Assembly (NCBI GenBank): GCA_902727985.1
Contig: CACVAY010000012.1
Span: 1-48,408, forward strand
DNA from: an uncultured Thiotrichaceae bacterium
GTDB taxonomy: Bacteria; Pseudomonadota; Gammaproteobacteria; Thiotrichales; Thiotrichaceae
Direction of reading: 5' to 3'
DNA: 48,408 nt
The position numbers and the translations under genes were made by a program. A model generated the notes under the pieces. The model saw nothing but the letters and a program-made list of their open reading frames with translations, was not told the DNA's origin and ran no database searches. This document shows, piece after piece, positions 1 through 48,408 of this stretch (its first letter is position 1; every line of letters begins with the position of its first letter).

Positions 1-339
1 TTGGAGTACCTTGATCTGAATAGTGGCTGGGTTTTCGGCTTGTTTCTGAGTGAAGGGATAAAAGCGTAGAGTATGCTGCGATTTTTGGTCTTCGGCATCT
101 TGTGAGGAGAACTGATGCGGAACCGTTTGCCCTTCTGCATTGAAAACACGAATATCGCCAAGATCATTCCGCTCAAGATGTGCCAGTAACGGGGTTGGAA
201 TAGTGACTTCACGTAATGAGTTTTTCGTATCAGACAAGCGAGTGTGCCAAGCAAAATGATCCGGGCTCAAAGTAATATCGCTAGCCCATGCGGGAGCAAT
301 GCATAGCAAGCACATGAGTTTCAGCAATACCTTAGACAT
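1..339 (-). CDS. DUF3999-type exported protein, N-terminal part (runs off the window)
   Basis: Only the first 113 codons are inside the window; the rest lies to the left. The protein starts with a signal peptide (MSKVLLKLMCLLCIAPAWA, then SDITLSP). The exported part that follows has short motifs such as FAWHTRL, RNDLGDIRVFN and VPHQF. These resemble the periplasmic N-terminal region of DUF3999 proteins, which are commonly encoded directly after DUF2339 genes. The ATG (337-339) overlaps the last 8 bases of the DUF2339 gene, so the two are probably cotranscribed and translationally coupled. The function of DUF3999 is unknown; a cell-envelope role with the DUF2339 membrane protein is inferred from the pairing only. 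Confidence 0.7.
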   Translation of the reverse strand, partial: MSKVLLKLMCLLCIAPAWASDITLSPDHFAWHTRLSDTKNSLREVTIPTPLLAHLERNDLGDIRVFNAEGQTVPHQFSSQDAEDQKSQHTLRFYPFTQKQAENPATIQIKVLQ

Positions 340-3088
340 GCGACGTGTCCTGTTCTTCTGGTGTTTGTTCGGTGTTCTCTGGCAAGGGTGCAAAATAGCC
401 GATACTGGTTAGCATCAAGCCTACCACGAGGAAGGAGACGATACGCGCCAAGGTGTCGATCTCTGAGAGGTCGATAAGAAAGAGTTTCGCCACAACCAAA
501 ACTAATAATGCACCACCCACAAACCATATTTGACGCCATTGTTTACGGTTGGCAAATATTGTTAAGAGAACGCCCGTTAATGCCCAGAGAATCGACACGC
601 TACTTTGCACGAGTGCAGAATTAAAGAGGGGGCTGGGTGAGTAAGCGATGCCGAAGTGATGATGGGCAAGGCGGAAAATGGTGATATTAAGCCAGGCAAA
701 GGCCAGCAAGCCGGAAATACTGATGATGGCGATCGGCAGTTTTTCATTCAGGGATGGCAATTGCTCATGATCTTGGATACGTTGCCACCAGTAGAAGAGC
801 GTGACGAGAATCAGCCCTAACAGAATGTCCAGTGGATTGAGTAAGGGGAGCCAAGGTAATGGGGCTGCATCCCCTGAACTGCTGAAGGAGAATAAGCCCC
901 ACACTAACAAAATCATGCATAAAATACTTGAGCTAATGAGTAAGTAGGCATCTTCATGACTCGAAAACGGCCAGATCTTAGCTTTCAGCATAGTCCAGAG
1001 TCCCAGTAAGCTGGGCACAGCGAACCAGGCGAAGAGCCAGTCGTTCGTGATGTTGGCATTATGTCTGATGAGGTGTGTGCCCTCCCAGGTGATTGCTATG
1101 ATCAGCAATAAAGCGGCTGCAATATGTAGAATCGGCTGATATTTGAGAAGAGCTTTTGAAATATCAAGCTGGCGATAACTCCAGTATAAGGTCGCAAATG
1201 CGAATGGCCAAACCAACCACCCTCCGTGGTGGGAAGGAGCATAAGCTTTCTGCGGACTGCCATTAAAATTGCTTAACAACCCAAAGATCATTATTCCCAA
1301 CAAGCCAATAACAAGATACCAGGCATGTTGCCATTCTGGCTTGCTTCGTTTGACAGTGATAACAAAACCGATACTGACCATCGAGGCTAAAAGAATGCTT
1401 GAGGATGTGAGCCATTCGTTGCCAAAGTGACGGAAGACTTGCTGGGTAAAACCATTGAATAGCCAGATTAAACCTGTAATAAGCATGAAGGGGCTTAGTG
1501 TTTCCTCCCAAGCTTTGCGCCCGGCAAAAGGCTTATACAAGATAAAGGCCGATAAAATACTGGCAATAGCCATCATGCAGTAACTAATGAATGGGCTATT
1601 CGCAAACGGCAGCGCTTCTATGTCGCGATGATGAAAGAGTACGAAAAAGCCTGCTGCCGCATACAGTAACAGGCCGAAGCTTCTGACAGAGAGTCGGTTC
1701 TGGCGAGAGCCGAGCCAGATTAGCCCCATGCCTTCAAGTCCCCATGCTGCAGCTGTGTGTGCCGGAGCAAGGGCAAACGGAATGGCAAGTGAGCTGAAAA
1801 TGATGCCTAATGCCAAGAATGCTTCAGCTAACAAGCGGAGTTTTTCGCCCGCCTTTTTCCATATTCCCCACGCTAAGATGAGATAAAACGTCCCCATTGC
1901 CAACGATGAAAATGCTACCCCATATTCTACCTCTTTGATAATGGCGTATTGCATAGCAGAAGCGGCAAGTGGGACGCCGAATAGTAAGGAACCATCAACA
2001 TACCCTTTGAGCTTGGGTGGCTGGCGTAATGCAAATAGCACAGCAATTGCTACATACAGAATAAAGAAAATAATCAGGAAAGGCTCGGTGGTAGAGAACT
2101 TCTCAGGATTGTAGCTAGAGATGCCCCATGCCCCACCGACGACAAAGGTAAAGAGAAACCCCAGTAGATTGAGTGGACGCCATGCTTTGAACCATGCTAC
2201 CGCTAACAAGGCCACGTTGAGAATAATGTAGTAGGAGAATAGTCCAATGTGATTATTTGAGCCGCTCGAAGTCAGAATCGGTGCGAGAAAGCCTCCAGTA
2301 AAGCCCAAGAGGGCCAATGATTGAGCGTTTTGCATGACCGCTAAAGCGGCAGCAAATAAACTGATTAGCAGTAACAGGACGAAAGCGGGTATCGGCTCAA
2401 GTAGATGATACAGGCTGAATGCTGCAAAGATAGTGAGATAGAGGATACCAATCGCTGCACCCTGAATAAGCAGGGAGTATGTGGCTTTCTTTTTTCGGAT
2501 TCGCCAGCCGAAAATGAGCAGTGAAATCGAGCCAATTGCAGTGGCCATTAAGCGATATTCGATTGGAAATAAGCCTTTTTCCGAGACGTAACGGAGTAAG
2601 AAGGATACGCCAAAAAATAATAAGATAATGCCAATACGAACGAATAAATTACCACCAGTAAAATAATTTGTGAGGTAAGACAGTGCTTTTTGTATGAATA
2701 CTGGTTGCTCTTTGTTGATAGCTTGCCAGTCATATGGGGCGCTAGGTGGAGACTTGGTAGCGGCTTCCCGGGGCGTGTTAACGACAGGGCGTGTTGATAC
2801 TGGAGTTACGCTTGAAACCTTGTTTGCTTGATCCTTGGTGTCTGAGCTTACAGTGAGGGCAGATTCTTTGGTGCTACTGGTTTGTTCAGTGTGACTTGTT
2901 GAAGTTTCAAGTGTATTGAGCCGAGAGTTTAAGGTTTGGATATGTTTGTTTAGTGTGCCTATTCGGGCAAAAGCATAGCCAAGAATGCTTGCCAAAAGGA
3001 TAGGTAACCATTCATGAGAGCGATAGCTAAATCCTGTGATGAGCGATGCAGTCAGAAAAAACAGCCCACTAAAAAGTAATGCCTTCAT
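332..3088 (-). CDS. DUF2339 polytopic membrane protein
   Basis: The protein has 918 residues and is almost entirely membrane. A first hydrophobic pair at about residues 3-46 is followed by a short polar, coiled-coil-like stretch (TLNKHIQTLNSRLNTLE) and a Ser/Thr-rich linker to about residue 120. From about residue 140 onward there are some twenty or more consecutive hydrophobic helices, ending in a short acidic tail. The length, the N-terminal coiled coil and the motif FVRIGIILLFFGVSFLLRY match DUF2339 (COG5373) predicted membrane proteins. No catalytic residues are recognisable and the function is unknown. It is the first gene of a two-gene unit with the overlapping DUF3999 gene. It is transcribed divergently from the pseudokinase gene at 3421. 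Confidence 0.85.
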   Translation of the reverse strand: MKALLFSGLFFLTASLITGFSYRSHEWLPILLASILGYAFARIGTLNKHIQTLNSRLNTLETSTSHTEQTSSTKESALTVSSDTKDQANKVSSVTPVSTRPVVNTPREAATKSPPSAPYDWQAINKEQPVFIQKALSYLTNYFTGGNLFVRIGIILLFFGVSFLLRYVSEKGLFPIEYRLMATAIGSISLLIFGWRIRKKKATYSLLIQGAAIGILYLTIFAAFSLYHLLEPIPAFVLLLLISLFAAALAVMQNAQSLALLGFTGGFLAPILTSSGSNNHIGLFSYYIILNVALLAVAWFKAWRPLNLLGFLFTFVVGGAWGISSYNPEKFSTTEPFLIIFFILYVAIAVLFALRQPPKLKGYVDGSLLFGVPLAASAMQYAIIKEVEYGVAFSSLAMGTFYLILAWGIWKKAGEKLRLLAEAFLALGIIFSSLAIPFALAPAHTAAAWGLEGMGLIWLGSRQNRLSVRSFGLLLYAAAGFFVLFHHRDIEALPFANSPFISYCMMAIASILSAFILYKPFAGRKAWEETLSPFMLITGLIWLFNGFTQQVFRHFGNEWLTSSSILLASMVSIGFVITVKRSKPEWQHAWYLVIGLLGIMIFGLLSNFNGSPQKAYAPSHHGGWLVWPFAFATLYWSYRQLDISKALLKYQPILHIAAALLLIIAITWEGTHLIRHNANITNDWLFAWFAVPSLLGLWTMLKAKIWPFSSHEDAYLLISSSILCMILLVWGLFSFSSSGDAAPLPWLPLLNPLDILLGLILVTLFYWWQRIQDHEQLPSLNEKLPIAIISISGLLAFAWLNITIFRLAHHHFGIAYSPSPLFNSALVQSSVSILWALTGVLLTIFANRKQWRQIWFVGGALLVLVVAKLFLIDLSEIDTLARIVSFLVVGLMLTSIGYFAPLPENTEQTPEEQDTSHV

Positions 3089-3420
3089 TATATTCTCGTT
3101 GTTATTGAATACGACAATGGTGTCTTGCTGAGAATGAAGTGATGATGAATTTAGCCTACATATCTCTCAGAAAGTCTGCTGAAAACATCATAACCAGAAA
3201 TGTTCCAAAATACGATTTATGACGTTTATATGGCAGTGCAGAGAATGAGCTTAATCATTTAACTTAAGACGCTGATAATGATATTTAATTAGACCTAGCG
3301 TGAGAAACTCGATAATAATGACCACCATCAGATCTAATGGGATTCGTGGGCTTCATTTTCTAACTGTGTAACCCTCATTATGTTAATCCTAGTAGAACGT
3401 ACCAGTGTCAGGGGCGAAAA
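3089..3420. other. Divergent intergenic region (332 bp)
   Basis: This AT-rich spacer lies between the DUF2339 gene (minus) and the pseudokinase gene (plus) and should carry both promoters. I see no convincing -35/-10 pair, no strong inverted repeat and no small reading frame with a ribosome-binding site. A purine-rich AGGGGCG ends seven bases before the ATG at 3421 and is a reasonable ribosome-binding site for the kinase-like gene. Confidence 0.5.
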
Positions 3421-5199
3421 ATGAACGATTCTCAGTATCTAATTAATGATCAAGCGTTGCCTTTAGGTTATGCGTTTCATGGTTATACGATTACGCAATA
3501 TATTGGTGAAGATGCCTTTAGCATCAGCTACTTGGCTGTTATGGGGGGTGTTAGTGCTGTCTTGATGGAATATTTCCCTCGATCTATTGTTTGGCGTGGA
3601 GAAAATAATGTTGATGTCCTGATAAGAGAGACAGCGGATCAGCGTGAATATGCCCATGGGCTCGCAACTTGTCGTGATGATTTACAAGATTTAGTCCGTT
3701 TTCGTCATCCTCATATATTGGAGACACAAGGCTTTTTTGAAGCCAATAATACCATTTATAGAGTCAGTGAAGATCTTGTAGATCAAGAATGGATAAGTTT
3801 AGAGCGTTGTCTGATGAGGGATAAGCCGCTTTCAGAAGAGGGCATCATGGCGTTGTATAGGCCTTTATTAGATGCTATTGAGGCTGTTCATGCTATTGGG
3901 CATATTCATAGTGACTTAACGCCATCCAGAATTTTGATTCATAAGCAGTCGGGCAAGCCAATGGTGATGGGTTTGGGGGATATGAAATATTTATTCCGAC
4001 CTTCCTCTCAATTACTTTCCAGACATGTATCTCCCGGTTATTCCCCCTGTGAAAATTACTATTTGAATGAAAGCCAAGGTGTCTGGACGGATATTTATAG
4101 CTTAGGTGCAATTCTCTATCGAATATTAACAGGTGATGCCCCCGTGTCTTCTGCGTCGCGTCTTAGCAGTTTGGGAGATCATCAGCTTGATCCTTTGGTC
4201 TGGGCATCCAACTACTTTGAGAATAAGGATGATTATTCTGAACAGCTACTGTTAGCGGCGGATCATGCACTTGCATTACAGAAGCAAGATCGACCATCTT
4301 CGATTGCAGAATGGCGGAAAGTGTTGGGGATTGTCGTTCCTCAGGTCTCTGAAGAAAAAGTGAGTGTGCGGAATCTGTCGATTGCGGGTATTTCAGATGT
4401 CTCTCAGGAATCATCACCCAAGTTGCCAATGGACGCATTAGATTTTACCTCCTCGGTGCAACAGCCTCCTCCCAAAGATGTGTCTTATAAATCTAGAACT
4501 TATGCGCCAGTGGCGATATTTAGCGGTTTAATTAGTGCCATGCTTGTGGGGATTTTTGTGTATTTATCTCCAGCTGAGAATGAGATAGAACCTGAGATTG
4601 TCCCCGAGTTTGAGATGATTACAGATGAAGGCTATGCATCAGAACCAGAAATTGTCGCTGAAGAAGAGACTGTTGCTGAAATAACGGTATATAGTGAGAC
4701 AGATTACCTGCCGATAGAGGATGTACCTTTAGCAAATAATGAGCATCCAGATAATACTGATATTCGTCTACCTTTCTCTGAGTTTATTACGGGTGCAACC
4801 ATAGGTGCTGAGTTTGGCGGTATTGATGCGCTAACCAGGCCTTTAAGTGTAAAAAATTTACTCGACACTATAAACATCGATACCTCAAAAGTTGTTGTGC
4901 TGACAACGGAGGAGTTACAGTTATTACCACTTCTATCGTTACCACCACAGCAACAACAAACAGTGAGTGTTAGACAGAGAAGAGTCAACTCTGCAAAGGC
5001 CGTTTCACGCAGGGCAAATGTACAACACCGTCCAACGAAAAAAACACGAGAACAGTATCAAAAGGAATGGCTAGCCAAGCAGCAACAACTAAAGAATAAA
5101 AATGAGTGGCAGAAGAAAAAGGCGTTGCAGAGAAAGCAGAAAACCCGACAAAATGCTGAACAAATCGAAAGTGAATTGTTGACTGACTCTGATTGGTAA
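3421..5199 (+). CDS. Membrane-anchored protein kinase-like protein, probable pseudokinase
   Basis: Residues 15-305 follow the Hanks-type Ser/Thr kinase pattern of the bacterial group with EYFP after the VAIK lysine: LPLGYAFHGYTITQYIGE at the glycine loop, YSPCENY for the APE region, WTDIYSLGAILYRILTG, and RPSSIAEWRKVL at the end. Key catalytic positions are changed. The VAIK lysine is Met49 (AVLMEYFP). HRDxKPxN reads HSDLTPSR, so Asp165 remains but the lysine and metal-binding Asn are lost. DFG reads GLG (184-186). Phosphotransfer is therefore unlikely and a binding or scaffold role is more plausible (inference). A Ser/Pro-rich linker leads to one membrane helix at about 362-382. Beyond it comes a Glu-rich segment (385-430), then a Gln-run and a Lys/Gln/Arg-rich helical tail (505-580). 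Known kinases of this type have the kinase domain in the cytoplasm and the rest outside. The convergent neighbour is the Cas6-like operon. Confidence 0.8.
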   Translation: MNDSQYLINDQALPLGYAFHGYTITQYIGEDAFSISYLAVMGGVSAVLMEYFPRSIVWRGENNVDVLIRETADQREYAHGLATCRDDLQDLVRFRHPHILETQGFFEANNTIYRVSEDLVDQEWISLERCLMRDKPLSEEGIMALYRPLLDAIEAVHAIGHIHSDLTPSRILIHKQSGKPMVMGLGDMKYLFRPSSQLLSRHVSPGYSPCENYYLNESQGVWTDIYSLGAILYRILTGDAPVSSASRLSSLGDHQLDPLVWASNYFENKDDYSEQLLLAADHALALQKQDRPSSIAEWRKVLGIVVPQVSEEKVSVRNLSIAGISDVSQESSPKLPMDALDFTSSVQQPPPKDVSYKSRTYAPVAIFSGLISAMLVGIFVYLSPAENEIEPEIVPEFEMITDEGYASEPEIVAEEETVAEITVYSETDYLPIEDVPLANNEHPDNTDIRLPFSEFITGATIGAEFGGIDALTRPLSVKNLLDTINIDTSKVVVLTTEELQLLPLLSLPPQQQQTVSVRQRRVNSAKAVSRRANVQHRPTKKTREQYQKEWLAKQQQLKNKNEWQKKKALQRKQKTRQNAEQIESELLTDSDW

Positions 5200-5220
5200 G
5201 CAATCACAGGCTATTTGATA

Positions 5221-5637
5221 TTAAGCATTGAACCATTTTGCTTGGGAGTAGTGTAAGTAAATCCAGGCGACTAGCATACAAAGAGTGCCAGTTATGCCAT
5301 ACGAAACCACGATCCATTGTTGCCATGCTGTATCACTGAGTAAATTATTTCCCATCATGAGATTAACAGCCAGCATCGTGCCAAAGAAGCCAAGCAAAAT
5401 AAGCGTAATAAAGTAATAGGGCTCACTGAGAACACGGCGTAAGAGCATCATCGGAATAATGACAAGGCCCATGATCAAGGATATGCCTGAGAAAGCCATC
5501 GCTGCGTAGGCGAATGCAGTGGTTCCAAATTTAGAATACGTGATGCCACCAAGCAATATACCACCAACGATACCAGCACATATAGCAGCTAGTACCCCGT
5601 GTATGGCATAACTTGAAATAGTATTACTCTGAAGCAT
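5221..5637 (-). CDS. Small four-helix integral membrane protein, coupled to the Cas6-like gene
   Basis: I do not recognise a family. The chosen start (MLQSNTISSYA) gives 138 residues. Its ATG lies inside the last 14 bases of the Cas6-like gene in another frame, so the two are probably translationally coupled. A longer version would extend 23 residues into that gene and looks wrong. Four hydrophobic segments are visible: about 14-32 (glycine-rich), 38-60, 72-92 and 108-128, with few charged residues. The motif GGITYSKFG at the end of the first helix resembles GGGFAYSKFG at the end of the helix in the DUF302 protein upstream on the same strand. Position makes it the last gene of the Cas6-like unit; a membrane-anchoring or effector role would be speculation. 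Confidence 0.7.
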   Translation of the reverse strand: MLQSNTISSYAIHGVLAAICAGIVGGILLGGITYSKFGTTAFAYAAMAFSGISLIMGLVIIPMMLLRRVLSEPYYFITLILLGFFGTMLAVNLMMGNNLLSDTAWQQWIVVSYGITGTLCMLVAWIYLHYSQAKWFNA

Positions 5638-6313
5638 TGAGAGATTTGATGCCTTTGTGCGGAAGGAAAATGCCGCATCCCAACAGGTGTCCGCCACCCA
5701 AGCCATGCTGTTGGATTTTTATGGAAGGATCACTTTCAAGGTCAGCGATCATCAGGTGTCTCGTTGGCAAATCGCCTTCAGGAGTTTTAATAGAGTGGCT
5801 AATACCACAAATCATTTTGCGCATTTTAATGTTTGTGAGGTCGAATATTTCTTTGTGCATACGCGCTAAAAAGGCATTTTCATCTTCGCCCTCAGGGCTC
5901 AAAACGTAGCGAGAGAAAATGACGGAAGCGTTGCTTAATTCACGAGTACGTTCTGTGCCCAGTTTCACCGGACAACCATCGATATCCAGCGTTTGTCCAA
6001 TGAGTGTTTTTACAGCTTCAGCGCGATGTTGTGGAACACGTAAGTACATACGTGTGCGGCGTGAAGGCCATAACCATTGATTCTCAGTATCTTCAGGTCT
6101 TAACCAACCATTACCAGTTTCGGCAACGTGTATTTGATGAGCGCGGAATTTTGGCTCATCTTTTGTCCAAGGTAGCGCATTCTCTATGGCTTGAGAAAGT
6201 GCCCAGGCATGATCAATTGGCAGTTTTTTGCTTTTAATGGCGAAACTGATATCAACAACATCATCGGGGACTTCATACGGTAAGCTTTTATCTTCGTCTT
6301 CTTCCCAAAACAT
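5624..6313 (-). CDS. Cas6/Cmx6-family RNA endonuclease-like protein, outside any CRISPR locus
   Basis: The protein has 229 residues and matches the Cas6 type called Cmx6 (subtype I-MYXAN) along its length. It opens with VVDISFAIKSKKLPIDHAWA (residues 19-38), followed by LPW at 47-49. The middle has RMYLRVP and IDGCPVKLGTER. It ends with the glycine-rich GLGGGHLLGCGIFLPHK (204-220), typical of the RAMP G-loop. His35 is where the family has its conserved, possibly catalytic, histidine. Cas6 enzymes cut CRISPR repeat RNA at hairpins. Here no array, spacer set, or other cas gene is visible, so the substrate is unknown. The ATG follows the stop of the 65-codon gene after one base (TAAGATG), and its end overlaps the membrane-protein gene. 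Family assignment is from memory of the motifs; a profile search (TIGR02807, PF09559) would settle it. Confidence 0.8.
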   Translation of the reverse strand: MFWEEDEDKSLPYEVPDDVVDISFAIKSKKLPIDHAWALSQAIENALPWTKDEPKFRAHQIHVAETGNGWLRPEDTENQWLWPSRRTRMYLRVPQHRAEAVKTLIGQTLDIDGCPVKLGTERTRELSNASVIFSRYVLSPEGEDENAFLARMHKEIFDLTNIKMRKMICGISHSIKTPEGDLPTRHLMIADLESDPSIKIQQHGLGGGHLLGCGIFLPHKGIKSLNASE

Positions 6314-6314
6314 C

Positions 6315-6512
6315 TTATCGTGCTCCGGAAAACGTCATTTCTAGCTCATCGTACCAATTTTCAGGACGGTCATTGTAAGCAGGTGGCTCAATATCCAGGC
6401 TAAAAAACATTTCACCTGATTCAACGGCTTCTTTCACAATAGTTTGTTTCAGTTCATCAAATGTTGAAATATCGTGACCGTGTTTTAATAATAATTCGCT
6501 GAGACTTAGCAT
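6315..6512 (-). CDS. 65-residue conserved-looking small protein upstream of Cas6-like gene
   Basis: No family recognised. The protein is short and acidic with no signal peptide or membrane segment. An N-terminal amphipathic helix (MLSLSELLLKHG) is followed by a helical stretch (FDELKQTIVKEAVESGEMF). It ends in a Pro/Trp/Tyr segment (IEPPAYNDRPENWYDELEM). It lies one base upstream of the Cas6-like start, the tightest spacing in the window. This argues that it is a real gene and a functional partner or translational regulator of that protein. The ATG lacks a good ribosome-binding site, so translation may be weak or depend on leader structure. The upstream 170 nt carry the hairpin at 6619-6668. 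Confidence 0.65.
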   Translation of the reverse strand: MLSLSELLLKHGHDISTFDELKQTIVKEAVESGEMFFSLDIEPPAYNDRPENWYDELEMTFSGAR

Positions 6513-6618
6513 GATCTATCTGGATGGCTTATGTGAATGATTATTGTGTGGGCTGTGAGCTTTTTTTCCAAGTGCCAATGTTTCAAGCATGGAAAAAGAA
6601 TGGTTTATGGGGAGAGGT

Positions 6619-6668
6619 GTTCGAAAGGGGTGGGGGACGTCACGGCAGTTTGTGTGCCGTGACCGAAC
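6619..6668 (-). other. Strong bulged hairpin between DUF302 gene and Cas6-like operon
   Basis: GTCACGGCA (6639-6647) pairs perfectly with TGCCGTGAC (6655-6663) around a 7-nt loop. The pairing resumes further out with GTTCG (6619-6623) against CGAAC (6664-6668). One arm is continuous for 14 nt while the other carries a 15-nt bulge, C-rich on the minus-strand RNA. There is no T-run after the stem on the minus strand, so it is not a standard intrinsic terminator. It sits 14 nt after the DUF302 stop and about 105 nt before the 65-codon gene. It could be a 3' end-protecting or attenuating structure for the uspA-DUF302 message, or a processing site in a longer transcript. Confidence 0.6.
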
Positions 6669-6682
6669 TAGTAGACTACGGT

Positions 6683-7516
6683 TTAAAAATCGCCAGCAGC
6701 GCCACGCGTCATGATAGCTAGCATAACCTCTTTAACTTCAATGGCTTCTTTTTTAAGGTCTTCAGGAAGTGGCTTGCCACCATAAATCATCATATCCATG
6801 TTTAATGCATAGAGAGATACTTTCCCATCTTTACCTTCAACCATAGAAACGCGGCAAGGTAAGTAAGCGGCAAATGCATCGCTGTAATCAACCATCTTCT
6901 TAGCCGTTAATGGATTGCAGAACTGGAAAATCTTAAGTTTACGATGATCTTCGCCTGTCATTGCCGAGATTTGATCAGACAGTGGGAGATCGCCAACGGA
7001 TTTAATATTCATTTCATTTGCAACAGCTTTCATTGCTTCTTCTGCATCATCTGGGCTAACGCCTTCTTCAAGGTCATATTTCCAAACAGTTGCTTCAGCT
7101 GTGTTGCCTGTGTCTTTGAGTTTATTCCACATATCGGTATAAATCTCTTTGGCCTGAGGGTCAAAGGTATCAAACACTTTCATATCAGCCATCATTGAGT
7201 CCATATTTTCCATCATCGACTTAACGGTTTCTGGGTCAAGCGCAGCAAATTTATCAATATTTCCCATCATAGATTCAAGAATTATTGGATCAAGCGCAGC
7301 AAACTTATCTATGTTTCCCATCATTGATTGAATAGTTTTTGGCTCAAGTGCAGAGAACTTGTCCATGTTAGCCATCATGGCCTCTTTGGTTTCAGGTTGC
7401 ATATTGTTGAATGCACTCATTTGGGGTGCCATGCTCCCAAATTTTGAATATGCGAAGCCACCACCTACGATAGCTATGATGCCGATAATGGCCAAAATAT
7501 TACGAATAAAGTTCAC
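6683..7516 (-). CDS. Membrane-anchored DUF302 protein with 18-residue repeats
   Basis: The protein has 277 residues. A single N-terminal hydrophobic helix (about 5-24, ending GGGFAYSKFG) looks like an anchor. A Met-rich region with three tandem 18-residue repeats follows at 47-100. From about 150 a DUF302 domain begins at EEGVSPDDAEEAM and continues through IFQFCNP (Cys200), LPCRVSMVE (Cys221) and LYALNMDMMIYG to the very end MTRGAAGDF. The C-terminal half closely parallels that of the cytochrome c-DUF302 protein at 16870 (FCDP, MPCRISVVED, LNLDMLI, GATGDF). This points to a shared, unknown function in the periplasm; the two cysteines might bind a ligand or form a disulfide (inference). It lies 23 bases downstream of the UspA gene and is probably in its operon. 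Confidence 0.8.
   Translation of the reverse strand: MNFIRNILAIIGIIAIVGGGFAYSKFGSMAPQMSAFNNMQPETKEAMMANMDKFSALEPKTIQSMMGNIDKFAALDPIILESMMGNIDKFAALDPETVKSMMENMDSMMADMKVFDTFDPQAKEIYTDMWNKLKDTGNTAEATVWKYDLEEGVSPDDAEEAMKAVANEMNIKSVGDLPLSDQISAMTGEDHRKLKIFQFCNPLTAKKMVDYSDAFAAYLPCRVSMVEGKDGKVSLYALNMDMMIYGGKPLPEDLKKEAIEVKEVMLAIMTRGAAGDF
7217..7378 (-). repeat. Three tandem 54-bp (18-codon) coding repeats
   Basis: Residues 47-64, 65-82 and 83-100 of the DUF302 protein read MMANMDKFSALEPKTIQS, MMGNIDKFAALDPIILES and MMGNIDKFAALDPETVKS. Diverged partial copies flank them (FNNMQPETKEA before and FDTFDPQAKEI after). The units are in frame and each contains Met-Met, a Phe and a Glu/Asp-Pro turn, so they probably form a helical repeat or a methionine-rich spacer. 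Confidence 0.85.
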
Positions 7517-7539
7517 TGTATTCCTCCAATTTTTTTGAA

Positions 7540-8433
7540 CTAGTCATCAAGTGTCACAGGGGACACAAATTCCTTAGGTTTAACCGTAAGAATCGAGCAT
7601 TCTACGTCATCCATCACCTTTTCGACAGTGTTACCAATGAAGAATCCCTTGATACCGGAGTGAGAAAGCATTCCCATGACTAGCAGGTCAACATCATGTT
7701 TCTTGGTGTTTTCAGTAATAACAGTAGCGACATCACCGATTTCGAGAATGATGTGTTCGTCATCAATGTCGATTTCATTATCAACTAAACAAGATTTGAT
7801 GGTTGCAAACTGGGTCGGTTTTTGGCTCTCATTGGGGGGGATCGATAATACAGACAGCTTACTATGATCGGCGGTTGCAATAGCAACAGCGTCGGCAATA
7901 ATGGCTTCATTGAGGCTTTGGTTATTGATGTCTTCGTGATTGGTGACATCAATGGTTGCCATAACATGTTTGTAAGAACCAGAGTGATCGGGATGGACTG
8001 CCCATACTGGACAGGGTGTTTTGCGGAGTAATTGGCGAGCTGTGCTACCAATAAGTTTGTTTTTTAGGGATCCCGAATCACGTTCAGCAATCATCAAAAG
8101 GTCATGCTCACCACGTATGACTTGTTTAATAATTTCTAAACTGCTGGTTTTACCTGAAGTGGCAATACATTCTACTTCGATACCTTCATCTCTGACGCAA
8201 GCAGCAACGCCCTCTAGCCTTTCTAGGCGCTTGGATAGTTGTAACTCCAAACGTTCTTCTGGTGACATCGCAGAAATTTCCAAGTGCGCATCAGAACGTA
8301 AGTTAGGAATAACCGACATAAAGGTGACTTTAGAGCTGTGGAGTTTTGCGAGGTTCATTGCATGGTCGATTTCAGCTTGCTCGGTCTCTTTGAAATCAAT
8401 GGCAACGAGGATGTTCTTGAAATATTGAATCAT
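7540..8433 (-). CDS. Universal stress protein with two UspA domains (UspE-like)
   Basis: The protein has 297 residues with tandem Usp domains. The first begins FKNILVAIDFKETE and ends around GSTARQLLRKTPCPVWAV. The second starts at YKHVMATIDVT and ends GNTVEKVMDDVECSILTV. Both ends carry the G-S/T phosphate-binding pattern of ATP-binding Usp proteins. The size and double domain match UspE-type proteins, which protect cells under growth arrest and stress in other bacteria. I chose the ATG at 8433 because GGGGT stands just upstream. In-frame ATGs at 8445 and 8472 are possible. A perfect -10 (TATAAT, minus strand) lies at 8462-8467. The DUF302 gene follows after 23 bases. Confidence 0.88.
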   Translation of the reverse strand: MIQYFKNILVAIDFKETEQAEIDHAMNLAKLHSSKVTFMSVIPNLRSDAHLEISAMSPEERLELQLSKRLERLEGVAACVRDEGIEVECIATSGKTSSLEIIKQVIRGEHDLLMIAERDSGSLKNKLIGSTARQLLRKTPCPVWAVHPDHSGSYKHVMATIDVTNHEDINNQSLNEAIIADAVAIATADHSKLSVLSIPPNESQKPTQFATIKSCLVDNEIDIDDEHIILEIGDVATVITENTKKHDVDLLVMGMLSHSGIKGFFIGNTVEKVMDDVECSILTVKPKEFVSPVTLDD

Positions 8434-8461
8434 GGTATACCCCATTCGGCTAGCGTAATTT

Positions 8462-8467
8462 ATTATA
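8462..8467 (-). promoter_or_regulatory. Candidate -10 element for uspA-DUF302
   Basis: The minus strand reads TATAAT, 28 bases before the chosen uspA start. No good -35 stands 16-18 bases upstream (CCCACG region), so if this is the promoter it probably needs an activator. The resulting leader would be about 20 nt, which is short but workable. Confidence 0.35.
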
Positions 8468-8622
8468 ACCACAGAAATTAGCAGCGTGGGGAAAAAATCG
8501 TATTTTGTTTTATGTTCCCGCTTCTTGGCAGGATTATTTAAGAGATTTTTTAGGTATCAGTTTGCGCATTGCAGCGTTTATTCGTACTCTAGCATGAGTT
8601 ATATCAACAATTGAGGCGAATA

Positions 8623-9276
8623 ATGAATCTGGAACAAGCACGTTTTAATATGATTGAGCAACAAGTACGCCCTTGGGATGTACTTGACCCAACCGTTCTA
8701 GATGTGATGCGACGGGTGCCGCGTGAGGCATTTGTCGATAGCCAGAAAATAAAATTAGCCTATGCGGATATCGAGCTTCCTATAGGGCATGGCGAGAGCA
8801 TGATGCACCCTCGTGTTGAGGGACGTATGTTGCAGAGTTTGAACATCACTCCTGATGACCATTGTTTAGAAGTAGGGACAGGGTCTGGGTATATTGCGGC
8901 CTGCCTTGGGTATCTTGGAGCACAAGTGCACAGTATTGATATTCACCAAGACTTTATTGAGCTGGCAGAGCAACGGATCAATAAACAGTACCTTGCGAAT
9001 GTGAAGGTCGAGGTTTGTGATGTTTTTAATGAGCTTGCCGATGATGCACAATATGATGTTATCGCGGTTACCGGTGCGATAGCTGGTTCTACGGAGCAGG
9101 TTGAGAAGCATTTAAAACCTAATGGTCGGATGTTTGTAATTACAGGTGTTGCTCCTGTCATGCAAGCAATGCTGATTGTCAGGGGCGAGGAGAATACATT
9201 CTCGCGGGCAAGTTTGTTTGAAACAAAGCTTCATTATCTAACGGGTGCAGAGCCTGGCCAGACATTTTCATTGTGA
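8623..9276 (+). CDS. Protein-L-isoaspartate O-methyltransferase-like protein (Pcm paralogue upstream of tolC)
   Basis: This SAM-dependent methyltransferase-like protein has 217 residues. It has the Pcm layout: RFNMIEQQVRPWDVLDP at the N-terminus, RVPREAFV, MMHPRVEGRMLQ, then the SAM motif LEVGTGSGYIAACL (residues about 81-94) and VHSIDI. Genes of this type directly before tolC are common in gammaproteobacteria. Whether they repair isoaspartate is doubtful because the substrate loop differs from classical Pcm. The ATG at 8623 has GAGGCG nine bases upstream; an in-frame TTG at 8611 is less likely. A separate promoter before tolC (9310-9338) suggests independent transcription of the two genes. 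Confidence 0.85.
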   Translation: MNLEQARFNMIEQQVRPWDVLDPTVLDVMRRVPREAFVDSQKIKLAYADIELPIGHGESMMHPRVEGRMLQSLNITPDDHCLEVGTGSGYIAACLGYLGAQVHSIDIHQDFIELAEQRINKQYLANVKVEVCDVFNELADDAQYDVIAVTGAIAGSTEQVEKHLKPNGRMFVITGVAPVMQAMLIVRGEENTFSRASLFETKLHYLTGAEPGQTFSL

Positions 9277-9309
9277 TTTTTCGGCATTCTAATTAAATAG
9301 CGTCTATAT

Positions 9310-9338
9310 TTGGCAGAATAATCAATTAGTAGTATATT
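9310..9338 (+). promoter_or_regulatory. Sigma70-type promoter for tolC
   Basis: TTGGCA (9310-9315) and TATATT (9333-9338) are separated by exactly 17 bases and each matches the consensus at five of six positions. Transcription would begin near 9345, giving a leader of about 37 nt to the tolC ATG at 9382. Confidence 0.6.
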
Positions 9339-9381
9339 ATTTTTTCCTAATATTTCGGCGTAGCCGTTGAGAATTACGTGT

Positions 9382-10704
9382 ATGAAAGTGACAGTAAAAC
9401 AGATTTCTTTGGGTGCAATTTTGTTGTCTTGTATGGCAAGTGTGTCTGCAGAGAATTTATTACAAGTTTATAAGCACGCTCTTGATGCTGACCCTACCTT
9501 GAAAGCTGCTGAAGCTGGTTTTTTGGCCACGATGGAAAACAAGCCACAGGCACTGGCTGGTAAAAAGCCTCAGGTGGGGCTTTCAGGAAGCACGAGTTAT
9601 AACCTTCGCAATATCGAAAATACAGCGGCCGATGGAAATTTCGATAATTTCAATATCGGGTATGATTTATCTCTAAGCAAGTCGATTTATAGAAAAGACT
9701 TGGATGCAGCTGTTGACTCTGCGACTGCCGGTGTTGAGCAATCTCGTTCTTTGCTTGAAGTTGAACGTCAGGGTTTAATTATCCGTGTCGCGGATGCTTA
9801 TTTTTCCTACCTTACTGCTCTCGATTCACTTGAATTTGCGCGTTCTGAGAAGCAGGCAATCAACCGTCAGCTGGCACAAGTCAAAGCTTTTTTCGAAGCA
9901 GGGCGTTCTCCGATTACTGATGTCAAAGAAGCGCAGGCGCGTTATGACACTGCGGTTGCTCAAGAGGTCGCGGCAAATGAGCAACTCGATCTTGCCAATG
10001 AGCAGTTAAAAGCTATTACTGGTCGTTATTATAAAAGTCTGGCGCGAGCACCACTGAATACCCCTTTGGCTCCACCTGCACCCAACAAAATTGAGGCGTG
10101 GACGAAAATGGCATTGGAAAACAGCTCTGAAATTAGAGCCTTGAAATATGCTGTAGATGTAGCGCAAGCAGAAGTCGATAGACAGCGGGCAGGAAAAAAA
10201 CCAACCGTTGATCTATTTGCAAAACAAACCGGTAATTTGAATCGGGTTGATATTGATACAGAGCAATTTGATGCGGCAGTTGGCGTGCAATTGAGTGTTC
10301 CTCTTTATCAGGGGGGTGCGATCCCTTCGCGTATTCGTCAGGCACGTCATAATTTACATCAAGCGCAACACCAGTTAGAAGCGCGAAAACGTTTGGTGAA
10401 CCAGCAAGCACGTTCGGCCTATCTTTCAGTGATTTCAGGTATTGCTCAGGTAAAGGCACTTAAGCAAGCGCTTAATTCTTCACAGACAGCTGCTCAAGCC
10501 ACTCAAGCAGGCTTTGAAGTGGGTACGAGAACGGCCGTTGATGTATTGCTATCGTTACGGGAAACCTTTGGTGCTCAGCGTGACTATTCATCAGCACGTT
10601 ATGATTATCTGCTTAATCAGTTGCGTTTAAAACAGGCAGTGGGGACATTGTCAAATAAGGATCTACAAGCCGTTGATAAGGTTCTGACTGTAAAAGCGAA
10701 GTAA
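9382..10704 (+). CDS. tolC: TolC-family outer-membrane efflux/secretion channel
   Basis: The protein has 440 residues, close to E. coli TolC. A signal peptide (MKVTVKQISLGAILLSCMASVSA) is followed by ENLLQVYKHALDADPTLKAA, the typical start of the mature TolC family. Two OEP repeats follow, with the conserved QARYDTAVAQEVAA and the second-half LSVPLYQGGAIPSRI and GFEVGTRTAVDVL. TolC forms the trimeric outer-membrane exit duct for RND efflux pumps and type I secretion. No membrane-fusion or inner-membrane pump gene is adjacent, so it probably serves several systems. I used the ATG at 9382 rather than the in-frame TTG at 9367, because the signal peptide starts there. The upstream gene is the Pcm-like methyltransferase. 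Confidence 0.92.
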   Translation: MKVTVKQISLGAILLSCMASVSAENLLQVYKHALDADPTLKAAEAGFLATMENKPQALAGKKPQVGLSGSTSYNLRNIENTAADGNFDNFNIGYDLSLSKSIYRKDLDAAVDSATAGVEQSRSLLEVERQGLIIRVADAYFSYLTALDSLEFARSEKQAINRQLAQVKAFFEAGRSPITDVKEAQARYDTAVAQEVAANEQLDLANEQLKAITGRYYKSLARAPLNTPLAPPAPNKIEAWTKMALENSSEIRALKYAVDVAQAEVDRQRAGKKPTVDLFAKQTGNLNRVDIDTEQFDAAVGVQLSVPLYQGGAIPSRIRQARHNLHQAQHQLEARKRLVNQQARSAYLSVISGIAQVKALKQALNSSQTAAQATQAGFEVGTRTAVDVLLSLRETFGAQRDYSSARYDYLLNQLRLKQAVGTLSNKDLQAVDKVLTVKAK

Positions 10705-11011
10705 TAGGTCGCGAGGCTCAACTTCTCCCTCCATTCTTAAGTGTATAGGCCATTTGTTCAAAGATGGCTGAACGCTTGTTCTATCCCCTGAAAAAGGGGC
10801 AGACTCTATTTATACAACCCGGTTTTAGTTGAGCAGATTCAGTAATCGCTGAAGAAAATCGGCGATGAGTTTTCATAAAACAAGCCGATAGAAGAAATCA
10901 CAGCGGCTAAGAATAAAATGGGCTATGTATTAAGGGTGATGTGAAGGATGGGTTCGACAGAAAGTAGCAGTATGACAAAAGCTACAAGTCGGATTGCAAA
11001 GGGAGAAAGTT
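10705..11011. other. Intergenic region after tolC (307 bp)
   Basis: This spacer contains a weak hairpin CCCCT-GAAAA-AGGGG (10785-10799) without a T-run, and GCCAT/ATGGC arms near 10749-10768. Neither is a convincing terminator. No small gene is supported. A ribosome-binding site GGAG (11002-11005) lies six bases before the GTG at 11012. Confidence 0.4.
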
Positions 11012-11605
11012 GTGAAAAAAATAATGTTATTCATTAGCCTGTGTTTCGGTTTGGCTAATGTTTCTGGATTTGCAGACGCAGTACTCTATGAGGTGACGCA
11101 TATGGCGGATAATGATTCACTGAACATCAGAGTTCAGCCAGGTATTCAACACGAAGTGGCCTTTACGCTCGACCCAAGAGCAGGCAATGTCAAAGTTATT
11201 GATTCTAAAAAAATATCAGGAACAACATGGGCGCGTATTGACTGGTATGGTAAAGATGGTTGGGTAAATCAGTATTATTTGCAACAAGCAACCGCTAAAG
11301 AGAGAAACGCCTTGTATTGTAATGGCACAGAACCCTTTTGGAGTATTCAGGCAACAGGGGTTAATGTAAAAGTCGATATATTAGGGCAGGATGTTTTTAA
11401 TGCAGTCGTTGGGTATTGGGGGAAGCCGCATAACTCGGGGTCCTATACAAAAGTCGTTAGTGCCCGAGATGATGCACACTCAGTTGTCCTTATTGCGGAA
11501 CAATCAATTTGTAATGATGGTATGTCTGAGAAGCTCTATGATCATTCTGTGATTGCGCTGATTGATCATCGAGAGAGTTACTCTGGTTGTTGCGTAATGC
11601 GCTAA
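11012..11605 (+). CDS. Secreted protein with SH3-like domain and COG3650-like C-terminal domain
   Basis: The protein has 197 residues from a GTG start with GGAG upstream; an ATG at 11024 and a TTG at 10994 are alternatives. A signal peptide (VKKIMLFISLCFGLANVSGFADA) precedes a bacterial SH3-like segment (about 30-90: LNIRVQPGIQHEVAFTLDP, WARIDWYGKDGWVNQYYL). The C-terminal half has the spaced motifs YCNGTEPFWSIQ and SICNDGMSEKLYDHSV and ends SGCCVMR. This pattern (CxGTEPFW, CxDGMSD, GCC) is what I associate with COG3650 uncharacterised envelope proteins. The paired cysteines suggest disulfides in the periplasm. Function unknown. It stands alone and is convergent with the HIT gene. Confidence 0.7.
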   Translation: MKKIMLFISLCFGLANVSGFADAVLYEVTHMADNDSLNIRVQPGIQHEVAFTLDPRAGNVKVIDSKKISGTTWARIDWYGKDGWVNQYYLQQATAKERNALYCNGTEPFWSIQATGVNVKVDILGQDVFNAVVGYWGKPHNSGSYTKVVSARDDAHSVVLIAEQSICNDGMSEKLYDHSVIALIDHRESYSGCCVMR

Positions 11606-11633
11606 GGATTAACTTAGCAAGTAAGCTGCTGTT

Positions 11634-11996
11634 TTAGAGCTTGGGAACCAGATTGCTGATAAAAATGTCAAAATTTGCGGTGTGAACGTTTCCTTCTCGC
11701 TGTTTCTCCCCCCACATTGGCTCGGGAAAATAACTATCCGTTTTGAAACGCGCCATGATGTGCCAATGCACATGCGGTAAGTAGTTGGCGAAAGACGCGA
11801 TATTGATCTTTTCGGGTTTAAAATACGCAATCATTTCTTTTTCAATGATATCGAGTAACCGAAAGATTTCTTGTCGCGTATCAGCATCACAATCAGAAAA
11901 TTCTTTGTGCGTCTCTTGTGTGAAGATTTTCAACCAGGGAATTTCTGAAGTTTCTACTTCAATATAAACGTGAGCATTCTGGTAAATAGGTTTCAT
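11634..11996 (-). CDS. HIT-family nucleotide hydrolase/transferase
   Basis: The protein has 120 residues. The diagnostic histidine triad HVHWHIM is at about 75-81, preceded by NIASFANYLPHVHW, and an N-terminal strand reads AHVYIEVETSEIPWLKIF. HIT proteins hydrolyse Ap4A or nucleoside phosphoramidates through the central histidine. The N-terminal YIEVETSEIPWLKIF pattern resembles the group annotated as diadenosine tetraphosphate hydrolases rather than HinT. It has no signal peptide and is cytoplasmic. The stop lies 28 bases from the convergent SH3-domain gene; the gene at 12035 follows upstream on the same strand after 38 bases, so the two may share a transcript. Confidence 0.85.
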   Translation of the reverse strand: MKPIYQNAHVYIEVETSEIPWLKIFTQETHKEFSDCDADTRQEIFRLLDIIEKEMIAYFKPEKINIASFANYLPHVHWHIMARFKTDSYFPEPMWGEKQREGNVHTANFDIFISNLVPKL

Positions 11997-12034
11997 ACCC
12001 CGATCATAAAGTGTTTATGCCTTACCGAAAATGA

Positions 12035-12451
12035 TTATTCATCAATTTTGACACTGTACTGAATAATGGTCGCTTGTTCTGTTGTAGGGTGTAGTTCCTT
12101 GAGCGTCATGCGCAAGGTGTCTCCGTCCTGCTCAGGGTGTTGTTGAATAGAGTAAGTGACTTTTTGAGGAGGTTGATCGTTTATGATGAGAAGAGGTGTT
12201 TGTTGCAAATGGGTATACTGAGGAATCTTACTGACAATAGAGAGATTGCGTAATACCTCAGGGAATGTGTTGCTAAGATGAATCTGATATTGAATACAGC
12301 CATCAGGAATAGTGATATCGGTGTTGGTGTAATTATTGCTGCATGAGGAATCCGTCATCTGCAGGAGTCTAATCGTTAGTGGTTCAGCTTGGTTTGAATA
12401 AGCATTAATCGTACTGCTGAGCAATAAGATGAAAAGTGATGCACGTAACAT
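12035..12451 (-). CDS. Secreted protein with a DUF11-like fold
   Basis: I cannot place this in a named family with certainty. The chosen ATG (MLRASLFILLLSSTINAYS) yields a signal peptide and 138 residues; an upstream ATG at 12484 would add 11 residues before the signal sequence. The mature part is Thr/Gln-rich. A segment CIQYQIHLSNTFPEVLRNLS, then IVSKIPQYTHL, recalls DUF11-type domains in which a beta-sandwich describes a relation between N-F/T-x and P-x-x-T. One cysteine pair (SSCSNN and DGCIQY) could form a disulfide. It sits directly upstream of the HIT gene and divergently from the TauE gene. Role unknown. Confidence 0.55.
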   Translation of the reverse strand: MLRASLFILLLSSTINAYSNQAEPLTIRLLQMTDSSCSNNYTNTDITIPDGCIQYQIHLSNTFPEVLRNLSIVSKIPQYTHLQQTPLLIINDQPPQKVTYSIQQHPEQDGDTLRMTLKELHPTTEQATIIQYSVKIDE

Positions 12452-12634
12452 GTGGCTTCTCCCGATAATAGATACGCAGAACATGTCAGCTTCTTCTGGA
12501 TTCTTCGATAGGAATAATGACCACTGCCGCGTATTATTTGGCTAAATGATGGGCGTATGAAAAATGCCTGTGAAAAGTGAGAGCCTGTATAACGTTAGGC
12601 TCCACTTACTAGCTTCTTCTGGATGAGAGTCTTT

Positions 12635-13423
12635 ATGGAATTTTTACTGTATGCGCTAACAGGTGTTATGGCGGGTTTTTTAGCGGGTTTACTGGGGGTC
12701 GGTGGAGGTTTAGTCATCGTACCTGCCTTGTTTGCCATCTACTCAGGTCTTGGCTACGAAAATACTCATTTGATGCATCTCGCATTGGGAACCTCTTTAG
12801 CGACGATTATTTTCACCTCCATTTCATCGGTGTGGGCACATCACAAGCGTGGTGCTGTGCAATGGGATGCCGTGATTCGTTTATCCCCAGGCATTGTCAT
12901 TGGTGCATGGATAGGTGCGTTGATTGCCAAGTATCTGCCTTCAGAAAACTTACAGTGGATTTTCGGTATCTTTGAGTTGTATGTGGCAACACAAATGCTG
13001 TTCGCGATTAAGCCTGCGCCTCATCGCTCACTACCTGGAAATGCAGGAATGTTCGCAGCAGGAAGCGGAATCGGTGCAGTCTCATCCATTGTTGGCATTG
13101 GTGGTGGCACTCTAACCGTCCCATTTCTAAGCTGGTGCAATATCGTGATGCAAAAAGCGGTAGCAAGCTCGGCAGCATGTGGTTTACCCATAGCAGTAGC
13201 TGGAGCCGTTGGCTATGTTGTTGTTGGCTGGGGGGCTGAAGGGTTACCCGCGCAAAGCTTAGGCTATGTCCATCTACCTTCCATGCTGGGTGTAGCAGTG
13301 GCGAGCGTTTTGCTTGCTCCGCTTGGCGCAAAGCTTGCACATCAGTTACCCGCACAGACACTAAAACGCGTATTTGCCGTCGTGCTATATCTTATTGCGG
13401 GATATATGTTGCTTGGTATGTAG
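12635..13423 (+). CDS. TauE/SafE-family sulfite/organic-acid exporter permease
   Basis: The protein has 262 residues and about eight membrane helices in two halves. Each half carries the family GVGGG signature: LAGLLGVGGGLVIVPALF near the N-terminus and VSSIVGIGGGTLTVPFL around 150. TauE/SafE proteins export sulfite, sulfoacetate or other small anions in a few studied cases; the substrate here is unknown. The start at 12635 is supported by GATGAGAG 4-11 bases upstream; an ATG at 12623 in the same frame is also possible. It has no transport partner nearby, and the small acidic gene at 13534 follows 110 bases later. Confidence 0.88.
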   Translation: MEFLLYALTGVMAGFLAGLLGVGGGLVIVPALFAIYSGLGYENTHLMHLALGTSLATIIFTSISSVWAHHKRGAVQWDAVIRLSPGIVIGAWIGALIAKYLPSENLQWIFGIFELYVATQMLFAIKPAPHRSLPGNAGMFAAGSGIGAVSSIVGIGGGTLTVPFLSWCNIVMQKAVASSAACGLPIAVAGAVGYVVVGWGAEGLPAQSLGYVHLPSMLGVAVASVLLAPLGAKLAHQLPAQTLKRVFAVVLYLIAGYMLLGM

Positions 13424-13533
13424 AGGAAGTGACTGGCCTTATTGTTAAGATTTTTTCAAGCAACAAGGGCTTTTGCCTAAATAATGCGTCTCTGTATACT
13501 TGCCTGCAATTGTTCAACTATAGATGAGTCATC

Positions 13534-13791
13534 ATGCCCAACATAGATTCCCAGAGTATCGAGACCTGTATCCAATCCATTACACAGCATATTCAGGAAG
13601 ATGAGGTTAAATCCTTGGTTTCCGCGCTAGAGGCATTACAGCAAGAACCCCAAAATGAGTCCTACTTTGAGCAGTTTTCAGAAGCCTTTAATAATCTTGG
13701 AGCAACGCAGGGGGCGGTATTAACCTATGCGCCGTATTTGATGGTCATCATGGCGGATGATCCGTTTGATATGCTTGGAGACGATGATTGA
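13534..13791 (+). CDS. Small acidic hypothetical protein (85 residues)
   Basis: No family recognised. The sequence is soluble and strongly acidic. It has helical stretches (IETCIQSITQHIQEDEVKSL and FEQFSEAFNNLGATQGAVL), a hydrophobic patch (YAPYLMVIM) and an acidic tail ending DDPFDMLGDDD. The reading frame is clean from an ATG that follows TGAGTCATC. Composition and codon use resemble those of its neighbours, so I take it as a real gene. It lies between the TauE gene and the convergent nfsA, with no evidence of an operon. Confidence 0.6.
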   Translation: MPNIDSQSIETCIQSITQHIQEDEVKSLVSALEALQQEPQNESYFEQFSEAFNNLGATQGAVLTYAPYLMVIMADDPFDMLGDDD

Positions 13792-13831
13792 AGGTTTTTT
13801 CTTCGCCTTGAGACTTCGGTGTATTGATATC

Positions 13832-14569
13832 TCATCGCATTTTAAAACCCTGGCTTTCCAAAAATGCTTTCATATGCGGGCGTGATTCTTTACCCAATAA
13901 CTCCGCCATCTGCTCGCTCCACCCCATTTGTTTGATATTACTACTACGGTTTTTATAGTATTCACGCATCAGATCATCGTATTCGGCAATCGCTTCTTTT
14001 TCATCCTTATTCCCATAAGTCTCTTCTTTAAGAACGATATCGACAGGCAGCCGTGGTTTTGTTTCAGGTGATTGATCAGGATACCCTAGACAAAGCCCAA
14101 ACACGGGGTAAACATGCTCAGGTAATTCGAGCAACTCAGTGTACTCAGCCGGATGGTTACGAATCCCGCCGATATAACAAATGCCTAGCCCTAAAGACTC
14201 AGCGGCAACCACAGCAGTTTGTGCCATCAACGCAACATCGGTAGTAGCAATAATGAATTGCTCGGTAAAGCCAGAAAGCATCTCCTTCTCATGCATATCA
14301 CAACACACCTCGGCACGATGGAGGTCTGCACAGAACATCAAAAATACTGGCGCTGATGTGACATAGGGTTGATTACCCGCAAGTTCCGCCATTTTATTTC
14401 GCGTATCTTGATTGCGCACGCGGATCACGGTGCATGCCTGTACAAAATTGGATGATGCTGTACATTGCGCTGCGCTGATAATCGTTTTTACAATATCATC
14501 CTCGATGGGGTCAGCTTTAAAGTTACGGATTGAGGTATGAAATTGGAGAAGGCGGATCGTGTCGTTCAT
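13832..14569 (-). CDS. nfsA: Oxygen-insensitive NADPH nitroreductase NfsA
   Basis: The protein has 245 residues, the usual size of NfsA. Conserved blocks are HTSIRNFKADPI at the start, the FMN-binding TASSNFVQACTVIRV, the LMAQTAVVAAESLGLGICYIGG segment split by short variable parts, VFGLCLGYPDQSPETKPRLP, and KESRPHMKAFLESQGF at the C-terminus. The same blocks occur in E. coli NfsA. The enzyme transfers two electrons from NADPH through FMN to nitroaromatics and quinones in the cytoplasm. The gene is monocistronic, with divergent space (394 bp) to the lipoprotein gene at 14964. Confidence 0.9.
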   Translation of the reverse strand: MNDTIRLLQFHTSIRNFKADPIEDDIVKTIISAAQCTASSNFVQACTVIRVRNQDTRNKMAELAGNQPYVTSAPVFLMFCADLHRAEVCCDMHEKEMLSGFTEQFIIATTDVALMAQTAVVAAESLGLGICYIGGIRNHPAEYTELLELPEHVYPVFGLCLGYPDQSPETKPRLPVDIVLKEETYGNKDEKEAIAEYDDLMREYYKNRSSNIKQMGWSEQMAELLGKESRPHMKAFLESQGFKMR

Positions 14570-14963
14570 GGATATTCCTCTATTTCTTGCTTAGAGGCTA
14601 GATACTACACGGATAGAGCCCTGATGATAAACTCGCTATGAAGAACAAGATGGAATGGAATCTTGGGATAAAACAACTGGGCAAGCTGTCAAGTTTTTCG
14701 CTTTTGATGAAAGTTTTTTATATTGCTGGCAATGAGCCAAGTATTATTCCATCAGTAGAACGCATTTGCTCGGCTCTCTGGTAGAGTTCTGTTGCCGCTT
14801 GAATCGTCGTTTTGAACTTAACATGATGCTCTGCCCCAAAAAGTTGGCTGAAACATGCAGGTAATTAGGAACTTTTAACTTGTATTGTTTGTATTTTGTT
14901 CATCTTGTGTTAATAATATTAATCTAGTATCCCCACTTTAAAACGATAATAAAAGAGTCATTT
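14570..14963. other. Divergent intergenic region (394 bp)
   Basis: This spacer separates nfsA (minus) from the lipoprotein gene (plus). The last 100 bases are very AT-rich (about 14880-14960, with TTAATAATATTAAT), so a promoter for the lipoprotein gene is expected here. I cannot pick one -35/-10 pair with confidence. The ATG at 14964 follows AAGAG by six bases. No RNA gene or small reading frame is supported. Confidence 0.4.
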
Positions 14964-16676
14964 ATGCAAATGCTAAAAAGGACGGGCTTAAGTTTGATCA
15001 TCGCCCTCTCATTAGTCGCTTGTAGCTCGGATAAAAACGACGAGACAATAGGCGCGAAGGATTCCTCCCCGACTTCTGCAAAACAAAATGTTGTTTTTCA
15101 AGAATTACTGTCCCACGTCCCCGCGAACACAGCGTACCTGGTCGCAAACGATAAACGTGTACCTGAGAATGTCATGAAGGTGCATGTTGACCGTATGAAA
15201 ACTTTTTTTACCTCACTTGAGGGGATGCTGAATAGCAAAACTGAAAATGGTGTAGAAAAAGAGCCCCAAGAAAAGTTTGCGTTGGCATTATTCGATGCGC
15301 TTGGCAAAGATATTTCGGTTGAAACCTGGAAGAAAAATGGCTTGGTTGCAAATGCACATTCCGTCATTTACGGGCTGGATTTAAAGCCAGTTGCACGGAT
15401 GGAAATCGCAAGCAAAGATGCATTCAAAGCGATGATTGCTAAAGCTGAAACAGATTCAGGTCACAAGGTGACGTGGGAGAGCTGTGCAGGTGTTGATTGT
15501 TTGCAAGTTGGTGAAGAAGCGCAAAAAGTCGTTTTCGCAATCACTGATACGCAATTAATAGTAACGTATCACGATGGCACAAATGTTGAAGCATTGTTTA
15601 ATCACATTGCTGGCAAAGCGAAGCCTGAAGCAGCATACAAAGTAGCTGATTGGAAAGGTTTTGTAGAGAAGAATAACTACAGTGGCTACGGTGCTGGTTT
15701 TGTGAAGATGGCGGATATGCTAAACCAGGTTGAAATATTTGCTAAAGCAGAAGCTAAGAAAACAGGGGGCGATTCTTTCGATGAAGCAGCATTTACCAAC
15801 TGTTTTGGTGTCGCCAAGAAACATGCCGAGTATGCTCAGGAATTGGTGTTTGGCACTAAAACCATGGATGAGAAGCGTATTGATTATGAAATACTCTTAA
15901 AAACCACGCCTGAAGTTAGTGCTGTTTTGAAAGGTTTGCCAAATAATTTGCAAGGTTTCAAATCCACTGCGGATCCTATTTTCAACTTTGGTTTAAATGT
16001 TAATTTTGCGAATATGCGTGATGCCTTGTCTCAATATATTAATTTTATTGCGACAACGGGTGAGGAGCAAAAGTGTGCTTCGATTAACCCTGATGAGCTA
16101 CGTAAGTCTATTGGCGGTTTATCCATGGCAATGGCAATGGGCTTAGGTCAATTCAAGGCCTTCTCTATAGCTATTGATAATGTTGAAATGGATGAATCAA
16201 CGAGTCAGCCTAAGAAAGTAGAGGCATTTGCAACGGTGATGGCGGATGACCCAATGGCTTTATTGCAGATGCTAGCAATGGTAAACCCTATTTTCGCAAC
16301 ATTAGAAGTGCCTGCTGATGGTTCGGTTGTTCCATTACCTGAAGGTTTGTTGCCACCGAATCCTGTTGTTCCAACTTTGTCATTGTCACGTAAAGATCAA
16401 TCATTGAATATCCTAGTGGGTAATGATAAGCCGGCCTTGCAAGATGTTGAGCTAGCTACGTCAACTTTCTTATGGGGTAAAATGGACAATAAGCGTTACT
16501 ACGGTCTTCTAGGTGGGGTGATGGGGAATATACCTCAAGGTGCTCAGGCTGCTGATGCTGAAACACAGGAGGCACTCAAGTTCATGCAATCCATGGGCGA
16601 TATTACTGGAAAATCTAGCTATCAGATGGGTGCTGATGATCGCGGCTTGTTAATTAATTATCAAATTAATTACTAA
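14964..16676 (+). CDS. Large lipoprotein of unknown function (570 residues)
   Basis: A lipoprotein signal (MQMLKRTGLSLIIALSLVAC, lipidation at Cys20) is followed by a Ser/Asp-rich linker and a long alpha/beta region. Sequences include LLSHVPANTAYLVANDKRV (about 48-66), a paired-cysteine segment SCAGVDCLQVG, and TNCFGVAKK plus KCASINPDEL, giving four further cysteines that could form disulfides. The opening phrase about an object spending time at PANTxY resembles DUF3352-like proteins, but I cannot confirm that. Lipidation puts it in the inner or outer membrane facing the periplasm. It is transcribed alone and ends in a clear terminator (16691-16716). Confidence 0.75.
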   Translation: MQMLKRTGLSLIIALSLVACSSDKNDETIGAKDSSPTSAKQNVVFQELLSHVPANTAYLVANDKRVPENVMKVHVDRMKTFFTSLEGMLNSKTENGVEKEPQEKFALALFDALGKDISVETWKKNGLVANAHSVIYGLDLKPVARMEIASKDAFKAMIAKAETDSGHKVTWESCAGVDCLQVGEEAQKVVFAITDTQLIVTYHDGTNVEALFNHIAGKAKPEAAYKVADWKGFVEKNNYSGYGAGFVKMADMLNQVEIFAKAEAKKTGGDSFDEAAFTNCFGVAKKHAEYAQELVFGTKTMDEKRIDYEILLKTTPEVSAVLKGLPNNLQGFKSTADPIFNFGLNVNFANMRDALSQYINFIATTGEEQKCASINPDELRKSIGGLSMAMAMGLGQFKAFSIAIDNVEMDESTSQPKKVEAFATVMADDPMALLQMLAMVNPIFATLEVPADGSVVPLPEGLLPPNPVVPTLSLSRKDQSLNILVGNDKPALQDVELATSTFLWGKMDNKRYYGLLGGVMGNIPQGAQAADAETQEALKFMQSMGDITGKSSYQMGADDRGLLINYQINY

Positions 16677-16690
16677 GTTCTAAAACGAAA

Positions 16691-16716
16691 CTGCCATCTC
16701 TTCAGATGGTGGTTTT
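16691..16716 (+). terminator. Rho-independent terminator after the 570-residue lipoprotein
   Basis: The stem CTGCCATCT / AGATGGTGG (nine pairs, two of them G-U) closes a four-base loop CTTC and runs straight into TTTT. It begins 15 bases after the stop codon. Confidence 0.8.
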
Positions 16717-16828
16717 GCAAGCCTCATATTTCATTATGCGATGAGCTTATTGAATGAAAGTATAGACTTCCTCTTTTTTTAGCCTACATCTTTACTGTGT
16801 TGGCTAGCTGTATATTAAAAGAATATTC

Positions 16829-16860
16829 TCCTAAGAGTATTCTGAGGGATACTCTTAGGA
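16829..16860 (-). terminator. Terminator-like 12-bp perfect hairpin after the cytochrome c-DUF302 gene
   Basis: TCCTAAGAGTAT (16829-16840) pairs perfectly with ATACTCTTAGGA (16849-16860) around eight bases. It lies nine bases after the stop of the minus-strand cytochrome gene. On that strand it is followed by GAATATTCTTTTAATA, so the T-rich tract is offset by a few bases. Termination or 3' end stabilisation is likely. Confidence 0.7.
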
Positions 16861-16869
16861 ACTTAAGTT

Positions 16870-18042
16870 TTAGAAGTCGCCAGTTGCGCCTGCAACCATG
16901 ATTTCTAGTAACGCAGAGTTTACACGAATCGCTGTATCAACCACTTTAGTGTCTAGAAGTTCGCTGTTGATTAACATATCGAGGTTAAGCATCATTAACC
17001 AAGTCTTATTGTCTTTGTCTTCGACAACAGAGATGCGGCAAGGCATGTAGCTTGCAAAGATTGGGTTATTGATAATCATCTCACGTGCATCCATAGGATC
17101 ACAGAATTGCATGATTGACAGGAAAGGGGTCTCTACGCCACGCGCTTCAAGTTCTTTAGAAACATGCTGTTGACCAACCACTTTGAAGTTGATTTCAGTC
17201 GCTTTAGATAGCATGGCCTGAATCGCATCTTCCGGCGTTACACCTTCTTCGAGCTGCATTTGTGCAACAGTCTGAGTGATATCTTGCACTTGTAGTCCGG
17301 GGTTCTTCTTTACAGGAGCTTTTGCAGGCGCGCTGTTTGCTGAAGCTGCCGCTATGACTGGTGCTGGTGCTGCTGGAACCGCTCTCTTTGCTACAACATC
17401 AGGTACTTTAATTTTAGTTGCACCAGTTGTATCAAATTTCTTGTTATCCAGAGTTGCAATGTAAGCTGTTATATTCGTGAGATCTTTGTCAGTCAGGTCA
17501 TCGAATGTTTCGTCTTCAATGTCATTATCATGATGTCTGAGTTTACTCTGGAACATTTTGAATGACTGGAATAGATATTCGTGATGCTGTCCTGCTAGAG
17601 GTGGAGCTCCTTTTTTAGGTTTACCAAATCCATCTCTACCATGGCACGATTTACAGTCACCTTTAAAAGTATCTTTACCTTCTTCTGGGTCGCCCGTTGG
17701 TTGAATGATATCAAATGCAGGGTCTTTTTTTATTTCAATGGCGGATAGATAAGCTGATACATCCTCAATATCTTTGTCAGATATGGTGTCTAGAGCTGCC
17801 GTTTTCATCATCATGTAGTTTTGACGCTTGCCGCTTCGATAATCCTCTAGTGCTTTAATGAGGTATTCTTTAGGAAGGCCCGCAAGACGCGGTGAGAGTT
17901 TTCCTGATGCGCCTTGACCATGGGTACCATGACACAATGCACAATTTTTATTGAGTGATTTACCATTTGCAAGGTCTGCGGCCTGGGATATGCCCGGTAG
18001 CATTATAAAGGGCAATAAGAGCGTTATGAGTGATTTTTTCAT
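16870..18042 (-). CDS. Exported diheme cytochrome c fused to a DUF302 domain
   Basis: The protein has 390 residues and begins with a signal peptide (MKKSLITLLLPFIMLPGISQA). Two class I cytochrome c domains follow, with heme sites CALCH (34-38) and CKSCH (130-134). Each is followed by G-rich PRLAG/PPLAG and Met-bearing segments (MMMK at 77-80) suited to axial ligation. An Ala/Pro/Lys-rich linker (216-250) joins a DUF302 domain (about 262-390) containing Cys314 (MQFCDP), Cys335 (MPCRISVVED) and the end GATGDF. This DUF302 half parallels the one in the 6683-7516 protein. The protein should act in the periplasm; electron transfer to or from the DUF302 domain is inferred from the fusion. GAGGAGG directly precedes the ATG, so translation should be strong. 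An FNR-like box lies 132 bases upstream. Confidence 0.9.
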   Translation of the reverse strand: MKKSLITLLLPFIMLPGISQAADLANGKSLNKNCALCHGTHGQGASGKLSPRLAGLPKEYLIKALEDYRSGKRQNYMMMKTAALDTISDKDIEDVSAYLSAIEIKKDPAFDIIQPTGDPEEGKDTFKGDCKSCHGRDGFGKPKKGAPPLAGQHHEYLFQSFKMFQSKLRHHDNDIEDETFDDLTDKDLTNITAYIATLDNKKFDTTGATKIKVPDVVAKRAVPAAPAPVIAAASANSAPAKAPVKKNPGLQVQDITQTVAQMQLEEGVTPEDAIQAMLSKATEINFKVVGQQHVSKELEARGVETPFLSIMQFCDPMDAREMIINNPIFASYMPCRISVVEDKDNKTWLMMLNLDMLINSELLDTKVVDTAIRVNSALLEIMVAGATGDF

Positions 18043-18347
18043 GTATCCTCCTCAGGAAAGAATTATTGTATTAAATTTGGTTTTCTAAATAGGCTAGTAA
18101 TGCATCCCAAGCATAGCCTATGATGATTAGGGTGGAAAATATCAGGTTCAATCGTAAGATGACTTGATCTGTGTTGATTTATCTCAAGCTATTTTGATTA
18201 TTTATGTGTTTCATAAATAAATCATGTGAAAATTAAAAATAATGTATTCGTTATGCGTGATTTTTTGGCAATCGACAGTTGTCTACTTATAGCACCCCAA
18301 TCTGTGTTCGATGGCTATCAGCATTGTTGCGATGGAATAATCACTTT
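18043..18347. other. Divergent intergenic region between cytochrome c-DUF302 and TrmH-family genes (305 bp)
   Basis: The region is AT-rich with an FNR/ANR-like box (18174-18187). It should hold the promoters of both genes. No small gene or RNA is supported. Confidence 0.4.
18174..18187. promoter_or_regulatory. FNR/ANR-like box
   Basis: TTGATttatCTCAA matches the FNR consensus TTGAT-N4-ATCAA at nine of ten positions. It sits between the cytochrome c-DUF302 gene and the TrmH-family gene, in a place that could serve either. Oxygen- or redox-dependent control would suit the cytochrome gene. One near-match in AT-rich DNA can also arise by chance. Confidence 0.35.
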
Positions 18348-18881
18348 ATGGTAAGTAAAAACCAACAACTAGAACACCATATGCATCAAGAAAATGAGGA
18401 TAAATTTCCGCTTACTTTTCTTGCCCACAATATCGATGTTACCAGAAATATTGGTGGATTATTCCGTATTGCGGACGCTTTGGGTGTCGAGAAAATTTAT
18501 CTAACGGGAAGTTCCTTCACCCCAGAAAACCCAAAGGTTAAGAAATCTTCTCGTTCAACCATCAAGTATGTTTCATTTGAGTATGCCGAAGGCCCGCTCC
18601 CAATCATTGCCCACTTGCAAAAAGAAGGCTACACCATCGTAAGTCTTGAAATTACGAGTAAAAGTATCCCACTCAGTGCATTGTGTTTAGATAAGGCTGA
18701 AAACGTTTGTTTGATCCTCGGTTCAGAAAATGAAGGGGTGTCACAAGTTTTGTTAGATGCCTCTGATATCACTGTGCATATTCCAATGTCTGGCGTTAAC
18801 TCATCCATGAATGTTGTTACCGCTTGTGCTATCGCTAGTTATGAAATCACTAAACAGCTTGAAGTTGGTCGCAACGCTTAA
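18348..18881 (+). CDS. TrmH/SpoU-family RNA 2'-O-ribose methyltransferase
   Basis: The three SpoU motifs are present: motif 1 AHNIDVTRNIGGLFRIADAL, motif 2 CLILGSENEGVSQ, and motif 3 IPMSGVNSSMNVVTACAIAS. The fold is the SPOUT knot that binds SAM. Conserved Asn and Arg in motif 1 and Glu in motif 2 support an active enzyme. The RNA target (tRNA or rRNA) cannot be told from this. I chose the ATG at 18348 (177 residues); an internal ATG at 18381 just before the first conserved block is an alternative, and an upstream TTG at 18279 is unlikely. It is transcribed alone. Confidence 0.85.
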   Translation: MVSKNQQLEHHMHQENEDKFPLTFLAHNIDVTRNIGGLFRIADALGVEKIYLTGSSFTPENPKVKKSSRSTIKYVSFEYAEGPLPIIAHLQKEGYTIVSLEITSKSIPLSALCLDKAENVCLILGSENEGVSQVLLDASDITVHIPMSGVNSSMNVVTACAIASYEITKQLEVGRNA

Positions 18882-19079
18882 CTTCTCTATCTTCGCAACA
18901 TCTATTTTTTTGAGAGCATCCGTCTGGAGGAAGATGTTTGTTTAGTTTTGCTTGGATTGGATTGATCGACTGGTTTTATTACGTGGATTTAGATTCCTTA
19001 AGAACTAGTCGCTGAAAGGTCTCGAATAGATTATTATTGCGATTTAGAATTTTCGATTCAATATTGGATTTGTCCCTCT

Positions 19080-22000
19080 ATGTTAATCCTTCTCGGCAGC
19101 GATGCACTCTCTTCATTTCGCAAACAAAAATTACTTCATTCACTGAAGGAACTTGCTCCCTCCATTACAGATGTAACGGCGTCATATCAGCATTTCGTTA
19201 ACGTTACGGCTGATCTGGATGACAAGGAGCAACAAGCCTTAGAACAACTGCTTGATTATGGTGAACATAAGGGCGTGGATATTGGAGATGGGCTGCTACT
19301 TGTCGTGACGCCACGACCAGGTACTATTTCTCCTTGGTCGAGTAAAGCGACCGATATCATTCACAATGCAGGATTACTAAAAATTGAACGGGCAGAGCGT
19401 GGAGTAGCCTTCAGTATTCATAGTGATAGTTCGCTAACAGCTGAACAGCGTGCAAGTGTAGCGCCGTTACTACATGATCGCATGATGGAGGTCGTCTGGA
19501 ATAACTTGAATGATGTAGAAGCATTGTTTGCCGAAACATCAGCAGCACCCCTAAACCGTATTGATACTGATAATGACCCTGTTGCTGCTTTGCAACAGGC
19601 AAATGTCTCACTAGGCTTGGCATTATCGGAAGATGAGATTGAGTATTTGGTCGAAAGCTACCAGCAGCTGGGGCGTCATCCGACTGATGTTGAGCTGATG
19701 ATGTTTGCACAAGCTAATTCCGAGCATTGTCGTCATAAAATTTTTAATGCTGATTGGGTGATTGATGGTGAAGCAAAAGAAAAAACACTATTTGGAATGA
19801 TTCGAAATACATTTCATCATTCGCCTGATGGAATTTTATCCGCTTACAGTGATAATTCCGCTGTTATGGCTGGGTCTGATAGCACGTTATTCCGTCCAGA
19901 TAATGCAACGGGAGAATATGCAACGAAGGCTGAACCTGTGCATATTTTGATGAAAGTGGAGACGCATAATCATCCAACTGCTATTTCGCCTTTCCCTGGT
20001 GCAGCAACGGGGTCGGGGGGGGAAATTCGTGATGAAGGCGCAACAGGGAATGGTTCGAAACCTAAAGCTGGATTAAGTGGCTTCTCTGTTTCAAATTTGA
20101 ATATCCCTGGTTATGGCATGCCGTGGGAAAATGATTACGGTAAACCTGATCGTATCGTAACAGCTAGAGAGATTATGCTGGATGGGCCGATTGGCTCTGC
20201 GGCATTCAATAATGAATTTGGCCGTCCTAATATTTGCGGTTACTTTCGTACCTATGAGGCTGAAGTACCGGGGCCTAGTGGCACCGAACTTCGTGGTTAT
20301 CATAAGCCGATTATGCTCGCAGGTGGTGTAGGCAATATTCGTGAAGGGAATGTGCAGAAACAGGATATTCCTCCTGGTACTCCGATTATTGTTTTAGGCG
20401 GTCCAGCCATGTTAATTGGTTTGGGTGGAGGTGCAGCCTCTTCCATGACTAGCGGAAGTAGTTGTGAAAATCTTGATTTTGCTTCGGTACAGCGTGGAAA
20501 TCCAGAGATGGAACGACGTTGTCAGGAGGTGATCGATCGTTGTGTGGCGATGGGCGATGAAAGTCCTATCTTGTCTATTCACGATATTGGCGCTGGTGGC
20601 TTATCAAATGCAGTGCCTGAAATCATTAATGATGCAGGTCGCGGTGGTCGTATTCAATTACGCAATGTCCCGAATGATGAGCCGGGTATGTCACCCATGG
20701 AGATTTGGTGTAACGAAGCGCAAGAGCGTTATGTGTTAGCTATTGATCATGAGCGCCTAGAGCAATTTGAAGCATTGTGCGAGCGTGAACGTGCTATTTA
20801 TGCCGTGTTAGGTGAGGCCACAGAAGAACAAGAACTGATTGTGTCAGATAGCATCTTTGACAATGATCCCGTGAATTTGCCGATGGAAGTGTTGTTCGGT
20901 AAGCCTCCTAAAATGACGCGTGATGTTCATCATCGTCCATTCCAAAAGCCAGAAGTGGAGCTTGAAGACATTGAACTCGCGGATGCCATTGAGCGAGTGT
21001 TACGCCTACCTGCGGTTGCATCAAAATCTTTCTTAATCACCATTGGTGATCGTACGGTAACGGGTATGGTCACGCGTGATCAGATGGTTGGTCCGTGGCA
21101 AGTGCCGGTAGCTGATGTGGCAGTAACCTGTGCTGATTATCAGGGGTATGTTGGTGAGGCCATGTCGGTTGGTGAACGTACCCCGTTAGCATTGGTGAAT
21201 GCCCCTGCATCGGGTCGTATGGCGATTGGTGAGGCATTAACCAATATTGCAGCCGCATCAATTAATGATCTCTCAGATATGGTTTTGTCGGCAAACTGGA
21301 TGGCCGCAGCCGGTCATGATGGTGAAGATGCCTTGCTCTTTGAAACGGTAAAAGCCGTTGGCGAAGAAATGTGTCCAGAGTTGGGTATTGCGATTCCGGT
21401 TGGTAAGGATTCTTTGTCGATGAAGACCGTTTGGGATCATCAAGGCAAACACCGAGAAATGACGGCGCCCTTATCATTAATCATCTCTGCATTTGCGAGA
21501 GTGCATGATGTTCGCAGCACATTGACGCCTCAATTGATTACTGATCAAGGTGACTCAGATTTAATTCTGATTGATCTTGGAAAAGGCATGAACCGCCTAG
21601 CGGCTTCTGCACTGACTCAGGTGTATTCTCAGGTCGGTCATCATTGCCCTGATATCAAGGATGTTCACTTGCTGAAATCATTCTTTAAGGCTATTCAGGC
21701 TCTGAAGAAAGATAATTTATTGATGGCATACCACGATCGTTCAGATGGTGGTTTGATGGCAACGCTCTGTGAAATGGCTTTTGCAGGGCATACTGGCATC
21801 AAAGTTAAGCTGGATGATTTGGGTGAAGAAATCTTTGCTGCTTTATTTAATGAAGAACTGGGAGCAGTGGTACAAGTACATCACAGTGATACAGAAGACG
21901 TATTGTCATTATTACGTGAAGCAGGTTTAGGGCATTACACGCATGTGATTGGTGAGCTATCGAAAGATGACACCATTCAGTTCTCATGGGCTGGTGAAGT

Positions 22001-22967
22001 TGTTTATACAGAGCAACGAAAACAGTTACAGGCTTACTGGAGTGAAACCAGTTATCAGATGCAGGCTTTGCGTGATAATGCGGATTGTGCAGAGCAAGAG
22101 TTCTCTATTGTTGCGGATGCAGAGGATCCAGGTTTACCAGTACGTTTGAGCTTTGACCCAGAGCAAGACGTAACAGCTCCGTATCTGCATTTAGAAAAGC
22201 CGAGAGTGGCGATCTTGCGTGAACAAGGTGTAAACGGTCAGCAAGAAATGGCTGCAGCTTTTGATAGAGCAGGGTTTACCGCAGTCGATGTGCATATGAC
22301 TGATATAATTGGCGGGCAACGCGATCTTCAGGAGTTCTCTGGTCTTGTAGCCTGTGGTGGTTTCTCTTATGGAGATGTATTAGGTGCTGGCGGCGGTTGG
22401 GCAAAATCTATTTTGCTAAATTCACAGGCCAAAGATGCCTTTAGTGATTTCTTTGCAAGAGAAGAGGTTTTTGGTCTAGGTGTTTGTAATGGTTGCCAGA
22501 TGTTCTCTCAGTTGAATGAAATTATTCCGGGAACCGAACATTGGCCACGTTTCCATCGAAATATCTCTGAGCAATTTGAGGCAAGATATGCGGCTGTAGA
22601 AATTGCAGAATCGCCCTCAGTTCTATTGAAAGGTATGGAGGGTTCTCGATTACCTATTGCTGTGGCACATGGTGAAGGTCGAGCTGTCTTCGGTAATGCT
22701 TCAGCAGAGGAGGTAGCTTCATCTGGGTTGGTTAGTTTGCGCTATATTGATAATTACGGGAATGTCACAGAACGTTATCCACAAAATCCGAATGGCTCAC
22801 AAGATGGGATTACGGGTTTAACGACAGCAGATGGTCGTTTCACAGTTATGATGCCGCATCCAGAGCGTTTGTTCCGTAGTGTACAGTACTCGTGGGGTGA
22901 CTCATCATGGGGTGAAGAAGGGCCATGGTTGCGTATGTTTAGAAATGCGCGAGTCTTTGTAGATTAG
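19080..22967 (+). CDS. purL: Phosphoribosylformylglycinamidine synthase, single-chain
   Basis: The protein has 1295 residues, the E. coli length. It converts FGAR and glutamine to FGAM in step four of purine synthesis. Ordered blocks include [15 protein letters not shown] (linker and ATPase core start), [55 protein letters not shown], and [14 protein letters not shown]. The glutaminase domain at the C-terminus carries [12 protein letters not shown] with nucleophile Cys1136 and PHPERLFRS for the His-Glu pair. No fusion or truncation is seen. The ATG is the first in a conserved N-terminal stretch ([19 protein letters not shown]). A weak TTGCGA-N16-CAATAT near 19037 may be the promoter. It is followed by a terminator at 22981. 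Confidence 0.97.
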
Positions 22968-22980
22968 TACTTTTATGATA

Positions 22981-23010
22981 AAGCCTTGTTTACAAGTAAC
23001 AGGGCTTTTT
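22981..23010 (+). terminator. Rho-independent terminator after purL
   Basis: AAGCCTTGTT / AACAGGGCTT (ten pairs with one G-U) encloses seven bases and ends in TTTTT within 13 bases of the purL stop. It may also slow transcription coming from the opposite minus-strand fis unit, though the T-run on that side is poor. Confidence 0.85.
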
Positions 23011-23027
23011 AGGATGTGAAAAGCGTT

Positions 23028-23585
23028 TTAGTGCGCTGTGTGTAAAGCTAATTCATCAAGAATCGAGTTAACGAGGGAACGGCCTTGTTCGGCCATTCCT
23101 CGGCAAAGAATATCAGGATCTCGTTCACCATCGACTAAGCGCTTCATGATTCCCCCCATGCGACTCATATCTCCGCCTGCTTGGCTCATTTGCTCGGACA
23201 TATTCGCAAGAATACTGAGTGCTTGAGCGTTGCCGGTTGCCGCGTCATGGATCATTTTAGCCAGTCCTGGTGCTGCCATTGTTGGATCACCCCGTTGTTC
23301 CTCTTTTGGAGGAAGAGTAGCGGGGTTGATGATGCCATCAATGATTGCTTGAACGATTGCCTTATCTTCTTCGTCTAGGCTTAAGAATACTTGTATATTT
23401 CTTTCGCCTGAGATTACTTTCCTAATAGCTTCAACGAGCTGAGTCCATCCATTGTCGGAGCTCAGTTTTAAAACATCGTCAAGTGGCTTAGATAAATCAG
23501 GGTTGTGAATACTATCTACAACGAGATGAATCAAGCTTGCATGAATTTGGATGATTTGTTGTTGGCGATTAGGGAGGTTGTTCAT
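23028..23585 (-). CDS. Conserved-looking hypothetical protein downstream of fis
   Basis: No named family recognised. The start is fixed by position: the ATG is five bases after the fis stop (reading ATGTAATAACGATG), giving 185 residues (MNNLPNRQQQIIQ). A longer frame would run into fis. The protein is soluble, mainly helical and Met-rich toward the middle: FLSLDEEDKAIVQAIIDG, LPPKEEQRGDPTMAAPGLA, ALSILANMSEQMSQAGGDM, and a C-terminal LVDGERDPDILCRGMAEQGR. The tight spacing makes it part of the dusB-fis unit, so it may act in the same growth-phase program; that is inference. The converging purL terminator lies just beyond its end. Confidence 0.7.
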   Translation of the reverse strand: MNNLPNRQQQIIQIHASLIHLVVDSIHNPDLSKPLDDVLKLSSDNGWTQLVEAIRKVISGERNIQVFLSLDEEDKAIVQAIIDGIINPATLPPKEEQRGDPTMAAPGLAKMIHDAATGNAQALSILANMSEQMSQAGGDMSRMGGIMKRLVDGERDPDILCRGMAEQGRSLVNSILDELALHTAH

Positions 23586-23590
23586 CGTTA

Positions 23591-23851
23591 TTACATTAGT
23601 CCGTGACGTTTTAGTTTTGAACGTAATGTAGCACGATTGATGCCTAAACAAATAGCAGCACGCGACTGGTTGCCATGGGTGCGTTCCATCATCACTTCTA
23701 GCAGGGGTTTTTCGACCTGATCAATGATTTGTCGGTAAAGGTTTGTTGCATCTTCATCACCTAAGCTATTCAAATGAGAGCGGGTGATTTCTGTTACGGT
23801 TTCAGATAACGCCGTTGCCTGGCTATCAGAAATTTTTGTGGGTTTGTTCAT
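23591..23851 (-). CDS. fis: Fis, factor for inversion stimulation (nucleoid-associated protein)
   Basis: The protein has 86 residues. The C-terminal helix-turn-helix of Fis is clear: MERTHGNQSRAAICLGINRA, then TLRSKLKRHGLM. The N-terminal arm and dimer helices (LYRQIIDQVEKPLLEVMMER) precede it. Fis bends DNA, stimulates rRNA promoters, and is tied to fast growth. The gene is 17 bases downstream of dusB, the conserved gammaproteobacterial arrangement; in E. coli the dusB-fis promoter responds to growth phase. The reading frame ends five bases before the next ATG. Confidence 0.95.
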   Translation of the reverse strand: MNKPTKISDSQATALSETVTEITRSHLNSLGDEDATNLYRQIIDQVEKPLLEVMMERTHGNQSRAAICLGINRATLRSKLKRHGLM

Positions 23852-23868
23852 TGGGTTGATACCTTTCT

Positions 23869-24843
23869 TTATTGGGGGGATAGCAACACATCTTCCAAAA
23901 GTTGTATTTGCTGTGAAGAAATTTGGGAGACCAACAATGCTTTTTTAGCGTGATTGTTGGAAATATTAAGTTTTTCGAGATACCAGTTGATGTGCTTTCT
24001 AGCAATTCGAGTCCCCGTCTTCTCTCCGAAGAACTCGTGGGTATGTCGTATATGATTCAGGATAGTTTCGATTTTCGTTGCATGTGATATTTCTTGGGGA
24101 GCAGGTGATTTATCGATGTTTGTTGTCAGGTATTGGGTAAATAACCAAGGGGCTCCCTGGGCTGCTCGACCAATCATAGCGGCATCTGCTCCTGAATAAT
24201 TAAGAGCAAAATCAATATCGTGCTTGGTGAGTAAGTCGCCATTTACTATTACAGGGATCGATATGCTTTCTTTAACACGGCGCACGGTCTCTATCTCTGC
24301 ATAGCCTTTGTATGCATCTGCTCTTGTCCTGCCGTGAATCGTCAGTGCGCTTATGTTGTTGTCTTCAGCAATACGAGCGATGTCGAGTGCATTACGATGT
24401 TGACGAGACCAACCAGTGCGCATTTTTAAAGTAACGGGTACGGCAACAGACTGTGTGACGGCTTTAAGAATAGCTTTAACTGCTTCGGGGTCTTGCATCA
24501 AGGCCGAGCCAGCAGACTTTTTACATACCTTTTTAGCAGGACAACCTAGGTTTATGTCTATAATTTGCGCACCTTTCTGAACACTAAAGCTTGCTGCATT
24601 TGCCATTTGCTCCGGGTCAGTACCAGCGATTTGGGTGCAGCGAGGTTCACTCTCGTCTGGTTGTGGTAAGCGAGTTCTGGATTTGGGTGTATCCCATAAG
24701 TTAATGTCCGACGTTAGCATCTCGGAAGTTGCTAAACCTGCACCAAATTCTTTGCATATTTTACGAAATGGCAGGTCGGTAATACCAGCCATAGGAGCTA
24801 GTAGTAATTTGCTTTTGAGTGTGTGTGGCCCTATTTGCAACAT
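23869..24843 (-). CDS. dusB: tRNA-dihydrouridine synthase B
   Basis: The protein has 324 residues. It is a TIM-barrel FMN enzyme that reduces specific uridines in tRNA. Visible marks are LLLAPMAGITDLPFRKICKE near the N-terminus, DINLGCPAKKVCKKSAGSAL with active-site Cys107, PVTLKMRTGW, ALTIHGRTR, VIVNGDL, and MIGRAAQGAPWLF. Position next to fis identifies it as DusB rather than DusA or DusC. Upstream, the zinc-ribbon gene ends 11 bases before the ATG, so the two are cotranscribed. Confidence 0.95.
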   Translation of the reverse strand: MLQIGPHTLKSKLLLAPMAGITDLPFRKICKEFGAGLATSEMLTSDINLWDTPKSRTRLPQPDESEPRCTQIAGTDPEQMANAASFSVQKGAQIIDINLGCPAKKVCKKSAGSALMQDPEAVKAILKAVTQSVAVPVTLKMRTGWSRQHRNALDIARIAEDNNISALTIHGRTRADAYKGYAEIETVRRVKESISIPVIVNGDLLTKHDIDFALNYSGADAAMIGRAAQGAPWLFTQYLTTNIDKSPAPQEISHATKIETILNHIRHTHEFFGEKTGTRIARKHINWYLEKLNISNNHAKKALLVSQISSQQIQLLEDVLLSPQ

Positions 24844-24854
24844 AATAAGTCCAT

Positions 24855-25562
24855 TTATAGGAATCGAAACTGGAAGCGTATAGCTTCACTGCCTGGATCC
24901 GCGATCTTCATACGAAAGGTTAGGGTTTCACCAGGGAGGAAAAATTCCTGACCCGCGTTTTTTTTAGTATAAGATTCTGGTCTAAATCTCTGTAAAGCGA
25001 CGGTTTCTTCTTCCTTATTTATAAAACTCACCTCAATTAAAGGGTAAGGTTGTTTGTGTTTTGATTGATTCTTTAAAGAGGCACTGACAATTAATGAGTT
25101 TGGGTCGTTGGGATGTCCATAGACATTTTTACTCAAAATCTCAATTTGGTTTACTTTACGTTGTGGTGTTATTTCACACTCTGTTATTTCGCAAAAGCTT
25201 CTTGTCAATGACGCTGTTATTGGTTGATGGGCAAACCAGTTTCTATAGGTATACAGAACTTGCAACAGCAACAATATTGCTAGTAATGCAACAGCTAGTG
25301 ATATCCATAGAGGAGTGGCAAAAAAAGGTCTTGTACTCTTATGCTTAATGGTCTCGTTATGTCGTCTATTCGCGAAAGCTTCACTTTTTTGTGTGCCACT
25401 CATTTTGTCTCCTTGGTTTTCACCTGGGAGAGTGTTGGATAATGTTTCCATTGCATCAAACGTATTTGCGCATTCGCCACAGCGCAGCTTTCCTTGAGCG
25501 GTGGTTATTTCTTTCATCGTGACGCGAAAGACTGCTTTGCAATGGGTACATTGAGTAAACAT
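24855..25562 (-). CDS. Zinc-ribbon membrane protein with DUF3426 domain
   Basis: The protein has 235 residues. An N-terminal MJ0042-type zinc ribbon carries two Cys pairs (Cys5/Cys8 in QCTHC and Cys28/Cys31 in RCGEC). A polar linker leads to one membrane helix at 83-105 (LWISLAVALLAILLLLQVLY). The rest is a DUF3426 domain outside the cytoplasm (IVSASLKNQSKHKQPYPLIE, TVALQRFRPESY, PGETLTFRMKI), a beta-rich fold. This architecture lies next to prmA and dusB in many gammaproteobacteria; its function is unknown, and a sensor or tether between cytoplasm and periplasm is a reasonable guess. It is the first gene of the dusB-fis unit, with a candidate promoter 83 bases upstream. Confidence 0.88.
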   Translation of the reverse strand: MFTQCTHCKAVFRVTMKEITTAQGKLRCGECANTFDAMETLSNTLPGENQGDKMSGTQKSEAFANRRHNETIKHKSTRPFFATPLWISLAVALLAILLLLQVLYTYRNWFAHQPITASLTRSFCEITECEITPQRKVNQIEILSKNVYGHPNDPNSLIVSASLKNQSKHKQPYPLIEVSFINKEEETVALQRFRPESYTKKNAGQEFFLPGETLTFRMKIADPGSEAIRFQFRFL

Positions 25563-25640
25563 AAATTTATGAATTGCTAATAAAAACGCACATTAAGTGT
25601 TGCGGTTTACATACAGATGAATCTTGTGGTGAGTTCATCT

Positions 25641-25663
25641 GATGTGAATAATTTTCTCACATC
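25641..25663. promoter_or_regulatory. Inverted repeat overlapping the DUF3426-dusB-fis promoter
   Basis: GATGTGA (25641-25647) and TCACATC (25657-25663) form a perfect dyad with nine bases between the arms. It covers the -10 and spacer of the putative promoter, the usual place for a repressor operator. The arms contain TGTGA/TCACA as in CRP sites, but the spacing is nine instead of six, so CRP is not proposed. Confidence 0.35.
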
Positions 25664-25673
25664 ATAATAACAA
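25645..25673 (-). promoter_or_regulatory. Candidate promoter for DUF3426-dusB-fis
   Basis: On the minus strand TTGTTA and TATTCA are 17 bases apart, with four matches each to the consensus hexamers. The -10 lies 83 bases before the ATG of the zinc-ribbon gene. Confidence 0.4.
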
Positions 25674-25868
25674 TTCTTGATAAATAAGCGGCCTCCACTG
25701 ATCAGCAAAAGAAAACTGTTGATCCATAAACAATCAAAATGTACGGAGATTGAGCACAATTTAAGAGGCGGGTGTTTGAAAAGGCGATAAAAGTACGGGG
25801 TGCACGAGGAGACGATGTGAGTCTGTAGGTTTGTTGATATTTATGCTGGGTGTGGGTAGTTGTATTGA

Positions 25869-26753
25869 TTACTGGGTGCGGCGGACTCCCTGTACGCATG
25901 ACCAGTCATCTTTTCTTGAAATTTGTAGGTTTTCATAAAAGGGTTCGTAGGAAGAAAGGATGTTGTCTTCTTGATTATGTAGAATGCCTGATAGTACCAG
26001 GTAGCCTTGAGGCTTTGTCAATGCTGCAAATTCTAGGGCTAGTTCAGTTAGTGGCCCGGATAGAATATTAGCGATCATTAAGTCAACAGGAGTGCGATCC
26101 ATAGCTTCTGGGAAGCTGGTGAAGATGGTTTCAGCAGGTATGTCGTTAGCTTTAACGTTGGATTGTGTTGCGATGAGTGCTTGCTCGTCAATATCTGTAG
26201 CAACAATTGATGTCGCTCCTAGTTTAACCGCTGCGATAGCGAGTACGCCAGACCCGCAGCCGTAATCAATAGCTGTTAGGTTTTTGGGTGGGTTAGCATC
26301 AAGCCACTCAAGGCATAGAGCAGTTGTTGGGTGTGTGCCTGTGCCGAACGCGAGTCCAGGGTCTAATAAAATCTTGGTGTCGGTATTGTCGGGAACTTGA
26401 TGATTGCTGGGGTAAATCCACAAGGACTTGCCAAATTGCATGGGGTGGTAGTTTTCCATCCAGCTACGCTCCCAAGTTTGATCCGCTAAGTCTTCAATGG
26501 AAATGTTTGAACAAGCAAGGTTTGCTTTTTTAATATCACTAACAATCGCATTGATGTTGACGTCTTCTTCAAAAAGAGCAGTTAGGATGATTTCATCCCA
26601 GAGCGGTGTTTCTCCGGGTAGAGGTTCAAGGACGGGCTTGTCCTCTGCGTCCTGATAGGTCACTGAGAGGCAGCCATGCTTTTCTTCCAGTAAGTGGCTA
26701 ATGTCATCCACAATGGATTTTGTGGTATGACACTTGAGTTGTTTCCAAGGCAT
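25869..26753 (-). CDS. prmA: Ribosomal protein L11 methyltransferase
   Basis: The protein has 294 residues. PrmA uses SAM to trimethylate ribosomal protein L11. The hallmark LDPGLAFGTGTHPTTALCLE is present, followed by the SAM site AIDYGCGSGVLAIAA and the acidic VATDIDEQA; the substrate-binding N-terminal domain ([12 protein letters not shown]) precedes. Its ATG shares one base with the accC stop (TAATG), so it is translationally coupled to accC, the standard neighbour order in gammaproteobacteria. Confidence 0.95.
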   Translation of the reverse strand: MPWKQLKCHTTKSIVDDISHLLEEKHGCLSVTYQDAEDKPVLEPLPGETPLWDEIILTALFEEDVNINAIVSDIKKANLACSNISIEDLADQTWERSWMENYHPMQFGKSLWIYPSNHQVPDNTDTKILLDPGLAFGTGTHPTTALCLEWLDANPPKNLTAIDYGCGSGVLAIAAVKLGATSIVATDIDEQALIATQSNVKANDIPAETIFTSFPEAMDRTPVDLMIANILSGPLTELALEFAALTKPQGYLVLSGILHNQEDNILSSYEPFYENLQISRKDDWSCVQGVRRTQ

Positions 26754-28093
26754 TAGGTGTTTTCTAGCATGTGTTCAAGATGATGGATGTTAGGGCCACC
26801 CGCACGAAAATCTTCATCTTCTAATATCTCAAGATGTAGGGGTATGTTGGTGTTGATGCCTTCGATGACTAACTCTTTGAGTGCTCCCTTCATGCGTTCA
26901 ATCGCTGTTTCTCGTGTGTCGCCCGTCGTAATGAGTTTGCCAATCATGGAGTCATAATAGGGGGGTACGGTGTAATTACTGTAGATGTGTGAATCTAGAC
27001 GTACACCAAATCCACCTGGTGGGTGAAAGAGTGTGATTTTGCCCGGAGAGGGAAGGAAGGTTTTAGGGTGTTCAGCATTGATTCGGCATTCGATAGAATG
27101 TCCGCGTGGTTTGATTTTTTCTGGTAGATCCAGCTTTTCGCCAGAGGCAATCAGTAGCTGTTGTTTGACCAAGTCGATGCCCGTAATTTGTTCGGTAACC
27201 GTGTGTTCAACTTGTAAGCGTGTATTCATTTCGATGAAATAGAACTCGTCGTTTTCATACAAAAATTCAAATGTTCCCGCGCCGTGGTAATCAATCTGAA
27301 TACAGGCTTCGACTAGTCGCGCACCGAGTTTCTCACGCGCTTCTTCTGAGAGGCCAGGAGCGGGTGCTTCTTCAACAACCTTCTGATGGCGGCGTTGCAT
27401 TGAGCAGTCGCGTTCACAGAGATGCCTGGCGTTGCCGTGTTTATCAGACAGTACTTGGAATTCAATATGACGAGGATCCTGTAAAAATTTCTCCATATAA
27501 AGCACATCATTACCAAAGGCTGCTTTTGCCTCTGTTTTTGTTAGCTCGATAGATTCTATTAAAGAACCTTCTTCATAAATAACGCGCATACCACGCCCAC
27601 CGCCGCCGCCAGTGGCTTTAACAATAACGGGGTAGCCAATTTCACGAGCCATGGCTTTACAGTCGTCTTCGTTGTCTGGCGTGGCGCCTTCTGAGCCTGG
27701 TACGCAAGGTACTTTGGCTTTGAGCATGGCTTCTTTTGCAGAAATCTTGTCACCCATGAGGCGAATCGTTTCGGCTTTTGGGCCAATGAAGATAAAACCA
27801 CTGGATACTACGCGTTCTGCAAAATCCGCATTCTCTGAGAGGAAGCCATAACCAGGATGGATGGCATCCGCGTTGGTTAATTCGGCTGCACTGATAATAG
27901 CGGGTACATTTAAGTAACTTTCTAATGAAGAAGGGGGGCCAATACAGACGGACTCATCGGCTAAGCGGACGTGTTTGAGGTCTCGGTCAGCAGTTGAATG
28001 GACAGCAACGGTTTTGATACCGAGTTCTCGACAGCCTCTAAGAATACGAAGCGCAATTTCGCCACGGTTGGCGATTAAGACTTTTTTTATCAT
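26753..28093 (-). CDS. accC: Acetyl-CoA carboxylase, biotin carboxylase subunit
   Basis: The protein has 446 residues, the E. coli size is 449. The ATP-grasp enzyme carboxylates biotin on AccB in the first step of fatty acid synthesis. Visible blocks: [20 protein letters not shown] at the start, [14 protein letters not shown] (glycine loop), [20 protein letters not shown] with the catalytic region, and [20 protein letters not shown] with the metal-binding Glu and Asn and the Arg that carries out catalysis. It lies 21 bases after accB and overlaps prmA by one base. Confidence 0.97.
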
Positions 28094-28114
28094 AGTGTGA
28101 TTCCGGTAGCTGCT

Positions 28115-28564
28115 TTAGTCGATAATAATCAGAGGTTGTCCGAATTCTACAGGCTGTTCATTTTCGGCAAGAATAGCTTTAATCGTGCCGCTTGTTTCTG
28201 CTTCAATCTGGTTAAGCATTTTCATTGCTTCGATAATGCATAGCGTGTCTCCTGCTTTAACATTTTGTCCTATTTCAACAAATGGTTTAGCAGTAGGGGA
28301 CGACGAGCGATAGAAGGTGCCAACCATAGGTGATGATGTAACATGACCCTCTGGCATGTCGCTTTCAGCTGATGTTTCTTCAGCAGGCGTTGGGGTTGCT
28401 AAAAGAGCTGGCGCTGCTGGAGTCGCGAATTCAACAGGAGCGGCAGGTGCTGTCCCAGAATTGCGAGAAATACGTACGGACTCTTCACCTTCTTTAATTT
28501 CGATTTCAGCGATGTTGCTGTTCTCAATTAAGTCGATCAGTTTTTTTATTTTCCTAACGTCCAT
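28115..28564 (-). CDS. accB: Acetyl-CoA carboxylase, biotin carboxyl carrier protein
   Basis: The protein has 149 residues. The start at 28564 ([20 protein letters not shown]) is the family start and has AGGA upstream; a longer frame from 28636 would overlap aroQ. After a Pro/Ala-rich linker (38-65) comes the biotinyl domain, with the biotin site Lys115 in IEAMKML and the flanking [17 protein letters not shown] thumb. It works with AccC and AccAD to make malonyl-CoA. The gene is ten bases after aroQ and 21 before accC. Confidence 0.96.
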
Positions 28565-28574
28565 TATTTTTATC

Positions 28575-29018
28575 CTATTTGTTATCAAGCTGCGCCATGG
28601 CTGCCTGGAGTGCAAGTTGGTAACCCTGTGAGCCAAGCCCTAGAATCACGCCGTTTGCAATATCCGATAGATAAGAGTGGTGCCTAAAAGATTCTCTTTG
28701 ATGAATATTGGAAAGGTGGATTTCGATAAAGGGGGTGCCAGTGCCAAGAAAGGCATCACGAATAGCAATGCTGGTATGCGTGTATGCGCCAGGGTTAATG
28801 ATAATAAATTCTACGGCTTGTAGTTGAGCTGCGTGTATTGCATTGATCAGCTCATGTTCGGCATTACTTTGAAAGTGGGTGAGCTGATGATTGTTTTGTT
28901 GAGCGAGTGTTTCTAAGTGTTGAGTAATATCGGCCAGTGTTTCATTGCCGTACACATCAGGTTCTCTAGTGCCCAATAAGTTTAGGTTCGGACCATTCAG
29001 AAGTAGAATGTTTGCCAT
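28575..29018 (-). CDS. aroQ: 3-dehydroquinate dehydratase, type II
   Basis: The protein has 147 residues. It dehydrates 3-dehydroquinate in the shikimate pathway. Marks include [20 protein letters not shown] with Arg18 in the flexible lid and the catalytic Tyr23, [27 protein letters not shown] with the Asn, and [20 protein letters not shown] with the catalytic His region. The aroQ-accB-accC order is classical. It is probably the first gene of the transcript running to prmA. Confidence 0.96.
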
Positions 29019-29386
29019 GAGAGTCCCTAGTGTTTAAATCCAGTCATTTCGCAACAAATCGCGCATGTTTAAGTCAGTTCGTGAATTCTACACAGGATTT
29101 TGGTGCATAGCTAGCCATTCATAAGGTGTTTCTGGAATTAGTGTTGTTGCCTGATGAAAAGAAGGGTAACAATAAAGGTATTGCTCTAAACCTGAATTGT
29201 ATTTATCAACTTTGCCTGTAAAGGTTTGCGTATCTTACATTATCAGGCTCAGAACAGGTAGCTATTGTCCGTATTCAACATGGATAGCAGCCGAAAAATT
29301 TTGATAAGTATAAAAAAAGCCCATCATGGTGGATGGGCTTTATGGAGCATCGAAATTTGGTGGTCAATTCCAATTCAATTGGCTTT
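29019..29386 (-). other. Intergenic region upstream of aroQ (368 bp)
   Basis: The spacer holds the terminator of the lipoprotein gene (29312-29341) and presumably the aroQ promoter. I find no promoter pair that stands out and no small gene. Confidence 0.4.
29312..29341 (-). terminator. Rho-independent terminator after the peptidoglycan-binding lipoprotein
   Basis: AAAGCCCATC (29316-29325) and GATGGGCTTT (29332-29341) form a perfect 10-bp stem around six bases. On the minus strand the stem is followed by seven T in a row in total, 45 bases after the stop codon at 29387. This is the clearest terminator in the window. Confidence 0.92.
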
Positions 29387-29887
29387 TTATTGCATGAGAC
29401 CCAGTTTCCGCATTGTTGTACGATTTAGATCGCCGATTGCAAGGCCATTCGCTTTTTGGAAGGCATGTAGTGCTGCAGCGGTTCTAGAGCCCATCACACC
29501 GTCAACGTTACCTGGGTTGAAGCCTTTTGCCTTAAGAGACTTCTGAATGCCCATAACTAACGTGCTGCTTGCATTCTTTTTTGATGGAATCGTAGGAAGA
29601 TGGCGACGTTGTTGGTAAGGTTTAGAGGGAGGTAAAGATCTCTTTGGTGGAACAGCATTGGCTACCGTTTGCTGAGGCTTTTGTGTTGGCATGACGGCTT
29701 CTACCTTAGGGGCGTTACAGGCTTTACAGGCTTTATCAGCATCCACATCTGCAACCTGCTGGCTTGATGATGCTTGTTGGCTTGTGGCTACTTGTGATGA
29801 ACCATCATCTGCGACTTGTTGTTGGCTACAACCGGCAAGTGTTAAGAAGAGTGCGCTAAGGATTGATGCGATTTTAAGGTGTTTCAT
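29387..29887 (-). CDS. Lipoprotein with peptidoglycan-binding domain
   Basis: The protein has 166 residues. A lipobox LAGC places lipidation at Cys20. A low-complexity region rich in Ser, Gln and Asp (21-55) and a Pro/Lys/Arg-rich linker follow. The C-terminal peptidoglycan_binding_1 domain (about 108-166) contains IQKSLKAKGFNPGNVDGVMG and TAAALHAFQKANGL, two half-repeats of the fold. The role is probably non-covalent anchoring to the cell wall; no catalytic domain is present. A CKACNA pair at 55-60 is unusual for such a linker. It is a single gene, terminated at 29312. Confidence 0.85.
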   Translation of the reverse strand: MKHLKIASILSALFLTLAGCSQQQVADDGSSQVATSQQASSSQQVADVDADKACKACNAPKVEAVMPTQKPQQTVANAVPPKRSLPPSKPYQQRRHLPTIPSKKNASSTLVMGIQKSLKAKGFNPGNVDGVMGSRTAAALHAFQKANGLAIGDLNRTTMRKLGLMQ

Positions 29888-30339
29888 GATACTTCCTTTT
29901 TATCTGAGTGGTTTAATGTTGTAATGGCTGGGTTTTAAAATGTTTGCATGAAACAGATAAAAACAGACGTGTTTGAAATGTATGGATGTTTTCAATAAAT
30001 GTCTTTGCCAGTGTTTATGTGGCACTGAGTTTTTAATAGAAAACGCTTGTTGTATTTTTACGTCGCTGTTTCGTGTAAGTATCCTGTTCATAAAAAGCTT
30101 CTAGAATGGCGAAACAGTTTTCGGCATTGTCGTAGAATCTTTCTAAAATGTTCCACAGTGTTGGAACCTTAAGACATAAACCCGGTTTAAATTTTGAGGT
30201 TTTCCTGTAAGTGCTTAAAGTATGAGTATATTTCTCATGTCGTTAATATGCAACTATACACAAGTATAGGAAATAGAATGTACCTTCTCCGTGCAAACTT
30301 TAAACTAAATATATATTGTCGTTGATAAATACCTGACTA
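29888..30339. other. Divergent intergenic region between the lipoprotein gene and holA (452 bp)
   Basis: Unusually long and AT-rich for this window. It holds two perfect 6-bp dyads: GTTCCA-CAGTGT-TGGAAC (30150-30167) and CTATAC-ACAA-GTATAG (30254-30269), the second about 70 bases before the holA ATG. Promoters for both genes must be here, but no -35/-10 pair is convincing. No gene-like frame with a ribosome-binding site was found. A stand-alone small RNA is possible but not shown. Confidence 0.4.
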
Positions 30340-31356
30340 ATGAACATTCGACTTAACGATTTGGCAAAACATCTACAGGGTGATATTCAGTCTGTGTATT
30401 TCCTGGTTGGTGATGAGCCATTCCAAATGATGCAGGCCAAGGATCTGATTTTAGCAAAAATGCAGGCGCATGGGTTTGTAGAGCGTGATGTTTATCAGTT
30501 GGATGGAAGCTCCGATTGGTCGGAGCTAACAGTTGCGGCACAGGAGTTGTCGCTATTTGCGCAGCAAAAGGTGATTGATGTACGTATGACGTCAACCACA
30601 CCTGGGCGTAAGGGAAGTGCTGCTATTCGCGAATACTTAAAACATTTGCCTGAAGACAAAGTGTTGATCTTGCAAATGCCACGATTAGACAAGAAATCAA
30701 AAAATGCAGCGTGGGTGAAAGCGCTGGAAAAGCAGGCAAGTATGATCCAAATATGGGATTTGTCTGCCGCGCAAACACTTTCTTGGGCATCTCAGCAATT
30801 ACGTCATGTTGGTTTGAGGCCATCAGAAGCTGCTGTGCAATTGCTCACCGAGCGAGTTGAAGGGAATTTGCTGGCAGCCCACCAAGAGATCCAAAAATTA
30901 GTCTTGTTATTTGGCGATAATGCGGAGATTACTGAGGAGCATGTGATGCAAAGCGTTGTTGATAGCTCCCGTTTTTCTGTATTCGATTTATCTGATGCGG
31001 TCTTGTTGGGGGATTTAAAGCGTATCAACCATATATTACTGATATTGCGTGAAGAGGGTGTGGCATTCCAACTGGTGTTGTGGTCATTAAGTAAGTTATC
31101 GCGACAGCTTTATGAAATTTGCCAAAAGATGTTACAAGGGATTCCTGCTAATCAGGCCATTGGCTATGTGATGCCGCAAAAGAAAGGTATGTATCAAAAT
31201 GCTGGAAGGCGTTTGATGAATAAAGATTGGCAGCACTTGTTGGCATATAATTATACGATTGATCGAGACTCGAAAGGGCACGCTGAGGTGCGTATTGGCG
31301 ACCAAAGTGTGCTTTGGAATCAAGCAGAAGAATTTGCGTTTGCTTTAGCGCGATAA
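30340..31356 (+). CDS. holA: DNA polymerase III subunit delta
   Basis: The protein has 338 residues, the E. coli size is 343. Delta opens the beta sliding clamp in the clamp loader. N-terminal [20 protein letters not shown] is the Walker A-like region of the family; later come [20 protein letters not shown] and [20 protein letters not shown] with the C-terminal collar domain. The usual upstream partners leuS and lptE are absent here and lie at 41613-44735. No good ribosome-binding site precedes the ATG (ACCTGACTAATG). proA begins 20 bases after the stop. Confidence 0.93.
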
Positions 31357-31376
31357 GGAAGATGAAAGTAGAAACT

Positions 31377-32633
31377 ATGAACCATAACGAATACATGACC
31401 AAGGTTGGACAAAAAGCACGAGCAGCATCCAGCATTTTAGCAGCAGCAGAGGCTGCACAGAAGAATCAAGCTTTAGCAACAATTGCGGCATTGTTGATTG
31501 AGAAAACAACATGGCTTCAGACAGAGAATGCTAAAGATTTGCAAGCGGGTAAAGAAAAAGGTCTCGATGATGCAATGCTAGATCGTTTAACGCTAACGGC
31601 TCAAGGCGTCGAAAATATGGCGGATGGTTTACGTCAAATTGCAGCTTTAGCCGATCCGGTAGGCGAGATCAATGATTTGAGTTATCGTCCTTCGGGCATT
31701 CAAGTCGGTAAAATGCGGGTGCCACTTGGTGTTATTGGGATTATTTACGAATCACGCCCCAATGTTACGGCTGATGCCGCTGCTTTGTGTTTGAAATCGG
31801 GCAATGCAACGGTTTTGCGAGGTGGTTCTGAGGCTATTCACTCTAATAAGGCGATTGCTTTATGTGTGAAAGAGGGGCTAGAAGCTGCGGGCTTACCTGG
31901 TGAGTGTGTACAAGTGCTTGAATCAACAGACCGGGCTTTGGTAGGAGAGTTACTGCGAGCACAAGAGTATATCGATGTGATTATTCCTCGCGGTGGTAAA
32001 GGTTTAATTGAGCGTGTCTCGAAGGACTCATTAATCCCCGTTATCAAGCATTTGGATGGTATTTGCCATGTGTATGTGGATGCCGAAGCGGATTTGGCAA
32101 AAGCATCTGATGTCGCGTTCAATGCAAAAACGCATCGTTATGGTGTGTGTAATGCAATGGAAACATTACTGGTAAGCGAATCTGTCGCTGTCGAGTTTCT
32201 CCCTGAAGTGGCGGCACGTTATGCGACGAAAGACGTTGAGTTACGTGGTTGTGAAAAAACGTGCGCTATTTTAACTGATTGTAAAACCGCAACGGATGAA
32301 GATTGGGGAGAAGAATATCTTGCTCCAGTATTGGCGATTAAAATCGTTGATGACATGGCTGATGCGATTCAACATATCAATCGCTATGGTTCGCATCATA
32401 CCGATACCATCATGACGCAGGATTATAGCAAGGCTAGACAATTCCTTAGACAGGTCGATTCAAGTTCTGTCATGGTCAATGCATCCACACGTTTTGCCGA
32501 TGGGTTTGAATATGGCTTAGGTGCAGAAATTGGTATCAGTACCGATAAGTTGCATGCACGTGGTCCTGTTGGTTTAGAAGGCTTAACAACCCTGAAGTAT
32601 ATCGTTTTGGGGGATGGGCATATTCGCCAATGA
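31377..32633 (+). CDS. proA: Gamma-glutamyl phosphate reductase
   Basis: The protein has 418 residues from the start at 31377, against 417 in E. coli. It reduces gamma-glutamyl phosphate with NADPH in proline synthesis. Blocks: [52 protein letters not shown], and [12 protein letters not shown] with the catalytic Cys in GVCNAME. The 31362 ATG immediately after AAGGAAG is too close to its ribosome-binding site. The end overlaps nadD by four bases (ATGA), so the genes are coupled. No proB is nearby. Confidence 0.95.
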
Positions 32634-33265
32634 TTGGTGTTTATGGTGGGAGTTTTGACCCTGTTCATTTTGGACATTTGCGGCCTGTTATTGAATTAGC
32701 AGACGTCTTAGCTTTGTCGCAGGTACGTTATGTGCCTGCAAAAATATCTCCGTTTAAAAATAAACCTTCTGTGAGTGATGAGCATCGTTTGGCAATGTTA
32801 CGCTTGGCGTTGGCCGAATTTGTGGCGGACGATAAGCATTTTGTTGTTGATGAGCGTGAATTATCTCGTGCCGGTCGTTCCTACACCATTGATACTCTGC
32901 GTGAAATGCATCATGATTTTCCTAATGAATCACTGTTACTTATTATTGGAGCAGACAGTCTCATACATTTTCATCGATGGAAAGACTATGAGCGCATTCT
33001 TACTTATGTGCATCTTGGAATAACCGTTCGACCAAGTTATAAAATTCAAATCTTAGAATGGATGAGTGACCGTTGGGTCAAATCTGTCGAACAATTACAA
33101 GCAGCAACTTGTGGAAGATTGTTGCGAGTAAATACACAGCCCCTTGATATATCTTCCACGCAGATTCGTACATTGTGTGCGGAAGGAAAACCAATTGAAG
33201 GGCTTGTGCCTGAATCAGTCGCTGCTTATATCACAAGAAATCAGCTCTATAACAAGCAAGCGTAA
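32630..33265 (+). CDS. nadD: Nicotinate-nucleotide adenylyltransferase
   Basis: The protein has 211 residues. It joins ATP and nicotinate mononucleotide to make NaAD. The (H/T)xGH motif reads [12 protein letters not shown] (5-16) and the C-terminal ISSTQIR is the second nucleotide-binding site. It overlaps the proA stop by four bases. proA-nadD-rsfS-rlmH is a frequent gammaproteobacterial order, which supports the call. Confidence 0.95.
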
Positions 33266-33292
33266 AAAAACACATTGGTATACAATGCCTCG

Positions 33293-33643
33293 ATGGAAAA
33301 AGTATCTTTATTAAAAATGGTTCAGGAAAGCCTGGACGATATGAAAGCGCAAGACGTCCGTATATTGGATGTTAGCGATAAATCAACGATTACCGAGACG
33401 ATTATTATTGCGACGGGAACCTCTAGTCGTCATGTCAAAGCGGTGGCTAATCGTGTTGTCATGGATGCCAAACACAATGGTCATCCACCCCTGGGAATAG
33501 AGGGGGAGCAAGGCTCTGACTGGGTTTTGGTGGATCTTGACGAGATTGTCTTGCATGTCATGATTCAGCAAACACGTGATTTCTATAATTTAGAAAAACT
33601 TTGGTCAACACAGCCTGTTGATGAAAGCACCTCGAAGGCATAG
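33293..33643 (+). CDS. rsfS: Ribosome silencing factor
   Basis: The protein has 116 residues from the ATG at 33293; the in-frame TTG at 33275 adds six residues of no family similarity. RsfS binds L14 and blocks subunit joining when nutrients are scarce. Marks: VRILDVSDKSTITETIIIAT, then GTSSRHVKAVANRV, GIEGEQGSDWVLVDLDEIVL and HVMIQQTRDFYNLEKLW. It lies 27 bases after nadD. Confidence 0.95.
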   Translation: MEKVSLLKMVQESLDDMKAQDVRILDVSDKSTITETIIIATGTSSRHVKAVANRVVMDAKHNGHPPLGIEGEQGSDWVLVDLDEIVLHVMIQQTRDFYNLEKLWSTQPVDESTSKA

Positions 33644-33695
33644 GGGCGATTAATTGGTCTATGTTTTTATTCTCCTACCGTAAGCGAATTGCAGC

Positions 33696-34169
33696 ATGAA
33701 GATAACGATGTTAACCATCGGAAACCGAATGCCCCAATGGGTTGAGAGTGGGTATAAGGAATACGCACAACGTTTAACGGGAAATGTACAGTTGTTGCTG
33801 AAAGAAATTCCTGCTGAGAAACGCACCAAAAACAGCAATCTAAAAAAGATTTTTGAAAAAGAATCGCAGAAGTTATTAGATGCTATTCCTCAAGGTACAC
33901 ATGTCGTTGCTTTGGATGTAACGGGAGCCTCGTGGCATACGGAGAAACTGGCAACACAAATGGAAACGTGGATGATGTCAGGCAAAGATGTCGTGATGTT
34001 AGTAGGTGGCCCAGAAGGCATGACACCAGAATGTTTACGCAGGGCTGATCAGATATGGTCGCTTTCTGCACTAACCTTTCCACATCCTCTCGTTCGTGTG
34101 ATTATGGCCGAACAACTCTACCGAGCCTGGTCCATCACTGAAAACCATCCTTACCACCGGGCGGGCTGA
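33696..34169 (+). CDS. rlmH: 23S rRNA pseudouridine-1915 N3-methyltransferase
   Basis: The protein has 157 residues, typical for this SPOUT methyltransferase, which modifies position 1915 of 23S rRNA in the intact 70S ribosome. The SAM knot and C-terminus are clear: VVMLVGGPEGMTPECLRRAD, then WSLSALTFPHPLVRVIMAEQ and the end ENHPYHRAG. The stop TGA shares a base with the maf start, so translation is coupled. Confidence 0.97.
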   Translation: MKITMLTIGNRMPQWVESGYKEYAQRLTGNVQLLLKEIPAEKRTKNSNLKKIFEKESQKLLDAIPQGTHVVALDVTGASWHTEKLATQMETWMMSGKDVVMLVGGPEGMTPECLRRADQIWSLSALTFPHPLVRVIMAEQLYRAWSITENHPYHRAG

Positions 34170-34741
34170 TGACTGAAATTATTTTAGCCTCTGCCTCTCC
34201 TCGTCGTCGCGAATTGCTTGACCAGATCGGAATTCGCTATGATGTAAAAGTAGCTGATGTTGATGAATCAAGCGTCGCAGGCGAGTCTGCTGATGAAATG
34301 GTCGTTCGATTGGCAGCCTTAAAAGCGGAAACCATTTGGCAAGCTTCTGATAAAACACGTCCTGTTCTTGGTTCGGATACCTTGGGAGAATTACAAGGAC
34401 AGTTGTTGGTTAAACCTGTTGATTTTGCTCATGCACATGAAATGCTGAGTGCTATGTCAGGTGCATGGCATCGTATTCTCTCAGCGGTTGCTGTCCGCAA
34501 TGAGCATGGAATGAACACGGCACTATCTGAAAGTAAGGTGTGGTTTAGGCATTTGTCCGATGAGGAAATCAAGCAATACTGGAACTCAGGGGAGCCGCAG
34601 GATAAAGCAGGCTCCTATGCAATTCAGGGTTTGGGAGCAGTATTTGTTGAGCGAATTGAAGGTTCATACTCCGGGATTATGGGGCTGCCTTTATTCGAAA
34701 CAGGTCAATTATTAAGAAAAGTCAGTGTTTCGGTGACATAA
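34169..34741 (+). CDS. maf: Maf-family nucleoside triphosphate pyrophosphatase (YhdE-type)
   Basis: The protein has 190 residues. Maf proteins hydrolyse dTTP/UTP or modified pyrimidine triphosphates and counter misincorporation. The signature SASPRRRELLDQIG opens the protein. Further marks are GSDTLGEL with the metal-binding Asp, LLVKPVD with the substrate Lys, and DKAGSYAIQGLGAVFVERIE, then GSYSGIMGLPLFET, which is the YhdE form. The link to rng next door also fits YhdE. The exact substrate preference is not settled by the sequence. Confidence 0.92.
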   Translation: MTEIILASASPRRRELLDQIGIRYDVKVADVDESSVAGESADEMVVRLAALKAETIWQASDKTRPVLGSDTLGELQGQLLVKPVDFAHAHEMLSAMSGAWHRILSAVAVRNEHGMNTALSESKVWFRHLSDEEIKQYWNSGEPQDKAGSYAIQGLGAVFVERIEGSYSGIMGLPLFETGQLLRKVSVSVT

Positions 34742-34819
34742 AGTAATACTGAATAGATAGAAAGATGACGTGAAACGCCCTACTTATAGCTAATTAAAAT
34801 ATCTGGATATAACGATAAT

Positions 34820-36301
34820 ATGAGCGCAGAATTATTAATTAATGTCACTCCGCAAGAGTCTCGTGTTGCTTTATTGCACAATGGTACCTTGCAAGAAGTT
34901 CACGTTGAACGAACATCCAGACAGGGCATCGTAGGCAATATTTATAATGGCAGGGTTAGTCGAGTGCTGCCTGGCATGGAAGCAGCCTTCATCGATATTG
35001 GTTTAGAAAAGGCTGCATTTTTACACGCTTCCGATTTAACCATTGAATTTCAGGGTGTAGTGAAAACCAATGGTGACGATGTTGATAAAAAACAACTTAA
35101 AATTGCTGATGTCTTATATGAAGGAAAGAGCATTCTGGTACAAGTCATCAAGGATCCTCTGGGGACAAAAGGAGCACGTTTAACGACCTATGTAACCATC
35201 CCATCTCGTTCGTTGGTGCTTATCCCGCATGATAAATCGCTAGGTATTTCAAGTAAGATTGAAGATCCAGCTGAGCGTGAACGTCTGAAAAACCTGGTTG
35301 ATTCTTTACGTCGCGAAGAAGACGATTTTCCGGGATATATTATTCGTACTGCCGCTGAAGAAGCCGATGAAGAATCTATTCGTGCTGATATGCTTTTTTT
35401 GTGTAAACAATGGAAAAAAGTGACAGAGGCTGGGGGGGGTAAAAAACCAGCAGTTGTTTATTCTGACCTTCCTTTGGTGCAACGCGTGTTGCGTGACATG
35501 GTTGGAGAGCCAATGGAGCGTGTGCGTATCGACTCGCGTGAAACTTTGGAAAAAGTAAAAACGTTTAGCGAACTCTATATTCCCGAATTGTCCCCGTTTA
35601 TTGAGCATTATCCCGGCGAACGCCCAATTTTTGACTTGTATGGTGTAGAGGACGAAATCCAGAAAGCACTTGAACGTCAAGTGCAGCTGAAGTCAGGGGG
35701 GTATTTGATTTTTGATCAGACTGAGTCGATGACAACTGTTGATGTCAATACAGGGCGTTTTGTTGGGCATCGAAATCTTGAAGAAACCATCTTTAAAACC
35801 AATCTGGAAGCCGCTCAGACCTTAGCAAGACAATTACGGCTACGCAATTTGGGGGGGATCATTATTATTGATTTTATCGATATGGAAGACCCGAACCATC
35901 GCGTCCAAGTGTTAACGGCACTTGAGAAAGCCTTAGCGAAAGACTACACGAAGACCTATGTAAGTACGGTGTCGCAACTGGGACTTGTGGAAATGACACG
36001 AAAGCGTACGCGGGAAAGTCTTGAGCACGTTTTGTGTGAGGAGTGCCCAACCTGTACGGGAAAAGGTTATCTTAAAACACCGCAGACGGTGTGCTACGAA
36101 ATTTTCCGTGAGATCTTACGAGAAGTGCGTCAGTTTGATGCCAATGAAATGTTGGTCTTGGCATCACAAGAAGTGGTGGATTTGTTATTAGATGAGGAGT
36201 CTGACAATTTGGCGCAGCTTCAAGAGTTTGTTGACAGAGCCATTCGTTTTCAGGTTGAGGCTTTATATACCCAAGAACAATATGACATCGTGTTGATGTA
36301 G
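34820..36301 (+). CDS. rng: Ribonuclease G
   Basis: The protein has 493 residues (E. coli 489). This endonuclease trims the 5' end of 16S rRNA and degrades mRNA. An S1 domain (about 36-125: GIVGNIYNGRVSRVLPGMEA) precedes the catalytic RNase E/G core with YLIFDQTESMTTVDVNTG and GGIIIIDFIDM, which supply the metal-binding Asp residues. A zinc-link CEECPTCTGKG stands near 415-425. It lacks the C-terminal scaffold of RNase E, as expected for Rng. maf-rng is a conserved pair; E. coli has yhdP next, but here a nitrilase gene follows. Confidence 0.95.
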   Translation: MSAELLINVTPQESRVALLHNGTLQEVHVERTSRQGIVGNIYNGRVSRVLPGMEAAFIDIGLEKAAFLHASDLTIEFQGVVKTNGDDVDKKQLKIADVLYEGKSILVQVIKDPLGTKGARLTTYVTIPSRSLVLIPHDKSLGISSKIEDPAERERLKNLVDSLRREEDDFPGYIIRTAAEEADEESIRADMLFLCKQWKKVTEAGGGKKPAVVYSDLPLVQRVLRDMVGEPMERVRIDSRETLEKVKTFSELYIPELSPFIEHYPGERPIFDLYGVEDEIQKALERQVQLKSGGYLIFDQTESMTTVDVNTGRFVGHRNLEETIFKTNLEAAQTLARQLRLRNLGGIIIIDFIDMEDPNHRVQVLTALEKALAKDYTKTYVSTVSQLGLVEMTRKRTRESLEHVLCEECPTCTGKGYLKTPQTVCYEIFREILREVRQFDANEMLVLASQEVVDLLLDEESDNLAQLQEFVDRAIRFQVEALYTQEQYDIVLM

Positions 36302-36402
36302 TTCGATAGGATGGTATTGACTGGTAAGGAAAAATAGAATTCAGACGCTAGCCACCTTTAGAGGGCGTTAGTGCTGGAGAAAAAAGATTTTTGGAGAAAA
36401 AA

Positions 36403-37224
36403 ATGGCAAAAGTTGCCGCGATTCAAATGGCCTCTGGCTCACAAGTAACCGCAAATTTAATGGAAGCAGGGCGTTTGATTGGCGAAGCTGCTGCGCAAGG
36501 TGCGCAAATGGTGGTGTTGCCAGAAGCGTTTGTGTTTATGGGAAAGAGTGAGGAAGCGCGAGTGAAACTTGCAGAGCCTATTGGAAGTGGGCAGATGCAA
36601 GATGCAATTAAAGAACTCGCTATAAAATACAAAATATGGATTGTGGCGGGCACTATTCCGATTCAGTCTGATGATCCGACTCGTGCATATGCCTCTTCGC
36701 TTGTGTTTAATAATAAAGGTGAACAAGTTGCGCGTTATGACAAAATGCATTTGTTTGATGTGGAATTAAGTGAAGCACAAGAAACCTATGCTGAAAGTGA
36801 AACGACAAACCCGGGTAGTGAGCGCATCGTGATTGATACACCAATTGGTCGTGTTGGTATGGCCGTTTGCTACGATCTGCGTTTCCCAGGGCATTTTCGT
36901 CATATGATGGAAGCAGGTGCTGAGTTATTAGTGATTCCTTCAGCGTTTACGGATACGACGGGTAAAGCACACTGGGAAGTATTGGTGCGAGCCCGCGCTA
37001 TTGAAAATATGAGTTATGTGATTGCCTCGGCACAAGGTGGTTTTCACGTAAACGGCCGAGCTACATATGGTCACAGTATGATTGTTGATTACTGGGGGAA
37101 TATTCATGAGCAGCTTGGAAAAGGGGCTGGCATGATTATTTGTGACATTGACCTTGAAACATTAAGAGCAACACGTAAAGCATTCCCTGTCCTTGAACAC
37201 CGTCGCCAATCTGAATGCCGATAG
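36403..37224 (+). CDS. Carbon-nitrogen hydrolase (Nit-like amidase)
   Basis: The protein has 273 residues from the ATG at 36403, with GGAG eight bases upstream; a TTG at 36391 is less likely. The Glu-Lys-Cys triad is visible: Glu41 (VVLPEAF), Lys114 (YDKMHLFDV) and Cys156 (GMAVCYDLRFPG). The sequence resembles the Nit/YbeM group that hydrolyses deaminated glutathione. This gene between rng and tldD is common in gammaproteobacteria. Substrate not determined. Confidence 0.9.
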   Translation: MAKVAAIQMASGSQVTANLMEAGRLIGEAAAQGAQMVVLPEAFVFMGKSEEARVKLAEPIGSGQMQDAIKELAIKYKIWIVAGTIPIQSDDPTRAYASSLVFNNKGEQVARYDKMHLFDVELSEAQETYAESETTNPGSERIVIDTPIGRVGMAVCYDLRFPGHFRHMMEAGAELLVIPSAFTDTTGKAHWEVLVRARAIENMSYVIASAQGGFHVNGRATYGHSMIVDYWGNIHEQLGKGAGMIICDIDLETLRATRKAFPVLEHRRQSECR

Positions 37225-37276
37225 TTTTTTGTTCAAACTAAGGCAGCAGGATATTTGGCCCTCCATGCTTGATAGT

Positions 37277-37288
37277 CACCCTAGGGTG
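37277..37288. repeat. 12-bp palindrome before tldD
   Basis: CACCCTAGGGTG is a perfect palindrome 28 bases before the tldD ATG, followed by TTTAATATTAAATTAAGG. It could be a small operator or a weak hairpin. Ribosome-binding AAGGA stands eight bases before the ATG. No known regulator matches. Confidence 0.35.
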
Positions 37289-37316
37289 TCTTTAATATTA
37301 AATTAAGGAAAAAACC

Positions 37317-38762
37317 ATGTCGAATGAGTCGATGGATATCGCTCAAGAGAGCATTCTCAATGCTGCTGGCTTAACAGAATCGCATCTTGATCAGGTGTTT
37401 TCGGAACTCAATTACTCAGGTATAGATTTGGCTGACGTGTACTTTCAATCTTCGCGTTTTGAATCATGGTCAATGGAGGAGCAGATTGTCAAAGGCGGCA
37501 GCTATAGTATTGAACAAGGTTTCGGCATTCGTGCGGTATCCGGTGAGCAAACAGGTTTTGCATATTCTGATGAAATCAATTTTGAGGCGCTTATCGATTC
37601 TGCCAAAGCTGCCCGTGCGATTGCTAACTTAGGCCAAAGCCAAAGCGTTCAAGCATGGAGAAAGCCGAATGATGCTTCTCCTTTGTATTTACCAGAAAAC
37701 CCGCTTACCAGTTTAAGCGAGACAGAAAAGATCGCCTTGCTTGCTTTGGCTGATGAAGTGGCCAGAGCAGAGAGTGAGTATGTGCAGGAGGTTATCCCAA
37801 GTCTTTCGGCCTCCTATGAGGTGATTTTAGTAGCAGATAATTCAGGAAACCTTATATCCGATGTGCGCCCACTCGTGCGTATGAATGTAACAGTCATTGT
37901 AGAAAAAAATGGTGAACGTGAGAGTGCTGGTTTCGGTGGTGGTGGTCGACATGGCTTGAGTTGGTTTGAGCAAGAGGATCGCGTACGAGTCTATGCAAAA
38001 GAAGCCGTGCGCTTGGCATTAGTAAATCTGGAAGCTATTCCTGCCCCAGCAGGAACCATGGATGTTGTACTTGGTAATGGTTGGCCAGGTATTCTTCTGC
38101 ATGAGGCTGTCGGGCATGGTCTGGAGGGAGATTTCAATCGAAAGGGCACTTCAGCATTTTCAGGGCGCATCGGTGAACAAGTTGCTGCAAAGGGCGTTAC
38201 TGTGGTTGATGATGGAACCTTGGAAGGATGTCGTGGATCATTAACCGTTGATGACGAAGGCACACCTACTCAGTGTACGACGCTTATCGAAGACGGTGAA
38301 CTCAAAGGTTATATGCAAGATAAACTCAATGCCAAACTGATGGATACCCAGTCAACAGGTAATGGTCGACGTGAAAGCTATAGCCATCTACCTATGCCGC
38401 GTATGACAAATACCTATATGTTACCAGGTGAACATGATCCGCAAGAGATTATCGAATCGGTAGAAAATGGTATTTACGCGGTAAGTTTTGGTGGCGGACA
38501 AGTGGACATCACCTCTGGGAAATTCGTTTTTTCTTCATCTGAAGCTTATCTCATTGAAAATGGTAAACTAGGTGCGCCTATCAAGGGAGCTACTCTCATT
38601 GGTAATGGTCCTGATGCTATGTCGCGTATTTCGATGATCGGCAATGACTTAGCACTTGATTCCGGTGTTGGGGTATGCGGTAAAGCAGGGCAAAGTGTTC
38701 CTGTTGGCGTAGGGCAGCCCACCTTGCGTATTAATCAGCTAACAGTTGGAGGGACTGCCTAA
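37317..38762 (+). CDS. tldD: Metalloprotease subunit TldD
   Basis: The protein has 481 residues, like E. coli TldD. With TldE/PmbA it forms a heterodimeric zinc protease for unfolded peptides; in some bacteria it processes microcins and CcdA. The zinc motif HExxxH is His262-Glu263 with His267 in [12 protein letters not shown]. The C-terminal [20 protein letters not shown], then [15 protein letters not shown], is typical. The ATG has GGAA upstream. It overlaps pmbA by one base (TAATG), which supports coupled synthesis of the two subunits. Confidence 0.97.
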
Positions 38763-40087
38763 TGTCAATTCAAGAACAAGATATGCAATTAGTTGCTGCG
38801 TCGGTCTTAGAGGAAGCAAAGAAATGCGGAGCTACTGCAGCAGAAGTATCTCTGAGTAAAGGTAAAGGCTTGTCAGTTGATGTTCGGATGGGAGAAGTAG
38901 AAACGCTGGAATACCATCGAGATCAAGGCTTGGGTATTACCGTTTATGTCGGCAACAAAAAAGGGGTTGCCAGTACGGGCGATCTTTCTAAGCAAGCTAT
39001 TCAAGATACGGTTGAAGCAGCCTGCCGGATTGCAAAATATACCTCGGAAGATAAGTGTGCGGGGTTAGCAGATGCAGAGTTGATGGCAACTGAAATACCG
39101 GATCTGGACTTATATCATCCTTGGGATATTTCTGCTGAGGAGGCCATTGAGCTAGCAAAAAACTGCGAGCAGGCGGCGCGGGATGTTAGTCCACTGATTA
39201 CCAATGCTGATGGCACAGGTGTTAGCACTTATGAGGGAAATAGAATTTATGCGAATACGCATGGTTTTATGGGGCAGAACCAAGGTACGAGACATAGCTT
39301 GTCATGCACCATGGTTGCTGAGGATGATGGAGCCATGCAACGTGATTATTGGTATACGGTTTCACGTTTAAGTAAAGAGCTTGAAGATGCTGAAAGTGTT
39401 GGTAGAAAGGCATCCGAAAATGCGCTTAAACGTTTGCATGGTCGACAGATTAAAACCACCAAAGCTCCAGCTTTGTATGTGCCTTCTTTAGCGGGAGGTT
39501 TTGTTGGACATTTTACATCAGCCATTAGTGGTGGTGCCTTGTATCGAAAAGCCAGTTTTTTGCTAGATTCTCTGGGAGAAAAAGTGTTTCCAGAATTCGT
39601 TCACCTTCATGAGAAACCTTTTATACCGCAGGCGCTTGGAAGTGCAAGCTACGACTCGGAAGGTGTTGCACTTCGGGAAAAAAATCTGATTCACAATGGT
39701 GTAATAGAAAGTTACTTGTTAGGCAGTTATTCCGCTCGTCAATTAGGGATGCAGACAACGGCGAATGCAGGTGGAACACATAACCTGATTTTGGAGAGTA
39801 CGGGTGAAAGCTATGAAGACTTGCTGCAAAAAATGGGCACGGGCTTTCTTGTAACAGAACTGATTGGGAGTAGTGTTAATGGGATGACGGGAGACTATTC
39901 GCGAGGAGCGAGTGGTTTTTGGGTTGAAAATGGAGAGATTCAATTTCCTGTTGAAGAAGTCACGGTCGCAGGCAATCTCAGAGATATGTTTAATAATATT
40001 ATCGCTGTTGGTACAGATGTTGATTATCGTGGCAGCACAAGAACGGGTTCAATTCTATTGGAGGAAGTGACGATTGCCGGTCAGTAA
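38762..40087 (+). CDS. pmbA: Metalloprotease subunit TldE (PmbA)
   Basis: The protein has 441 residues. It is the non-metal-binding partner of TldD. Marks: EVSLSKGKGLSVDVRMGEVE, DQGLGITVYVG, SLAGGFVGHFTSAISGGALY, TGDYSRGASGFWVENGEI and VDYRGSTRTGSILLEEVTIA, which match the family in order. The tldD-pmbA overlap is unusual compared with E. coli, where the genes are far apart, but common in other gammaproteobacteria. Convergent with the diguanylate cyclase gene. Confidence 0.96.
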   Translation: MSIQEQDMQLVAASVLEEAKKCGATAAEVSLSKGKGLSVDVRMGEVETLEYHRDQGLGITVYVGNKKGVASTGDLSKQAIQDTVEAACRIAKYTSEDKCAGLADAELMATEIPDLDLYHPWDISAEEAIELAKNCEQAARDVSPLITNADGTGVSTYEGNRIYANTHGFMGQNQGTRHSLSCTMVAEDDGAMQRDYWYTVSRLSKELEDAESVGRKASENALKRLHGRQIKTTKAPALYVPSLAGGFVGHFTSAISGGALYRKASFLLDSLGEKVFPEFVHLHEKPFIPQALGSASYDSEGVALREKNLIHNGVIESYLLGSYSARQLGMQTTANAGGTHNLILESTGESYEDLLQKMGTGFLVTELIGSSVNGMTGDYSRGASGFWVENGEIQFPVEEVTVAGNLRDMFNNIIAVGTDVDYRGSTRTGSILLEEVTIAGQ

Positions 40088-40110
40088 AACAAGCTTGTGA
40101 TACTTTGCTA

Positions 40111-41364
40111 TTAAAATATTTCTGCAATTAATTGTGGTGCTGTGTTATTCACGGCTCGCGAGGTGTTGGTCGTTTTTTTTAGAGACTCGTGTACAGAGTG
40201 CATGCCGCAGTCTTCACTCACTATTTGATCCTTGCCGTTGTTTTTCGCTTTATACAATGCGTGGTCTGCAGATTTCATTAGCATCGCTGGATAAACCACA
40301 TCTGTCTTAAGGTTCTCAAGACCAGCGTTATTATCAATGCTGATCGGTGCGCAGCTTGATATACCAATACTGACGCTTATGTTACCTTCTTTATCAGTAT
40401 GGCGAGGAATCATCAGGCGATTCACATTCGTGTGAAGGCGTTCAGCAACGATCAGAGCGCCATTTTTATCGGTATTCGGCAGTAAAATCGCAAATTCTTC
40501 TCCCCCGATCCTTGCAGGGATATCCCCAGGGCGTTGCGCTGTAGTATTGATCGTTTTGGCAATTTGTTTCAAACAATAGTCACCAGCTTGATGACCAAAT
40601 GAATCGTTGTACTGTTTGAAATCATCGATATCAATAATTAATAGGCTGATTGGTTTTTTATCTCTGCCACTGCGACGCCATTCTGTTTTGAATGAGCGAT
40701 CAAAGGATCGGCGGTTAGGAATCTGTGTGAGTTGATCAGTATCTGCCTGGAGTTTCAGAGCGTCTTGTGTGTCACGGAGTTCGAGAATGACTTGGTGAAT
40801 GTAATGGGATGCAAGCAAAATGGTTAATATGAGCGAGAACAGTGCGGTAATCAGCAGTACATATCCTGTTTCTGCATAATGAAACAACATGCTCGTTGAG
40901 ATGGGCACCAAAATGGCCACGAACTGCGCATGAAAGACTGAACGCGAAGCCATCATCAAAGGTGCAGTTGATACTAAAACAGCTAAAAGCAGGATCAGTA
41001 GTACCATCTGAATCAATGCATCATTTGGGTATAGCATGATGCCCGCAGATCCCCAGATAGCGCTAATCAATGTGGTTAGTAGCACATACTGGCAGATCCA
41101 TGCGTTATGATTAAATGTTGCTGAAGAGTGTTTTTTATAGATATTCAGACTAAAGCGAATACCATTGGCAACTACGAGCAGGGTTAGCCATGTGCCAATA
41201 TGTTGTGCAGCAACTTCGCCATACCAAAGAGAAATAACCAGTGCAGCAGATAGAATGATCGATAGCCAAAAAGACTGGGTATTATGCTGTCGCAAACGGC
41301 AATAATGTTCCTCTCCAAGAGGTTCTGAGATGCAGTTTTTGATTTTATTGAGTTTGAATAGCAT
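40111..41364 (-). CDS. Membrane-bound diguanylate cyclase (GGDEF)
   Basis: The protein has 417 residues. About six hydrophobic helices fill residues 31-190 with no recognised sensor domain. A short signalling helix (LRDTQDALKLQADTDQLTQI) leads to the GGDEF domain. The active site reads GGEEF (287-291), with the metal-binding IDIDDFKQYNDSFGH block upstream, and the inhibitory I-site RPGD (278-281) is intact at the correct spacing. The enzyme should make c-di-GMP and be subject to product inhibition. The signal it reads is unknown. It stands alone, facing pmbA. Confidence 0.9.
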   Translation of the reverse strand: MLFKLNKIKNCISEPLGEEHYCRLRQHNTQSFWLSIILSAALVISLWYGEVAAQHIGTWLTLLVVANGIRFSLNIYKKHSSATFNHNAWICQYVLLTTLISAIWGSAGIMLYPNDALIQMVLLILLLAVLVSTAPLMMASRSVFHAQFVAILVPISTSMLFHYAETGYVLLITALFSLILTILLASHYIHQVILELRDTQDALKLQADTDQLTQIPNRRSFDRSFKTEWRRSGRDKKPISLLIIDIDDFKQYNDSFGHQAGDYCLKQIAKTINTTAQRPGDIPARIGGEEFAILLPNTDKNGALIVAERLHTNVNRLMIPRHTDKEGNISVSIGISSCAPISIDNNAGLENLKTDVVYPAMLMKSADHALYKAKNNGKDQIVSEDCGMHSVHESLKKTTNTSRAVNNTAPQLIAEIF

Positions 41365-41492
41365 CTATTTTCTCGTTAAGAGGTTGATCATTAATGTAAA
41401 ATCATTTTTGTTTCTGTTTTTGCAATAGCCCATTACATGTGATCTATTTTTACACACTTAAGGCAAAGGGACAAAATTTAATCACTATATTC

Positions 41493-41520
41493 TTGAATAT
41501 TTACTGTCCCTGAGTATAAA
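41493..41520 (+). promoter_or_regulatory. Candidate promoter for leuS-lptE-mltB
   Basis: TTGAAT (41493-41498) and TATAAA (41515-41520) are 16 bases apart and match the sigma70 hexamers at four and five positions. The leuS ATG at 41613 would have a leader of about 85 nt. No tRNA-responsive T-box is visible. Confidence 0.45.
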
Positions 41521-41528
41521 GATTATGA

Positions 41529-44204
<2,676 letters not shown>

Positions 44205-44735
44205 ATGAGACCGTCTCTACGCTCTGCTCAATGGTTCTTTTTGCTGCTGGTTTTTGCTAGTTTGATGGCATGCGGTGCTAATGGCTTTCATCTTCGTGAT
44301 GACATGCCGTTGCCAGAACGTTATCAGACAATTTATGTGGAAGGTTTGGAGAGCGATGCATTTCGACGTCAGCTAAAAGATAAGGTAGAGGAACAGGGTG
44401 CAAGCCTGGTTGACTCAAAAGATCAGGCACTGACTATTTTACATTTTTCCGAGTTTAAACAAGGTAAAAGCGTATCAGGATACGGTGAAAACCGAGAGGT
44501 TCGTCAATACCTTATATTTTTGAAAATGAATTACCGTGTACTCGATGCAAAAACTCGTAAAGAACTATTTCCCAAAGCCCGTATTAGTATCGATAAAACA
44601 CAAATATATGATTCGGCATTTGTCTTGGGAAAGGTTGAAGAAGAACGTCTCATCAATGAAGAGCTTCGGAAAGACGCCGCGAGACAGATTTTAATAAAGT
44701 TGCGATACGGGAGTGTGAAGGCACTGTTAAAATAA
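44205..44735 (+). CDS. lptE: LPS-assembly lipoprotein LptE
   Basis: The protein has 176 residues. A lipobox LMAC puts lipidation at Cys23, followed by GANGFHLRDDMPLPERYQTI, the LptE start (typically CGFxLRG; here ANG is inserted before FHLR). The C-terminal region IYDSAFVLGKVEEERLINEE and LRKDAARQILIKL is family-like. LptE plugs LptD and helps insert LPS in the outer membrane. It begins directly at the end of leuS. In most relatives holA follows; here it is mltB. Confidence 0.9.
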   Translation: MRPSLRSAQWFFLLLVFASLMACGANGFHLRDDMPLPERYQTIYVEGLESDAFRRQLKDKVEEQGASLVDSKDQALTILHFSEFKQGKSVSGYGENREVRQYLIFLKMNYRVLDAKTRKELFPKARISIDKTQIYDSAFVLGKVEEERLINEELRKDAARQILIKLRYGSVKALLK

Positions 44736-44737
44736 AA

Positions 44738-45961
44738 ATGAAAAAAAATCAGCACAAACATTCTTTTTGGCTTTCATCTTGTCTTTGGGGTTTATTACTG
44801 ACAAGTTCCTCAATATACGCGGATGTTCCTGCGAGTGCTACTCAGTCTTTTCAAGTGTGGAAGCAAGCATTTGTGGTTCAAGCTCAAGAGAAGGGAATCA
44901 AAAAAGAAACGCTTAAAAAAGCACTCTATCCTATTGATTTAGATCCCTCTGTTCAAAAACTCATTGCCCACCAGCCAGAATTTACCAAGTCCGTATGGGA
45001 ATACCTTGATGCTGCCGTGTCTAAAAGCCGAGTCATAAAGGGGCGTCGTTTACTAGCAAGGCATGAAAAATTACTCAAGAAAATTGAACAGCAATTTGGG
45101 ATTCAGCCTCAATATATTGTGGCGATCTGGGGTTTGGAAACTAGCTATGGTCAGAACTTTGGGGGGCATTCGGTTATACGCTCATTAGCGACCTTGGCAT
45201 ATGACAGCGATCGATCAGAGTTTTATGAGAAAGAGTTACTCGCAGCGCTAAGAATTATTGAAGAAGGGCATGTAGGCAATCATCGAATGATTGGCTCTTG
45301 GGCTGGTGCGATGGGGCATACACAGTTTATGCCATCAACTTTTCTGGAATATGCGGTCAACTTTGATAATAACCCCAAGAAAGATCTCTGGAACAGTCTT
45401 GAAGATGCATTCGCGTCAACTGCTAATTATCTGGAAAAGGCAAATTGGCAGCCTGGAGAGCCTTGGGGGATCGAAGTAAAGTTGCCTGATAAAGTCGACT
45501 GGACATTGGCAGATCCAACGACATGGCTCACCTTAAAGGAATGGTCCGAACAGGGAATAGCACATGTTGATGGACGTCCCTTAAATCATCTGGATGAGAA
45601 AGAAGCGCGTTTGTTTCTACCAGCAGGACATAATGGCCCCGCTTTTCTCACATTTAAAAACTTCCTAGCTTTCAAAGTCTACAATAACTCGGATAGTTAT
45701 GCGCTGGCTGTTGGGTATTTAGGTGATAGAATCCGTGGCGGTAGAGAAATACAGACAAATTGGCCGCGTAAAGATGTCGCACTAAGTTTTACTCAAAAAG
45801 AAGATCTTCAGTATTTACTTACTGTGTTAGGTTATGACACAGGAGGGGTGGATGGCAAAATAGGCCCCAACACGCGCGAAGCACTTCGTAATTGGCAAAC
45901 CGAAATGGGATTGCCAGCAGATGGTTATGTTAATGAAGATATACTGAATCTTCTTAGATAG
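44738..45961 (+). CDS. mltB: Lytic murein transglycosylase B with peptidoglycan-binding domain
   Basis: The protein has 407 residues. A signal sequence (to about residue 28, KKNQHKHSFWLSSCLWGLLL part) lacks a clear lipobox, so it is probably soluble in the periplasm rather than a lipoprotein. The SLT core contains the catalytic Glu134 in WGLETSYGQNFGGHSVI, and GAMGHTQFMPSTF. A peptidoglycan_binding_1 domain at about 350-406 (LGYDTGGVDGKIGPNTREAL) is an addition absent from E. coli MltB but common in other families. It cleaves murein to 1,6-anhydromuropeptides. Its ATG lies two bases after the lptE stop. Confidence 0.93.
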   Translation: MKKNQHKHSFWLSSCLWGLLLTSSSIYADVPASATQSFQVWKQAFVVQAQEKGIKKETLKKALYPIDLDPSVQKLIAHQPEFTKSVWEYLDAAVSKSRVIKGRRLLARHEKLLKKIEQQFGIQPQYIVAIWGLETSYGQNFGGHSVIRSLATLAYDSDRSEFYEKELLAALRIIEEGHVGNHRMIGSWAGAMGHTQFMPSTFLEYAVNFDNNPKKDLWNSLEDAFASTANYLEKANWQPGEPWGIEVKLPDKVDWTLADPTTWLTLKEWSEQGIAHVDGRPLNHLDEKEARLFLPAGHNGPAFLTFKNFLAFKVYNNSDSYALAVGYLGDRIRGGREIQTNWPRKDVALSFTQKEDLQYLLTVLGYDTGGVDGKIGPNTREALRNWQTEMGLPADGYVNEDILNLLR

Positions 45962-46003
45962 CCAAACAGATATTAAATACGTTTTATGAGTATGGGAAAC
46001 AGA

Positions 46004-46501
46004 ATGAAAGTATCAGTAGCAATCGTATCAGATACACACGCCGTACTGGATACGCGTATTGCAGACCTTATTAAGGACTGCGACTATGCCATTCATGCGG
46101 GTGATATTTGTGGTGAAAATGTACTGGCTGATATGCGCCCTAAAACGGGAAAAGTGGTAGCCGTACTCGGTAATAACGATCTCCATATTCATGGGGACTC
46201 TCTACCCAAGAGGGGAGAGATGGATCTACCCGGTGGTAAGTTAACAGTAGAACATGGGCATGAACATGGCGCGCATAAGCCAGATCATGATTCATTGCGT
46301 GAGTCGCATTCTGGTTCCAAAGTCGTGGTATATGGTCACACTCACAAAATGATTCAAGACAAATCTGCTACGCCTTGGGTCATTAATCCGGGAGCGGCAG
46401 GCAGAACGCGTACACGTGGAGGCCCTTCTTGCTTAATTCTTAATGCAAGCGCCAACCAAGAATGGGAAATTGAAGAGTTTCGTTTTCCCGAAGAGGATTG
46501 A
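46004..46501 (+). CDS. YfcE/MJ0936-type metallophosphoesterase
   Basis: The protein has 165 residues from the ATG at 46004, which has GGGA six bases upstream; an ATG at 45986 adds six residues but has no ribosome-binding site. The five metallophosphoesterase blocks are present: SDTH (9-12), HAGDI (31-35), GNND (56-59), EHGHEHG (83-89) and GHTH (111-114). They supply a two-metal site for phosphodiesters. The substrate is unknown. It closely follows mltB (42 bases) and may share its transcript. Confidence 0.88.
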   Translation: MKVSVAIVSDTHAVLDTRIADLIKDCDYAIHAGDICGENVLADMRPKTGKVVAVLGNNDLHIHGDSLPKRGEMDLPGGKLTVEHGHEHGAHKPDHDSLRESHSGSKVVVYGHTHKMIQDKSATPWVINPGAAGRTRTRGGPSCLILNASANQEWEIEEFRFPEED

Positions 46502-46929
46502 TTTTTGCGCTCAAGCATTGCCACTTATTTTTTAACAAGTCTGTAATCTCTCAGTAGCAAGCTTTAGTTCTAAGTGTGAGTCTGTCACTCATCATAAATG
46601 AAATTTATTTGTATATATAAATTGCTGAAGGTGATTGTGCAATAAAACATGATTTGTATCAGCGACTCAAGTATCATGAGAAATATCAAATATGGGTGAT
46701 GTCTGTTCGATCACAGTCAGGACATTATAAATATCCCCATAGAGAAAGCCACGTATGAGCCCCAGTGTAATTAGGCTAGGCGTAAAGATTTCTCTAAATA
46801 AATACCCGTTCGTGGTAGAGCCAAGGAGAAATAAAACAAATGAGCGCATAGGGTATTACGGTCGTGTATAGAAATACCAAAAGCTATTCGCATGACACAA
46901 ACGGCTGACTGATTAAGAAGGGGGAAGGC
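46502..46929. other. Intergenic region (428 bp) before the candidate small gene
   Basis: AT-rich with no gene of known type. The segment GCCAAGGAGAAATAAA (46818-46833) closely resembles the pfk ribosome-binding region ACCAAAGGAGAAATAAA (47154-47170), each preceded by TAGA. It is followed a few bases later by ATGAGCGCATAG, a three-codon frame. It may be a decayed duplicate of the pfk leader. A 60-codon minus-strand frame here has no ribosome-binding site and is not supported. Confidence 0.4.
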
Positions 46930-47073
46930 ATGAGTACACAAGAAGATTTTTTAAGATCAAGTGATTGTGAACAGCACTTGGTTAACTCTACAAAAGACAA
47001 ACATAATGTTGAAAGTGTTTTGAAAAGTAGAAGCCTTGGAGATTGCATCGTCAATTTCCTGAAAACTCAATAA
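46930..47073 (+). CDS. Possible small protein (47 residues) upstream of pfk
   Basis: The ATG has the very strong AAGGGGGAAGG ending one to two bases before it. The reading frame runs MSTQEDFLRSSDCEQHLVNS to a TAA at 47071-47073. The sequence is soluble and charged with two cysteines (Cys13 and Cys39); a C-terminal part (VLKSRSLGDCIVNFLKTQ) could be an amphipathic helix. No family recognised. It is too short to be sure, and the ribosome-binding motif is very close to the start. About 100 bases separate it from the pfk ATG, so it may be a leader peptide. Confidence 0.4.
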   Translation: MSTQEDFLRSSDCEQHLVNSTKDKHNVESVLKSRSLGDCIVNFLKTQ

Positions 47074-47092
47074 ACGTGGTGTAGCAGATGTG

Positions 47093-47157
47093 GGTTCTAT
47101 CGATGACGTATAAAGACAGAATGCACACAGGTTAGCCCGATCTTATTTTATAGAACC
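47093..47157. repeat. 8-bp inverted repeat framing the pfk leader
   Basis: GGTTCTAT (47093-47100) and ATAGAACC (47150-47157) are exact reverse complements 49 bases apart, the right arm lying directly before the pfk ribosome-binding site AAAGGAG. Base-pairing in the RNA would lie next to the ribosome site. This may be chance, but the location is suggestive. Confidence 0.3.
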
Positions 47158-47170
47158 AAAGGAGAAATAA

Positions 47171-48408
47171 ATGTCTGTTAAGAATGCATTTTATGCACAA
47201 TCAGGTGGTGTTACGGCTGTAATCAATGCTTCGGCATGTGGCGTAATTGAAACTGCGCGTAAGAATGGTGACAAGATTGGTACAGTTTATGCTGGCCAAA
47301 ACGGCATCATTGGCGCATTGGAAGAAAACTTGATTGATACCAGCACCATTTCTGATGCAGATGTGGCGGGACTAAAACATACACCTTCTGGTGCGTTTGG
47401 GTCGTGTCGGTTTAAACTAAAAAGTCTCGAAGATAATAAAGCAGAATATGATCGTCTTATGGAAGTTTTCAAGGCGCATAATATTGGTTATTTCTTCTAC
47501 AATGGTGGTGGCGACTCAGCTGATACCTGTCTTAAAGTGTCACAACTTTCAGAAAAAATGGATTTTCCTATTCAGGCTATCCATGTTCCTAAAACCGTTG
47601 ATAATGATCTTCCAATTACAGATAACTGCCCTGGTTTTGGCTCTGTTGCAAAGTACATTGCTGTATCAACGCGTGAAGCAAGCTTTGACGTAGCATCAAT
47701 GGCGGCAACATCAACAAAGATCTTTGTCCTTGAAGTCATGGGGCGCCATGCTGGTTGGATTGCAGCAGCTGGCGCATTAGCAGCGGATGAAGATAACGAC
47801 ATCCCTGTTGTTGTGCTTTTCCCTGAGATCAAGTTCGATCAAGAGAAGTTTTTGGCATTGGTTGACTCAAAAGTTAAATCACATGGTTACTGCACGATTG
47901 TGGTATCTGAAGGTACAGCATGGCCTGATGGTCGCTTCCTTGCTGAACAGGGCACACGTGATGACTTCGGCCATGCACAATTAGGTGGTGCAGCCCCTGT
48001 TGTTGCCAACATGATAAAAGATGCGCTTGGATACAAATTTCACTGGGCTGTTGCTGACTACTTGCAACGTGCAGCACGTCACTTGTCATCTAAATCAGAT
48101 GTTGAGCAAGCGTATGCACTCGGTGAAGCAGCCGTTAACATGGCGCTAAAAGGTAAGAACTCTGTTATGCCAGCAGTTATACGTACTTCTAATGACCCGT
48201 ACACATGGGAAATCGGTTCGGGTGATTTGAAAGACATTGCAAACGTCGAAAAAATGATGCCAATGGAATACATTTCAGAAGATGGTTTCGGTATTACTGA
48301 TGCCTGTCGTGAGTACTTGCTTCCATTGATTGATGGTGAAGATTATCCTCCATACAAGAATGGAATGCCTCAGTATGTGACTGTGGATAAAGTGATGGCA
48401 GAAAAGAA
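47171..48408 (+). CDS. Pyrophosphate-dependent 6-phosphofructokinase, N-terminal part (runs off the window)
   Basis: At least 412 codons are inside the window with no stop. The start has AAAGGAGAAATAAATG. The nucleotide loop reads YNGGGDSADTC (110-120) and the catalytic block PKTVDND (140-146). Aligned with ATP-type enzymes (GGDGS), Asp115 takes the place of Gly104 and Lys141 that of residue 124, the pair that marks PPi-type enzymes. Further blocks: GFGSVAKYIAVSTREA, EVMGRHAGWIAAAGA and TIVVSEGT. The enzyme phosphorylates fructose 6-phosphate using PPi, reversibly. In methylotrophs such PPi-PFKs work in the ribulose monophosphate or Calvin cycles; that role here is inference. Confidence 0.92.
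   Translation, partial: MSVKNAFYAQSGGVTAVINASACGVIETARKNGDKIGTVYAGQNGIIGALEENLIDTSTISDADVAGLKHTPSGAFGSCRFKLKSLEDNKAEYDRLMEVFKAHNIGYFFYNGGGDSADTCLKVSQLSEKMDFPIQAIHVPKTVDNDLPITDNCPGFGSVAKYIAVSTREASFDVASMAATSTKIFVLEVMGRHAGWIAAAGALAADEDNDIPVVVLFPEIKFDQEKFLALVDSKVKSHGYCTIVVSEGTAWPDGRFLAEQGTRDDFGHAQLGGAAPVVANMIKDALGYKFHWAVADYLQRAARHLSSKSDVEQAYALGEAAVNMALKGKNSVMPAVIRTSNDPYTWEIGSGDLKDIANVEKMMPMEYISEDGFGITDACREYLLPLIDGEDYPPYKNGMPQYVTVDKVMAEK

Follow-up and report, generated by a model that had tools for sequence, protein, structure and literature searches.

The window (the whole stretch of DNA analyzed here, 48,408 nucleotides from an uncultured Thiotrichaceae bacterium) contains a 592-amino-acid open reading frame (ORF) whose host is related to the sulfur bacterium Thiothrix. 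The ORF encodes a kinase-fold domain, a transmembrane (TM) segment, an acidic linker, and a basic tail; their coordinates are given in Table 1.

Table 1. Features of the 592-amino-acid ORF, in window coordinates
Feature	Position	Strand	Basis
Whole gene, transmembrane pseudokinase	3421..5199	+	ATG start, 592 aa
PpkA-like kinase-fold domain, probably cytoplasmic, aa 9-302	3445..4326	+	Pfam; PDB sequence match (5hnv); AlphaFold2 model; Z score to 5x1r
Degenerate glycine loop, Asp31/Ser34 for Gly2/Gly3, common to four genus members	3505..3531	+	Alignment
Met49 at the VAIK lysine	3565..3567	+	Alignment
Catalytic loop HSDLTPSRI, with the HRD Asp but neither Lys nor Asn	3907..3933	+	Alignment
GLG at DFG	3970..3978	+	Alignment
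Single TM segment, about aa 363-382	4507..4566	+	Hydropathy; N-in by flanking charge
Acidic, fast-changing, probably periplasmic linker with Gln-run (4948-4959)	4570..4980	+	Resembles orthologue linker no better than shuffles
R..YQ..W..[KQ]Q unit (Y546, W550)	5032..5115	+	Pattern matches, unit alignment, profile
Basic tail, aa 543-588, predicted to form one long helix	5047..5184	+	Single-sequence AlphaFold2; conserved in L048 and L182

Kinase fold and catalytic residues

Pkinase is the single Pfam domain of the ORF (66.3 bits against a cutoff of 31.7), and a Pfam search at E 0.001 gave no match to PASTA repeats. The top PDB sequence match is PpkA 5hnv (E 7.9e-32, residues 9 to 302). An AlphaFold2 model of residues 1 to 322, made from an input of 55 sequences, has a mean pLDDT of 88.3 and a pTM of 0.86; when it was compared with solved structures (Foldseek plus VIA-align), PpkA 5x1r ranked first (Z 32.8, 2.8 Å, 277 residues), and the next structure below the two PpkA entries reached Z 25.0. 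The 5hnv and 5x1r structures are of the Serratia protein. Because Pfam, the PDB sequence match, the model, and the structural match to PpkA agree, we consider the kinase fold retained, and the significant domain match together with the modeled fold places the domain among Hanks-type kinases. The landmarks by which an earlier note on this DNA had recognized a kinase (YSPCENY, WTDIYSLG, and R291-P292) are genuine and in place, and the structure prediction and alignment that it proposed as a check did yield a kinase fold.

That note had also claimed the loss of the VAIK lysine, the HRD-loop asparagine, and the DFG aspartate, and all three losses hold in an alignment of 133 distinct kinase domains (4 from the genus of the window and 129 others). 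Met49 lies in a column that holds Lys in 127 of the 129 non-genus rows, the remaining two being gaps. Arg170 replaces the catalytic Asn (HSDLTPSRI versus HRDxKPxNI), which is present in 126 of the 129. Gly184 of GLG stands at the DFG Asp, found in 125 of the 129; the other four are two Asn and two one-residue slips (rows L043 and L045, scored "F"). The HRD Asp, present in 126/129 of the non-genus domains, is retained as D165, a refinement of the earlier note, whose title says nothing contrary. It had not listed some further losses: Asp31 and Ser34 take the place of the second and third glycines of the glycine loop, Asp87 stands at the alpha-C Glu, and Thr167 at the catalytic-loop Lys. Thus, by its residues the domain is a pseudokinase: Lys, Asn, and DFG Asp are lost and the HRD Asp is kept, whereas the 129 non-genus domains are mostly intact. 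Partial losses occur in two Thioploca records, L113:5956-7893 and L121:3914-5851, which are separate pseudokinases with Asn at the HRD Asp, Ser at the catalytic Asn, and NFG at DFG; L113, the only one of the two on which Pfam was run, includes an FGE-sulfatase domain.

Relatives and the pseudokinase clade

The three closest relatives of the window pseudokinase (L033, L004, and L005) come from two other genomes of the genus. When 63 genomes of the order were scanned with the pseudokinase profile A1, only four genus proteins matched at E 1e-25 or better, in three of the six genus genomes; the pseudokinase was not found in the other three, which are drafts whose gaps may explain its absence. A scan of named genomes with the single window protein found no relative. 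The four genus members form one clade (support, 99/99) in a tree of 51 domains from which 16 catalytic positions had been removed, and the same clade was recovered at 96 in a quick tree of 65 domains using all positions. The branching order inside the clade is unsure because the branches are long: the relatives are 29 to 32% identical to the window protein, and end branches reach 1.97. Gene neighborhoods differ among the four members, so no conserved neighbor names a partner.

The relatives are degenerate as well. In L033, L004, and L005, respectively, the Lys column holds Val, Lys, and Val; the HRD Asp column Asp, Asp, and Ser; the Asn column Thr, Thr, and Ser; and the DFG Asp column His, Asn, and Phe. 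Across the genus, then, Asn and DFG Asp are lost in all four members and Lys in three, the HRD Asp persists in three, and Gly2/Gly3 are Asp/Ser in all four (elsewhere, Asp occurs in 0/129 and Ser in 3/129). Of 59 columns that are at least 92% conserved in the other domains, 11 are catalytic and 48 are not; the genus four keep 10 of 44 cells in the former and 139 of 192 in the latter (Fisher p 1.6e-9, a value that ignores relatedness). Since the genus relatives are degenerate too, form one supported clade, and stand apart from outside domains that are mostly intact, this is, as judged from the alignments and trees, an old pseudokinase clade rather than one decaying gene.

Two alternatives are affected by these data. 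Species-specific pseudogene decay without any function would account for the substitution of almost every catalytic position, but it is very improbable: open frames persist in four divergent genes, the losses are shared in a supported clade, and the tail described below is conserved. The earlier note had proposed orthologues as the check on decay, and since none in the genus is intact and the relatives are degenerate as well, we set simple decay aside. It is also improbable, if not quite to that degree, that a different catalytic chemistry has been kept, as in SelO (AMPylation) or SidJ (glutamylation). Repurposing of pseudokinases in this way is known (PMC12599244), and survival of the HRD Asp in three members and of Lys in one might be read as a trace of it; however, no single one of Lys, HRD Asp, Asn, and DFG Asp is common to all members. 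L005 has Ser where the window protein has Asp165, the DFG Asp has become G, H, F, or N, and the Lys position reads M, V, V, or K. In the glycine loop, Asp31 would be unfavorable for phosphates.

Membrane topology, tail, and the shared unit

Lys and Arg residues precede the TM segment, in the window protein as in its relatives, and a strongly acidic D/E stretch follows it; this charge pattern probably puts the N terminus inside and the tail outside. In the wider family it is common for a TM segment to come after the kinase domain, as hydropathy indicates for 7 of 10 inspected relatives. The acidic stretch, Gln-run (QQQQ), and basic tail that the earlier note had placed beyond the membrane are all present. 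The linker (aa 384 to 520) has 28 D/E and 6 K/R, and an orthologue of 659 aa (L048, genome G003) has a linker with the same counts, yet the two cannot be aligned. The tail, with 19 K/R and 8 D/E in 72 aa, does align with that of L048: the score of 116 exceeds the maximum of 80 obtained in 500 composition-keeping shuffles. AlphaFold2 applied to the tail (window:4900-5196) gave ten-residue block means of 91 to 96 over most of the helix.

Kinase domain and tail can part. L033 (382 aa) stops just past the TM segment and has no tail, and L004 is truncated by a contig end. Conversely, a 278-aa ORF in genome G004 (L182:1489-2325, minus strand) consists of a short N terminus, a TM segment, and the tail, without a kinase domain or any Pfam match. 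Its tail scored against the window and L048 tails as none of 500 shuffles did, whereas the score was reached by 39 to 434 of 500 shuffles for its N-terminal part and by 201 and 277 of 500 for the linker, so that neither part clearly resembles the pseudokinases. This arrangement bears on a reading in which function resides in the tail, and the kinase domain is a dying relic on a membrane-anchored periplasmic murein accessory protein. We regard that reading as unlikely, though it deserves more weight than the two above: besides the kinase-less protein, G004 has no A1 match at E 1e-25 or better even though other kinases are present there, and the divergence of the clade is very high. Standing against it, the conserved noncatalytic cells are largely kept, the AlphaFold2 model of the domain is confident, and L033 has retained the kinase domain and TM segment while it is the tail that is missing.

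The tail contains a short unit that recurs elsewhere in the order. A DNA pattern for YQxxWxx[KQ]Q had 72 matches in the 63 genomes, compared with 13 for the same pattern read backwards, a control that differs in codon makeup (both totals are summed from a table). Eight of the 72 are near-identical, belong to one genus (g2), and by their DNA are probably one gene. We inspected 37 of the matches, in 35 loci; the window's own is among the other 35. The match lay in frame in an ORF of at least 100 aa in 17 of the 35 loci and did not do so in the remaining 18. Proteins with in-frame matches include SLT-LysM proteins, PBP4 (Peptidase_S13), MltB (SLT_2), a DUF1287 lipoprotein, one lipoprotein without a Pfam match, and one exported ankyrin protein. 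In the background set, 79 loci with 620,117 residues of six-frame ORFs, the pattern had no match.

From these proteins we built a profile, A5, of 20 units, 15 of which fit the pattern and 5 of which do not; the latter were added by eye because they follow a first unit, as second or third copies, in these proteins. Four of the 17 in-frame proteins were left out (the FtsI-like L210 and L228, and L224 and L233, which lack an export signal); none of them has R or K seven residues before the Trp. The 20 units align without gaps, and 18 have R or K at that −7 position, which lies outside the pattern; the proportion is 13/15 for the pattern-fitting units and 13/19 when the four excluded proteins are counted. 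Profile A5 matched 19 of the 63 genomes in 28 rows, all in envelope-looking proteins: pseudokinase or TM-tail proteins (5), PBP4 (6), SLT-LysM (5), MltB (5), an unnamed lipoprotein (2), TolA-like (2), DUF1287 (1), ankyrin (1), and FtsI-like (1). SLT-LysM, MltB, or PBP4 thus account for 16 of the 28. Identities come from Pfam for L188, L201, L225, L247, and L251, and the others were assigned by eye as orthologues; "FtsI-like" and "TolA-like" are likewise names given by eye (Pfam gives only TonB_2 for L252), and both TolA-like matches are weak (E 0.0025 and 0.0076). A5 also picked up proteins absent from its build set, among them the PBP4 of both G062 and G008 and the MltB of G072. Across 369 genomes drawn from the class, A5 matched twice, in the window and once outside the family (E 0.0095), and two further family members in that draw had no match. 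The restriction of the unit to the family is partly circular, because A5 was built from proteins of that same family, and the unit is short and charged.

The unit occupies charged stretches in PBP4 (L201, L247, and L249), MltB (L225, L226, and L251), SLT-LysM proteins (L188, L190, L186, and L213), the DUF1287 protein L223, and L215 and L216; L225 and L226 have tandem units 17 residues apart. In MltB, PBP4, SLT-LysM, and (weakly) TolA-like proteins of the family, this R..YQ..W unit lies outside the catalytic domain, and these proteins are otherwise unrelated to the window pseudokinase. On this sequence evidence, the tail is more than a stray basic stretch: its conservation, and the presence of its unit in murein enzymes, suggest a partner outside the membrane besides the inside one.

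Proposed function and comparison with known systems

PpkA is an active type VI secretion system (T6SS) kinase. PMC12607579 describes it as such in Acidovorax and adds that, in Acidovorax citrulli, it recruits components and forms condensates. The N-terminal kinase domain of PpkA (5hnv/5x1r) is the closest solved relative of the window domain in both sequence and fold, which is one reason to ask whether the window protein is a PpkA-type T6SS regulator that lost its activity; another is that VipB occurs in G002, the genome that holds two of the four pseudokinase members. This reading is nonetheless quite improbable. The window protein has lost the catalytic set that PpkA keeps intact, a search for VipB (PF05943) came up empty in the draft genome of the window (99% complete) and in four of the five other genus genomes, and we recognized no T6SS gene by eye among the window ORFs listed. 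With VipB unmatched in these genomes, the part that PpkA plays in the T6SS probably does not apply here, and we set the regulator reading aside; as the genomes are drafts, a missing T6SS, pseudokinase, or tail may be an assembly gap.

The reading that we favor, and to which we give about an even chance, is that the protein is a noncatalytic transmembrane scaffold docked to peptidoglycan or to murein-remodeling machinery. It draws on the fold, the losses, the clade, the topology signal, tail conservation, and the sharing of the unit with envelope enzymes, all of them read from sequence, and we infer from these that the protein binds no ATP, has a partner inside the cell, and docks to the wall. 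In such a scaffold, the PpkA-like cytoplasmic fold would have lost nucleotide and metal binding and been kept for protein-protein binding; the single TM segment and flexible acidic linker would bring the basic helix into the periplasm, where its basic and aromatic residues could dock to peptidoglycan or the machinery that remodels it. The protein might then position, or report on, cell wall machinery across the inner membrane without phosphotransfer. The earlier note had suggested a scaffold or a sensor that binds a partner inside, an idea that fits our findings. Several observations count against a scaffold: three of four members retain the HRD Asp and one retains Lys, four in-frame pattern matches in other proteins lack the flanking R, no neighbor is conserved, tail and kinase domain are separable, and the pseudokinase is not universal, since none was found in three of six genus genomes (drafts).

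Parts of this layout are familiar. The PASTA kinases PknB and StkP, which are active, combine a cytoplasmic kinase fold, a TM segment, and a wall-facing outer part; the window protein is like them in layout and has no PASTA match. The mycobacterial MviN/FhaA complex ties a pseudokinase, itself part of the larger MviN protein, to cell wall synthesis. It resembles the role proposed here, but its pseudokinase belongs to the actinobacterial ActPs3 family (PMC12599244). The best model for how the window protein might work, by analogy, is EssB/YukC of T7SSb, described as a membrane-spanning cytoplasmic pseudokinase with all three motifs and the glycine loop degraded and with a scaffold role (PMC12599244); EssB/YukC is, unlike the window protein, a component of Firmicutes secretion. 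Also described there is the proteobacterial GLW pseudokinase family, with a C-terminal TM segment, GLW at HRD, and an LLLL/W motif at the lysine (PMC12599244). These motifs are absent from the window protein, which has HSD and VLM instead.

More tentatively than for the scaffold itself, we suggest that, in this Thiothrix-related family, the R..YQ..W..[KQ]Q helix may be an envelope-targeting module not described before, borne by murein hydrolases, PBP4, and (weakly) TolA-like proteins. In the lineage of the window, it would have been linked through the TM segment to a PpkA-like pseudokinase, making a Gram-negative coupler between cytoplasm and wall remodeling. We found no report on a Thiothrix pseudokinase, on the pseudokinase clade, or on the tail unit in the titles and abstract beginnings of the openly licensed literature. 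Bacterial pseudokinases are numerous and few have a known job. The tail unit offers an independent handle on function: it singles out a defined group of envelope proteins among related bacteria and therefore yields a testable prediction, that the tail binds the wall or its enzymes. The protein would also illustrate how a PpkA-type kinase can become a noncatalytic connector.

As for the surroundings of the gene, a Cas6/Cmx6 of type I-MYXAN lies at window 5624-6313 on the minus strand (TIGR02807, 105.2 bits; Pfam Cas6, 184.3 bits), and the only ORF between it and the pseudokinase is a small, overlapping membrane ORF (5221-5706). No other cas gene was recognized by eye in the window, no CRISPR array near Cas6 appeared among the 20 largest of 28 repeat families (at least 20 nt, window 1-20000), and Rfam at gathering cutoffs gave nothing in the window. 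Apart from the pseudokinase, the genome of the window has a single PF00069 match, L001:1432-2346 on the minus strand, which keeps HRDLKPSN and DCG and adjoins a gene that by eye resembles a type II secretion component. Genome G078, of the same family, has ten PpkA-like kinase matches, five each on contigs C29 and C76. Finally, two minus-strand window genes (6683-7516 and 16870-18042) have a C-terminal DUF302 in common, and the second also has cytochrome c domains.
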